A stretch of DNA of 64,000 nucleotides from Chrysaora quinquecirrha (taxonomy: Eukaryota > Cnidaria > Scyphozoa > Semaeostomeae > Pelagiidae), in NCBI GenBank assembly GCA_014526335.1, contig JACTAT010000049.1, positions 868,001 to 932,000 on the forward strand, read 5' to 3'. Both the position numbers and the translations under genes were made by a program. Of the stretch, positions 1-64,000 are shown piece after piece. Numbering within the stretch: the first letter of the stretch is position 1; the number at the start of each line of letters is the position of its first letter. The notes under the pieces are model-generated. The model did no database searches and was not told the origin of the DNA. It saw nothing but the letters and a program-made list of their open reading frames with translations.

Positions 1-469
1 ATGTGTGTTTACTTTACAACAGACAATTTGCTAAGTAAAAGTACCTTGCACTACAAGGAATGCTTTGGATTTGCAGTCTAGCCAAGGGTATACTTTTTGC
101 ACTTTTGGTATAGCCAACGGTATAATATTCGGCAATACTGGTCTTGGGAAAAGTGTTAAAATTGCCCAAATGCCATTCTATTCGACATTTTACATTTGCG
201 GCCTAACGTGAATAAGTAACCGAAAATCTATGACTATGGTTTGCTGGAGTGCTTGTTATCGAACATATCGGAAAACACTTGAGAATAGTTAGTTGTTCAA
301 CCCAGAGATATACACGGTACCGGAAAATGACACATGAACGCAGATTTAGCACACAAATATAAAATATAAAAGGGGAGAAAAAATTACTCATGATAGTTTT
401 AGAACTTTCCTAAGTTTCACGAATCCAGTATTGAACTTTCTTACATTTTCGAGACGTTGAGCACTCATC

Positions 470-702
470 ATTAATCGCTATCTCTGCCTGCGGCAGAATG
501 CGCACTAATATGGGATAGCTATTTCCATAGTTCTCGATCATTGACAAGAGTGTTCAGGGAGGCTGTGTCAAGGTCTGTCCATATTTTGATAATATCTCTC
601 CATCTTTTATACTGTCGTCCTCTGTTTCTTTTTCCATTAACCATGCCTTCCAAACAGATCTTGCTGACTCCACGGTTCATTTTCGTGTGGCCGAACAGTT
701 AG
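470..702 (-). pseudogene. LINE reverse-transcriptase C-terminal tail fragment
   Basis: Read on the minus strand, this stretch gives the tail typical of many animal non-LTR retrotransposon polymerases: a GKRNRGRQYKRW block, then a DRELWK block and a GRDSD end. The family pattern is a basic GRxRxRW motif followed by DRxxWR. One in-frame TAG follows ELWK. Nothing upstream continues the polymerase, so this is a short relic, probably RTE/CR1-like. Recognition is from motif pattern only. Confidence 0.6.
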
Positions 703-1555
703 TTGAGAAAGCAAACCAAATAGTTTTTTTTTAATTCACTTAATGTATGTGCCTGCATGAGTGAATAGACACCAAAGAGCAGGAAAACTTGGAAATATGT
801 TATATTTTTAACACATATTTTATGTTTTTATGTTCATTCTATTTATACTGAAATGGGACAACACTATCAATTGATATACCTATGTATAATAATTTGTTGA
901 TAATTGCAAATGATTCACAGTGATGAGTAACTTGTTCAAGTGGTCAACATTTTAAAAACTTCATCCAATTTATGGATTTTGTGTCTGATGTTATTTACTT
1001 TCTGATTTCCATTTCTACAGAATGAACACAATGCTTGCATAGAGTTTATTGACAACACAGATGACGAATCTGACATTCAAGCAATTCAACAAACAAAAAA
1101 AGCAAGCCATGCTTAAGGAAGGGAAAAGGAAATTGTTTGGGAAGAAAAGTATGAAACTGAAATGCAATTTTGTATTTAATGAAACATGTAATTATAAATG
1201 TGATTAACTTCGCTACTTTGATATGCACATGATGTAGATCTGATTTTCGATGTTCCAGTGCTTTGAATGTAGGGTTTTATGTTTTCGTTTGTTAACATTA
1301 ATATTTAACTTGGTCAGGATATTATTAAGTAACATTGATTTTTAATTTAGTCAGAATATTCTCAAGGACATCTGTTTTGCTTCAGTATAAGAATTCAATG
1401 CTTATTGTGAATATCAGTTGCTTTAGTGTTGATAACAATGTAGCTTCAGAACCTACTTTTGTTACGTCCTATATGAATATGAAATGAAAAATAAAGCACC
1501 TTTCAATTTTTCGGTCTGAAATATCTCTGCTCAGCATAATGGAGAAGAACTTTTA
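703..1555. other. No supported gene
   Basis: AT-rich sequence. The only coding hint is on the plus strand: a pyrimidine-rich tract ending in AG at 1020 precedes 31 open codons (1021-1113) that begin NEHNACIEFIDNTDDESD and end in TAA. This could be a last exon, but nothing upstream supports it. Confidence 0.4.
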
Positions 1556-2133
1556 AACTTTGAGGAGATGGGATAAGTGACAGAAACATAACAATGACAA
1601 ACCATATCTCCGAAAATCAAGCCTTTTGGTTAAGCATTTTGGAGATGAAATAACTGACAGAAACATAATAATGACAAACCATATCTCCGAAAATCAAGCC
1701 TTTTGGCTAAGCATTTTGGAGATGAAATAACTGACAGAAAAATGACAATGACCAACCATATCTCCGAAAATCAAGCCTTGTGGTTAAGCATTTTGGAGAT
1801 AAAATAACTGACAGAAACATGACAATGACCAACGATATCTCCAAAAATCAAGCCTTGTGGTTAAGCATTTTGGAGATGAAATAGTTGACAGAAACATCAC
1901 AATTACCAACCATATCTCCGAAAATCAAGCCTTGTGGTTAAGCATTTTGGAGATGAAATAACTGACAGAAACATAACAATGACAAACCATATCTCCGAAA
2001 ATCAAACCTTTTGGCTAAGCATTTTGGAGATGAAATAACTGACAGAAACATAACAATGACAAACCATATCTCCGAAAATCAAGCCTTTTGGTTAAGCATT
2101 TTGGAGATGAAATAACTGACAGAAACATGACAT
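1556..2133. repeat. 77-bp tandem satellite, about 7.5 copies
   Basis: Units repeat every 77 bases; for example the phrase gacaaaccatatctccg recurs at 1596, 1673 and, with one change, at 1750. Copies differ at a few positions (ccttttgg or ccttgtgg, accaacc or acaaacc). The unit contains ggagat and atctcc, which are reverse complements and could pair as a short hairpin. No open frame runs through the array. Confidence 0.93.
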
Positions 2134-2802
2134 AATATAAATGCTATGCAATCAATACAATGAAGTCAATACACACCTATAATATTTCATTTTATACCTA
2201 TGGATACAAGAGGACGCGGACGGCTTTTCTGGGGGCGCAAAGCGGGAGTTGGTACTACGCCCTTATATTTTAGTTCCATGTGCACTTTTTTGCACTTTAT
2301 TATCATGTCATACGGAAAAAAAAAATGAATATAATTGCTATGAAAATGCACTTTACACGAAATCTACCATTCGTTATACCTTTTGACAACAGAACCATAG
2401 AAATTAAAAAATACTATCAAATAACTGGCATTTAATTGAAAAAGACAATTTTTTAAAAAATATTTGGCCCCGTCCTCCCTTTCTAGCACTAAAAAGGAAC
2501 AAAAACATCGGAGGTATAATAACACACACTAAATTTACCTTAATTGTAAGTATCTAGTTTCTAATATTGCATAATTATAATTTTGCACATAACCGCGCAT
2601 GATCCCTACTCCAATACACATCTGTTACTACAAAAGATGAATAGATGGAAATATATATATGTACAAATATATACACAACATTTGTCAAAGAGCCTCATAC
2701 GCTGACATCGTTTCTTGACGCAGAGACAATGGGGCACCTATAAATAAAACACAGCATACTTATCCAGGCCCCAAATGCTTTTATGGGGGATCGGCTGATG
2801 AG
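2134..2802. other. No supported gene
   Basis: AT-rich non-coding sequence with one GC-richer patch near 2205-2265. No ORF, repeat or RNA gene could be supported. It lies just beyond the 3' end of the minus-strand virus-like gene block. Confidence 0.5.
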
Positions 2803-3830
2803 TCAGTACGAGGCTACAAAAACATATAAGCACAAACATATACCCTTCAGCAAATATTGATCGGCATCAAACATATTGCTTGATCTTTGAAATAAATCAT
2901 AGACACCATTTAACGCTGATTCTCTATCCACATATTCTGCAGCACTAGCTTGAGATTCATGATTGCTGAAAATTTGCAAACTGAATTTATCGCCAGGAAT
3001 ATGCTTATAATTGAAAGGATTCACCTGAGTGCTTCCAGCAGTTTAGGCATGACTTCTGAACTTTGCAATCGCCATTTCAGGTATACTTCCATTATACAAA
3101 TTTTGTATATGGATATTGGTCAGCTCTTCATCTTGAGGATAATAATTCATAACTCTCTATCTTTGAAGCTGATATGATTGAGTAGCTTCATTTACATTAT
3201 AATGATTTATGTACTCTTTCAATTTTTCTGTTGTTGGAATCAAAGTTTTCAGTTGCAATTCAATTTTATTAATATAATAATCAAATTTCCCCTTCTCATC
3301 ATCTGGACACATGACCAACATTTGTCCGTCCATTCTCTGTAATTGTAAATGAAAACCTTTTCCCCCATCTCGAAACTGTCCATTATTCCAAGTAGGTAGG
3401 AGCTGAGTGAAGTAAAATTTCTTCACTTGATTATCTCTAAATAACGCATTTCTCAGGACAGCACCACTATCCTTATTCGTAATTTTGTCATCATCATCTC
3501 TTTCAATCTCATACTCATCAAGAATGTTGTCAGTTGCAGCATTGGTCAGGTCAATATTTGGATCAAAATAAAAACCATCTTGAAACTGCAATTCATGCCC
3601 CAGCGCTTCCTTTCATCTAGCAATCAAATTGTAATCATAAGCCTGCCATGGATACAGTCCCTCTTGCGTTTCTATCAAACTATTTTCCTGGTAATAATTT
3701 ATATTTTTGAACATGCTATGCACAACATTGTTGAGTGGTACAAACAAATCTTTTTTATCATCAGTAAAATTTCTTTTTTATCATCAGGAATATCCTCTCC
3801 ATTATATCTCAACTGCAATTCCATATAAAT
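2803..3830 (-). pseudogene. Polinton/adintovirus penton-like minor capsid protein, broken
   Basis: Three minus-strand frames together read like the F54H12.2-type minor capsid (penton-like) protein of Polintons and adintoviruses. A FVPLNNVVHSMF stretch near 3710-3750 matches the family's PVNxxLHSxF motif and is followed by a YPWQAY element. The middle piece (3157-3591) is open. The last piece (2803-3024) carries NPFNYKHI and ends LLKGICL, resembling the family's NPFHFxH and NGYxL motifs. At least two frame changes and a stop break the gene. The protein would form the vertex jelly-roll of a virion. Assignment rests on recalled motifs, not a search. Confidence 0.5.
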
Positions 3831-4072
3831 TTTACTTCTTGATAAATTTTACTTCTTGAAAAAGTCCTGCTTGAGGGCGCACAAAAAATATTGCCATGAC
3901 CTAACCCTGGTACAGGAATTGCTTGGACAATAGTAGAAGTACCATAATTTTGAATGATATTCTTCAATATCTCTTTATGATCATATTCCAATCTTTGTTC
4001 AACATCAGGTGCATGTTGAGCAACTGTGCTAACATCAGTAATTTGATCTTGTATCGCTCCTGCCAATTCCAT
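3809..4072 (-). pseudogene. Unrecognised ORF upstream of the minor capsid relic
   Basis: An 87-codon minus-strand ORF starting MELAGAIQDQITD, with an acidic, helix-prone first half and a Pro/Gly-rich middle (IPVPGLGHG). It overlaps the start of the minor capsid reading. After a frame change near 3880 the sequence can continue toward that gene, so it may be the N-terminal part of the same protein or a small separate virion gene. No family was recognised. Confidence 0.35.
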
Positions 4073-4268
4073 AACTAACCCTTTAAGAAATCACTCTGAA
4101 TTAAATGCTTCAAATGTTCATCATCATAATTTATCTCAAATATATTATATTACAAAAATTATAAAAAAATTAAAAAATACCTATTTCTTATTTAGAAAAG
4201 CATTTTATATTTTAATTTATTTCTTAAATGTCTTCTGTCTTCTCCCCTTAGATGTTTTGTAGCTTCAT

Positions 4269-4493
4269 TTAAAATCGATCTATTACTTTTAACCACTCTG
4301 TTCTTCTTTCCTTCTGTGTATTCTTTCCATTCTTATTTGTTCTTTTAATAGTTTTCTTTAAATTTCGCTCTCTACCTTCTGCCAATTTTCTAGAAATTTT
4401 TGAAGACAAAACAGGTCCAGGTGCTAGTGGAATCGAAGGTTTAGGTTTATCACCCTCTAAATTCTCTTTTGAAAATGGCTTTAAGCTTTTCAA
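4269..4493 (-). CDS. Small basic protein of the virus-like block, unrecognised
   Basis: 74 codons, very rich in Lys and Arg in the second half (RKLAEGRERNLKKTIKR), with a Pro-rich linker before it. It shares strand with the capsid-like gene downstream and another basic protein upstream. Composition would suit a DNA-condensing virion core protein, but that is inferred from charge and neighbours only. Confidence 0.35.
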   Translation of the reverse strand: MKSLKPFSKENLEGDKPKPSIPLAPGPVLSSKISRKLAEGRERNLKKTIKRTNKNGKNTQKERRTEWLKVIDRF

Positions 4494-4771
4494 TAATTGA
4501 TTTTTAGTCAGCAGCTTTCCTCTTTAGAGAATTGAATATTAAACTATTATTTCTCTAATTTATAATAAAATTTGAAAGATCTCACCCAATCTTGCACTGC
4601 GAAGAAACCAGTAAAATGAACACAAAATTTCTCGTTTTCTCTACTCAATCAAAAATCATGACTAAACTAAAAACTAAAATCTTCCTACGCAAAACACGCT
4701 TTCTTTGAATCCTTATTTGGAATAACTTATTTACATATAAAAAAGGAAAAGCTGTTAAAACGGAAATAGAT

Positions 4772-5266
4772 TTATTTACATAGAAACAATGGAAAAGTGG
4801 TAAGGAAATAAAAATGATTTTTACATGAAGTAATGGAAAAACTATGAAATTCACTACACCTCCTACTGCTGTCTTCTTTATTTTTTGCATTTCTTGACCA
4901 AATGCTGAAGTTAATTTTTTTTAATGGAGGTGCAGCCTCCATCATTTTATTCACAGCTTTTCTCTTCAATTTTTTAATTTGTTTTGGGGCATTGGAAACA
5001 GCTGTCTTCACCACTCCCGCCGCTTTTGCTTTTGCTTTATTGAGAAATTTTTTACCAGCTACTTTCATTATCAATTTTGCACCAGCACTTTTAATGTTAG
5101 ACAACAACCCTCCTCCTGAAATTGGATCATGCATAGATAGTATTCCACCATGAATACTATTTCTGTAAAACCCACCATTATTATTTGCATATTTATTAAC
5201 TCTTACAATACTCATTTTGTCTCTTGCTCTTTTTTCTAAATGAGTAACTGAATACTTACTACTCAC
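4772..5266 (-). CDS. Basic Gly/Ala/Lys-rich virion core-like protein
   Basis: The ORF has 164 codons; the last 40 or so look like read-through into non-coding sequence. The central part has a GGGLLSNIKSAGAKLI amphipathic segment and then long Ala/Lys-rich helices. This resembles adenovirus pVI/pX-type core or membrane-active proteins and their adintovirus counterparts in style. A methionine at codon 18 (MSIVRVNKY) is an alternative start. It heads the minus-strand block 5266 to 2803. Function is inferred. Confidence 0.4.
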   Translation of the reverse strand: MSSKYSVTHLEKRARDKMSIVRVNKYANNNGGFYRNSIHGGILSMHDPISGGGLLSNIKSAGAKLIMKVAGKKFLNKAKAKAAGVVKTAVSNAPKQIKKLKRKAVNKMMEAAPPLKKINFSIWSRNAKNKEDSSRRCSEFHSFSITSCKNHFYFLTTFPLFLCK

Positions 5267-5559
5267 CTTTTTACTTTCTCTTATACTTTTTTTATAATAA
5301 TTAAATATTCACTCAAAAATTTTTTCAATTCTACACAGCCATCACAAAACTTGCCAGAAATTATTGACCAGACACTCTATCTTTGCTCTATTTGACCTCC
5401 CAACCCTATAGCCGGCTAAAATTTTTCCCAAATTGTTCGACCAAAAATCTGGAAGTTGGTTCTGACCCTATATATACTACTCCTACTTTGTGATTTCACA
5501 CAATCAATTGGAGAAGATATGAGATTTAGAACCAATATTTCCCCTAATGAAGCTCCTTA
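5267..5559. other. Upstream flank of virus-like block, no gene seen
   Basis: AT-rich sequence 5' of the minus-strand block. It may hold the promoter of the 5266 ORF, but no convincing element was seen. Confidence 0.4.
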
Positions 5560-6435
5560 GCCCTATTTGGTATGGGCTATTTTTTGCCTCTAAGTATGGG
5601 GGGGGGGCGGGGGGCGTTTTTCGCCCCCCCTAGTTATCTCAGCTGCTATTTGTCTGATCTAGATGAAACTTAGTAGACATGTGCAAGAACCCGATTGCAA
5701 CTAATTAACACTATTGCTTGCTAATTAGTCACGTGACACGTTGCCTAGCAACCGTTTAGAGTGTGAAATTATTACTATTTCATCTACGTTGCCGAAAATC
5801 AAGCTAAATCGGACTAAAATAGGTAAAAGACACTGTGAATGTTAAAATCTCTATAGAAAGTAAACTTTTTCTATCATTTAAGCTAATTATCAGCTTATTG
5901 CTGTTTCTTGTCAACTTTTATAAGTGTTTATGATGAGGAAAAAATTTTTTGCTTACTCAGCATTTTGGAAAACGTATATGACAAGCTTTATTTTCAGTAA
6001 AAATCTTCAAAAGCATAGTTTACACTGCGTTATGCATGACTCAATCCCAAAATTAAAAAAAATTGCTAATTAGGCTAATTAACAACATTAATTAAATTGA
6101 TCACGTGACAAGTGACAAAATTTCCCAACAATATCAAAAACATTCAAATGATATATCAAATGACAGCTCTCGCCAAGAGAAGTCCAACCATATATATCTC
6201 TTTTATATGTGATAATTATTGACAGAGATATAGCCGATTGCATTACCTGCTTCCAAATATAGACATTTGCTGGTCATGTGACTAAATCCGCAACACCATA
6301 ACCCATACTACAAGGTTCCTTGATAAATTCTACGAAAAGTAAGACCCTTACCAAAGCTACTAAGGAGTTCTTGCAGATGATACACAAGCAAAAGTAGGAG
6401 GGGGGCGAAAAAGGCCCCCCCATACTTAATAGGGT
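5560..6435. repeat. About 870-bp segment with inverted G/C-run ends
   Basis: The left end (about 5590-5630) reads aagtatgggggggg...cgtttttcgccccccc. The right end (about 6395-6430) is its imperfect inverse, gggggcgaaaaaggcccccccatactt. Each end is also a small hairpin, with G-run, AT loop and C-run. The interior is AT-rich, with three tcacgtgac-like sites, and has no ORF. It looks like a non-autonomous inverted-repeat element whose right edge touches the 3' tail of the LINE. No target duplication was identified. Confidence 0.55.
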
Positions 6436-6700
6436 TAGTTCAGTTTTGCAGTTTCAGTTTCATTGATTTAAAATTTCACACGTACAATATTAAATTATAA
6501 CAGAAATATTTACAGAATATTTTAAAGAATCTAAATAAAGAAAATATAAATAAATCAAGAATCTTAACTATTGAGTGTGAAATTTCTTAAAGGAGGAACT
6601 CTCTAAGTAGATAAACTAACGAGAAGAGAGCCCCCCTATTGGATCTGTAGATTTAGAAAAAATGGAAATAGTTCGAAATTAATATTAATATTGGGTCGGA

Positions 6701-9700
6701 TCAAAAGCAATTATGAACAAAGAGTGCGATGTTATTTAAATATTTATCACTTTTTAAAATTTCTATCAAATGTGACTTCAGTTTCGTTTTGAACATATTT
6801 TTAGTTTTAGCACTTCTGATATGATCTGGCAATTCATTCCAGAGTTTTGCTCCAAGATACCCTAAAGAGTTTAAGCCATATCTAACTGTGTTTTTTTGAT
6901 TCAAGTATAAATTGCCTCTACTAGCTTGCCTGGTAGAATATTGATGAACATATGAACTCAAGCAGAAGAAATTATGAAAGCAACTAGGAGATATTTTGTG
7001 AATTGATTCATAGACAAAAGTTAAGAGTTTTAAATGGAAAACATCAGAGAGTTTAAGAATCTTTAGAACTTTGAAAATGGGAGAAGAATGCGAATTAGAT
7101 GATTCAAATGAGATGGCCCTGACAACCTTTTTTTGTAATTTGAAAATAGGATCAATATACGTTGTGCAAGTACTCCCCAAACAGTTATTCCATATTGCAA
7201 AATGATAAAAATAAAGCGTTATACAAGCATAACAAAGTGTTCAATGACACAAAGTTCCTTATCTTAAAAACATTCCACATATTCTGGCAAGTTTTTTTGA
7301 CAGTTGATTAAGATGATGTTTCCAGCTAATATTCTCATCAAGAAGTACTCCCAAGAACTTTATAAATTTCACTCTATTAATTGGTTTTTTGCCTATTTTA
7401 ATATTAATGTCAGAAGGAACTTTAATTGACATAGAATGAAATAAAATAAAATTTGTTTTTTCAATGTTCAGTGAGAGTTTGTTGGCATTGAGCCATTTCA
7501 TCACAAATTTTAGTTCCTTGTTAACAGTTTTAACTAAATGGGTCAAATTTCCATCTTCAAGATAGATGTTAGTATCATCAGCAAATAGATAAAATTTTAA
7601 TTTAGTTGAAGCAAGAGGTAGGTCATTAATATATATCAAGAAGAGTAATGGGCCCAAGACTGATCCTTGGGGACACCACAGTTTACTGTAAGCAGGCTGG
7701 AATTTTGTCCATTAATTGACACATATTGTTTTCTTTGAAAAGGTAAGATTTGAACCAGTCGAAAGCACAACCACGGATACCATAATGTTCAAGCTTAGAC
7801 AATAATATTTGATGGTTGACAGTATCAAATGCCTTTTGTAAATCAATGAAAACGCCGCATCCAAATTTTTGCAATCCAATGTGCTTCTAATTGATTCAGT
7901 CATGCTAATGAGAGCATGATCAATGGACCTATTTTCTTGAAACCCAAACTGTAAAGAATAAAAATATTATGGACCTCAAGAAATCTATAAAGTCTTTTAT
8001 ACATTAGTTTTTCAAACAATTTACTAAATATAGGAGAAGAGAAATAGGCCTGTAATTTGATGGTAGTTCTGGATCTCCTTTCTTAAATAAAGATATAACT
8101 TTTGCTACTTTCAATTTATTAGGAAAATGCCAACCTGAAATGACTTATTAACAAGTGATGCAAGACATGGGGAGATGGAGGAACCAATTATTTTGAGCAT
8201 TTTATAGGAATACTATTAGGACCAACTGATTTTGAAGAGTCCAACAGATTAATCAAGTCCAAAATTTCCTCACTGGTTACAGGGAAAGAAACAATGAAGC
8301 AGGATTTCTATTTTTAAATAGTCCAGAGGCGATTTTGGTGTTTTAGGAATTTTGGATGTAATTTTATCTGCAACAGTAGTAAAAAATTATTGAAGATGTT
8401 TGACATATCAGAGGGATCAGAAGTTATGTTACCAAAATCATCCTTAATTTTATTGATAGTGGAAGGGTAGTAGACTTTTGAGAGATTATTGTTTTAATGC
8501 CAGACCATAGTTTTTCATGTTATTATTATTCTCATGGAAATAGTTATAGTAATATCTTGCTTTACTTTGTTTGATTTCATTAGAAACCCGATTCCTAAAT
8601 TTTTATAAAGAGTAAGGTTGTTAGCAGATTTATTCTTCTTTAGCTTATGTAAGATTTTGTCTCTAATTTTCATCATTTTTGTATTTTACAATTAATCCAT
8701 GGTTTATTTTAAACTTGATTTCTTTCTTACTACGTTTAGTTATTGGTGCATGTTTACTTGACAAAGAACTAAGTACTTCCAAAAACCTATCAAATTTTTC
8801 ATTGACATCCATATTATCGAATTCTAAAAATGATAGATCAAGATTGTTGAAATCTTCAATAAAGTTTTGCTCATTTAGCTTAGAAAATCATGTTTAAAAC
8901 TTACAGTTTCATTATAAACAATTTTGCTATTTTTCATGACCATAAATTGAGGGAAGTGGTCAGAAATTTGAGTTAGGATATTACCACAAGTTAGATCTCC
9001 TATTGCATTTGTAAAAATATTGTCAATCACAGATTCAGATTGATCAGAGACTCTACTTGGATGATGAATGCAGGGTAAGAAGTTGTTAACAGAGAGAAAA
9101 TTAATAAAGTCATTTGTTGGTGTGTGAGAATCATAGTTGAGTAAGTTGATATTAAAGTCACCCATTATAAAAACCAGTTTGTTCAAAGATATCTTTGCAA
9201 AAATGTTTTCAAAGTGATCAGTAAGAGTTTCAATATCAGTACTAGGGTGTCTGTAAACACAACAGAATAGCATATTTTTACTTTTTTTATTATCAATTTC
9301 TACCCAAACAGTTTCAAAATCTGAGTTAGAGATGTTCAGGTCATTCCTATGGATTGCTGTAAGTGATGATTTAATATATAAACCAACTCCACCATTTTGG
9401 CTTGAAGAAGAAGTCTTATACAATGTGTAACCTGGAATGTCAACATTAGTTGTAATGGGATGGTTATCACTATCCCAAATTTCAGAAACACCAATTACAT
9501 CAGGATGGAAAGTAAGTTGATTGCATAATGCTATCAATTCCTCATGATGGCAAGAAAGGCTTCGTATATTAGTGTGCAGAACAGAAAGATCTGATGAAGA
9601 ATAGTGCAAGGATGAAAGCTCTGGCAGTGTGAAATAACGAGAATCAAGAGTTTGAGGCATCTGCTCATCAATATCATAATCGCTTAAATTAGGCAAGTTA

Positions 9701-10022
9701 GTGAGATGTGAAGTAATTTCATAAGTGGGCGTGTAATCTGCAAAGCACGGTGATTTTAAATCAAAGACCTTAAGGAAGTCCTCATTTTCTTCGTTGCCAA
9801 ATGGAAATATTGATGCATTTTTATTGATTTCACAATTTATACAATACCAAGGTACATTATCCATTTCCTTAGAAAGATTATCAAATTCTGCATTGGAAAT
9901 ATTGTTGCATTTTGCATGTATCCAAAAACAACATTTGCTGCATTGAATAGATTTTTGATTTCTTGTAATATTTTTTGGCAAACCCACATGGGAATTTAGG
10001 ATTACCTATTCTGCTGGCCATA
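6701..10022 (-). pseudogene. LINE ORF2: PHD finger, EEP endonuclease, reverse transcriptase
   Basis: The start is probably at 10022 (MASRIGN), with a frame change near 9990 inside the first finger cysteines. A C-x2-C, H-x3-C and C-x2-C zinc finger (IQCSKCCFWIHAKC, WYCINC) is followed by an EEP endonuclease with LHTNIRSL, VSEIWDSD, NGGVGLYI, CVYRHP, GDFNIN and SDHFPQF. The RT follows in pieces: [11 protein letters not shown] (7683-7874), then GPLLFLIYINDLP and FADDTNIY (7259-7657), then a C-terminal domain with YGLNSLGYLGAKLWNELP (6701-7180). Frameshifts separate the pieces. Confidence 0.88.
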
Positions 10023-10130
10023 GCTATTTAAATTTGTGACGAAAAGGAAGATTATATTTGAAACTAACTGAAAAAAAGAAAAAAAAGAAAAATTGAAACA
10101 AACACAAAAAATTTAGGCCTTACTTTAAGT

Positions 10131-10943
10131 TCATTCTTTAATAAAAACTTCATTGTCACTTATGTTGCTAGGAATTCTTTCTTGATCATTCAGTTTTGCA
10201 GTTGCAGCATCGTCGGGTGGTTTACTCAGCTTCTTTATCACCAATCGATCTCTCACAAGGAATGCTTGTTTCCCCTCTTTTCTGGCTGCTAACATGTCTG
10301 GAATGAGTGATGCCCTTTTTGCCAACACTCTGTCTGAGAAATCATCTCTGAAGGAAACTCCATGTGGCCGACTCTTTCTTGCTGCTTGGATTATAGCATC
10401 TTTCTGCTTCCAGTTTAGAAGCTTCGCTACAATCGGTCTTGGCTCATCCGGATTCTTTCTTCTGGTGCCATCACGTGTTTTCTTCCTCCATCTTTAGGCC
10501 CTACCCTGTGGGCTCGTTCAATGACAATTTCATCCTTTATTCCTAATTTATCAGCAATTGCAGCTTTCAGTTTCACCTCTGAAGCAGCGTAGTCTTCGGA
10601 AGACTCTTCGAATGCCGAAAACTTTAATGTTATTCCTACGACTCCGGTTTTCTAGGTCGTCTGCTTTTTCAATAACCTTTCCCAAATCACCCAGAGCACC
10701 TTCGACTAAATCAGACTGAGCTTCGATTTTTTCATCGACGCCAGTAAGCTTCTCTTTAATTTCGTCAACGTCTTTTTGACTAAACTGAAGACTTGTCTTT
10801 ATGTCATTAACTTCATTCTTCAATAATCCGAGCTCAGCTTTAACATCGTTTACGAGCATTTCAACAACCGTTCTGTAGGCCTTGGCCTGAACGTCCATCA
10901 TTTCTCGAATGAACTCTCGAACTGGAATTTCCTTAGTAGCCAT
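10131..10943 (-). pseudogene. LINE ORF1: coiled-coil RNA-binding protein
   Basis: Starts MATKEIPVREF at 10943. A long heptad-rich coiled coil leads into LENRSRRNNIKVFGI, the hallmark boundary between coiled coil and RRM in L1-type ORF1 proteins. After a frame change near 10590 the RRM and C-terminal domain continue to 10131 (LAKRASLIPDMLAARKEGK). The family binds element RNA as a trimer. At least two frame breaks. Confidence 0.75.
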
Positions 10944-11070
10944 TGTATTGAATAATATTGAATTAGACTGAACTGAAATACATTATTAAAGTAAAATAAG
11001 CGTAAAAATCTTCTAGGAACCAACCCAAAAGTTTTAAATAGCTGGTGATTTGCGAACGCGTGCTGTAACA

Positions 11071-11184
11071 TGACCGTCCGCCATCTTCTTTCGATTCAAA
11101 AATCAAATCCTCCTGTTCCGGGTTCTCTGACCGTCCGCCATCTTCTTTCGATTCAAAAATCAAATCCTCCTGTTCCGGGTTCTC
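11071..11184. repeat. 57-bp tandem duplication in the LINE 5' leader
   Basis: Two identical 57-bp units begin at 11071 and 11128 (tgaccgtccgccatcttc...). On the minus strand the unit is 19 codons and reads SENPEQEDLIFESKEDGGR twice in an open frame (10963-11226). The unit may be a repeated promoter module. Confidence 0.85.
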
Positions 11185-11194
11185 TGAGGGGGAG

Positions 11195-11700
11195 GGGGAT
11201 TTGGATAAAGTGTATAGCAAATTCAAAAAATTGATTCCTAGATTGAAAAGGAAAGATGTTGAAGAATGGAGTAAAACTAGTCTTGCACATTCACTTTACA
11301 AACCAAGTAGGAAGAGCTTTAAAGGAAAGTGGACACTAACCAATAACACTGATAATTTGTGGGAATGTGATCTTGTTGATATGACTCATTTGAAAAAAGA
11401 AAACAACATTACATTCCTCTTATGCTCTATTGATATTTTTAGCAAGTATGGGTGGGTAAAGCCTCTAAAAAGAAAAACTGCAAAAGAAATTGTCAATGTG
11501 TTTAAAGAAATTTTATCAGAAAAAAAAACCTAAAAAGGTACGATCTGATAAGGGCAGCAAGTTTATAAACAAAGAATTCCAAGCTTTATTAAAGAAAACG
11601 ATATTAGGTTTTACACTGCAAAATAATGAAATAAAGGTAGCAATTGTAGAACGATTTAAAGAGGAAATGAAACCATTTTTTATTTTTTATATTCTGAATC
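11195..11700 (+). pseudogene. Polinton/adintovirus-type rve integrase fragment
   Basis: Reads WECDLVDMTHLKKEN with the first catalytic Asp, then IDIFSKYGWVKPLK, then after a frameshift near 11530 KKVRSDKGSKF with the second Asp, and VERF with the Glu region. This wording (DLVDM, FSKYxWVxPLK, DKGxEF, VERFN) is typical of Polinton and adintovirus integrases rather than Ty3 ones. The N-terminal zinc-binding part is absent; the fragment starts right at the LINE 5' end. It ends near 11700. Confidence 0.7.
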
Positions 11701-11929
11701 ACCCTATCGAATTACCCCAGACTGCGAAATTTCAGCGAAATTATGGCAAAACTGGGGGAGAAACGGGGGGCTGAAACAAAAATCTTTTCAGTGAAAAAAC
11801 GACATCAACCGCGCACTGTCAAAATAGCCTTGTTTGGGTTCTGTGATGTAAAGTTATGGACACGTCGTTAGGGCAACCAATTTTGCAATACATTCTGTAG
11901 CACTATTACATGAAAACTTTAGGGAAACA

Positions 11930-13126
11930 ATGGAGCATGAAGATAAACCTAAGAGAATTCGCAGAGGTTTACGTTGCGTTGCGGGCACCTTGAATAGCAA
12001 AAGCTGTTGTAATGATAGCAGAACTAAGGGAATAAACCTCCATCGTTTCCCCAAAGACCCAAAGACTTGTCAACAGTGGACTAAATTTGTTAGGAAACGT
12101 AGGCCTAATTTCCACCCCAAACACTATTCCAACCCTGTCCTCTGTTCGGATCATTTAAACCTGTTTGCTACACAAGAAGTTTAGCTAGTCAACTTGAAGG
12201 TTTTGATACTTCAAAAACGAAGAGATTTCTACAAAGAGATGCAGTGCCAACAATTTACTTAGTGTCTGCCGGTGTCCAAGAAAAACCAAAATCACCATCC
12301 AAACGTGCAAAACGAAAGGTAAGAACAATTTTTAATTCATTTTATTCATAATATTTATAATACCACAATATATACAATATATACAATATATATATATACA
12401 TGCTTTGTTTTGTTTGTTACAGCTCCTTAGAGAAGCTTTGAGTGAAGCACCAACTCTAAATGGAGATGAAGACATTGATGAAGAATCAAGCATTTCTGAG
12501 CTTTCAATGTTTCAAGAAGCATCATCTTCCAAAACTGATTAATCTGAAGCGCAATCTTCTGAAACTACCAGTGAGTCATATCAAGCATCCCAAGGATTAG
12601 ATTTTCATATTGGCAGACCAGTTGTAAACTAGGAGGAATGCAAGGAGAAAGCTATTAAATTGAAGAATATGGGCAGAAGGTTAAATCGCAGAGAGAATAA
12701 GCTACTTAGACAGAAAAGAAAGATAATAAGTCAAGCAAATGTAAGTTCAACTTTTTTGCTTTTACTAATTATACCATGTGCATACCTATGATATTTGCTG
12801 AATCCAGCTCTTCAATACCATTTCTTTTTACCTGACACCAGGCCATACATTACCTAAAAAGAAAAATAAAGAAATTGAAAAACAAAAGAAAACAACCTGC
12901 TAAGCCTGAATCGCCCATGGAGATTTTAGAAGAAAGCAACTCTAACTCTGACTCTGAATCTGATGACAAAAGCTGCAGTGAAGAATTTCAGTATGGTGAT
13001 ATTGAATGGCATCCAGATACTGACGAGGAAGAAGAGGCTGAGTATGTTAACGAGTACCAGCTGGACAGCAATGACAATGATGATGATGACAGAATTAACA
13101 ATGATACAAGAACAAGCATTAGGTAG
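11930..13126 (+). pseudogene. THAP-domain protein, three exons, decayed
   Basis: Exon 1 (11930-about 12321) begins with a THAP zinc finger: Cys residues near the start, LHRFPKDPKTCQQWTKFV with the conserved Trp, then VLCSDH with the Cys and His. A one-base frameshift near 12160 separates it from CYTRSLASQL, the usual THAP C-terminal segment. Exon 2 (12421-12740, after a ttgttacag acceptor) contains two in-frame stops and a basic helix. Exon 3 (about 12842-13126) has an acidic Asp/Glu tail. Introns are GT-AG. THAP proteins bind DNA; this could be a host gene relic or a transposon-borne one. Confidence 0.65.
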
Positions 13127-13222
13127 GAGTATCAAGAAAGAAAAATATTACTGCATTTCACTCTGTGTTGATGATTGATAGAATTATAGATCAATCACTT
13201 ACATTTATATTCATCTTTTCTA

Positions 13223-15068
13223 CAATCCTGGCCAAAATTATTGAGACAACAGTGATGAAGCCGTACCAGCCAACTGCCCCCCTCTCCCCCACCCAATGTT
13301 GTTGTTCCCGGCGGCAATTTTTTCCCCACCCATGATGATATACTCAAGACGACATTTCTGTCCATATGACGTTTGTCGCATTGTTGTCTCTCTTTGCGCG
13401 TTTCCTGGTGCCGCGTTATGGAGCAGGCAAATTTTCTCGTGTCGCATAGAAAATGCATAAAGTCACCAGCAAGTTCGCATAAGAAGCAATGTTCCCGAGA
13501 AGGCAATTTCGCCAGAAATACCCAACATTGATATGGGGGAGGGGGGGGGGGGGGGGGGGGCGCCACCAGCAAATTGTCTCACTTAATTCTGACAAGGATT
13601 GTCTGAATTTTTTTGTACATGTATGACAGCTGTTTTGACTATATCGTGCACAGCATTTATGGGAGCCCAACTGTTCTTGGCAGTTGCAACGGGGGACAAG
13701 CACCGCAGAATTCTGTGCAGGTGGTATGTTCATCAGGGTGACCTTTCCAGGGGGCTGGGGTGGGGTTGCCGTGGGGGCAGTTTGTCATTCTATGGAAACA
13801 ATTTGCGTATTTGTTTGTTGCCACTGTTGTCCCTCTAGACCTGTCCTCTGTTACCATCTTGTCGCCAGCGAGCATGCTGTTTGTCCTTGCAAATTGTCGC
13901 CCGTAGCGTCAGCGTTTTCTTGTCGATATTCGTGCTGTCTACATGAAGTACCTGCACCGCTATGGCCATCTAGTAAAGAAGAAACATGGCGTCTGTCTAG
14001 CGAGTGCCTCAAACTGTGTCGTTGTATTTGAGATATCTACACGTAGAGAAAGGTGTGGCTGTGAAAGATTTGCAAGTGATGTATCCACAATATTCAAGAG
14101 CAACTTTGTATCGTGACTGCAGGAAGGCAAGTGATGAACGGGCCAGTGAAAAGGCGACATACACGGGAAGGCCCAATTTGTTGTCATCAAGGGATGGGCG
14201 ACGTATCCTTAGACAAGTCCACGAACTCAGAGTAATTTCTGGAAGGTTCTCTTCAAAGCGGGTCAGACTGGAAGCTGGTTTGACGCATGTATCTGACCGG
14301 ACGGTTCGCCCTCATCTAAATAAACAGGGATACGTCTACTTGCAGAGTAGGAAAAAGGGGCTCATGTCGGTAACAGATTTGAAAAGATGGGTCAAGTTTG
14401 CAAGGGCCATGTTGTCACAGTATTCTGATGATATTTGGCAAAATGGGATAGCTTTCTATTTAGATGGAGTGAGCTTTGTCCATAAAACAAATCCACTCGA
14501 TCAGGAAAAGGCACCATCCGGTAGGATTTGGCGAAAAAAATCTGAGGGATTACTTCAAGGATGCACCAGCAAAGGAAGCAAAGTGGGGCATGGGGGAATG
14601 GTGGCCCATTATCTGGTTGCCATTTCATATGGTCAAGGAGTTCTGATATGTCAACAATATGAGAAAATGAACGGGAAATACTTTTCTTCTTTTGTGGATT
14701 AGCATTTTCCCATACTATTTGCCAAATCTGGGAAAGAGACCCATCTATTCATTCAGGATGGGGATCCAAGTCAGAATTCTAAGGTGGTTAGAGAAGGTAT
14801 GCAGAGATGTCGTGCCGAGCTGCTTGTCATTCCAGCAAGAAGTCCAGATATCAATCCTATTGAGAACATCTTTCATTCTATTCGCAAACAGCTGACGATG
14901 GATGCTATAAATGAAGATATACAGCATGAAACATATGAGGAATTTTGTACACGTGCAACAAAGACTGTTATGAACTTCCCAGCATCAGATATAGACAGAA
15001 CAATTGAATCAATGTCCAAGCGTATGCGTATGTTGATAGCGAACAATGGACAGCGACTAAAGTATTAA
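13223..15068 (+). mobile_element. Tc1/mariner-like element, copy A
   Basis: Starts at caatcctggccaaaattatt and shares about 1.57 kb with copy B at 17531-19091, beginning at the same base, which marks a true element end. The first 379 bp (13223-13601) are flanked by imperfect 28-bp inverted repeats; the second reads ttgtctcacttaattctgac. It holds a very long G-run (13533-13560). The transposase frame follows. No right-hand terminal repeat was found after 15068. Confidence 0.7.
14004..15068 (+). pseudogene. Tc1/mariner DD34E transposase, copy A, one nonsense codon
   Basis: A 355-codon frame interrupted only by TAG at 14700 (copy B has GAG there). A helix-turn-helix N-terminus (KDLQVMYPQYSRATLYR) precedes the catalytic core: AFYLDGVSF (first Asp), FIQDGDPSQNS (second Asp), and SPDINPIENIF (Glu). 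Exactly 34 residues lie between the second Asp and the Glu. No ATG precedes the frame; a TAG sits at 13998, so the true start may lie in another exon or be the MYPQ methionine. Confidence 0.8.
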
Positions 15069-15965
15069 GCATATGAGTCAAATATAATTATTTCCTGGCA
15101 GCTCTTGCACTCTACAGCACTCGAACGATATACCGACGAATTACCATACGAATTACCGGGGCCGGAATATGCTCCCGTGTCCCCACATTTGATGGACAAC
15201 CAACAAGAAGTTGATATGTGTTCTCGACTACTAGTGCCCCATGTTTAGCAACTGCGCTTGTTTGTCAGAAATGGCACTTACTGCCAATTGCATCGGATTA
15301 CCGCCACGTTTTAAAATCCAGATTTCTAAGAAATGTTATTTCTGCTATTTTTTGCGGTGATCCGTTGGGGTTTCCAGGCAATTTTGCCAATGGAGCAAAT
15401 GCCCGCAGTTTTGGAATTGGCAACATCCGTCGAGGCACTTTCAGTTATATACCACTTTGCAACTGTTTGCATTGCAGTGTCTAGCCCCCAAATGTGCACG
15501 GTTTACCGTGTGGTCTTTCGTCGGTGAGGTGTTCTGTTCTAGCATTCCGGTATTTACATATGTGGCTTTTGTATAATGAGTTGATGACCTTAGCAATTGC
15601 AGGGATGTGGCTAAAGAAATCATGATGTGACATGTGGGAGGTGGTTCGGGGGTGGGCTTCCATGCATGTGTGGGTGGGGGGTTGGGTGAGGGGTTGGGGG
15701 CTGGGACATGCATGCCATGTTACTTCATGATTTGACCACCCCTGCCCGTCTAATCATGAATAGATGTCATTATGTTCATACATTTCTTATCATTTTTACA
15801 TTGTCATTGTTATTGTGGTGCTCGTTAGTGTAATTCATCTATTCATGATTAAATAAGCAAAGCATGTTGGACAAGGGGTCAGCTCCTGTTGCCTGTGGGC
15901 GGAATTTGATGCCAGAAAGCAAAACTTTCCAACAAACATTCATCATTTAAGTCTCCCTTTCTTCC
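15069..15965. other. Intergenic with a G-rich tract and a short inverted repeat
   Basis: No gene supported. 15648-15705 is a G-rich tract with many runs of three to six G (ggtggggggttgggtgaggg), a quadruplex candidate. 15751-15851 is bounded by a perfect 16-bp inverted repeat (taatcatgaatagatg and catctattcatgatta), possibly a tiny MITE. Confidence 0.6.
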
Positions 15966-15969
15966 ACGC

Positions 15970-17170
15970 CGCCTTGAGATATGTACTGTATTGTTCAGCT
16001 GGACGTACAAAATATAGGGGTATCCTTGTCCAGCACCAGATCTTTTGAAAAATGGGTCTTCGGTGCCAACAGGTGCACAGGCTGACCTTCCAGCATTTGC
16101 AGCAAGTCATGCCAAGGTATGATTTGGCTGCTCTAACGAAAGTCGTTTAATAAAATAATCTCAGCTATTTCGGCTCCTACCCACGCAAACGTTGTTGACC
16201 CTGGGTTTATAAAGCATCGATATATTTTGCATAATGGCAGTAAAAGAAAGGTCTTTCCACAATTGGCTGGCCCGACAATCATAAGATTTCTATATTTCCC
16301 ACGCCCTTTCTCCAGTAACACTTTCACAGCTCCACAGAACTCATCTTCCGGTATTTCATTAGTATTAAGCAACTCGCTCGCTGCATTTCTCCATGCCATA
16401 TTGCATCCAGGTACGCATTCTTTATCCAGGAAACTCTCAAGGATTTGTAATCTGCTCTTTTGTGATCTTGTCAGTTCATCCTTAACGTCATGCATCTCCC
16501 ACGTTGTTGTTATCAGTTCCTCCACTCTCTTTACCCCATGATTTAACACAAATTCTTTCAAGCTAGTACTCCCTTCCTTTGCCTGTGTGTGGGCTACAGC
16601 CAGCAGCTCCGTCCTGCTCTTGATGTTTTTCTTCACAAGAATATCGGCCACCATAATGTTTGTAAGTCTCTGCTTCCTTTTCCCGCGACAATTCCCTTCT
16701 GCTGGTGCCTCTGATTGATAAACTCGAGCTTGTCTTGCCCTTGTTGCCCTTGTGGTTCTCGGTGGCTCGCAAGATTGTAAATCCGGGTGTCCCTCACTCT
16801 CAATGTAGACATTGTCATCTTTTGTTACATAGCGCCAGGCTTGCTAGTATAGTTCATGAACAGATGAGAAGTTCACTGCGATTCCATATTCTAACTGCAG
16901 GTCGTTTCTAATTGCCAACCACCTTTTCGGCTCACTAAGCTTCACAGCTATATGATAATGCATGCCCCCATCCCTATGACTTTCTCTACAGCAAAACCCA
17001 GTTTATGACCCGTGCCCCTCACCTGTTAAATAGATTGACAACAGCAGCAGCAAAAGACTCTCGAGTAGGAAACTTCTCCAAATCCGCTTGACTATAAGTA
17101 ATAAGATAAACAGCTCGAGCCCTTCTCGCATTTAAAACAACTTCCTCCTCCCTATCAACCATATTAATAC
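15970..17170 (-). pseudogene. Parvovirus-like HUH-SF3 Rep (NS1-type) relic
   Basis: An endogenous relic on the minus strand. An N-terminal VYLITYSQAD strand near 17080 is followed by an HUH motif (MHYHIAVKL, about 16945-16970), then AWRYVTKDDN and a basic linker. The SF3 helicase follows in the open piece 16654-16133, with Walker A (GPANCGKTF) and a Walker B-like FAWVGAEIAEI. Helicase sequence continues in frame to about 15970 past a TAG. Several stops and frame changes break it. Domain order fits parvovirus NS1 or a related Rep that nicks and unwinds DNA. The exact viral family is uncertain. Confidence 0.6.
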
Positions 17171-17530
17171 AATTAGTAATAACACGTTCAAACGATCTGT
17201 TTTCTTAATTTCTCATTGTAGATTTGATATAATGTTATTGTATTCACTTTCTGTTACTGTAAATAAACGCCAAGGTTACGTGTGAACATATGAAACATGA
17301 GCATGCTCGATGCCACCAATGAGGTCAGAGTCTATTTTTATGCACTGACAAAAACCTTACAGGCAGCTAGGCAAGCGTGGCCTGATGCATGTCCTTGTAA
17401 AGGCAAACCCTCGAGTAAGAAACCACAGAATGAGAAACAGTGTTTCCATGCAAAAATCGCACAGCAACATGTGCAACAGCCCGAAACCCCGCATGGTGAC
17501 GTCACAAAACGTGTCTTCACCTTCTATAGA
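17171..17530. other. No supported gene
   Basis: Flank between the Rep relic and Tc1 copy B. An 88-codon plus-strand ORF (17297-17563) runs into copy B and resembles nothing known. One CRE-like TGACGTCA site lies near 17500. Confidence 0.4.
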
Positions 17531-19091
17531 CAATCCTGGCCAAAATTATTGAGACAACAGTGATGAAGCCGTACCAGCCGACTGCCCCCCCCCCTCCCCC
17601 AACCAATGTTGTTGTTCCCGGCAGCAATTTTTTCCCCACCCATGATGATATACTCAAGGCGACATTTCTGTCAATATGACGTTTGTCGCATTGTTGTCTC
17701 TCTTTGCGCGTTTCCCGGTGCTGCGTTATGGAGCAGGCGAATTTTCTTGCGTCGCATAAAAAATGCATAAAGTCACCAGCAAGTTCGCATAAGAAGCAAA
17801 GTTCCCGAGAAGGCAATTTCGCCAGAAATACCCAACATTGATATGGGGGAGGGGGGGGCGCCACCAGCAAATTGTCTCACTTAATTCTGACAAGGATTGT
17901 CTGAATTTTTTTGTACATGTATGACAGCTGTTTTGACTATATCGTGCACAGCATTAATGGGAGCCCAACTGTTCTTGGCAGTTGCAACGGGGGACAAGCA
18001 CCGCAGAATTCCGTGCAGGTGGTATGTTCATCAGGGTGACCTTTCCAGGGGGCTGGGGTGGGGTTGCCGTGGGGGCAGTTTGTCATTCTATGGAAACAAT
18101 TTGCGTATTTGTTTGTTGCCACTGTTGTCCCTCTAGACCTGTCCTCTGTTACCATCTTGTCGCCAGCGAGCATGCTGTTTGTCCTTGCAAATTGTCGCCC
18201 GTAGCGTCAGCGTTTTCTTGTCGATATTCGTGCTGTCTACATGAAGTACCTGCACCGCTATGGCCATCCAGTAAAGAAGAAACATGGCGTCTGTCTAGCA
18301 AGTGCCTCAAACTGTGTCGTTGTATTTGAGATATCTACACGTAGAGAAGGGTGTGGCTGTGAAAGATTTGCAAGTGATGTATCCACAATATTCAAGAGCA
18401 ACTTTGTATCGTCACTGCAGGAAGGCAAGTGATGAACGGGCCAGTGAAAAGGCGACATACACGGGAAGGCCCAATTTGTTGTCATCAAGGGATGGGCGAC
18501 GTATCCTTAGACAAGTCCACGAACTCAGAGTAACTTCTTCAAAGCGGGTCAGACTGGAAGCTGGTTTGACGCATGTATCTGACCGGACGGTTCGCCCTCA
18601 TCTAAATAAACAGGGATACGTCTACTTGCAGAGTAGGAAAAAGGGGCTCATGTCGGTAACAGATTTGAAAAGATGGGTCAAGTTTGCAAGGGCCATGTTG
18701 TCACAGTATTCTGATGATATTTGGCAAAATGGGATAGCTTTCTATTTAGATGGAGTGAGCTTTGTCCATAAAACAAATCCACTCGATCAGGCAAAGGCAC
18801 CATCCGGTAGGATTTGGCGAAAAAAATCTGAGGGATTACTTCAAGGATGCACCAGCAAAGGAAGCAAAGTGGGGCATGGGGGAATGGTGGCCCATTATCT
18901 GGTTGCCATTTCATATGGTCAAGGAGTTCTGATATGTCAACAATATGAGAAAATGAACGGGAAATACTTTTCTTCTTTTGTGGATGAGCATTTTCCCATA
19001 CTATTTGCCAAATCTGGGAGAGAGACCCATCTATTCATTCAGGATGGGGATCCAAGTCAGAATTCTAAGGTGGTTAGAGAAAGTATGCAGA
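17531..19091 (+). mobile_element. Tc1/mariner-like element, copy B, truncated
   Basis: Near-identical to 13223-14799 but with a much shorter G-run near 17850 and a 12-bp deletion at the codons for ISGRF. The transposase frame (from 18302) has GAG where copy A has TAG, so it lacks copy A's stop. It is cut off at 19091, before the catalytic Glu, at a junction with the virus-like block. Inverted repeats at 17531-17558 and 17872-17899 match copy A. Confidence 0.8.
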
Positions 19092-19473
19092 AAGTATCAA
19101 GACTCTGCCTCGACTTAAATTTATCAGCATAATCCAAGCTGTAACTGACCAATTCACATCGTTTATCATTAATCTCGTTGATAAGTTTCTGCAATTTTGA
19201 CTTGGTAAAAGAAAATTCACAAAGCTGGCCTTTATCCTTAACAAACTCTTCACTGTAATCTTTCGTGAAATTTTCTGGACTTATTTCTTTGCTGAAAAAA
19301 AGCGATTGCTTGCACAGGCTGAAGTGTGTGGTTTTTTCTTTATAAAACTTCCCGCCTTGTCGTTCTGATACAACCGCCTTCAAAACGTCCAATGAGTTAG
19401 TTTTATCTCCTTCTTGGACCGACACAACTTTGCTAAAAAGCTCATTTATTACGATATCTTGCTTCTCAGACAT
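19092..19473 (-). pseudogene. Unrecognised gene truncated by the Tc1 junction
   Basis: Starts MSEKQDIVINELFSK at 19473 and runs to the Tc1 copy B breakpoint, so its C-terminus is lost. Lys-, Glu- and Ser-rich and probably helical (KSKLQKLINEINDKR). It is the first gene of the virus-like block on its left edge. No family recognised. Confidence 0.5.
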
Positions 19474-19955
19474 TTTGCTTTAGTTTCGACGTTAATTATT
19501 CACCACTGTTGAAGCTGCTGAGAGTTGTTATGAAATTTGTGAGACATGAACACGGCTTTTATACTTTCACAAACAATAACTTGATTGACAACTAACTTAA
19601 ACTTTGTACTTTCAAAATTCACTTAAAACCGGTTTCAAATTCTCTTCAGTCGAATTGTTAACGCTTAAAGCGATTTCCTTCGACAATGCGAGCCAGTTGT
19701 GACCTTTTAACCTGACGCTATAAGATTAAATTCTATCGTTTATACTCGATTCGAATTCGCTTTAAGAGCTTTTCCACACTGACCTTTCAACCTCTCGTGG
19801 TGTAATTTAAACCATTCTAGCAAACCGAATTGAATAGACTAGATCAAGCTTTTATACTACGAAAGCTTTTGCTTTACACAGTTTTAAAGCTTTTTTTTCT
19901 CAAACCACGAAAATAATGTCCTATGAGTCGTTTTACTTTTAATTTTTCAAAGCCG
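19474..19955. promoter_or_regulatory. Intergenic control region with gcttaaagcgatt motifs
   Basis: A 480-bp spacer between two minus-strand genes. It contains gcttaaagcgattt near 19668 and a related gaattcgctttaag near 19756. The same motif recurs at 20826 and 20952, in the next gene-free spacer. It may be a shared promoter or binding site; no function can be read directly. Confidence 0.35.
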
Positions 19956-20207
19956 TTAGGCGCTTGCAGCTTTCTTAGTTTTATGATAACCTAAAAGGAA
20001 ATCTTTAATTCTTCTATGACAAACTCCGTAGGGTTTGTGATATCTATGATTTTTATGCGCTTTTCTAAATTCTTTTACTGAGGGAAGCACTTTCTTCGAT
20101 TTTCTTTTTCTCCCTTTTTTAGAACGCATAGCTCTAATTTGTTTCCGAGTGGACGTTAATGGAGTAATTCCAATAGGTCCAACAAATGTATTAGGCATAA
20201 ATGACAA
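19956..20207 (-). CDS. Small strongly basic protein, virion core-like
   Basis: 83 codons starting MSFMPNTFVGPIGITPL. The centre is very basic (MRSKKGRKRKSKKVL) and the end has RYHKPYGVCHRRIKDF. Size and charge resemble DNA-binding core proteins of adintovirus or adenovirus-type virions. The frame is intact. Assignment is by composition and neighbours only. Confidence 0.45.
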   Translation of the reverse strand: MSFMPNTFVGPIGITPLTSTRKQIRAMRSKKGRKRKSKKVLPSVKEFRKAHKNHRYHKPYGVCHRRIKDFLLGYHKTKKAASA

Positions 20208-20282
20208 CGATTAAAACAGACACTTGTGTTATATACGTGCTTCTCTTTAATAACTAAACAATGAAATAAAGTTTAATAAAGA

Positions 20283-20304
20283 TATTATTATTATTATTAT
20301 TACA
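20283..20304. repeat. TTA trinucleotide microsatellite
   Basis: A short run of tta units between two minus-strand genes. A separate ttg/ctg run (20402-20437) lies inside the next ORF and encodes its Gln tract. Confidence 0.8.
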
Positions 20305-20358
20305 TTCTATTATTAATTTAAATTTTCATTACTAATAAAACAGTTTCGTTTTAATCGT

Positions 20359-20643
20359 TCAATAATAAGGCATTCCTGCAGCAGACTTCATTCTATAACA
20401 TAGCTGTTGCTGTTGTTGTTGTTGTTGTTGTTGTAAGTACAAAGATGGCGCCATTGGCGGTGGAGTAACTTTTGTAAGGCAGTGAAATACATTCGATATA
20501 TATACTTTAAGTTCTTGATTATACTGCAGCGCATCATCGAGCCAATTGATAACATCGCCACGAACACCAGTAAAAAATGCTTTATCATCTGTTAACACAT
20601 CCACATAAGATTTTGAACAATTCGGTTCAGAATTAAATGACAC
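20359..20643 (-). CDS. Unrecognised ORF with polyglutamine tract
   Basis: 94 codons starting MSFNSEPNCSKSYVDVL. A run of ten Gln encoded by the ttg/ctg repeat lies near the C-terminus, followed by LCYRMKSAAGMPYY. The first half (INWLDDALQYNQELKVYI) looks globular. Family unknown; the start codon is uncertain because upstream sequence is also partly open. Confidence 0.4.
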   Translation of the reverse strand: MSFNSEPNCSKSYVDVLTDDKAFFTGVRGDVINWLDDALQYNQELKVYISNVFHCLTKVTPPPMAPSLYLQQQQQQQQQQLCYRMKSAAGMPYY

Positions 20644-21147
20644 ATCTATTTTTATCTGTTTTGAACCATGTCTTTTTAAAACTTCACAAATATGAGCAGC
20701 GACCTTCCATGAGGCTGTTTCTAATGAAAATTTTCTATAACATTAGTAGTATATAGGGAGGGTCCACCTGATTCAAATTTTAGAGTTAAGAGTTAAGGGG
20801 CTCCGTAAAAACGGATCGGGTTTGCTTAAAGCGATTTGGGTTTGTTGGAAAGGATAAGGAGCGGTGTGCGGTGTAGGATTGCAAAAGTGAATAAAGTGTT
20901 TGGTTTTGGTTTGAAAGGAATGGAGTGTAGTGTTACAAGAATGGTAAAAGCTGTGGGATTTGCTTAAAACGATTCGGCTTGATTGTAGCAGGATTTTGCG
21001 TGGTAAAAGGTGGATGGGAGTTAGCGTGTTTTTTAGTTAGAGAATGAGAGAAATAAAAAAGATGATTTGGTTTTTCAACATTTATATCGAGATTAAAAGT
21101 AAATTCAAAAGTAGTTTAATAAGATAATGTTTGTTTTCTTCGTGATT
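20644..21147. other. Spacer with repeated gcttaaa(g/a)cgatt motifs
   Basis: About 500 bp without a supported gene. It contains tttgcttaaagcgatttggg near 20822 and a variant near 20948, plus GT-rich purine-biased sequence. Probably regulatory within the virus-like block. Confidence 0.35.
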
Positions 21148-21465
21148 TCATCTGTAATGTTCGATTTCCATTTGAGTGAAAATGAGTTCTAGATCGTATA
21201 TAATATCGTTACAGCTGTTGCAATTTTGACAAGATTTGATGCAAACTTTGTACATGTTTCTCAAGTTTTCGTCTAGTGTATTCCAGAATTGACTTGCTCT
21301 ATTACGAATTAGAGCGTGATTGTCTTTGTGAGCGATGTTGTTTATGTTGTATATAGGTAGCGCTTCATGGCGAATAAAATAACCTTTAGCGAATTGCCAA
21401 ATCCTTCTATATATCAATTGTTTGGTGTGCTCGCATAGTCGGAGTAGGTCCAAATCAGGCATCAT
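21148..21465 (-). CDS. Unrecognised Cys-containing ORF of the virus-like block
   Basis: 105 codons starting MMPDLDLLRLCEHTK. It is intact and has a cysteine cluster near residues 80-90 (CIKSCQNCNSC), which could bind metal. It is read away from the cyclin homologue, with about 290 bp of shared spacer that could hold a two-way promoter. No family recognised. Confidence 0.45.
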   Translation of the reverse strand: MMPDLDLLRLCEHTKQLIYRRIWQFAKGYFIRHEALPIYNINNIAHKDNHALIRNRASQFWNTLDENLRNMYKVCIKSCQNCNSCNDIIYDLELIFTQMEIEHYR

Positions 21466-21756
21466 GAATTAAGAAGTAAGAACGAGCTTGTGTTAATCTC
21501 TGAATATAGTTTGACGTTTGTGAGAGTGCTAATCTGAGCAATGCGATTGCTGTAATTTATAGGAAGAATTATGAGTGACGTTTAGGTTTGACAGGTTGTG
21601 TTTTGACATGTCGCGTTTCCTAAAAGTGATTCTGAAGATGAATAAAGGAAAATGTGTAATCTTTGTACTTTCGAGTCATGTGATAGCTTAACCTTTACTC
21701 TTTGTGCTATTTCGATTCAAAAGTCGAATAGAAAGTGGTCTGTTTAGTTGTTTGAA

Positions 21757-22547
21757 ATGTCTGAGACAGTAGAAGTTGAAAGCGACACACAGCTAAATGA
21801 TGAGGCGTTAATTTTTGATAAAGTTGACGGTTACGAAACCGCTCTTTTGAAAGATCAAAAGAGTATTTCGTTTGCTAACAGAAAAACGTAATTGGATTGG
21901 ATTGTGGAAATAACTAAACTTGAAAAGTATTCAAGTGAGGCGATGTTTTTAACGTTTGACTATGTGGATATTGTGCTGAGAAAAAGCCCTGACATTGTGA
22001 AAGACGATTTTCAACTTATCGGGCTTACATGTTGGTATATTGCCGGGAAGTTTAAAGAGATTTATCCGTGTAAAGCCGATCATTGCGCTTGGTTGACGGA
22101 TGATTATTGCAAAGCCGAAGAAGTTGTTGAATGCGAACGTGATATATTGAATAATATACTCAAATGGCGTTTGGCTTCTAGAACATTAATGGCGATTGCC
22201 GAAAGAACCCTCTTTTTTATTGCGATGTGAAAGAAGACGGTTTTGAATGTAAGCCATTTTATAAACTGTTAATTTATTGTAAAACTTTGTAACTTGTAAC
22301 TCATATTAATTGTAAAACTTTGGAAGGTTTTTCAAAACAGGTAATAGTCTTTACTGTTTTATCGATGGTTAGAGATTGGGCTGGTGTTGATTTTGAAATT
22401 GGAAGTTTGTTTGAGAAGTTGAAAACTGAAAAACCAGGAACAATTGAAAAAATAGAACAGTGTAGATCTCGCTTAATCGTTATTATTAATAAATCGTATA
22501 AACAGAAAGATGATGTTATATATAAAAAATTAATTGCGAGTGCTTAA
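21757..22547 (+). pseudogene. Cyclin homologue carried by the virus-like block, broken
   Basis: ATG at 21757, 44 codons, then an in-frame TAA at 21889. Immediately after comes a clear cyclin box: LDWIVEITKL, LFTFDYVD-type helix 2, LIGLTCWYIAGKFKEIYP with the conserved Lys, and VECERDILNNILKW with the conserved Glu. The frame ends at 22230. After a decayed spacer with a 14-bp direct repeat, a second frame (22320-22547) looks like a C-terminal cyclin fold ending DVIYKKL. Cyclins activate CDKs. Family membership is strong; whether it was taken from a host by a virus is inference from context. Confidence 0.75.
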
Positions 22548-22556
22548 AATTGTCTC

Positions 22557-23045
22557 TTATTCATTTTTCCAGTTGTTTTTCAGAAATTCAAAATGAAGTT
22601 TGACTTCTGTGACAGGACAATGTGAATTTACTTTGGGCGCTCCCATCTCTTCTAAATTGAAAGATGCGAAACCTAATTTTACGCAAAGATCTTTCTCTAT
22701 ATGACCACCTTTATAAAGGACAACTTCAACGTTGTTGAATGACAAAATGTCATGTATCCACCTTTCGGCATCACGACAGAAGTAGCCATTTCTTGGACTG
22801 TAGTTTAACTGATGCACGTTATGTCTGCAATAGTTGAATTGTTTTTTGTATTCGGGTTGTAAGTACCTCCATGGCACACAAGGACTAAATTCATTCGAAA
22901 AAACGCATGATTTATCCAGTTTAGGCTGTTTAGCTAATAAAAGCCCCACTTTGTGAATGCATAGATGTTTTCGACCAGTCTCAGGATCGTTTCTTCCAGA
23001 ATTAACATATTCAATGTCGAGTATAGCGAGGTTTCGTATATCCAT
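22557..23045 (-). CDS. Putative DEDD-like nuclease, paralogue 1
   Basis: Starts at ATG 23045 (MDIRNLAILDIEYV). The D-I-E in the first strand recalls motif I of DEDD exonucleases. A conserved FNYCRHNVHQLNY block and VLYKGGHIEKDLC follow. It is intact, with a paralogue at 30269-30715 and a broken third copy at 30035-30240. Similar proteins occur with adintovirus or Polinton-like elements as I recall. Nuclease function is tentative. It lies between the cyclin and Bcl-2 homologues on the opposite strand. Confidence 0.5.
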   Translation of the reverse strand: MDIRNLAILDIEYVNSGRNDPETGRKHLCIHKVGLLLAKQPKLDKSCVFSNEFSPCVPWRYLQPEYKKQFNYCRHNVHQLNYSPRNGYFCRDAERWIHDILSFNNVEVVLYKGGHIEKDLCVKLGFASFNLEEMGAPKVNSHCPVTEVKLHFEFLKNNWKNE

Positions 23046-23191
23046 GTTGTTATGAAGCTTTGACAAGAGCTCTGAAAATAAAGTGAAAAAAATCAGTTGT
23101 GTTTTTATGAAATAGCTAAAATAAAATAAAGGTAAAAGTGTAATACAGTGTATTTTCTAAAAGTTGAAATAGTAAGAAAACGAAGGCTGAA

Positions 23192-23653
23192 ATGGAAAGG
23201 GAAATAATTGAACATTATTTGCTTTCAAAGGCTGGAAAAATACCTTATGAATTGATAAATAAATATGCGAAAACAATGTTAAAATTGTGCGAGGAATTAG
23301 AAGTACAACATGATGTGTTTTATAAATCAGTTCAGAGATATTATAAAGCAAAGGTAAGCAAAAAGGTCCTTGACGAGATAAACGAAGAAATGACGTCAGA
23401 CGGTCAAAATAATTGGGGGCGAATTGTCTCTGTATGTAGCTTTTGTTTTAAATGCGTTGAAAATGAAGGTTTTGAGAGTAATGAAGCAAGAGAAATAACT
23501 GAATGGTTGCATAATTACATGAAAACGCAGCAAAATTGGATAACTAACACAAAAACAAGTTGGGAAGTTTTCAATAATGTATTCGGTAAAAAACAAACGG
23601 TTTTAGAAAAATGCTTAAATAATCTGAACAGTTTTATTATAAAGTTCGTGTGA
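23192..23653 (+). CDS. Bcl-2-family homologue in the virus-like block
   Basis: 153 codons, intact. BH1 is visible at residues 71-84 (NNWGRIVSVCSF), BH2 at 114-132 (NWITNTKTSWEVFNNVFG), and a BH3-like helix near 29-38 (MLKLCEELEV). Spacing between BH1 and BH2 fits the Bcl-2 fold. There is no C-terminal membrane anchor, so the protein may be cytosolic or truncated. Family members control mitochondrial apoptosis; BH1 and BH2 together suggest a pro-survival type. Viral origin of this copy is inferred from its neighbours. Confidence 0.72.
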   Translation: MEREIIEHYLLSKAGKIPYELINKYAKTMLKLCEELEVQHDVFYKSVQRYYKAKVSKKVLDEINEEMTSDGQNNWGRIVSVCSFCFKCVENEGFESNEAREITEWLHNYMKTQQNWITNTKTSWEVFNNVFGKKQTVLEKCLNNLNSFIIKFV

Positions 23654-23703
23654 GATTATTTAGTTACCACTACGAAAACAGTCAGAAAGGACAAAACACA
23701 ACG

Positions 23704-24260
23704 ATGGAGCACGCTAAATCTGTGTATGAGTTATTATTCTTTATCGATGCCACAAAAGACATTTCATTATTAGCTGATTATGTGATAGAAACAGTTCTCG
23801 AAAATAATGTAGCGAGATATTGTACAGCGTTAGACAAATCTGAAAGAACGGATTTACAAGTTTCTTTCCGATTTCTGTTAAGAAAAGAACCTAAAGATAT
23901 AAAAACGTGGAAAAAAGAGGTTGTTGCTCGTGCTAAGAAATCTGTTGATAAAATACCAAGAATGGATTTGGTTTCGCTGCTTGATGTTATATATGAAACT
24001 ATTGATACCGAGCAAGTCGCTTTTGTTTATCCTAAAAAGAAAAACCGCCATACACCTATTTGCCTTTACCTTTACCGACTCGGAGAGATGTTGCAGAAAA
24101 TTTGAAGTTGAAAATACCAGAACCGATTAAGAAGAAACGAAGATATGATTTTACAGATGGATCAAACTCACCTGATTTGACAATATGCTCTAAGTCACCG
24201 AAGATAGAGAAAACTGAAGTCGAAGCAGAAAGCTGTTCAGAGAATGTGTTTTTTCCCTAA
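23704..24260 (+). pseudogene. Unrecognised gene with nuclear-localisation-like tail, frameshifted
   Basis: ATG at 23704 (MEHAKSVYELLFFID), 51 bases after the Bcl-2 homologue's stop. The first 130 residues look all-helical. A frame change near 24060 leads to a second piece with PEPIKKKRRYDF, a basic nuclear-signal-like run, then an acidic Ser/Glu-rich end. No family recognised. Confidence 0.45.
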
Positions 24261-24369
24261 AGTCAAATTTTGGCGGGGAAAGTTAGAACAATAGTGAAAT
24301 GTAATAAAGTCTAGACATGTTAAAGATAGAATTTTAGACAATAGATGATTGACAAGAAAGGTTGAACTA

Positions 24370-24545
24370 TGACACAGACAAACGTTTATGTTGTTTGATT
24401 GGTTGTGATAAGAATAAGAATTTAAGCTTTTGTTGTCTAGAAAAGTTGAACTTTGAAACAGACGCGCTTTTCGCTTTTTTGATTGGTTAGTTTGAAAACA
24501 AAAGACGCGCTTTTTGCTTTATTGATTGGCTAGTTTTAAAACAAA
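24370..24545 (+). promoter_or_regulatory. Repeated inverted-CCAAT promoter upstream of 24546
   Basis: Three related blocks each end in an inverted CCAAT box (tgattggtt, tgattggtt, tgattggct). Two share gacgcgcttttcgctttt or its variant. The last lies about 15 bp before ATG 24546. NF-Y binds CCAAT boxes. The arrangement looks like a compact viral-type promoter. Confidence 0.5.
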
Positions 24546-25253
24546 ATGACAAATATCACAGACCTATTTAAAATAGAAAGAGCGCGCAAATACAAACAGT
24601 CTAGTTGTGGAAAAAGTACAGTCATGCCACGAGTTGGTAAATTTGCTGAACTATCCCGTTCTTTTCAGAACGAAGGGATGTTAAATTTTAAAGAATTTTC
24701 GCCTTTAAAGAAACAAATTGTTTGCTGTGTGATTCTTGAAAAGCATTTTGAATTGTTGAGCAAAATTTTGAAAGAAATTATAAAGCCGCGCAAATTGAAT
24801 GCGAAATTGGATGATACAAAACTCTTAATTAGAATGGGTTTTGAAACACATTTTTATGGCTTTAAGCTGATGGTGGTTGAATTGTTAGTGTCAGAAATCT
24901 TTAAAGTCGTTCAGAAGCAAAATGTAAGTCAATTATACGCTTCATTTGAAGACTATATAAAAGAAACGTTAAGTTCGAAAGGCGTCAGCGAGTGTGAGAC
25001 AAAGTTAGTTAAAATAATGTTTCCATTAAATGCTCAACTTGGAAAGTTAAAGTATTTCTTTAGAAATACTGAAATTAAGCTGTTTAACAACGAAGGAGAA
25101 AAAGCTGATGTCGAATGCCAAACTATGGAAAATGATTTTACAAATGATGAGAATATGGTTGAATATACAGCGCACCTCCTTCTGAAGTTATTGACCAGCA
25201 AGAAGTTCAAGTTGTTGATCAGCAAGAAGTTCAAGTTGTTGATAGAAAATTGA
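24546..25253 (+). CDS. Unrecognised 235-codon ORF of the virus-like block
   Basis: Starts MTNITDLFKIERARKYK directly downstream of the CCAAT repeats. Helix-rich with many Lys and Phe, and no transmembrane segment. The C-terminus is a tandem KKFKLLIS-type repeat from a duplicated 18-bp stretch near 25195-25240, which may mark a frame change. No family recognised. Confidence 0.5.
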   Translation: MTNITDLFKIERARKYKQSSCGKSTVMPRVGKFAELSRSFQNEGMLNFKEFSPLKKQIVCCVILEKHFELLSKILKEIIKPRKLNAKLDDTKLLIRMGFETHFYGFKLMVVELLVSEIFKVVQKQNVSQLYASFEDYIKETLSSKGVSECETKLVKIMFPLNAQLGKLKYFFRNTEIKLFNNEGEKADVECQTMENDFTNDENMVEYTAHLLLKLLTSKKFKLLISKKFKLLIEN

Positions 25254-25328
25254 AGTCAACTCTCCATGACATGCGTGTGATTAAATAGCATAAATATAGC
25301 TAGCTGTTCTGAGCAGTCGACGTCAGAG

Positions 25329-25850
25329 TTGGTAGATAAGAAGCAAGATGTGTTATTGGAAAAACATGCATCGAATGCGTTTGATTTGCTCAAGAAGAAA
25401 AAGGTGCCTTTAAAGACTAAGGCCATTATTGAGAAGGCGATCGTAGACATCGCAACAGCACCTCTAGAGCATCCTATAATAAGCGAAAGTGAAGTTGTGG
25501 AAGCCCTCATTGATAATACGAAAGAAGAAGAATCTCAGCAACAACTACAGCAGCAGCAGCTACATCAAGAAATAAAGCAGCAACAACAGCACCTGCCACA
25601 AGTATTTGGCGATATTATGTTTGACGACTTTGATATTCCACCAAATTGTGATGAGCTAACAGAAGCGATTTCTCCTTATCCATTTCATGAAGAAAGGGAA
25701 CGGATGAGGCTATAGCAGCAGTTGCTGTTTTACCTCAACAAGAAGAAGAAGAAGAAGAAAAGAAGCCTAATGTTAATTTGTTAAATGAAGCTTTGTTAAC
25801 GAATAAAGTCTTTTCACCGTTAAACAGCAAGCCTCCAGTCAAGAGAATTT
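25329..25850 (+). pseudogene. Gln-rich acidic protein, activation-domain-like, frameshifted
   Basis: N-terminal Lys-rich helices, then a Gln-rich stretch (QQQLQQQQLHQ) and an acidic DDFDIPPNCDEL segment. The frame ends at 25715, but an alternative frame continues through a Glu run to about 25850 (LLNEALLTNKVFSPLNS). There the polymerase fragment begins on the other strand. Composition recalls transcription activators; that is inference. Confidence 0.4.
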
Positions 25851-26622
25851 CAAATGTATCAATCATCTTTTTATCGGATGCTTTTACTGGATATGACAAT
25901 CCTTCACAGTTAAGTTCATGTAAGTATCGCCGGTACGGTGCGGCTCTCTCTGCATGTGTTGATTGTGGATGTAGACGGGATAGGATTGCCCAGATGTAGC
26001 ATTTATCGTCTCTGCTCTGTACATTGAGAACAGCCTTCTTGTTTTTAATATACGTAGGTAGTTGTAAATACTTTCCACCACGAATTGCATCATAATCAAA
26101 CATCTTCACTTGTAGTTGGGTAAACTTTGTAAATATCCAACCACTTCCATTCTCCAAGAATTCATCAACCTTATCTCGCAGTGTGTTGATAGCTTCAACT
26201 ATCTGATCTTCAGCAACATCATACTCTGACCATAGAAGCGTCTGCACGGTGGTTCTGAATGTGGGTGGTGGTTCTGTAACGATAAGCTTATCACCATACT
26301 TTTTAAATTCGGCATCGATAGTGACATAATACTTCATCCCCTGCTTGTGATCTAGCAATTCTTCTTTAATTTCTCGAATAGTATGCTGTGTGATTCTTGC
26401 CCAGTCTTTGATATCTTCTTCTTCGGTATATATTCTGAATGCTTTCTTATCCATCTTGTTCATGTTCTTACCTTCGCCAACCAATTTCTTTTGTTCTGCT
26501 GCTGACGGATGTATACCATGTGCTGTTCGCTTATGTGATGCGAGATTTAACATTCTGTCAAACAATTTTCTTCGCTTACTATTATTAGCAGCTGAGCTTT
26601 CTTCTTCGTGTGACCTCTTCAT
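25851..26622 (-). pseudogene. N-terminal part of protein-primed DNA polymerase B, copy 1
   Basis: Starts MKRSHEEESSAANNSKRRK at 26622. It carries the Polinton/adintovirus polymerase leader: GSGWIFTKFTQLQV, RGGKYLQLPTYI, NKKAVLNVQ, KCYIWAILSRLHP, HAERAAPYRRYL and SYPVKASDKKMIDTFEI. The reading then diverges from copy 2 at TFEI, where a junction with the plus-strand acidic gene lies. All exonuclease and polymerase motifs are missing, so this is only about the first quarter of the protein. The gene start faces the terminal repeat. Confidence 0.7.
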
Positions 26623-26639
26623 GACTAATTTCTAACTGA

Positions 26640-27412
26640 ACTGATTTCGCTTTACGCTTCGATTTTATAGCTTGATCGAACGTGACGTTTCAATTATTAA
26701 CCAATCAGATTGCAGGATTTCTCGTTTCTAGAATCTTGTAGAACTTTCTGGAAACTTCTGGAAAGTTCTAGCCAATCAGATTGCCGGATTTCTCGTTTCT
26801 AGAATCTTGTGGAACTTTCTGGAATCTTGCGGAACATTCTGGAAACTTCTGGAAAATTCTAGCCAATCAGATTGCAGGATTATTATGTTATTTTATTTCA
26901 TAAACGATTCGAATGTCGCATTCGAATTATTACGCCATCATAATTAATCAGATTGTAGGATTTCTGGAAAGTTCTGGAAAGTTCTAGCCAATCAGATTGT
27001 AGGATTATTATGTTATTTTATTTAATAAACGATTCGAACGTCGCGTTCGAATTATTATTACACCATCATAATTAATCAATCAGATTCTGGAAACTTCTAG
27101 AAACTTCTGGAAAGTTCTAACCAATCAGATTGTAGGATTCTTAGGGATGTTCTGGAACATTCTGGAAACTTCTAGATTGTTAAATCAGAAACGAGGCTAG
27201 TGGAGAAACCATCGCACTATAGCGCGATCTAATGATGTTATTGATAATATGAGATGCGTGCGCTAGGATCTGGGACTCTTGAAAACGAGGTTGGAGAAAC
27301 CAGCATCCATAAAAACCGTTGCACTATAGCGCGACCTGATGACGTCACTGATGACGTCATTGGTAGTAGGAGCCACCTGGTAGTAGACCGCCTCCTTTAC
27401 AACCTACTCTTA
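26640..27412. promoter_or_regulatory. Terminal region with giant heat-shock-element arrays, CCAAT and CRE sites
   Basis: Five perfectly phased arrays of alternating TTC and GAA at 5-bp spacing: 26726-26768 (9 units), 26797-26859 (13), 26962-26984 (5), 27085-27117 (7) and 27150-27172 (5). A few units read TTG instead of TTC. Most arrays are followed by ccaatcagattg, a CCAAT box. Two palindromes (ttcgaatgtcgcattcgaa at 26908 and a variant at 27033) lie in a 125-bp direct repeat. Two CRE octamers TGACGTCA sit at 27340 and 27352. The region lies upstream of the polymerase gene start. Confidence 0.8.
27106..27412 (+). repeat. Left arm of a 305-bp inverted repeat (element terminus)
   Basis: Nearly the exact inverse of 29047-29350, running from ctggaaagttctaacc outward to tacaacctact. 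A related sequence near 52380-52770 also ends in gcaacctact, so this edge is probably the outer end of the element. Confidence 0.85.
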
Positions 27413-29046
27413 TTTTATTCAAGAAACATTCTTACTTACTTATTGCCATTTGCAGTTAAGAAGTCTTTACTATTTTGAACATTTTTGCCGAGATCAAGAG
27501 AACACTTATTTTATTCAAGAAACATTCTTACATAGTCATTGCCATTTGCAGTGAAGAAGTCTTTACTATTTTGAACATTTTTGCTGAGATCAAGAGAACA
27601 CTTATTTTATTCACGCAACATTCTTACTTAGTCATTGCCATTTGCAGTGAAGAAGTCTTTACTATTTTGAAAATTTTTGCCGAGATCAAGAGAACACTTA
27701 TTTTATTCCAGAAACATTCTTACTTAGTCATTGCCATTTGCAGTCAAGAAGTCTTTACTATTTTGAACATTTTTGCCGAGATCAAGAGAACACTTATTTT
27801 ATTCAAGAAACATTCTTACATAGTCATTGCCATTTGCAGTGAAGAAGTCTTTACTATCTTGAACATTTTTGCCGAGATCAAGAGAACACTTATTTTATTC
27901 AAGAAACATTCTTACTTAGTCATTGCCATTTGCAGTGAAGAAGTCTTTACTGTTTTGAACATTTTTGACGAGATCAAGAGAACACTTATTTAATTCAAGA
28001 ACCATTCTTACTTAGTCATTGTCATTTGCAGTGAAGAAGTCTTTACTATTTTGAACATTTTTGCCGAGATCAAGAGAACACTTATTTTATTCAAGAAACA
28101 CTCTTACTTAGTCATTGCCATTTGCAGTGAAGAAGTCTTTACTATTTTGAACATTTTTGCCGAGAACAAGAGAACACTTATTTTATTCAAAAAACATTCT
28201 TACTAAGTCATTGCCATTTGCAGTGAAGAAGTCTTTACTATTTTGAACATTTTTGCCGAGATCAAGAGAACACTTATTTTATTCAAGAAACATTCTTACA
28301 TAGTCATTGTCATTTGCAGTGAAGAAGTCTTTACTATTTTGAACATTTTTGCCGAGATCAAGAGAACACTTATTTTATTCAAGGAACATTCTTACATAGT
28401 CATTGCCATTTGCAGTGAAGAAGTCTTTACTATTTTGAACATTTTTGCCGAGATCAAGAGAACACTTATTTTATTCAAGAAACATTCTTACATAGTCATT
28501 GCCATTTGCAGTGAAGAAGTCTTTACTATTTTGAACATTTTTGCCGAGATCAAGAGAACACTTATTTTATTCAAGAAACATTCTTACATAGTCATTGCCA
28601 TTTGCAGTGAAGAAGTCTTTACTATTTTGAACATTTTTGCCGAGATCAAGAGAACTCTTATTTTATTCAAGAAACATTCTTACTAAGTCATTGCCATTTG
28701 CAGTGAAGAAGTCTTTACTATTTTGAACATTTTTACCGAGATCAAGAGAAGACTTATTTTATCCAAGAAACATTCTTACTTAGTCATTGCCATTTGCAGT
28801 GAAGAAGTCTTTACTATTTTGAACATTTTTGCCGAGATCAAGAGAACACTTATTTTATTCAAGAAACATTCTTACTTAGTCATTGCCATTTGCAGTGAAG
28901 AAGTCTTTACTATTTGAACATTTTTGCCGAGATCAAGAGAACACTTATTTTATTCAAGAAACATTCTTACATAGTCATTGCCATTTGCAGTGAAGAAGTC
29001 TTTACTATTTTGAACATTTTTGCCGAGATCAAGAGAACACTTATTA
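27413..29046. repeat. 96-bp satellite, 17 copies, between inverted arms
   Basis: Unit of 96 bp (gtgaagaagtctttactatt...), for example at 27551 and 27647. Because 96 is a multiple of three, a 32-residue motif (IVIAICSEEVFTILNIFAE) repeats in long open frames (27475-27993, 28243-28686). Several copies carry taa or indels, so translation is probably incidental. Copies are very similar, suggesting recent amplification. Confidence 0.95.
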
Positions 29047-29350
29047 GTAGGTTGTAAAGGAGGCGGTCTACTACCAGGTGGCTCCTACTACCAATGACGT
29101 CATCAGTGACGTCATCAGGTCCCGCTATAGTGCGACGGTTTTTATGGATGCTGGTTTCTCCAACCTCGTTTTCAAGAGTCCCAGATCCTAGCGCACGCGG
29201 CTCATACTATCAATAACATCATTAGATCGCGCTATATCGCGATGGTTTCTCCACTAGGCTCGTTTCCGATTTAACAATCTAGAAGTTTCCAGAATGTTCC
29301 AGAACATCCCTAAGAATCCTCTTATCTGATTGGTTAGAACTTTCCAGTGT
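29047..29350 (-). repeat. Right arm of the inverted repeat
   Basis: Inverse of 27106-27412. It includes the paired CRE sites (29095 and 29107), a heat-shock-element run of 5 units (29282-29304) and an inverted CCAAT box (gattggtt). Beyond 29350 a further partial copy of the cgcgatggtttctccagcctcg motif extends to about 29420. Confidence 0.85.
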
Positions 29351-30034
29351 AACGTCATCAGGTCGCGCTGGCGGTTTAATCTAACGCGATGGTTTCTCCA
29401 GCCTCGTTTTCAAGAGTTCTTGCAGTATAACACAGAATAATAAAAGAGGTTCAATAGTTCAAGTCAATTTAAAATAATTCAATTCTATTTAACAATCCAA
29501 TTCAATTTATAACATTCATAATTTATAACATTCATAATTTATAACATTCATAATTCAATTTATAACAGAGGCAATACCCAAGAAAAGCTATAACACTATA
29601 AAACTATAACTATAACTTCAACATCCAACTCTAAAAATTCAACAACCTGACTCCTATCAAATCACCTCTACATAAACAACCGATAATCACCTGACAGAGC
29701 CTAGTAATAATTATAGTAATAATTTTAATAATTTTAGTGAAAATATCCGAGGGAATAAGAATGAACACCGATTAACACCAATGGAACAATATCCGATGGA
29801 ATACGAATGAACACCAATGGAACATCTATGAACACTAAGGAACTCTGATGAACACTAATGTTTATTAATAACTTTACTTATTCGAAACGTTCAAACTAAA
29901 CAGGACCATAAATGTAAGCGAGAGATTGTGATTCTGTTAGGCGATGGAGAAAACAAGCTGGTAATTAGACGATGGTTATTTTTATTCACCATCTATCATA
30001 TGAACCAAACGGAGCAGCATTTTAATACATCTAT
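29351..30034. other. No supported gene; short repeats
   Basis: AT-rich sequence with ataacattcataattt repeated near 29510-29560 and the word gaacaccaatggaac recurring between 29780 and 29830. It may be the decayed interior of a second element. Confidence 0.45.
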
Positions 30035-30240
30035 TCAGTTGAAATAATAAAAGACATCATGGAATGGAACAATGCGGGAAATAGTTTCATAACTTTTAAT
30101 GATGGTGCTTTATACAAGGGGTGATATCGAAAGGCAAGTAGCTATGTCAGAAGTTAGAACTAGCCAGCCGAAACATGGAAGAATTTGAGTACCTAAAACA
30201 ACAATACACAAACCCTCTAGAAGAACTACAAGAACATTAA
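30035..30240 (+). pseudogene. Broken third copy of the DEDD-like nuclease gene
   Basis: Plus-strand sequence reads SVEIIKDIMEWNN, identical to residues of the minus-strand gene at 30269-30715. It then breaks up and recovers ASRNMEEF and PLEELQEH at the end. The two copies face each other tail to tail with about 30 bp between them. Confidence 0.65.
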
Positions 30241-30268
30241 AAACATTATAACTATATTAATTAATTAA

Positions 30269-30715
30269 TTAGATTAAATCCATACCTCGTAAAAAGATAT
30301 AATGTTCTCGAAGTTCCTCTAGAGGGTCGTGCGACCTCGCTCTCGGCGCCCCAAATTCCTCAATGTTTAGGCTGACTAGTCCCATCTTCTCACACAGCTC
30401 CCTTTCAATATCTCCACCTTTATAAAGCACAAACTGTACGTTGTTCCATTCCATGATGTCTTTTATTATTTCGACTGAATCTTCGCATCGCCATACTGCT
30501 GTTAGCGGTTTGTATGATAGATGGTGAATATTGTGCTGGCAGTAATTAAAGCTTCGTCTCCATTTAGGCTCCATTTGATTATATTCAATACAGGGGACGA
30601 ACTCTCGGACGAAACTAGTCTTGCCGTCATCAAGCAAAACAGCCAGCTTGCGTATGCATTTGTGGTCTTGTCTAGTTTGCACATACTCAATGTCTAGTAG
30701 AGCGAATCTTGGCAT
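30269..30715 (-). CDS. Putative DEDD-like nuclease, paralogue 2
   Basis: Starts at ATG 30715 (MPRFALLDIEYV). It is colinear with paralogue 1: DIE in strand one, FNYCQHNIHHLSY, then VLYKGGDIERELCEKMG and FGAPRARSHDP. Intact, 149 codons. It sits inside the second inverted-terminus side of the locus, implying it belongs to a second element. Nuclease role is tentative. Confidence 0.5.
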   Translation of the reverse strand: MPRFALLDIEYVQTRQDHKCIRKLAVLLDDGKTSFVREFVPCIEYNQMEPKWRRSFNYCQHNIHHLSYKPLTAVWRCEDSVEIIKDIMEWNNVQFVLYKGGDIERELCEKMGLVSLNIEEFGAPRARSHDPLEELREHYIFLRGMDLI

Positions 30716-30727
30716 TCTAGAAAACAA

Positions 30728-31455
30728 GGTGAATAAAAGATGTTAAAAAGTGTCTGAAGAAAGTGTTTAGTGGTTTGAGCGCTTATATAAAACTAAACAA
30801 AAACCAAAAATTACATACCTTATTTCTTCTATGAACAACTAAAATATAAAGAATCAGAAATTTAGTTGAAAGAGTTGAAACAAAGAATTGAAGTCAAGAT
30901 TCTTAGGCCCGACCGGGTCTCGAAGCTTCATAAGTTTCACGGCTTTTAGAATAAGTTTTGGTCAGACAAATAAAAATGAAGCATCCTTACATAAACAAGA
31001 AACATTTTTTATAAGTTAAAATGATAAGAAAACCTACATTTCTAACACTTTTCCAAGAAAAAGTAGAGAAAAGTTAAAGATACTCACCGACTTCGAGAAA
31101 AATTTTCCAAGAGTGTTTGCATTTGCTGACGTGAGGCCAATATCAATTTTTCCCGCGATAAAATCCTTGTCACGTGAAGCCTCGTTTTTGAATGACTTTC
31201 TGAAGAAGACTAGATCTGATTGGTTGATTGGCTATGTTTCCAACTTACAACTATTTGATTGGTTAAAACTCTTGTTTCCAAGGTTTCTATGAAGAAGACT
31301 AGGTCTAGTTTACAGCTATTTGATTGGTTGAAAGTCTTGTTTCCAAGGCTTCTTTGAAGACTTTTAGAAACACACAAAACCGTTGAGTTTGTTGTTTTTA
31401 TTTTGCTTCAACCTACTGCGGCCTGTTGTGATTCGTTGCAAGTCTCAAAGAAAAG
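30728..31455. promoter_or_regulatory. Spacer with three inverted CCAAT boxes before the RING-HECT gene
   Basis: 31200-31370 contains two diverged direct repeats of about 90 bp (tttgattggttaaaactcttgtttccaagg and its variant), each with tgattggtt. A third such box is near 31220. A cacgtg E-box is near 31170. The region is a plausible promoter for the gene starting at 31456. Confidence 0.4.
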
Positions 31456-33815
31456 ATGATTGGAGCGAGGAGAGTAATTGTCAACATGCAGCAAATGATC
31501 AGACTGCAACCAGGAGAGTCAGTATTTCAGAGCCACTGCTCCATTTGCCTAACATCAGAGGTGAATGATGCTTACTACTCGAGATATTAGCGGTGTGAGC
31601 AAGTTTTTCATCTGGGATGCATAAACCAGTAAGTTGTTTCAAACATTCACTTAAACCTATAATAATTGTTTCAAACATTTGTTTATACTAATTATTTCAA
31701 GTATTTATTTATTTCTTTTTCGTTTCAGATGGCGAGTGCAAATGAATTCATGTCCTCTGTGTAGGCTCACACCATACAATGCTGCTATACTAGAGGTAAT
31801 TTGTAAAAGCATAATTTATACTCATTTTAAATACACTTATAAGACTGGAACATCTTCTCATATTCTCTTTATTATTATTAGACTGCTGCTGCTCAAGAAT
31901 CTTCAGAATCTTCAGAATCTTCAGAATCTATAGAATCTATGATTATACAGCCTTCAGAATCTATGCTAGTACGACCTACAATGGTGCGCGATGTAATAAC
32001 GCAAACAGCACTTCAGGAGATAACAGATAGAGCATTCAACACTCCCGATGATGATGTAGATATCGGAGATTATGGACTTGCTGCTGATGATAGTGAAGAT
32101 AGTATGGATAATTATTCTGAAGAGAGCTACGAGTCATTAAGTCAACAGCATTATAATGGTTGCAGATTGCAGAGGTGATGGTCAGTTGCAACATCTATCA
32201 ACTACATTTGCTGATGATCTGCAGCAGCTAATGCAAGAGAAAGTACATGCAGATGAAGAGTACAGTTTCCGTTTTAAGGTTATTCCATGGTGATATTAGA
32301 TTTTTTGAATTGGAATGTGCACTTATTGCAAAGATATTTCATGCACCATTTACCTTTAGCTGTGAAAACTGTAGGACAAGTGCAAGTTGGTTAATAGCAA
32401 CTGGGGTATTCCTTTCCAAAGATTTTCTCCTTTTTCATTAAGAAACTAGGAAAATACCCAGTACTGAAAGTTTAATATATCCAGTACTCAATTTCTTAAT
32501 TGTTACCTTATTGTTTCCTTCTAATGCGTTCCGAAAAAAGCGTTCTCAGGTTTTCTTTAGAGAGAGCTGGTAATGATTGCCGGCTCTCAACTTACAAATC
32601 AGGATTGAACATTTTTAGGTTCAATTTAATTGCGCATTTACAAAAAACTGGTTGTTTTACAACACATTTCGAATTTCTTTTTTATCTTATCTTTGTGTGA
32701 ATGTTTTTATGTTTTCCATGTCAAGGTTAGAAGAAAGTCAGTGTGGCAAGATGTTAGGAAAAAACTCCAAAGAATTAATCTGGATAAAGTATCCAATGGC
32801 TATGTGAAGACCCAGTTCATTGGGGAGCCTGCTGAAGATGATGGAGGTCCAAAAAGAGAGCTTTTCACACTGCTCCACAATCATATGTATGCCTCCAACC
32901 TTTTCAGTGGTGAAGATAATGGTAGTCGCCTGTTTGCCAATAACATGGATGCTGTCATGTCAAATGATTACCAGAAATATAGGATGATTTGTGCCCTTGC
33001 CATACTTAATGGTGGGTCAGGTCCAAAATTTTTTGCACCTCCAGTTGTTGACTACATTCTTACAAGAGATCTCAACAAAATCAATCCATCTATTGATGAT
33101 GTTGTATTTCCTGAAGCTAAGAAAAAGATTGAACAGCTAATTGCCACTACTTGTGAAAGTGCTTTTACATACTTGTTAGCAACAAATGCAAGCTTTTATG
33201 GTCCTGGGTTATCATCGTCATTAATCAGTACTTTGGCAGAAAAGGAGAAAATTGTCAAACGAGTTCTGATCCATCACACGGTATCACACAGTGTTCAGGA
33301 GCTATGCCAATTCATAGATGGAATGGAACTGTTTGGTATCCTTCGTCTTCTCAGGGCACACCCTGGTTATGGTAGGGAACTTCTGCAATACAGAAAGAAA
33401 GCACTGGCTGCTGACATTGTGGATGACCTATTCATGCCAGAAATGTCAGCTGAAGGGAGCAATAAAAATGAAAAGGAGAAAACGATCCTTTATAACTGGA
33501 GCCAATTCTTAGAAGATTTGGAGGAGGGTATTCCATCGAGTAGCATTGAAAGTTTTATGGGAAGTACATCTTTGTCACTTGCAGATGTTCTAGCCTTTGT
33601 AATTGGTTGTGAAAATGTACCTCCTCTAGGCTTTTCTCCAAAGCCCACCATTGCCTTTGATCATGATCATTTACAGCAAAAAATTTCTGTCAACACATGC
33701 ATTAACAGACTAACATTCCCCATTCCCCGTCTCAGATGTGCTTTTGCAGTATGACAGTTTCAATGAAGAGATCTTATTCTGCATTTTGAATTCACCAGGC
33801 TTTGGCATGGTTTGA
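31456..33815 (+). pseudogene. Spliced RING-HECT (G2E3-like) ubiquitin ligase gene, lightly broken
   Basis: Exon 1 (31456-31628) has CSICL and FHLGCIN. Exon 2 (31729-31795) completes the RING with WRVQMNSCPLCR. Exon 3 (31882-32278) is acidic and Ser-rich. Exon 4 (32726-33815) is a HECT-type domain: FIGEPAEDDGGPKREL, then NTCINRLTFP with the catalytic Cys codon at 33698, and a typical end SPGFGMV in a shifted frame. Introns are GT-AG and phases join cleanly. Breaks: TAG in exon 1, a frameshift near 32155, another near 33730, and Gln where a RING His is usual. Such genes are multicopy in cnidarians and fish as I recall. Confidence 0.65.
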
Positions 33816-34160
33816 AGAAAGTAGCAAGTATATTATACAAAAAATATTCATATGTGAACTATATGCATTGTTTTGTTCCTGGATTTCTTTACAAAAAAAG
33901 TTTTGTTACCAAATTTTGGATAAATGTATTAGAAAATCTTCTGTTTATAATACTTTGTTTGACCTTTTCCTTCTTGTTTGTTTTTAATTTTTTTTGGTTT
34001 TCCTCCTTTTATCTAAATTTTTATGCAGAGGAATTCTACATATGTTTGATCGGTGTTTCCAATGCATTTTGGAGTCACCATTGTCTTCAGTAGTAACAAA
34101 AAAACAAATTTGGGGTGTTGGGAGTGTTCTCAACGATAACACCACAAATAGGTGATGATT
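33816..34160. other. Spacer between convergent genes with a hairpin
   Basis: AT-rich. A hairpin (tttggggtgtt ... aacaccacaaa) at about 34106-34150 lies just past the end of the minus-strand integrase ORF. No gene. Confidence 0.5.
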
Positions 34161-35681
34161 TTACTGCATTGATTGAATGAATTCTTTCCCTAATCTAAAA
34201 AGCTCAACTTTAGCTTCATTCGATGTACTATTTTTATACGGAGCCGCTTGCAACTCAAGTGCATTCATCTGCTCTTGAGTTAGTTCCAGTGACGTTTCTG
34301 GTACGACCACTGTCTGCAACTCATCCTCGACTGGCATAGGGCCCTGCCAGTCTACTCCATAATCATAAGTTATTGCAGGAATGGTATTGCTTTCAGCTTC
34401 ACGAAAGTTCCCCTCAATCCAAAGTGGCCATGGGGTCTTATTGCGCATTGAAGATAATGGATGTTGGATCCAAGATGATGACCATTCTTCGAGATAGCGA
34501 TTGATTTGGTCGATGAAAGCAAAGTGAAGGCACCAAATATCCGATTCTGACAAGCAGTCCAGCAAGTCAAGCTCTTCCATCACGGTGAACAGCTCCGAAA
34601 ATATGCGAATTATATTGCTATAGACGTCTCTCCAAAGTCGCTCAATCCTTTGATTATGTACACTCTTCCCCACCAGGGCTGAACTCCGTCCTGCGCCACG
34701 CAAATTGATCATGTAATGACAAACATCAACATTTTCAGATCCCTGATCACAACGCATTCTAGATGGTATTCCATACCTATCCACTGCCTCCAAAAAATAT
34801 GTCAAGACAGTCTGTGCCCGGTTGTTTGAGCTGCACCTCAAATACACTGGGATCCTTGTGTAACCATTGATGCAGCCATGAACAACAAGTCGCCATCTGA
34901 TCAATTTGTGGTTGCCATCAAAATGCCACAGTGCCAACGTTCTGGTGACATCGTACACTCTCCTCTTTATTGCTCTGCATCGACGTGCTGCAACTCCAAT
35001 AGGATCTACCCTCTTAAGGGACTGTCGAATGCGTTCTCTCGGAAGGACAATACTCTTTGCTCGCAGGTATCCTACTAGTATTTTGGAGCCGCAGAAGGGG
35101 TTCTGAACTTTGATTTCTCGTACAGTTTCATCTAAAACATTATCATCTATCATCGTATATTTAGCCTTGATAGACAATCCATATTCATTCATACGGCGTT
35201 GTAAAGTGCGTACGCTTGTATGCAAAAGCTTCGATATGGCTGGAACAGTGAAGTTTGCATTGATCAGACCTTCAATAGTTGTCCTGGAGATTTCTACAGA
35301 TGGCCTTCCTGGTCCTGGATCAACTAGGAAAAAACTTAGATTTCCAGGACATTGTCTGGCTAGTAGCCTTCGAGCTTCTCTCAACTGTGTAAAAAGTACC
35401 TCTGGCACTCTTGTCAAAGAGTCCAGAAGCACAACCTGCTCCTGGACAACATCTAGCTCTTCAAGAAGATCTTCATCTTCCGCATGCCCCACAGACTCAA
35501 CAAGGTTCCTCAGCTTCAAACCTAATTCAATCGTAAGTTGACGAATCTCATCGCCGACCATTTTAGCAATGGAAGGGTGGATCATGGGTAATGTCATCAT
35601 TTCCCAAACAATTTTCTGAGGAGGCAAAAAATGATATAATGTAGAAAGTTGGGAAATGATTTTACAGGAAAAAAAATGCAA
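34161..35681 (-). CDS. Integrase-core (rve-like) transposase, intact
   Basis: 506 codons without interruption, the longest intact ORF here. Acidic and helical N-terminus, then a helix-turn-helix (TVPAISKLLHTSVRTLQRRM), then a DDE core: WHFDGNHKL (Asp255), RMRCDQGSENV (Asp312) and HNQRIERLW (Glu347), with 34 residues between the last two. The start could be the first ATG or MIHPSIAKM at residue 33. It is convergent with the RING-HECT gene. Two more copies of this family are at 44142-45439 and 49090-49260. Similar proteins are annotated as integrase-core domain proteins in cnidarians. Confidence 0.75.
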   Translation of the reverse strand: MHFFSCKIISQLSTLYHFLPPQKIVWEMMTLPMIHPSIAKMVGDEIRQLTIELGLKLRNLVESVGHAEDEDLLEELDVVQEQVVLLDSLTRVPEVLFTQLREARRLLARQCPGNLSFFLVDPGPGRPSVEISRTTIEGLINANFTVPAISKLLHTSVRTLQRRMNEYGLSIKAKYTMIDDNVLDETVREIKVQNPFCGSKILVGYLRAKSIVLPRERIRQSLKRVDPIGVAARRCRAIKRRVYDVTRTLALWHFDGNHKLIRWRLVVHGCINGYTRIPVYLRCSSNNRAQTVLTYFLEAVDRYGIPSRMRCDQGSENVDVCHYMINLRGAGRSSALVGKSVHNQRIERLWRDVYSNIIRIFSELFTVMEELDLLDCLSESDIWCLHFAFIDQINRYLEEWSSSWIQHPLSSMRNKTPWPLWIEGNFREAESNTIPAITYDYGVDWQGPMPVEDELQTVVVPETSLELTQEQMNALELQAAPYKNSTSNEAKVELFRLGKEFIQSMQ

Positions 35682-36299
35682 ATAATTTTACGCAGTTCGG
35701 CAAATAATGATAAACATGTTGAAATAATTTTACAAAAATACAAATAATGAAAAAATTCAAATAATTTCACGCAGTTGGAAATAATTATGATCATTTTCGC
35801 AAAGAATAACGCATGAAAAGTTTCATATCTATCTAAACAAATCAAATAAATAGAAATAATTGCAAATAATTTTAAAATCAATCGAAAATAATTTTGGCGG
35901 TGTTGGGGCCCCATAGCATACACGCTTTTATTCTTATAACAACACTTGGCTTCCTTGGCTTCGTTTTCAGCCTGCCTTACTTTTGAAGTGATTTTTCACG
36001 AATTTGTCAGCTCCTACCCTTCTCAAAAACATGTTCTAAAATGCGTTTTCAGGCAAGTGCCTCATGCTAGTGAACGTCTCTTGTGTTTATCTTAGATTAT
36101 TGAACTTTTTTCTGGCATGAGCATTAGAATTAGTAATTTCATTTATTTGGCTGAGGATGATTGAAGTTTGAATTGAAACATTCTGTGTACGTCATCTTTT
36201 AATTTTCTTATATAAATTTAGCTCTGTTTATTCACCATGGATGGTCTATAATGAGAATGCTCTATTAAACTAATTGAAAATGTTTATTGTCACCTTACT
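35682..36299. other. Subterminal-repeat-like region, no gene
   Basis: 35650-35900 repeats caaataattttacgcagtt and variants several times, which looks like subterminal repeats of the neighbouring transposase unit. It ends in ggtgttggggccccatagc near 35900. No matching inverted end was found on the left side of the locus. Confidence 0.4.
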
Positions 36300-37490
36300 T
36301 ATAATCAAATTTCAAAATTGCGATTTCCTTCTAATGTGCCCATTAAAAATAATAGACAGTGGACTCGCACTTGCCATCATTGTGCTCAAGCCAAAATTCA
36401 CCGTCACACTAAAGCACCCATTTGTACCTTTGATAATCCAGATGCCTGTTTCGATCACATACACATAGACATAGCTGGACCATTACCACCATTGAAAAAC
36501 TGTAAATACTCACTTACATGCATTGTTCGATTCACCAGATGGCCTTAAGCAATTTCTATTCCCGATATAACTGCTGAGACAGTTGCTTGTGCTTTCATCG
36601 AACATTGGATATCTATTTTTGGTGTTCTCTCTCAACTCACGACAGAGGTTCACAATTTGAATCAGCGTTATTTCAACAATTAACATCACTCTTGGGCACA
36701 AAATGGAGAAATAGCACTGCTTATCACCCTTGTGCCAATGGCCTTCTTGAACGATTTCATTGACAGTTAAAAGCTGCTCTCAAAGCTCAACCTGATTCAT
36801 CTAAATGGACAGAACTTATTTCACTCATACTTTTATCCATTCAATCTACAGTGAAATCTGATATTGGTTACTCTCCTGCAGAAATTGTATATGGAACAAC
36901 TTTGTGTCTTCCAGGTGAATCTTTCAATCTTTCTACTGATTTGTGTACATTAGATCCGACTCAATTTGCTGATCGTCTGCACTGCAACATGCAACAAATC
37001 AAACATTTTACAAGCCGTGCAATGCCGTCATACTATGGTTCCCAACAAACTAGACACTTGTTCTCATGTCTACATACGTCATGATGCTGCTAGAAAACCC
37101 TTGCAGCGCCCATACGATGGACCATATCAAGTTATTCGCAGAACAGATAAGTATTTTGTACTTGATGTTAAAGGAAAAGAAAAGACAATTAGCGTTGATT
37201 GCCTCAAAGTCGCTCATATCCATTCAGACTTTCTACCACCGTCTTCGGCAGTTCCACTTTCAAAGAACACTGATGTCACTGATTCACAAGCACAGACTTC
37301 ATATACTACTGCTCTGGTTGTTGTTTCGATAATCTCAAATTTTGTCAAGAGCGTCATAATTGCCAAAGAAAACACCCTGTCGAATTCTTTATAAAATCTG
37401 CATATCATAGGCAAGCAACAGAGCAATGCTCGAAAAAGAGATCAAGATCACCATCATCCCATCATCAAAAATCCAAGAAGCATAAGTGAA
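36300..37490 (+). pseudogene. Ty3/gypsy integrase relic
   Basis: Zinc-finger end CHHCAQAKIHRHTKAP, then HIHIDIAGPLPP (first Asp) and VRFTRWP. After a frameshift TTDRGSQFES (second Asp) is followed by NGLLERFH (Glu). It goes on to YSPAEIVYGTTLCLPGE and a C-terminal GPYQVIRRTDKYFVLDV fold. At least three frame changes and several stops. No LTR recognised. Confidence 0.75.
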
Positions 37491-37559
37491 CTTTGAGCAC
37501 AATCAATTGTTTTAATCAACAAGGAATGCTTATTAAAGGGCTTGACGCACAGTGTAAGG

Positions 37560-37990
37560 ATGGCTTCATACGTCTACTTCTGCAAGTTCTTCATTTGATT
37601 TTTTAATTAGTTTACCAAAATTTTCATGGACACAAAATGTTTGTATCATTTGCAAAAAGTCTGGGCTTTGCATTTGTTGCATTTGGCATATCATTAACGT
37701 AAATAATAAAAAGAATTGGTCAAAGTGCTGACCCCTGAGGAAAAACCTTGTTTATGGGACCTAACAAGGACTCAGTTTCATTGCAAAGGTATACTGCCTG
37801 CCTTTGTGAGGTAACTTTCAAACCATTTGTAAATTTTTCCCCACAATCCATAATATTTCAATTTGTATAAGGGTTTACAGTGGTCTATAGAATCAAAATC
37901 CTTTGATAGATCGGGGAAAGTTCCAATGCAGTGGATACCCTGGTCAAGACTTAAATACATATTTTCTTCTAGTTCTAGAACACCATGCAT
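37560..37990 (-). pseudogene. LINE reverse-transcriptase fragment
   Basis: Minus strand reads DLSKDFDSIDH and LKYYGLWGKIYKWFESYL. In a second frame it reads PILFIIYVNDMPNATN and RLFANDTNI, where FADD is expected. Both ends are truncated. It differs from the 6.4-11.2 kb LINE. Confidence 0.65.
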
Positions 37991-38700
37991 TGTGGAATGT
38001 CATTAACGGAAACCAAAACGAAACTTCTACAACATATTATGTTTTTTTTATCATTTCATTTATTCATCACCCAGAAGAGTCTAGTAGTTTACAATTTACT
38101 GCTATACATTGCAGTTACAAAAACAATTTGTGTAACAGGCTAAGTTGGAAACTACAAATTGCAAAATAAGTAAAAATAGATTATTGTATAAACCATGTTA
38201 TGCTATTACATATAATTTCGTTTAAAATGAATAACCTATAATTGTTACTACATGTATAGAAATCTAAAACAGTTATTATAATATTTTTCAAATTACTAGA
38301 ATGAAGAGTTTCAATAAAACAATTTTATATGGGCTATATCATATATTAAGCGCATAGTTTATAGTTTAATATTTCTTTTTATATTACTCGCACAGCAAAA
38401 TTTTGCTTAAACTTTTTTCTGAGTATGCGCATTGGTAAAAATAAATTCCACTCAATCTCAAATTACTGTAAAATATCTACAGCTATAAGGGTTGCCAGGG
38501 GAGGGGATACTAGTGATGTTTGAGTACAGTACACATTTACTGTCTAAAGCTGCATGATCCCCTGTTGCTTCTCAATAATAGTATCGTCATCTTCTCCCAG
38601 GGTAGGTGGAGTTAGGTTTGAGAACAGTACACATTCACTGTGGGAGAAATCACACATTGTAATCAAAAACTTCTAACATTGACAAGATAGCATAGGAATT
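37991..38700. other. No supported gene; diverged short repeats
   Basis: AT-rich. The phrase gagtacagtacacattyactg recurs near 38520 and 38615 and, more diverged, at 39255, together with acacattgtaatc. These may be decayed tandem copies flanking the next element. Confidence 0.4.
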
Positions 38701-39191
38701 TGACAATAAAAACGACAATTTTAAACGACATGTTTCGAACGTTCATCGTTCATCTTCAGTTAAGAAATAATTAAATTACATCAAGACAAATCTAGGTATA
38801 TATTGAAATTAGTTACATAATATAAAAACACGTGAGGTAAAAGCGATAATTACAAGCGATGAATCTAAAAAAAACAATAGTACAAAAAGGGGGTTTAACA
38901 ATAGCAAAAAGAAAAATAGAAAAAGTGGTGTTAATAACAAAGTGGAAAACGTTGTGTTAATTGTAATGGTATAGTTGTTTATTAAGCGTGGGTTTAACCC
39001 AAGAGATATGCAGAGCCTCCTTTTTTTTGAGGGTAAACGAATTATCCCTTTTACCTCACGTGTTTTTATATTATGTAACTAATTTCAATATATACCTAGA
39101 TTTGTCTTGATGTAATTTAATTATTTCTTAACTGAAGATGAACGATGAACGTTCGAAACATGTCGTTTAAAATTGTCGTTTTTATTGTCAC
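38701..39191. mobile_element. 491-bp element with 142-bp inverted repeats
   Basis: Left arm 38701-38842 (tgacaataaaaacgac...) and right arm 39048-39191 are near-perfect inverses, with a 205-bp loop. Each arm carries ctgaagatgaacgatgaac and gttcgaaacatgtcg. Related wording occurs at 53858. The phrase CTGANGA ... GAAA recalls the hammerhead-like motif of Penelope-like elements. No clear target duplication. Confidence 0.7.
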
Positions 39192-40260
39192 ATTGCAATC
39201 GGATTAAAAGCTAAAACTGTGAATACAATACGCAGTGATGATGTTTGTTGCAAATAGTCGGAGTACAGTATGCATGTTTTCTTTTGGAAAAATTACACAT
39301 CGTAATCGCATTAAAAGCTAATATGAGAAGATACTAAAGTTTCAAATTTACATACTTCCCTTGTCTTCTTATTAACACTCATTAACACATTAGTGTGATT
39401 TTTAAGTATCATTTGGGGTGGTGTAGCTGTTATCTGATGACCATGACGGCTATAAAGTTAACACTCATTAACACATGAATAGAAAAATAATTCTCACTGT
39501 TCATCATCATCATTAAATCGTAAGGGCTTCATTAGCAAGGCAATTGTTTTTCAATATCCTCTTTGTAACAACAACAACATATAAAATAATGGTATGCATG
39601 TTGGCTTGCTACAAATTATATCAACACATTGAAGCTGAGAACAGAAAATTGAAGATGGCACAGAAAATTAGGGAAGGCTGAGAAAGAATCAATGCAGCAC
39701 AGGATGTGGTTAAAGATGGATATGCATGGCTGCAGATGCATGTAGAGAATGCAATATATTATTGTAGCATTGAAAAGCACGATATCCCCAAAGAGAGAGG
39801 AGAGACGGGCATAAAACTACACAAGGCTAAATTTATGAAAAGTAATTCACAATAACATGTTTATTGAAAGAAATGGAGGCGGATATGATTGAAATGGAGA
39901 GGAGAGTTAAGGTTTTGGCAGAGGAAAAAGAGAAAATGGAGAAGAGGTTGAATGTTTTAGAAGAGAAAAAGGAGAGAAATGATCAGTTTTGGAAGAGTTA
40001 TGCTGATGCTCACTTTGGAGAAATTTGACGCCAATGGGTCGCAAATGGAAACGAGAAAGAAGGACAACAGGGGCAGAAGCAGAGAACTGAATGTGAAGAG
40101 GAGAAAGGAAAGAAACAGAGAATGATGAAATTGTATATGCAGAAAAAGAAAAGAGCCCAAATGCAGTATGACAAAAACAAGTGGAGAAGCAGGAGAGGAC
40201 GGAAGATGGAGAAATGTTAGAAAAAAAATGAGGAGACACCATGAAAAAAAAGGGTGGAAA
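39192..40260. other. Purine-rich segment with a small coiled-coil ORF
   Basis: 39640-40250 is strongly purine-biased. One 51-codon plus-strand ORF (39873-40028, MEADMIEMERRVKVLAEEK) would form a coiled coil, and neighbouring frames are also charged. It may be a decayed coiled-coil gene, but low complexity makes this uncertain. Confidence 0.3.
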
Positions 40261-43200
40261 AACTAGAAGTCTTAATTTATATAGAAGTGTTAATCCCTCT
40301 TAATTATTAACAGTATTTGAATGGACAGAGTTTTGGTGTTATTTATTTGTTTACTTAGATGTTTTTGGTGTGATTTTGTCTTAGTTGTAAAATTGATATT
40401 AGATTTGTAATTGAAAAAATATGTTCATATTGCCTTTTCAGCTTCTTATTTTTACGTGTGTGTAATTATACCTTACTGCTTATTGTAAATATGTAATCTT
40501 TTTTAGATTAGGATGTGTTTTATTGAAAACATAATTCTTTGCCTTTTTTCGTTTTTCTGTCTTACGTTTTTACACATCTGCTGGTTTTAGTGATAAAACA
40601 TGTAGCATTATGCATTCTCAAAGATATACTTTTTGTGTCTTTTATCACAATTACTTTTCGCGTTTTTAATCTAATTTTGAGATGGTTGGTCACTCTTCAG
40701 TGCTGCACATGAAATAAACAGTGAGGCAATCCACTCTTGAAAAAGGTGTGCAAGATTTGGCTTGTTGTTTGTCGTTGTAGAATTTGCGTAAAACCACGCA
40801 GAGCACTGTGAATAGGAACTTTTGTCTTCACAGAAATCTCTTGGAAATCTTTCTATTTAGGGGCTTTTGAAAATACAAATTTTAAAAAAAGGGGTGGTGT
40901 ACACAGGATACACGTTTTTTTACAGAATTGTTTTCACATCATATTTTTCGAAGCATCATTAAAAAGAGAGAGAAAAGTTAAATAAAGAAACCTGGATATG
41001 AAAAAAGTAGATTAGACAAAAGTACACTTAAGTGGAAAAATATTTACAGTAATAAAATGAGTACTTTTTCACCTACGTTTTCATTGAATGAACTTTGGTT
41101 ACAATCTTTTTCAGGGACTCTTTCAGGGAAAGAACTTTAGATGGTTACATCATGAGCGGCGTAAAAATAAGAAAGTTATAGTAACATGGTTATACTTACG
41201 ATATAGCTTGGTTGCTAATTATCTTTTTGTCTTTGTCGACTTAGCAGAAGTTTGTTGCTTGATAATCTTCAGTGACACGGTCACTGTAGATTTGAGTTTA
41301 CCCAGCTTTTTGGACGTAATTTTCTGAATATAATCAATTACCTTTATAACCAAATGACCAATAATAGCAACGAGAAGACAGAACAAGCAATGAAATAAAG
41401 GTTGAGCTTAAAAGTTGGCGTATTGGAACTACATGAAATACTGCATACCTTCGATTCTTTTTTGCCTTCCTTTTCAAAGGTGACCATAAATTGGTTGACC
41501 ATTTTTTCAGCAAATTGATAAAATTTTTTGACCTGTTTGCTTTGATGAGGGATGTGCAACTGTCAAATGTTACGTCTGCGCTGCAGCTTGGGTGTCAGTT
41601 TAATAGGGAATAGTTTCAATTGGCAATGGGTCAATAGAAAAGTTGTCAATGAAAATAGAGAATACGTAACTGAATTAAAATAAGGAATCGAATGATGAAT
41701 GAAGAAAGGTTTCTGTTGAAGACAATCAATTTATTGTTTTATTTCTTTTTTGAACTCTGAATTGCTGCATGTGATTCTGTCCCTGTACTTTGAACTTTGA
41801 GTGTCCTTAGAACTCTAGACTGCTGCACCTGATTTGTGAAGAAAAGTCGAAAACAAACTCTTTGAAAAAAATTTGTTGGTTGTAGAAAATGTGGCACCCA
41901 CAGCTGAAGTGCCAGGTAACACTCTGATTACCTCATAAAATACATTAGCAATTGCCAGTTGTGAAAGGACATCAAATATAATTTTTTTACCTTGCAGCAC
42001 AAAAGATTGACGTTAAATGGTCTGCACCTGACAAAGCTTAAAAAAATAAGTGCAAACAATGCAAACAGCCTACAAGAAGGTACAAAAATGTTCAGTTGTG
42101 CCCAAAAAACAAAAAATAAACAATTTTCCCTAGTTTTGTTTTCTTTGTATTTTGCTAGTCTTCACACATTACGTTCCCAAGTTGAATTTCTTTACACTGA
42201 CAGAAATGATAACCCTTACACAAAATCACCCTGGAGAATGTCTGTGCAGTACTGCGGAGGATATTCAGTACTGGGAGGGTGTATTTTTATGCGTTTGGGG
42301 ATTTCTTGTGGGCTTTATTTGGGTTATCAGTGATTCAGATGGCGATTTAGCCTTATTTTCTCGTTTCTGCTTATCAAATTAAGAAAATAGTTGTTATTGT
42401 CACATGAGTTCATGGGCACTTTAAAACAAGTTTCTTATTAATGTATCGAAATACGATTGTTTGCTAATGTCTGTGGTCTCTTTAGCAAGAACATAGAAAA
42501 ATTTGATTTCAAAGACAATCTTTCCAGTGATCATAGACCGCCTATATTCATTACTCATTTTGTGTTGTTTTCTACATTTATGTGGTAGATTTAACGTGAT
42601 TCTTATAATGGGCAGAGAAGTATTGTTCTTAACTTCTTACAAATATTGTTTTTAACTTCTTGCAAATGACAAGAGTCATCCCTATGACCTCGCAGTGAAA
42701 CATTCTGAAGCCAAGAGCTAATTAAAATTTTAACAATTGAGCTAATAATATGAAGATCAGTACTATGGACCTTGTTTGCCATAGGTAGGCCGAATTCTCC
42801 AGCTGCAGTTGAGTGAGTTGGGGATCGAGACAAGTGACTTCTAAAGATGTCCAGGGCAGTTTTCCAAAGATTGAAAGGAGCTTTAAACAATTCAATTTGG
42901 AAGGATTGTGTGTGCTTTTTCCTCCAGACACAACACTTTGTAAACAAAAAGTATCATCAACAGTTTTAGACTCGAGAAGCCTTTTGAATGGTATTTAAAC
43001 AAAAGTGCTGAAACCTTAGAAAATCCTGATTTTTCTGGAAAGCATATGGTAGATCTGGCAAGAGAGATTTGCATTTTTGATCCAACAACTGTACCCTCCC
43101 TGTTGACATTTGTCCATGTTTTAAAATGAATTTCTAATTGGCTGCTATCTTTCTTGATCAAGCAATTATTTTCATTAATTTTTTTCCAAAAATGTGCACC

Positions 43201-43739
43201 AGAGGTTTATGTTATATGTGCATATTATTGGACAGTTGTGTTTCACGTAGAAACTGAAACTGGTAGTGAATGTCTTTGGTTTTGAATCCCTTGTTGCTAA
43301 ACTGGAACCACCACTGGTGTAATGGTAAACTAGAAATTGAGCTGCAAAGAGACGAAAAGACAAAGAGAAAAAAACTCTTGAGCAGCACCCATGACTATTC
43401 CAATTCTTAATTGTCGAAAGACATTTTTTAAAGTGCCTTTAGGAGCTTCGAGAACAATGTAGATTCAAAAACCAGATGGCCAGGTTTGAATTTTTTCCAG
43501 ACTAGTCACAATTGCAGCTAATCTCCAACAGTTAATAAGTTAATATACACCAAAATGTGAATCTTTTCATCTCACTGTGCATGATAGAGTATTGAACAGC
43601 TTAAAAAAGTGACTACCTTTAATAGATATTTCGTCCGAAATTATGACATTATTGTTGCATATCTTTCACACGGAAAAGTATAACTACCTGCCTTAGAGTT
43701 ATGACAGTTATGCTGGCCCATAAGTGTCAAGCAAGTAGC
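40261..43739. other. Long gene-poor stretch
   Basis: About 3.5 kb of AT-rich sequence with no recognisable gene. On the minus strand two stretches look exon-like, with plausible donors: 41440-41545 (KQVKKFYQFAEKMVNQFM) and 41935-41998 (GKKIIFDVLSQLAIANVF). They cannot be joined to any known protein. Confidence 0.35.
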
Positions 43740-43970
43740 AAAACTTGCTGCAAACACAAATTTAATCTGCTGCAAATAAAAATGAAAACTGCTGCAAATA
43801 CAAACTGCTTGCTGCAAATACAATTCACTTGTTGCAAACCCAATAACCATACTGAAAATACAGATACGTTGCTGCAAATACATAAGTTGCTGCAAATACA
43901 GAAAAAAGTTGCTGCAAATACAGAAAAAAGTTGCAGCAAATACAGAAAATGATTTTCTGCATATACAAAA
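43740..43970. repeat. Minisatellite of gctgcaaatacaraaa units
   Basis: gctgcaaatacag or gctgcaaatacaaa recurs at least nine times at roughly 16-21 bp spacing. The minus strand reads it as a Cys/Leu/Gln-rich peptide, which is not meaningful. Confidence 0.85.
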
Positions 43971-44141
43971 AGACTGGGTCAGACCCCTTCAGCACGGATA
44001 CAAAAGACGGGGGTGGGGTAGGGGGTACCAGAAGTGAGTTCTGTCTTCGCCTCGTTTTGGCGCCATGAAAAATGGCGCAATAGGCGAAGAGTTGTTGTTG
44101 GTTTGGTAATGCGTGACGTGACGTGACGTAAAAGTTAAAGT

Positions 44142-45439
44142 ATGGCAGAAAATCTGCAGGTAGGAGAAGGAGAAGAGCTGGGAGAGAAACACTGGATTAG
44201 GCACTATTTTCAGCTTGGTTACCAAAATGATATAATAAGACAATTTCTGTCTTCATATCATGGTATTGACATCAGCCTTAGTACTTTGAAAAGACGACTC
44301 AGGGACTTAGGACTAAGGTGAAGAGGAGTTCATGTGGATCTTGGGAAGGTGGAAGGACTTTGTGGGCTTTGTGGGTTCTGGTGAGCTTTGTGGGTATCTC
44401 TCAGTGTGGCACTCTCTTAGATTAGAACACAACGTGCATGTTCCAAGACGCATCGTTGCTGCACTAATGAGAGAGATAGATCCTGAGACAAGTCAAAATA
44501 GGAGAAGGAGAAGACTGTCGAGAGAGAGGTGTTTCAACTATGGACCAAATTATTGTTGGCACGTTGATGGTAAGCAATATTTCTTCTTGTTGGATGAACA
44601 GCTATATAACTCACATGATCAGCATCTTGAGAAATTGGTTTTGTATTTGACATCTATCCAATTTTATCTTTTATTACTCTAGGCTATGACAAGTTGAAAC
44701 CATATGGGTTCCCTGTTCATGGGGCAATTGATGGGTATAGCCGCAAGATCCTTTGGTTGGAAGTTGCAAGATCTAACAACAGACCTGATATACCTGGTTG
44801 GTTCTATCTGGATGCTGTAAAGGATGTTGATGCTTGCCCACATATTGTGAGGACAGACTGTGACTCAGAAAATGGTGTTATGGCAGCACTACAATGTAGT
44901 GCAGGGCAGAATGATGATGATCAAAATGCTGGAGAAAGGGCTCATCGATATAGTTCTTCCCAAGCAATGAACACATAGAAAGGTGGTGGTCATTTCTTCG
45001 AAGGAGGAAGACATCATGGTGGATGGACTATTTTAAAGACATGATTGCAGCAGGAATCCTAGAAATTGGAAACCAAATTCACATGGGATGCTTGTGGTTT
45101 TGTTTTGTTGGATTATTGCAAGATGAATTAGACAAGGTAAAGGTCCATTGGAATACACATAGGATACGCAAGTCTAAATATTGTGTTGTTGCTGGAGTGC
45201 CTGATGTTCTGTACTACCTTCCTCAGCGTTCTGGTGCTGAGGACTGGAAACATGTACTGAGTTCACAGAAAATTACTGAAATGGAAACCTATCTCACAAA
45301 CAACGAAGAGGAATCTGAATATCAGAATATTTATCAAGAGTACTTTGCATACGTCATGGATGCTAATGGATATCCCTTTCCAAACAAAGTAAAGGAATCA
45401 TTTGAACTGTACCAAAGGCTCATTGCTTTGTCACATTAA
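44142..45439 (+). pseudogene. Integrase-core transposase, second copy, broken
   Basis: Starts MAENLQVGEGEELGEK at 44142, then IDISLSTLKRRLRDLGL, a helix-turn-helix, and a TGA. The core follows in pieces: GPNYCWHVDG (Asp), an intron-like interruption, HGAIDGYSRKILWLEVA, IVRTDCDSENGVM (Asp), GERAHRYSSSQ, and a C-terminal HMGCLWFCFVGLLQDELDKV domain. A probable small intron or insertion lies at about 44573-44684. The second half (45023-45439) is open. Several frame changes. Confidence 0.7.
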
Positions 45440-45575
45440 ACATTGTTACAGTTGCTATCCCACAGTTTTTCAATGCACTTGGTGTACCAAAAGAAACACA
45501 AGATTTCTGCAGCATTAAACTATGAAATACTATTTGCAGAGTGATGGCTTGTTAATTATGAATTGCTTTCTAGAT

Positions 45576-45692
45576 AAGTTGGCCCACTGCAATGTCGACC
45601 TACAATGTTATTAATTAGTTATTTTTATTAATTAGCTGACAGGGCGACTTGTGTAACACATGGCAGGTTGACTTTGCAGTGGGCCGACTTGT
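45576..45692. mobile_element. 117-bp MITE-like hairpin
   Basis: aagttggcccactgcaatgt at the left is the inverse of tttgcagtgggccgactt at the right, about 34 bp each with a few mismatches. The loop is AT-rich (attaattagttattttt). No ORF; target duplication unclear. Confidence 0.65.
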
Positions 45693-45812
45693 CCTGTTAC
45701 CTAATGAGTCCAGTCAGTCAAAAAATTTTCTCCCACGTCAATGTTTAGGGCATCCCATACATCATGAAAAATGGTCATGGAAATTTTTTAAGTAGCTTCA
45801 GAATATAGAGTA

Positions 45813-47471
45813 ATGTCAGGAAAACAAGTTCACCTTGTACATTTAAAAACAGTTAAAAGATGCATACAGAGTATATGGAACGTGGTGGGCCCTGCAATGA
45901 AAGAGGACTTGGCCAAAGATGTAAAAGGGAAAAAGTTCTCAGTAATAGTTGATAAATCTTCAGATGTGTCCACAAGAAAGCTGCTGTGTGGTATGATACG
46001 ATACGATAGTGAGACTGAAAACAAGATTGTGACTGCCTGATTTTGTGAGACTGATTTTGTATGCATGGTAGAGGCTGATGGAGGAAATCTCTTTCAGGCT
46101 CTAAAGACCTGCCTTGGTGGGATTGGCTTGAGACTCAATGACTGCATTAGATATGGATGTGATGATGCGTCAGTGATGGTTGGAGAGCAAAACTCAGTCT
46201 GGTCAAGAATTTGCTCAGTTGCCCCAAACTGCATAGAGGTAAAATGTATCTGTCATTCTCTTGCCTTGTGTGTGAAATGTGCATTTGATAAATTGCCGTC
46301 AAGTCTTAGGTTTCTACTTTCTGAAATACCAAGGTGGTTTTTAAAAAGTACAGTAAGGAGAGATGCATTCAAGACTCTGTTCAATGTAATGAATCCTGGA
46401 AATGCAGGAATGGGAACACCATCACCAGTTCAAAAGAATTCAACAACCAGATGGCTTGTAAGGGGCAAGGTAATCTATAATTGTTTAGTAAACTGGGAAG
46501 AACTTTGAGCTTACTTTGCAGTTGCTATCCCAGAGACTAGCCAAGATGCAAGATACAAAGCCCGCATACTTTTGGACATTCTGAATGATTGTATAATCTT
46601 TTTGTATTTTCATTTCGCATCGCCACTGGTCACAGAATTTGAGTGCAGACCCAGAAGAAATGAACAAAGAGCTCCTGAGTCACAGCAAAAGTCTAAAGGC
46701 TAGAATCAATGATGCTAGTGGTAACCCATTAACAATTGATAAAGTTGATTTTGGTGGGAAATTTGGGGCGGAAACACAAGCATTTCTAAGCTCTCAAGCG
46801 GATGCAGTCTCTGCCCTATATAAAGTTAAAGAAATGAAGCAGCGTTGTCTTCTTTTTTTGATGGAAGCTATTGATCGGGACAAAAAGCGATTGCCAGAAC
46901 CAGAGAATATTTTCAGAGGGCTGAGTTCATTACATCCAATGAAAGTTCTGAATGCAAGAGAGAGGAGCCCTTTAAACCAGCTTCCTTTGCCACATTTGAG
47001 AAATGAGTTTTCCAAGAAGATTGAGGAACAATACAGAAAGATCTTGCACAGAGATTGGCAAGATGAGACAGTCTTCAGTGGTTTTATTCCTGATGATACA
47101 TTCAAATTCTGGTGCGGTATTAATTGCTTCAGAAACACACTCTACTCAAATTCTGGTGTGGTATTAATCGTTTCAGAAACACACTGAACCAGAATCTGTT
47201 CCAAGATCTTGAAAAATATGCATTAGCTTGCCTCGCTAACCCTGTTAGCAATGCTGCTGTGGAACGACCCTTTTCTGAAGTGACTGCCATTAAAACTAGA
47301 TCAAAAAGTCTGATGGGACTGGAATTGTTAAGCACCCTAGTGATGATTGGAAGTGGGCTTCATATCAGTGGCAAATGCTGTCGCAGTATAGTCATTACGA
47401 AGAGAATGCTGGAGCTGTTTAATGCAGCACAGATGTATAGTGATTCAAAGTCAAGCTCAAATGATAACTAG
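45813..47471 (+). pseudogene. hAT-superfamily transposase relic
   Basis: KKFSVIVDKSSDVSTRK carries a first catalytic Asp context, RYGCDDASVMVG the second, and KCICHSLALCVKCAF follows. The C-terminal dimerisation domain is clear: LACLANPVSNAAVERPFSEV and TRSKSLMGLELLSTLVMI, in an open piece 47124-47471. A TGA at 46038, a TGA at 46506 and frameshifts disrupt the gene. A 43-bp tandem duplication at about 47101-47186 repeats ttcaaattctggtg. Confidence 0.78.
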
Positions 47472-48330
47472 AACAATCAGAATGTTATGTCTGATGATAA
47501 AGTCATTTCCTTATAGAAACATTTGATTTAATTTTATGCATTATTAACCTGCATTTTTAAGGGTTTGACTCAGACAGGCTATATAATCTATAATTTCTTT
47601 GAAAATAATTCTTGTGAACTGCATGCTTTTTAATGATATTAATAACTTTTAACTGTTTAAATTCCATTTTCAGTATTTTTAGAACTTCGATATTCGAGAC
47701 AATGATTCACCGCAAGTAATTTATTTGCCTTTAATTAATCCAAACAATTTTAAACTTTTTATATTTGGCAATTTTTTGGCATATTCAAAAAAAAATTGGC
47801 ATATTTTAGCTTATTTCTTTTTATTTTTTCTTGGCATTTTCTTGAAAATTTCTTAGCATTAGGCATGCACAGTGATCTACAAACATGCAACCATATTATT
47901 TGAAACCACAGTTAGCCAATAATTTATAATATTTATAAGGTTGCTAGTAATAAAAAAAGTTACATTGTTTTATGAAAAGTGATTGTGTCCTTCTTCATAT
48001 TCAGGTGAGCTTTTCCATACATTGGAGGGTGAGACAGTTGCAACATTTTTCTGCCCAAAAAGAGAGCAAAGCGTGAGACAAAAACGTTGTATTCATTAAA
48101 CCAAAAGACACATGGACCCATTACTTCTGCTTGCTGTCGAAAATCAGAGATTTAACTTCCCTGACCCTACAAAACCTGCATGAACTGAGAGAGGCAGAAT
48201 ATTCTGAATACATCAGTAATGACGATTTTGGTTCTGATTTTTCTGAAGCACCTGCAGCAGAGATGCCAACAGCCAGGTTAAGCAAGGAAAGCCAGATAGA
48301 TAGCCAAAAAATTCGTTAAGAACACAATAG
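47472..48330. other. No supported gene
   Basis: AT-rich, including a T-rich tract at 47740-47850. A 62-codon plus-strand ORF (48131-48319) is acidic but not recognisable. Confidence 0.4.
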
Positions 48331-48359
48331 ATAAAGTACATTTACAATGTTGAGGAACC

Positions 48360-49090
48360 CAGTCGGAATCTTCACTTTCCCGATCAGAATCACTTTCTCC
48401 TGAATATCCAAAGAATATGAAGTCGAACTCTGTGCTTTCAATTGCTTTGTCACTATCACTTCCCCTTACGTTCTTCTCAAGTTGCTTCTTTGCTGCCATA
48501 ATAAGAGACTTTGCTCGTTCCTGTCATTTGGCTTTCTTTCGTGGAGGCTGATCATGCTGATTTCTTTGATCTTTTTTCTGTTTCTTCGGCATTTGATCTG
48601 ATGTGAACCAGACAGAAAAACATTGCAATTGTCAACATCAACTGTCCAGCAGCTTGCTTCCAATGAAATTTGAGGGACAATCTAAGCCAGAAATAGCATT
48701 TATAATGCACCCTTAGGATGGTCTGCCTCATAGAATGTAGATCAGGAGGTAATGTTAGAGATGATTTCGTTTTCATCGATTTGTACATCCTTACTCTTGT
48801 AGTAACAAGATCTTTGTCAGGCTTCCCCGAATATATGACGGTCTGAATAAATAACACTGGATTTTTTTTAACCCTTCTTCTGTCAATTTAGGTGTCTTCC
48901 ATAATTATGCCAATAACGAAAGGGAATTCTGCTGTTTTAACGCTTTTTTCAAAACTTTAATTTCACCCACTCCAAGGAAATACAAAGAAAAGTTGCAACC
49001 TGATATTGCGTGTATCTGCAGCAAAGTGTCTGGATGGAAAATCGCCTTGCCATCAGCGTCTCCCTCGAAATCAAATTGTAAAGCTCTTTG
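48360..49090 (-). pseudogene. Fragment of a repetitive cnidarian-type unknown ORF
   Basis: Minus-strand pieces in order: LLQIHAISGCNFSLYFLGVG, resembling the IHAxTGCDTTS motif of a common transposon-associated protein; then RMYKSMKTKSSLTLPPDLHS; then an acidic end with SDSDRESEDSDW. Order and motifs match proteins seen in many marine invertebrate genomes as I recall. Frameshifted. It abuts an opposite-strand integrase fragment near 49090. Confidence 0.5.
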
Positions 49091-49260
49091 ATTACAAATC
49101 TCATGGACACTCAACAGGAAGTTTCATTGCTGGCAAAAGTTGCCAGAATCAGAGGATCGAGCGGTTTTGGCACAACCTGTTCAGTGAATGCCTATTCCTC
49201 TATTACTATCTGTTCCATTTCATGGAAGATCAGGGATTTTTAAACGTTTCAGATGAAGTC
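49090..49260 (+). pseudogene. Integrase-core transposase, third fragment
   Basis: Reads GSFIAGKSCQNQRIERFWHN and then FHFMEDQGFLNV, the Glu-containing end of the same DDE family as at 34161-35681. Only the last catalytic part survives. Confidence 0.6.
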
Positions 49261-49420
49261 GAACAAAAAATAACAATACACCATCGCAATTGTTGTTGCT
49301 TGGTCAAGCAAACTTTTCTCCCAATCAAACTGTTACCAAATTTGGCTGCAGGACAGATTTACTGACTCCCAGTCCCAGAGTATCCTGCAGAAACACAGCA
49401 AACAAACAACTGTATAGTAA

Positions 49421-49531
49421 TAGTTGATAAATCTTCAGATGTGTCCACAAGAAAGCTGCTGTGTGGTATGATACGATACGATAGTGAGACTGAAAACAAG
49501 ATTGTGACTGCCTGATTTTGTGAGACTGATT
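49421..49531 (+). repeat. Duplicated 111-bp piece of the hAT relic
   Basis: Matches 45944-46054 with no obvious differences, from gtaatagttgataaatcttc to the TGA and gagactgatt. It ends at the same TGA as the hAT copy and is attached to an unrelated minus-strand coding fragment. Confidence 0.85.
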
Positions 49532-49539
49532 CATCTGCC

Positions 49540-50093
49540 ATTGTCTTACCTAGTCTCTGTGGAGGGAGTAACTGAGTTTCTTTAAAATCAAAGGACGATG
49601 TGCAACTATGAATCCCAAGTTGTCTCTGAAATGCAGAATTAATTTCCTCTCCAGGTTCTGAAATAAGTCTTTCGACCCTTGGTCTTTCAATTTGACCTGA
49701 ATGGTCATTTTTAGCAACATCTTCATAATCTGATTCATTTGCTTCCAAATGCATGATAGCATCACCTCTGTCATAGTATTCCATTTTATCTAGTGCAGGA
49801 ATGTCTTTGAGAATTCCTGCAACATATAATTTCTGTTGCATTGCATTATTAATGGATATATTCCACATTTCATACAGTTTTCCAAATAGCATGTGGTGTT
49901 TTTTAATTTTTTCATTCAGATCTAAAACTTCCTGAACAGTTATACTGTATCTAGAGCTGATTTCCATTATCTGACACATTAACACAAAGCTTTTATAATT
50001 TGCAATGAGTTCATAAAAGCATGACCTTGCATATACCACTGCAAAAAGCAACCACTGCTGTGCAGTGAAACCATCCAAGGTTACCTTGTCCAT
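49540..50093 (-). pseudogene. Possible CACTA/TNP2-type transposase tail
   Basis: Reads TLDGFTAQQWLLFAVVYA, then SFVLMCQIM, ITVQEVLDLNEKI and FGKLYEMWNISINNAMQ. This spacing (QW..F, a Cys helix, ..LYG....N.H) resembles the C-terminal conserved part of transposases with TNP2-like domains. The end of the frame is non-homologous antisense hAT sequence. Assignment is weak. Confidence 0.35.
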
Positions 50094-50309
50094 AAAATTA
50101 CTGGGCAGTCTGCCACAGCCAGAGGGAACTCAATGTTTTTATTCTTTGTCACAATGTCTCAACATCTCTAATTATGCCTTCATCTGACTTACTGTCTGTT
50201 AGAATCTCCTTCTTTATTAGACCAAGCATAAGTGCATGCATTTGGTCTACAGCACAAGTCCTAAGAGATTGAGTAATCCTTTGATTATTTATCATTTTTA
50301 CTCTAGCGT

Positions 50310-50720
50310 ACAAGGAATGAAGCAGTGAAAATTGCAGTCCAGAATGGTCAGCTTGACCCCAAAAATCAGGTTGGCGTGAAAAATTTTAGAAAAAATGTAA
50401 AAGTACTGACAATCGATGACATTCCATTCATTCCAGCCAGTGATGATGAAGAGGGTAGAAAGATCTCCAGAGATTGACAGCTTGAGGCCCTTCACAAAGG
50501 AAGAGATAGAAGATTGAAAATTTATAGCAGTATGAGGCAAGCAATGTTTGGTGTTGTGAAGCAACCTTACGGGGAAGAATTCCCAATGTGGGATGAATTG
50601 CCATCCAATGTTTCCTTAGATGATTGGAATGATTTAGAAAAAAGGGCTGGCTAGAAAAGCCAAGCTGTGTAGCCTTCCCTTGGGATGCAGTGCCTGAAAT
50701 TCCTCCTGAAAGTTTGGTCA
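50310..50720 (+). pseudogene. Unrecognised coding fragment
   Basis: A plus-strand frame reads KIAVQNGQLDPKNQVGVKNF and FIPASDDEEGRK up to a TGA, then continues RLKIYSSMRQAMFGVVKQ and WDELPSNVSLDDWNDLE to a TAG. Composition looks like real protein; family unknown. Confidence 0.35.
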
Positions 50721-51238
50721 CTTCTCTTCAAAAGCTCACCAACCGGTCTGCAGATTATGGTTGTTCTGGTGCATAGCATGCAATGTGAATTCTGAATTGT
50801 GTTTATCTTTGCATGCACATAGCATACTCTGCAGACTGGTGGAAAAATTCTTGAAGTTGTCTACAATCTTGCTAATTTTGTAGCATAATTTGATAATACA
50901 TTAATCTACAAGGTCTGTGCTTCAAACCTGACGCTGGGGAGGAGTCTATAGTAATTAAACTTTTGTGAATATTTAGTAATTTATTATCTCGCGTAGCGGA
51001 ATCTCTGGGAATCCTCTTCATGTGACGTGTCGCCACCGAAGTCTGCGCTGCGAATCTAGCGCTAGAAATTCTTTGGTATTGAAACTCTTGTAAATCTTGA
51101 GGAATTGAATTTTAACAATTTCTATAGAACTTATAACAATCTAAATTTTTACAGCCTTAAAACAATTTATAGATATTCTAATTTTGGTATTTAAACAAAT
51201 AGTACTAGAATGTTTCGGAGAAATTGAAAATGTGTCTT
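50721..51238. other. No supported gene
   Basis: AT-rich, with a GC-richer patch near 50990-51060 that includes gcgtagcgg and tagcgctag. No ORF or repeat recognised. Confidence 0.4.
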
Positions 51239-52127
51239 TTATTTACATAACTTTTTATGCTTTTCCAAATTTTCTTGAGTTATACATGATGCTAGACATA
51301 GAGGACAGTAAAACCGTTTTCCATGACGTTTATGTCCATCCTGACCAACAAAAAGACGACTCAAGTTCTTTATCCAGCAATAGTGACTCTCACCGTACTC
51401 ATTGAATACTAATAGCAAATGTACATGTTTTTCACGTTTAACTTCAGTTATTCTTACTGGCAGAATTTCACCATCTTCATCCATATCGATGTTGATTGAA
51501 ATGTTGTTGTTTATTTCAAATGTATCAATCATCTTTTTATTGGATGATTTTACTGGATATGTCAATCCTTCACAATTAAGTTCATCCAAGTATTGTCTAT
51601 ACGGCGCGGCTCTCTCTGGATTCTGCGATCGTGGATGTACAGCGGATAGAATTGCCCAGATGAAGCATTTATTGTCTATTTCTTTATTGAGAACGGCTTT
51701 GCTTGTTTTTGATGTATGTAGGTAGTTGTAAATACTTTCCACCACGAATTGTATCATAATCAATCTTTATCACTTGCAGTTTGGTAAACTTTGCAAATAT
51801 CCAACCGCTTCCATTCTCCAAGCATTCATCAACCTTATCTCGTGGTGTGTTGATAGCTTCAACTACCTGATCTTCAACATAGTCATACTCTGTCCTTAAC
51901 AACGCCTGCACAGTGGTTCTGAATGTGGGTGGTGGTTCTGTAACCATAGGCTTATCACCACACTTCTTAAAGTCTACATCGATAGTGACATAATACTTCA
52001 TCCCCTGCTTGTGGTTTGAAAATTCATCTTTAATTTCTCGAATGGTATGTTGTGTGATTCTTACTCTGTCTTTGATATCTTCTTCTTCGGTATATATCCT
52101 GAATGCTTTCTTATCCATCTTGTTCAT
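51239..52127 (-). pseudogene. N-terminal part of protein-primed DNA polymerase B, copy 2
   Basis: Colinear with 25851-26622 but extends further. After the shared leader (GSGWIFAKFTKLQV, KCFIWAILSAVHP, PERAAPYRQYL) it continues into NNNISINI and then HYCWIKNLSRLFVG with a C2H2-type finger (YCPLCLASCITQENLEKH), the typical next part of adintovirus/Polinton polymerases. A frameshift lies near 51700. The first 40 or so residues of copy 1 are missing, replaced by the terminal region. Polymerase motifs are absent. Confidence 0.7.
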
Positions 52128-52189
52128 ATCATTACCTCCACCGACTAATTGATCTTGTTCTGCTGTTGACGGAACTTATTTAGCTTCGA

Positions 52190-52780
52190 TTTATATGGAT
52201 GATTGGAACATCGCATTCGAATTATTAACCAAACAGATTGCAGAATTTCTCGTTTCTAGAATTATGTGGAACATTTAAGAAACTTCTAGAAAGTTCTAAG
52301 TTCTAGCCAATCGGACTGTAGGATTCTTAGGAACTTTCTCGAAAAGTCTTTGAAAAGTTCTTGAAAGTTCTAACCATTATTACGTCATTTTAGGACCTTT
52401 TCTTGGACTCTTGAAAATGAGGTTGGAGAAACCATTCTGCTATAGCGCTAGCTGATGAAGTCACTGGATTCGTGACAGGCTATTAGATTTAAGTCTACTA
52501 ATCTTAAACAAGGCTACTAATATTAAAAGAGGCTATCGGTTTCAGACAAGATCTTAAAAAACCACCACACCATAGTGCGAGCTGATGACGTCACTGTGCT
52601 TGGAGATCCATTTATGACGTCACTGGAGTCAGGGGACTCTTGAAGTTGGAGAAACCATCGTGCTAGATCCATAAAAACGGTCGCACTATAGCACGACCTG
52701 ATGATGTCATTGATGACCTCACTGATAGTCGGATGGCTGTGATAGCCGATGGCCCTGTTTGCAACCTACTTGTAGGTAGT
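52190..52780. repeat. Terminal region related to 26640-27412
   Basis: Contains a decayed heat-shock-element run (about 52253-52295), gattggaacatcgcattcgaa, tagccaatcgg, two tgatgacgtcac-like sites, two gaggttggagaaacc phrases and the outer edge gcaacctact. Same order relative to the polymerase start as at copy 1, but more diverged. Confidence 0.7.
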
Positions 52781-53380
52781 CTTAAACTCATTTCATACTA
52801 GAAACAAAATAAAAATTTACTCAATTTTAAGCTTGTTGCTTTGCATCATTCCAAATAAAGATCTTTAAGTGAACAAATATGCTATTTAGTCTAGTTCTGC
52901 TCAAGTATTCAACTTCCTTAATACAAGTTTAGGAAATAAATCCGAACGTTGAATGGACCTCAATGCAGCTATAGACTCTGTCAGACATTTATCATTGCAT
53001 TTCTTCAACAGTTCTCAATAACTCGAACTGTTGAGGGAAAAATCAGTGCTAGTTTGCTCTGGAACAACAAAGCATCATCAGCATAGCATCTGTGAATCAA
53101 TGCTGGCAAAGAAAACTGGTTTCATCAATTATGTTTTGAACAATTTGGACTTTTCAAGAAAAAGTATTATTGGGGTTTCAAGTGCATTGCAAAACCATAG
53201 TCATAAGAGAAAACTATAGTCTGGAGGCTGTGAAGGCTCTATTGTTCTATGTTATTGTGCGAAAAATTTTCATGCCCAGTCCACTAGAAGGTGCATTAAA
53301 CTTTTTTCGTCCCGATGTAAATGGCGATTTGTACACTGTATGCTTCAAAATTGTTCTGGTTTTAGGTCTTTTAAGTGGGA
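52781..53380. other. No supported gene
   Basis: AT-rich spacer between the terminal region and the THAP gene. A 62-codon ORF at 53031-53219 is not recognisable. Confidence 0.4.
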
Positions 53381-53839
53381 ATGCCTGGTGCAAATTGTTC
53401 CATTTTCAGATGCCACACGTCTAGAAATAAGAAGTATCAAGGAATTTCGATATTTAAAGTCCCCGTTGTGAAAGACGAGTTCAATACAAGCTGTGGAGGA
53501 AGGCTAATTCACGTTATCACCAAAGATAGGGACATCGATGCGAGCTTGAGGAAGCAATCAATGATTGTAACCTGTACATATGCGAAAAACATTACACTCC
53601 TGATCAACTTATTCAACGTAAGTATTATCATTTCCTTCTTACTTTTCTATGCATGTAACTGCCCAAATTTAATGTTGTCAGTTTTCACCTCGCAGCTTCA
53701 TGCAGCTATGTTAGGCCAATAGGCCCGTACTCGCTATAGCCCCGTTCTCTCCTTTAATGAAATCCTGATCTATGTCAGTGGTTCAGTGTGACCAAATAGC
53801 CAACAGGAAACCTAAAATCGTTCGACACAGTGGCAGGGC

Positions 53840-53910
53840 CAGACAAAAAAATGCAACTGAAGATGAACATAGAATGTTCGAAACATGTTTTGCCGATTAA
53901 AAGTTGTCGT
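53840..53910 (+). repeat. Penelope-like terminal motif in the THAP intron
   Basis: ctgaagatgaacatagaatg followed by ttcgaaacatgttt, then gttgtcgtttttctc. It matches the arms of the 38701-39191 element, so it is probably a solo end of the same family inside intron 1. Confidence 0.5.
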
Positions 53911-54940
53911 TTTTCTCTTGAAATTTCTTAAAAAATAGTGAGCAGGAAAAAGTCTAAATTTTTCAGACTTGAAGTGGGGGAGGGTAAAAAGGTATACCCA
54001 GATATTTTTATTGCATTTTTCAATGACCATTTTAGCCAAATTCTTGGAAGTGGGGGGCATTTGCCCCCTCATACCCTCCCCTGGCCACACCACTGGTTCG
54101 ACAAATATGAGATGAAGTCTAGATTTTCTATCAATGTATGATTAGTTATTATCAGTGTTATTACAAATAAGAAATCAAAAGAACATTTTTCTATCTTCAT
54201 AGATCAAGATAGAAAGACATTAATACCTGGATCAACACCGATATTAAATTTACCAAAGAAGTCTGTTGCTCCTAGCAGGTAAGGCTTTTGGAAATCTTTT
54301 TTGTCAGGTATAAAAATATACCATTTTTTTCCATATATACAGGCCTGTACTGTAACTCATTATGTATACAGTAAATTATTCTAAAAGTTTAGCATTCTTC
54401 TCACAGCTATTTTCTTGTGTGCTCTATTGAGTCTGAATTATTTTCCTTTTAGTCAATATACAAATCAACCAAGAACTTCAGCCAAGACAATTGCTAGAAA
54501 GCGTCATACTGACCCACCCACAACATTGCAAAATTCATTTTATAGCTCTCTTGAAGAATTAAAAAAGCGAGTATTGAACTTAAAGCTTATCAGATGGATA
54601 ATTAACAGTTCACATGAAAGTCATTTAATAATCACAAAAAATGATGACAAACACAGACTTTCATTGTATGAGATTCATGTTGATGATAGCTTGTCATTCA
54701 CTATACGAAATTATGGGTGGAGTCTTCCAGATGACCATCAGATGTACCTCACCTACAAAAGATCGGTACGAAACATAACTCTATCTAATTTGATTGCTTT
54801 TCTGACAAGTTATGACATTTGCCTTGGCATTATAAACCCAAGCCTAGTAAAGAATGTGGCATTGCTTTGGCATTGTGTGCCAAAGAAATTTGTATTGTTT
54901 CCAGAAGAAGATGCCTCTAACCCACTCTGCCAAACTGAGT

Positions 54941-55675
54941 CACGCTAGCGAATCTATAATCACTACTGTGGTGGATAATCACTACTGTGTTGGTACTATT
55001 TGCGTACTGTGGTGGTAGTTTCTGCGTACTGTGGTGGATAATCACAACTTGTGGTGGTTTACTATGCTTGCGGTGGTGGCAGTTTTGGCGTACTGTGGTG
55101 GATAATCACTACTTGTGGTGGTTTACTATGCTTGCGGTGGTGGCAGTTTTGGCTTACTGTGGTGGATAATCACTACTTGTGGTGGTTTACTATGCTTGCG
55201 GTGGTGGCAGTTTTGGAGTACTGTGGTGGATAATCACTACTGTGGTGGTATTATTTGCGTACTGTGGTGGTAGTTTTTGCGTACTGTGGTGGATAATCAC
55301 TACTTGTGGTGGGTTATAATGCTTTATGTGGTGAATATGAAATCATAGCAAAACTCTATAGATCAAGCAAGAAAAAACCACAAAATCCACCACAGTACGC
55401 CAAAACTGCCACCACCGCAAGCATAGTAAACCACCAAAAGTAGTGATTATCCACCACAGTACTCCAAAACTGCCACCACCGCAAGCATAGTAAACCACCA
55501 CAAGTAGTGATTATCCACCACAGTAAGCCAAAACTGCCACCACCGCAAGCATAGTAAACCACCACAAGTAGTAATTATCCACCACAGTACGCAGAAACTA
55601 CCACCACAGTACGCAAATAGTACCACCACAGTAGTGATTATCCACCACAGTGGTGATTATAGATTCGCTAGCGTG
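54941..55675. mobile_element. 735-bp palindromic foldback insertion with TGAGT duplication
   Basis: Ends are inverted repeats (CACGCTAGCGAATCTATAATC and its inverse). The inside is an inverted minisatellite of about 64-bp units (gtactgtggtggataatcac) on both arms around a short loop near 55330-55380. TGAGT at 54936-54940 and 55676-55680 is a 5-bp target-site duplication. Taking out the insert plus one TGAGT leaves the THAP reading frame continuous (LCQTEYCRSPKC). Confidence 0.88.
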
Positions 55676-55943
55676 TGAGTACTGCAGATCACCCAAATGT
55701 AGCATATTGATATATGATGCACCACAATGCCAAAGTTGCAAAGAAAGAGAGAATAGAGAAGTTGCCCAGTTGGAAAGAAAGAAGAAAATCTTACAGACTC
55801 CTGCAAAATTGAAAGCTCCCTTAAGTCAAACTTCTACAGAACGCATCAAGTTGGCAATGCAAGCATATCGAATTGAAAACAAGGAACTGCAGATATGCTT
55901 CTGCAGCAGTAAAGAAACTGGTCAGAAGCTCAATATTCCTTAA

Positions 55944-57043
55944 TGGGAAAAAGTTGACGATAAGAAATTTTGCTGAGGGTAAGTGTTATTTTTGTTTGCT
56001 GACAGTTCTTGTTTCTCTTTCTGCATAATGAAATACTCTAGCCATTCACATACGGTCCCGTTGCATGTTTACGTCCATGATAAATTCCTCAAAAATTTGG
56101 TGTACTCCAGACATACTAAGTTGTCTCCAAGCCAAAATCGCAACATCAAACTCTGACAATTGTTAAAATTCTGAATTCAATTGATTACCTCAGGCATACA
56201 GGAGGTGATCAATGAGAATCTTAAATTGTGAAGTCATATGAACAGATGACATACAGTCTTTTTTATGACGTAAACCCAGGGAGTGTTCTTGAAAGAAATT
56301 TTGACAGGGGGTGCTCGATTTATTTTTTGGGTCTGAAATTTTGGATTTCCTCACTTTATTTGGTTTGGAAAATACTCTTATTTTTTTGGAAGCGAATTTT
56401 CCATTTATTTTGTTGGTGGCTTAGATTCAAGGTGTCTAACGATATAATTACGTCTAGGTGTCTAACGATATTTTACAAGCACAAAATAATGTGATTCTTC
56501 TCTTTCTTCTTTCGTTATCGGATTTGATGGTGAGGAAAGCACTACCTACACTACTATTTCTCTACCTTCAAATCAGAGCACACGGCAGTGCCTTCTTTAT
56601 TTCTTGATTTATTAATCATTTGTTTTGATCATTACAATACCAAACCCTTGTAGAACCTGAGCCAGTTATGCTTTCCACTTGTCCACTTTATACCGATCAT
56701 ACTGCAATCCTGATCTAAATGTATTTCGTGCGAGTCATTTAGCTCCCTTTGGTCTAATCTCTATTGAGAACTAACGTCATTATCCTGATAGCAATGTTGA
56801 TTAGGGGATTTAAAATGGCTTGGTTTGCCAATCGAAGACATTTGTGTGATATCCCTCCAAATGTCATATTTTTCAAGACACTTTTGCTTCCAACATTTTC
56901 GGTAATTTTAATTTGTAGAAAGCAATGGCCACTGTTGCTCTAAGAACGTGAACAACAGCAATAAAATGCAGAAAATTCAAAATTGACTATTGCAGGCCTT
57001 TAAAGTTTGTTCTGCACTTTGGCTGTGGTAATTTTATAACTGC
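55944..57043. other. No supported gene
   Basis: AT-rich sequence. A GGTAAGTG donor-like site at about 55978 suggests the THAP gene could have continued before its stop. The left end of the BEL/Pao relic begins at about 57040. Confidence 0.4.
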
Positions 57044-58230
57044 ATGATCGAAGTCAAAGGAAGACAACTTGTAAAGAAAATTACAAGAAATTGTTACCTC
57101 TGCAAACATATTCTTGGAAAAAGCTATGGCAACCTGAAAACAGAACAGCTGCCAGACTTTCGCGTAAGAGAAAAACATCCATTTACCTCAGTCAGAATAG
57201 ATTTCGCCGGACCTTTATATGTCAGATCAGACGGGAATGCAATGAGCAAGGTTTACATCACATTATTTACTTGTGGGACATCTCGGGCTGTTCATATCAA
57301 ACTAGTTCCAGAATTGTCAGTTGAGTCATTCATGCTTTGTTTTAGACGATTTGTAAGTAGAAGAGGAGTACCGTCCGTTATCGTATCAGATAAAGCGAAA
57401 ACCTTCAAATCGTTTTCTAAGCATTTGACGAAATTGTTCAAATCTGAAGAAGTGGAGTCATATCTTCAACAGAAGCGGATAACTTGGAAGTTTAATCTCG
57501 CCAAGGCCCCATGGTGGGGAGGATTTTATGAAAGACTGATCTAGGAAATTAAGCTTTGTCTAAAAAAATGTGTTGGAAGAGCTAAATTGTCAATGGATGA
57601 ATTAAACACTGTTCTTATTGAAATCGAAGGAGTTCTGAATTGTCGTCCATTAACCTACGTTTATTCTGATGAACTGGTTGAACCTTTGACTCGGTCTCAC
57701 TTGTTAACAGGACGTCAAATTCTACAATTACCGTATTTCTCAACTGAGAACCGAGATCGAGATTATAACTCTACTGCAGTTTCGTTCCAGAAACATGCAA
57801 GATACGTTGAATCAATTCTTAAGCATTATCAGAAACGTTGGAAAAAGGAATACTTAGTATCGTTGAGTGAACATCATCGTATGTCAAATGATGGGATGGC
57901 AAACAGATTGAGATCAAGGAAGGAGATGTAGTGACAGTACAGGACGAAAATCTCAAAAATCGCATATATTGGAAGGTTGCAAAGATCGTTCAGCTTATTG
58001 TCGGAAGGGACAATGTCATTCGTGGCGCTAAGTTACTTTTACCAAATGGAAATCATATAGAAAGACCTGTACAGAAGCTTTATTCTCTTGAAGTGTCTCA
58101 GAAGGAGTTTAATAAGAATGAATTTCTAGAAGAAGTCAAACCTGTGGAGAGACCGAAACGGAATGCTGCAGTGATGGCAAGAAAGAGAATGGACATCATT
58201 GACCAGCTTGAAAGGGACGATGAACTCTAA
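57044..58230 (+). pseudogene. BEL/Pao retrotransposon integrase and C-terminal domain
   Basis: Zinc-binding CYLCKHILGK, then VRIDFAGPLYVR (first Asp), LFTCGTSRAVHI, SRRGVPSVIVSDKAKTF (second Asp), KAPWWGGFYERLI (Glu). A stop follows at 57541. Then LNTVLIEIEGVLNCRPL, LTRSHLLTGR and the C-terminal DENLKNRIYWKVAKIV, GRDNVIRGAKLLLPNG domain typical of BEL/Pao. One frame change near 57930. The rest of pol and gag are missing. Confidence 0.85.
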
Positions 58231-58278
58231 GTGTTTTGATATTATTTTAGTATATGCATAGCTGGTCAAGGGGGGGAG

Positions 58279-58460
58279 TGTAAGAAATCTTCAGTTGAAT
58301 TGAATTGACTTGATATAAACTTTAGCGGTCGTGGGTCTCCCGGCCAAACCTTTCATATTGGTAGTTTTACTTTAATCTTGGAGAGTTTTTTGGTTGTCAC
58401 CTTCGAAGTCGGACATGTATGAAGTATTCTGAAATTGGTTATGTTCGTAAGTCTCTTAGT
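58279..58460 (+). mobile_element. BEL/Pao 3' LTR, start visible, end uncertain
   Basis: A polypurine tract (aagggggggag) directly precedes TGTAAGAAATCTTCAG, the expected LTR start. No 5' LTR is present, so its right border cannot be set; 58460 is only a guess. Confidence 0.5.
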
Positions 58461-58709
58461 TTCATCAAGGTGATAAATTTCTTTATTTTATGTATGTTTC
58501 TTAATACAGTCCTCTGACGATGTTTTTTTGAGTGTCGATTCTTGTTTCTTGAATGATTGAATATTCCAATTAATCTTGCCTGTCTCCCAAAATCTGGGAC
58601 ATAGAAAGAGAACCAAGACAGGAAAAACTCTAAAGTGTCGCACCCTTGCACACTTCAAATTCATTACCACTCTCATTGACACTGACTTCAGTGCCGCAAT
58701 TAGGGAGTA

Positions 58710-59800
58710 ATGGAGGAAAGACCAAGTAATAAGGAGGCTTTGAGGGGACAAGATGTAGATGTTGAAACAAGGCTGACAACTGTGGAATCATCCCTTCAGG
58801 ACATAAATCCGACCCTAAAAAACCTGCTAGAGGCCACCAACAAATCTTCTTCAAGCCTGAGGGCCACCATGAATAGTCCAGCAGGTTCGTCCAACGATAC
58901 AAGTCTGCTCCCAAAGCACGCGGGCCAAGAAATCCCTCCTCAAGTGCCCAGTTTTGTGCCCGTGTCGTCGTCCACTGGGTCGACAACCACCAGCAACAAA
59001 AGCCTGCCGCCTCAAAGCTCATTGTTTCAAAGCCTGTCGAGTTTCATCGTGCCTTCCTTGGCAAATAATGATGGGACAATTCCGTTCCTCGTTAACCAAG
59101 CAGTTTTGGGACAAAATCTACCGCCGGCCATTTTGGTAATTGGGGGCCTCCCTCCCGTTCCGGGATGGCTGGTCACTATGATCCACAAGAACCAATATGT
59201 TGATTTTGCCCTGTTGCGGCTTTGCATTTTGAATGTTCTACCTAACATTGCACCAAGGGGGGTCCAGCTGTCACATCTTTTGCCCCTGGAATTACAGCCC
59301 ATCTCGACATTCATCGATTGGGCGTAGGTTTGGGCGTATATTCTTCGATAGTGGCTCAAAAACATGCGGACAAATTGGGTGACCTGCTCCGCTATTTTCT
59401 GCTGATTTCCAAAGCAAATAGAGACGTCCAGGGTGCGGGGTGGCTGGCCTACGATACAGCGTTTCGGAGGCATGCGGCTGGCAATACCTCAGTATCGAGG
59501 ACTATGCTGGATCCAACTCTTTATATTTCCACAGTGGTGGCTGATGGTGTGAATAACCAGGTGCGTTTACCGTCAGCATCAGCTTATCCATCCTCATCTT
59601 CCATGCCTAGGAGTCGGCAGCGAAATGTGTGTTACTCATGGAACTCTGGAGAGTGTCAATACCCCCATGGTTGCAATTTTCAGCACGTATGTTCATTGTG
59701 TGGGGGCGAGCACAAAAGGAAAGATTGCCGTAGAAACAATAGGGGCTCGCCAAAAGATTCTACATCAGCGCCCGTTACCAGGAAACCTAGAAATAACTGA
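58710..59800 (+). pseudogene. DIRS gag-like ORF, one frameshift
   Basis: Starts MEERPSNKEALRGQDV. A Ser/Pro-rich N-terminal part precedes IPGW-type LVTMIHKNQYVDFALL and PISTFIDW. After a frame change near 59322 the reading goes on with HADKLGDLLRYFLLI, WLAYDTAFRRHAAG and a Cys/His cluster CQYPHGCNFQHVCSLCGGEH. These motifs are typical of DIRS-group ORF1 proteins. Confidence 0.75.
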
Positions 59801-59819
59801 CTAGCTTGCTTTTATTTAA

Positions 59820-61240
59820 ATGATTCTGTTTTACCATTACCGGCTATCATTTCTTCTCTTAATATTTGTGTTGGGGGGAATTTTTATGGTGTTCAGACCA
59901 GCCCAATTCCTCTTGAATCCTGCAAGGTTTATTGTATGGTTTCAGTATAGGTATAGAAGGGGCTCCCCTGTGTCCTGTTCCCTCAATTGCTTATCGGCTT
60001 ATCAAAAGCCAGAGGTTATCGATTGTGATCTGAAGGATGAGCTCTTGCACGGTACTATCGCTGGTCCTTTTTCTGTCCCCCCTCTCCCTTCGTTGACTCT
60101 TAATCGTTTTGGGGTGATTCCTAAGTCCACACCGGGAAAGTGGCGCTTAATAACCGATCTCTCTTTTCCCACTGGCGGCTAAGTTAATGATCTGATCCCT
60201 GATTCAATGATCTGATCAACTGTCTCTTATGATGGTATCCCAGATGCAATCAACAGGGTAATGCAGTTTGGGCGTGGTGCCCTTATGGCAAAATTTGACC
60301 TCCGGAGGGCTTATCGTTTACTTCCTGTGGCCTACCTGGATCGACAATTCTTGGGTATGAAGTGGAGAAAACAGTTTATATTGACATGGCCCTCCCATTT
60401 GGCCTCCGCTCGGCCCCTCGGATTTTTACTCGCTTTGCGGATGTTTTGCAGTCTATCTTTCGGCAAAACCCTAGAGTTACCGCTAGCGTTCAGCATTATC
60501 TGGATGATTTCTTTTTAGTGGGGAAGCCAAATTCTCTTTCTTGCCAAGAGTCCTTGGAAACTTGTTTTCAACTCAGTCAGCAGCTCGCGGTACCTTGGGC
60601 CCCAGATAAAGCGGAGGGCCCTACTACTTGTATAACCTTTCTAGGCTTAGAACTTGATTTGGAGAAACTAGAGCTTCGAGTGCCAAACGAGAAGCTTGAT
60701 CGTATTCGACAGGAGCTGCAGTTTTGGGTATCTAGGAGATCTGCCACGAAGCGCAAACTTCTGTTGTTAATTGAGCTTCTTCAATTTTGCTGTCAGGCTG
60801 TTGTGCTGGGGCGCCCATTCCTACGCCGTCTTATTGATAGGGCCATTATGTTAGTCTGTCTAGCTGGGAAGGAGACAACATAAAGTGGTGGCACTCTCTT
60901 CTTACACACTCGAATGGTCGCAGTTTATTCCTTTTTGAAAAATGGGCCCCAGCCACTGATAAAGTCATCTCATCTGATGCAGCTGGTAGTTTAGGATTCG
61001 CTGCTATATATCAAGACCAGTGGTTCTCAGAGGTCTGGCCTGCTGGTTGCGAGTCTCTGAATATTGCATGTAAGGAACTTGTTCCTATAGTCCTAGTGGC
61101 AAAGCTTTGGGGTTCCATGTGGCAGCGTCGTCGGGTTGTGTTCCGGTTTGACAATATGGCTGTTGTATCCTGTCTTATTCAAGGGACTTGTAGGGATGGT
61201 CACTTGGCCTTCTTGTTACGGGACTGAGTATCTTAGCTAT
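59820..61240 (+). pseudogene. DIRS reverse transcriptase and RNase H
   Basis: RT begins RFGVIPKSTPGKWRLITDL. After two stops it gives LMAKFDLRRAYRLLPV, then PFGLRSAPRIFTRFAD and the catalytic QHYLDDFFLVG (about 60491-60523), then FLGLELDLEKLELRVP. RNase H follows with SSDAAGSLGFAAIY, CKELVPIVLVAKLWG and FRFDNMAVVSCL. Frames change at least three times. Confidence 0.85.
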
Positions 61241-61965
61241 TCTTTCTAACTTCACGTTCACTGCTGTCCACATTCCTGGTGTTTTAAATGTGGCAGCTGA
61301 TGCTCTTTCTTGCCTCGATTTCCAGGTGTTCTTCTCAACTGTCCCAACTGCGGATTCAACTTCATTGGCGATCCCCAGCCGATTCCTTCATCATCTTCTT
61401 TATCCACCCTGGACAAGGATTGGCAACACTTGTTAAAAAATGCATTCTCCCTCAACACAAAGAAAACATATCGTTCCACCCAACAAAACTTGATCCAATT
61501 CGTGCTGGTTGCGAGTCTCTGAGTATTGCATATAAGGAACTTGTTCCTATAGTCCTAGTGGCAAAGGTTTGAGGTTCCATGTGGCAGCGTCTTCGGGTTG
61601 TGTTCCGGTGTGACAATATGGCTGTTGTATCCTGTCTTATTCAAGGGACTTGCAGGGATCGTCACTTGGCCTTCTTGTTACGGGACTGAGTATCTTAACT
61701 ATTCTTTCTAACTTCACGTTCACTGCTGTCCACATTCCTGGTGTTGTAAATGTGGCAGCTGATGCTCTTTCTTGCCTCGATTTCCAGGTGTTCTTCTCAA
61801 CTGTCCCAACTGCGGATTCAACTTTGTTGGCGATCCCCAGCCGATTCCTTTCATCATCTTCTTTATCCACCCTGGACAAAAATTGGCAACACTTGTTGAA
61901 AAATGCATTGTCCCTCAACACAAAGAAAACATATCGTTCCGCCCAACAAAACTTTATCCAATTTG
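61042..61965. repeat. 462-bp tandem duplication inside the DIRS element
   Basis: gctggttgcgagtctctga starts at 61042 and again at 61504, and the two units stay nearly identical throughout. The unit spans the end of RNase H and the start of the recombinase gene. 462 is a multiple of three, so the frame would be kept. Confidence 0.92.
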
Positions 61966-62831
61966 TCCAAAATAACGATTTTCTGAATTCCAATGGGTCT
62001 CCATTCCCAGTTTCTGAGTTGACTTTGTTACGCTACATTGGCGTCTTAAGTAAGTCTTGTAAAGCTTCGTCAGTGAAAGTTTACCTTGCTGCTATATCAG
62101 ATACTTACAGATTCAGAATGGTTTTCCTAACCCATTTGTTGGCTGCCTGCAGCTCCCATTGGTGTCCCGTGGCCTTAAGCGCCTGGATAACAAACCGTCG
62201 AAAGAAAAAATGCCCATCACATCTTTGGTTCTGCATACGTTGAAGCTCCACCTTGATTTGGGGGTGTTCGATGACTTAATGATTTGGGCTGCCTGCTGTA
62301 CAGCATTTTTTGGTTTCCTTCGAGCTGCAGAATTTACCTCCCCATCCTCTGGTTTTATTGAAGACAAAAACACATGTCCCTGTCCGATGTCATGGTGGAC
62401 AAAAGTCCAGTTCCTGACAATGCGTTCCCGAGACTCAAATACTCTAAGACAGATCAATTTGGGAAAGGTTGCACTGTCATCCTCGCTCGATCTAGCAGCT
62501 TGATTTGCCCAGTCGCTGCCTTGATGGCCTACTTGCAAAGGCGGGGGCCTTGCCCCGGCCCCTTGTTTATGTTTAGTAATGGTGTGCCACTGACCAAGGT
62601 AAAACTAAACAGCCGTTTACAGTCATTGCTAAAATCTTGTGGTTGGCCAAATACATTAACATTGCACAGTTTTCGCGTGGGTGCAGCAACCTCTGCGGCA
62701 GCACTTGGGTTTCCGGATTATTTTATCCAGGCACTGGGCAGGTGGTCCATGATACCTTTTTCAACACTTCCTCTAACAATTTTGTTTTAGAGACCCCTGA
62801 AACATCTACAAGAACTCTAACAAAATTTTAA
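61800..62831 (+). pseudogene. DIRS tyrosine recombinase
   Basis: N-terminal core-binding part LKNALSLNTKKTYRSAQQNF and LLRYIGVLSKSCKASSVKVYLAAIS. The catalytic part follows a frame change: FFGFLRAAEFTS with the first Arg, then CPVAALMAYLQRRGPCPGPL, then LHSFRVGAATSAA (His-x-x-Arg) and QALGRWS. The nucleophilic Tyr expected shortly after GRWS is not in the visible frame. Frame changes near 62140 and 62440. Confidence 0.82.
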
Positions 62832-64000
62832 TCGTAGATAAATTAATTGCTAATATTAGACTGTTAATGTGAGGCTTTACTGTATTTAAAATTGTACCTC
62901 AACTTGCTCCTTCTTATTATTAAAGTCACGAACACTCCTATCAGAGAAAGTACAATATCTTTCAAGTAAGGAAAAAGTTTGGTTGTCTAGCCAAAATCAA
63001 GATATTAGAAGTAAAGGAGTTTCCAGGCTTCAAAGTGAATATTGAATGTAATACTTTCTGTACTAATTAATATGAAAATGTTAAGTTAGAAATGAGAATG
63101 TTTGAAGCATACTATTTTATATATCAAATATGGACATTTTTGAATGCTCCAAATATACATACATATAGTACATACTATTTATCGGAATATTTAATCTAAC
63201 AGATACTGCAGGATACAGAACGAAGGAAACCTATCATCAAAGAAACTAAAAACTGCTCTGGAAAAGAATGCTGAACCTTTAACAAAAAAAGTTTATCGTC
63301 ATTAATCCACATGTTTCACAGCATCTATATCATATGGTTGAAACGGTAAGCTAATTTCTCATATCACTATGTAAGGTTGGTACTTGGTCTAAGGCCTAAG
63401 ATACCAAAACGCATGCGATTAGGCTCATATCACATGAACAAAAATTTGTATCCGGCCTTATATGAATAATTGTAAGTTCGTTTTTAACATTTCCACTCAT
63501 TGGATCTTGTAATTCATACTCAGACCGCTACCGATTCAAGAGTGTTTTATCAAATTTCTTTATAGAAAATTAGTATTATCAATGTTCTTGAAGCTTGTGA
63601 ATTCAGAGATTTAAGAACATAAAAAAAATTTGGACGGTAATGCATGTAATTATTTTTTACAAGTTATTTGAAAAAATGTATCAGGAGCCTAACCTCAACT
63701 GTTCAAAGGCAACATCAGAAAATACTTTGAAACCATTGAATGGGAAATGGCCAGTCTGTCTTGCAAATAGATGTCTTTTGTAATGTACCATTGGTTCCCA
63801 TTAGACGGAGCTTGAAAAGGTAGCTCACACCTCTCGCTAAAGCACCAACACTGAACTTTGTTAAAAGCACACCATTGAAACATTGGTTGTAAGATTTAAC
63901 AATACCCTGTAAAATTTTTCCATAAATGTTTCTATAATTGTTTCCATAAATGCTTAAGGTTTTGGATTTCTACACTCACTATAAATTTAAACATGCCCCT
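62832..64000. other. No supported gene
   Basis: AT-rich sequence. It probably includes the 3' terminal repeat of the DIRS element, but no complementary end was identified. A 62-codon minus-strand ORF (63695-63883) looks incidental. Confidence 0.4.

Follow-up and report, generated by a model that had tools for sequence, protein, structure and literature searches.

A virus-like island in the Chrysaora quinquecirrha genome carries both a cyclin and a Bcl-2 homologue

Gammaherpesviruses carry a viral cyclin and a viral Bcl-2 in one virus, and the early region of adenoviruses combines an S-phase push (E1A) with Bcl-2-like survival (E1B-19K). A packaging ATPase is carried by Polintons and adintoviruses. 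Adintoviruses are integrating double-stranded DNA elements with an rve integrase and a PolB polymerase; in the excerpts covered of one account, most mammal-associated species apparently carry anti-apoptotic homologues and/or candidate oncogenes, and the words 'cyclin' and 'bcl' are absent from its text (PMC11071296). Excerpts of a second study deal with Drosophila adintoviruses and their possible distant homologues in ichnoviruses and hytrosaviruses (PMC8363768), and those of two further papers mention neither word (PMC10812802, PMC10675110). Bivalve iridovirus 1 is reported to encode a cyclin-like protein of G1/S type as well as a CARD/RHIM cell-death protein; the text describing it does not contain 'bcl' and presents gammaherpesvirus cyclins as D-type homologues (PMC12452177). 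No cyclin in an adintovirus was met in searches of open-licence papers, some of which were checked for the whole word.

We analysed a window of 64,000 nucleotides (positions 868001-932000 of its contig) in a 328-Mb assembly. It contains an island that we interpret, with a probability of roughly 0.85, as a decayed endogenous integrating virus of the Polinton/adintovirus class, belonging to a lineage with a captured cyclin/Bcl-2 cassette; its family is unproven. The features are listed below (window positions; L numbers denote loci elsewhere in the genome).

19097-25849, no strand: virus-derived island, delimited by alignment to sister copies
19097-19479, minus: ORF m1, truncated copy of an ORF of 339-359 aa, 81% identical to L031 7384-8460
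19959-20204, minus: ORF m2, small and basic, with a 96% identical copy in L019
20362-20742, minus: ORF m3, with copies in L009 and L019
20743, no strand: rearrangement point; order of the m1-m3 block inverted relative to L013 and L032, common to L019
21151-21468, minus: ORF m4, kept in L011, L013, L016 and L019
21757-22547, plus: viral cyclin, decayed, best matches of E/A type
22557-23045, minus: DEDDh-fold exonuclease-like gene, 162 aa, from the predicted fold
23192-23653, plus: open frame of 153 aa, without introns, for a viral Bcl-2 homologue
23704-24105, plus: ORF o5, predicted helical, kept in L011, L013, L014, L016 and L019
24546-25253, plus: ORF o6, under constraint, present in sister copies
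25281-25849, plus: ORF o7 with a Q/E-rich tail, ending at the break
25849-26622, minus: DNA_pol_B_2-type polymerase start, cut at the break, 86% identical to 51513-52173
26640-27408, no strand: region upstream of the polymerase with a heat-shock-element (HSE) array, CCAAT boxes, CRE sites and a proposed terminus, CAACCTACT
30269-30718, minus: second exonuclease-like copy, 45% identical, adjoining the facing arm

The initial annotation had recognised a cyclin box in the window, and Pfam confirmed it: the piece 21892-22230 (+) matched Cyclin_N at E=8.1e-22 (77.7 bits, cut-off 23). In a sequence search, the top solved structure for this piece was cyclin E1 (6.6e-16), followed by D1 (2.1e-12) and A2 (6.5e-12), and the L016 cyclin matched A2 (5.2e-19), E1 (1.2e-17) and D1 (5.6e-14). 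Judged by best matches rather than by a tree of types, the cyclin appears closer to E1 or A2 than to the D type. The parallel with gammaherpesviruses drawn in the initial annotation stands for the pair of functions; their cyclins are D-type homologues, and their genome class is unrelated to that of the cassette element. As annotated, the cyclin is broken and the Bcl-2 is open. The ATG frame from 21757 meets an in-frame TAA at 21889-21891 and a further stop at 22228-22230, and the C-terminal part (22293-22547), which is conserved in sister copies, lies in a different frame. Both cyclin regions share one open frame in five of eight stretches examined (L009, L010, L011, L013 and L016), so the damage in the window cyclin is local. 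The five open copies gave Cyclin_N E-values of 1.8e-26, 1.5e-26, 4e-28, 6.8e-23 and 2.2e-30. Cyclin_N and Bcl-2, two of the Pfam families named in the initial annotation, scored above their cut-offs, whereas the third, Cyclin_C, had no Pfam match in the cyclin copies; a conserved region C-terminal to the cyclin box was present in 5/5 open copies. Across the ten cassettes described below, the Cyclin_N match was stop-free in seven and contained stops in three, and the L018 cyclin had stops over a longer piece.

The BH1/BH2 protein annotated about 650 bp from the cyclin was likewise borne out. Its ORF (23168-23653, ATG at 23192) matched Pfam Bcl-2 at 3.8e-10 (40.6 bits, cut-off 31.4), and its top solved structure was BCL2-like 10 (1.5e-8), in an alignment that takes in the BH1 motif NWGR and extends to the BH2 region. 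The L009 homologue scored 7e-14, above the cut-off. The BH1 motif reads NWGR in the window, L009, L011, L014, L016 and L018, and TWGR in L024. The Bcl-2 match was free of stops in 9/10 cassettes, and the L015 copy had stops over a longer piece. The seven viral Bcl-2 proteins used formed one clade, and the closest of six host-like exons was L002, at 24-30% identity. In seven host-like loci, similarity drops right after the GGWV of BH2 (GRGWV in L002), whereas the viral copies continue unbroken beyond this position. A protein search of public collections with the Bcl-2 sequence returned no match.

The nuclease-like gene reported between the cyclin and Bcl-2 lies on the opposite strand, 9 bp from the former and 146 bp from the latter, and its product is predicted (pLDDT 91) to fold like DEDDh 3'-5' exonucleases. 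Structural comparison was made by VIA-align and covered the best 1000 Foldseek chains. The predicted exonuclease is about 9-12% identical to the DEDDh enzymes ERI1/ERI3, TREX1/2 and RNase T, and shares its fold with a protein of Drosophila-associated adintovirus 2 and with ichnovirus ORFs. In the first motif, E12 was invariant and D10 nearly invariant among 22 sequences. The same type of protein search gave 22 matches for the exonuclease and 11 for the polymerase start, none of them named.

The pair recurs in the genome. A six-frame search at E <= 0.001 listed at least 36 Bcl-2 and at least 38 Cyclin_N matches, and at least ten loci, the window included, carry a cyclin and a Bcl-2 on the same strand and in the same order, with starts 1377-1485 bp apart. 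Randomly placed matches (36 x 38 in 328 Mb) would yield 0.017 pairs within 2 kb, and the ten pairs are therefore not chance neighbours. An eleventh pair, on C109, is 9.7 kb apart. Twenty of the 36 Bcl-2 sites were fetched as 10-kb stretches; the other 16 comprise seven short host-like loci (L001-L007), the window and eight host-like sites with open frames of 194-239 aa. When window pieces were used in tblastn, both genes were found together in 9/20 stretches, or 10/20 counting L025, whose cyclin is represented by a C-terminal piece only. In the paired stretches the exonuclease was usually present too, and o5, o6 and o7 were often there with gene order kept. Bcl-2 and other cassette genes were found with no cyclin piece in L014, L017, L024 and L026; L020-L022 and L027 had a distant polymerase match only, and L023 and L028 had no match to the window pieces. 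The cyclin and Bcl-2 were 94 and 97% identical to those of the window in L013, 89 and 97% in L019, 72 and 79% in L011, and 70 and 71% in L016; in L009, L010, L012, L015 and L018 the figures were 45-47% for the cyclin and 30-45% for Bcl-2. By cyclin identity to the window (89-94%, 70-72% and 45-47%), the aligned copies form at least three lineages. The cassette genes have no introns.

Comparison with sister copies delimited the island. It aligns with L019 from 19097 to 25849 in two blocks (97.6-97.9% identity) and with L013 from 20743 to 25849 (95.2%); L032 matches 19097-20743 at 82% DNA identity, and the frame corresponding to m1 has 339 aa in L019. On the left, at 19097, it adjoins a copy of a Tc3-like transposon; this copy ceases to resemble its twin at 19091. 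The two Tc3-like copies (13222-14805 and 17530-19091) are 97% identical, the second abutting the island. The inverted m1-m3 join (19097-20743; L019 808-2374) resembles those of fold-back defective genomes. An RxDL-like motif in o5 had pointed to a death-effector domain; this assignment was dropped, with a model pLDDT of 63.5, a best Foldseek E-value of 0.69 and no Pfam match above the cut-off. GC skew, considered as a mark of one replicating unit, partly tracked the coding strand and was uninformative. The PHROGs search gave nothing useful, and none of four consensus forms of the E2F site was found in 19-27.2 kb.

Genes of viral type lie beside the cassette in related copies. Beyond o7, L019 carries a P-loop, packaging-ATPase-like gene that matched Pox_A32 at 1.3e-6 (28.5 bits, cut-off 22.8). 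It is present in 7/20 stretches, namely L019 itself and, at 60-88% identity, L010, L011, L013, L014, L017 and L024; the L010 copy matched Pox_A32 at 7.6e-4, below the cut-off. With the L019 protein as query, L027 had a match at 33% identity. Four cassettes with both genes also have the ATPase (L010, L011, L013 and L019); at E 1e-4 and >59% identity, it was not seen in 13/20 stretches, including 6/10 with both genes. In five of the seven stretches (L011, L013, L014, L017 and L019) the ATPase is followed by a small basic ORF, which in our view would suit a small dsDNA virus. Integrase-like pieces are found in L012, at 2.8 kb from the cyclin, in L025, at 1.2 kb, and in the window at 11195-11527, the last with no rve match; the L012 piece matched rve at 0.011, below the Pfam cut-off. 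L031, in the flank of L011, contains pieces resembling a protein-primed PolB by eye; these had no polymerase HMM match and no tblastn match in two PF03175-bearing stretches. The searches made, none of them dedicated to these genes or using a hexon reference, turned up no hexon, penton or protease in the cassette element. Scans of viral contigs and of prokaryote genome contigs from public collections turned up no relative. Elsewhere in the window, an ORF at 16133-16843 (-) has a GPANCGKT P-loop and resembles a parvovirus NS1-type helicase by eye, with no Pfam or PHROG support; ORF remnants at 2803-5308 (-) resemble Polinton virion genes by eye, with no HMM support in the two pieces tested.

The initial annotation described a block ending in a polymerase start. 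That start was borne out: over 230 aa, 25738-26622 (-) has 83% identity to part of C102, and this part lies in the same open frame as a DNA_pol_B_2 (PF03175) match of 2.4e-21. However, colinearity of the island with L013 and L019 ends at 25849, and the join to the polymerase is absent from both. The 25 DNA_pol_B_2 matches listed, from the 91 of 227 candidates scored, include none at 30 kb or less from a Bcl-2 match on the list; the nearest is 33 kb away. This polymerase therefore most likely belongs to another, probably Polinton-type, element. Of the viral genes looked for beside the homologues in this genome, the Pox_A32 ATPase was found in some copies; the integrase stayed below the cut-off, and none of the listed PF03175 matches was near. 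The adintovirus-like capture proposed in the initial annotation is upheld in part: the gene identities, the pair at ten loci in at least three lineages, the constraint on the proteins (see below), the lack of introns and the ATPase neighbour of some copies are all observed, but a strict adintovirus is not established. The element resembles adintoviruses and Polintons in the packaging ATPase of some copies and, through one adintovirus protein, in the exonuclease fold; a cyclin was not met in the adintovirus papers searched.

Ownership of the cassette by another class of integrating virus, such as a large DNA virus fragment or a distant Polinton relative, in which case the Polinton-type polymerase and termini would be later arrivals, is improbable in our judgement. 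The missing join in L013 and L019 agrees with it, as do the lack of a PF03175 match near cassettes among the matches listed and that of a hexon in searches not dedicated to one. So does the G1/S cyclin-like gene reported for the bivalve iridovirus (PMC12452177), also an invertebrate virus but, unlike the cassette element, a large iridovirus. Against it stand the integrase-like pieces of the window and of the surroundings of two cassettes, the exonuclease fold in an adintovirus protein and the small basic ORFs after the ATPase. The cassette element is best called a known kind of virus, of the Polinton/adintovirus class, whose new part is a cyclin/Bcl-2 module akin to the early genes of herpesviruses and adenoviruses.

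Arrays of HSEs occur at the polymerase element next to it and elsewhere. Three-unit HSEs numbered 20, 4 and 3 at 26640-27408, 29046-29360 and 52179-52780, against 0.026, 0.01 and 0.004 in simulations, and each of these places has two CRE sites. In the window, the arrays precede each of the two polymerase starts and also occupy the facing arm; others are found in three sister loci (L015 8815-9098, L016 7178-7243 and L030 2730-3026). Their arrangement suggests that the arrays may serve as stress-driven viral terminal promoters; in the literature searched, one paper, a plant stress review, has the terms Polinton and heat shock element together. The arms 27107-27408 and 29046-29347 are 302 bp each and 96% complementary, and these candidate terminal repeats lie at the neighbouring polymerase element, not at the cassette element. 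Their inner ends are AGTAGGTTG/CAACCTACT, with CTTATT at both borders, and a 96-bp satellite in 17 copies lies between them. The arms possibly represent two viral termini, both of which entered one satellite motif.

Selection was estimated as dN/dS from Nei-Gojobori counts on the frames as they stand. Between lineages, measurable pairs gave 0.09-0.41 for the cyclin and 0.14-0.53 for Bcl-2, values for which the wide pairs are near silent-site saturation; many pairs were beyond saturation and yielded no ratio. For the pairs window-L011, window-L016 and L009-L018, the ratios were 0.12, 0.14 and 0.17 for the cyclin and 0.25, 0.28 and 0.14 for Bcl-2; the exonuclease and o6 gave 0.14 and 0.15 for window-L011. 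Against the window copy, Bcl-2 ratios were 0.17-0.42 in the nine measurable of ten pairs. Close pairs varied: window-L013 gave 0.26 for the cyclin and 0.17 for Bcl-2, and window-L019 gave 1.47 for the cyclin at a dS of 0.02. The L010-L015 Bcl-2 ratio was 0.64. We take these ratios to mean that both proteins were constrained during the life of the virus and drifted once it had inserted.

A module domesticated by the host, and serving it rather than the virus, would also show purifying selection between copies, including the window-L013 pair, and could be present in several copies per genome. Yet Cyclin_N contains stops in 3/10 cassettes and the window-L019 cyclin ratio is 1.47, and we regard domestication as very unlikely; broken copies are expected of an endogenous virus because it decays after insertion. 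Least credible is a host gene cluster, in which neighbouring host paralogues or processed copies of cyclin and Bcl-2 were duplicated along with the DNA around them. The nine cassette sites fetched are in large contigs (0.17-2.9 Mb) and both genes are of host origin by family, but the pair recurs at ten loci, an opposite-strand exonuclease sits between its members with gaps of 9 and 146 bp, a Pox_A32 ATPase lies beyond the cassette in related copies, and the genes have no introns and ~20-40% identity to the host exons compared.

The preferred reading is that of an endogenous Polinton/adintovirus-class virus, whose lineage has a conserved cassette: cyclin, DEDDh exonuclease on the opposite strand, Bcl-2, three ORFs, then, in related copies, the ATPase and small basic proteins. 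The viral cyclin would bind a host CDK, probably of the CDK2 class, and drive infected cells towards S phase, in which viral DNA could be copied. The viral Bcl-2 would restrain the apoptosis triggered by this push, and the exonuclease might trim or clear nucleic acid much as TREX or ERI enzymes do. By analogy, the captured host genes would act like adenovirus E1A and E1B-19K; E1A is not a cyclin, whereas a real cyclin box would play that part in the cassette. A broader picture, possible but doubtful, is that of an integrating animal-virus lineage, related to adenoviruses through Polintons, with an E1-like programme made of captured host genes, namely an A/E-type cyclin whose docking motif for host inhibitors is altered, a Bcl-2, and a DEDDh exonuclease directed against nucleic-acid sensing. 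Neighbouring elements would contribute stress-responsive HSE terminal promoters, and the lineage would be an invertebrate counterpart of tumour viruses, recently transmitted in this host. If the preferred reading is true, viruses outside the herpesviruses have reached the pairing of cyclin and Bcl-2 in one compact cassette, which would back the idea that a virus does best to gain S-phase induction along with survival, and a class long treated as transposons would be linked to tumour-virus-like biology in an animal host.

Ten loci of at least three lineages in a single genome provide a test of what a virus alters in a stolen cyclin. Compared with the open host cyclin on C113, nine viral-type cyclins showed 24-35% identity. 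Where the host protein has MRS, the window cyclin and six other viral-type copies read NRK or ERK, and the counterpart of this MRS in cyclin A2 is the MRA of MRAIL. We take the MRS/MRAIL motif to be the docking patch for CDK inhibitors and hypothesize that the NRK/ERK change might make the viral cyclin less inhibited by them. The dS of Bcl-2 between the window and L011 or L016 is 0.43 or 0.55, against 1.1-1.4 for the cyclin, exonuclease and o6 in window-L011. Silent divergence so far below that of the other genes hints that a Bcl-2 segment may have been swapped between cassette lineages. A 237-aa viral-type cyclin frame was also found at L035 (G000:C246:5035311-5035643), with no listed Bcl-2 match nearby; in a small tree it clusters with the cyclin of L016.
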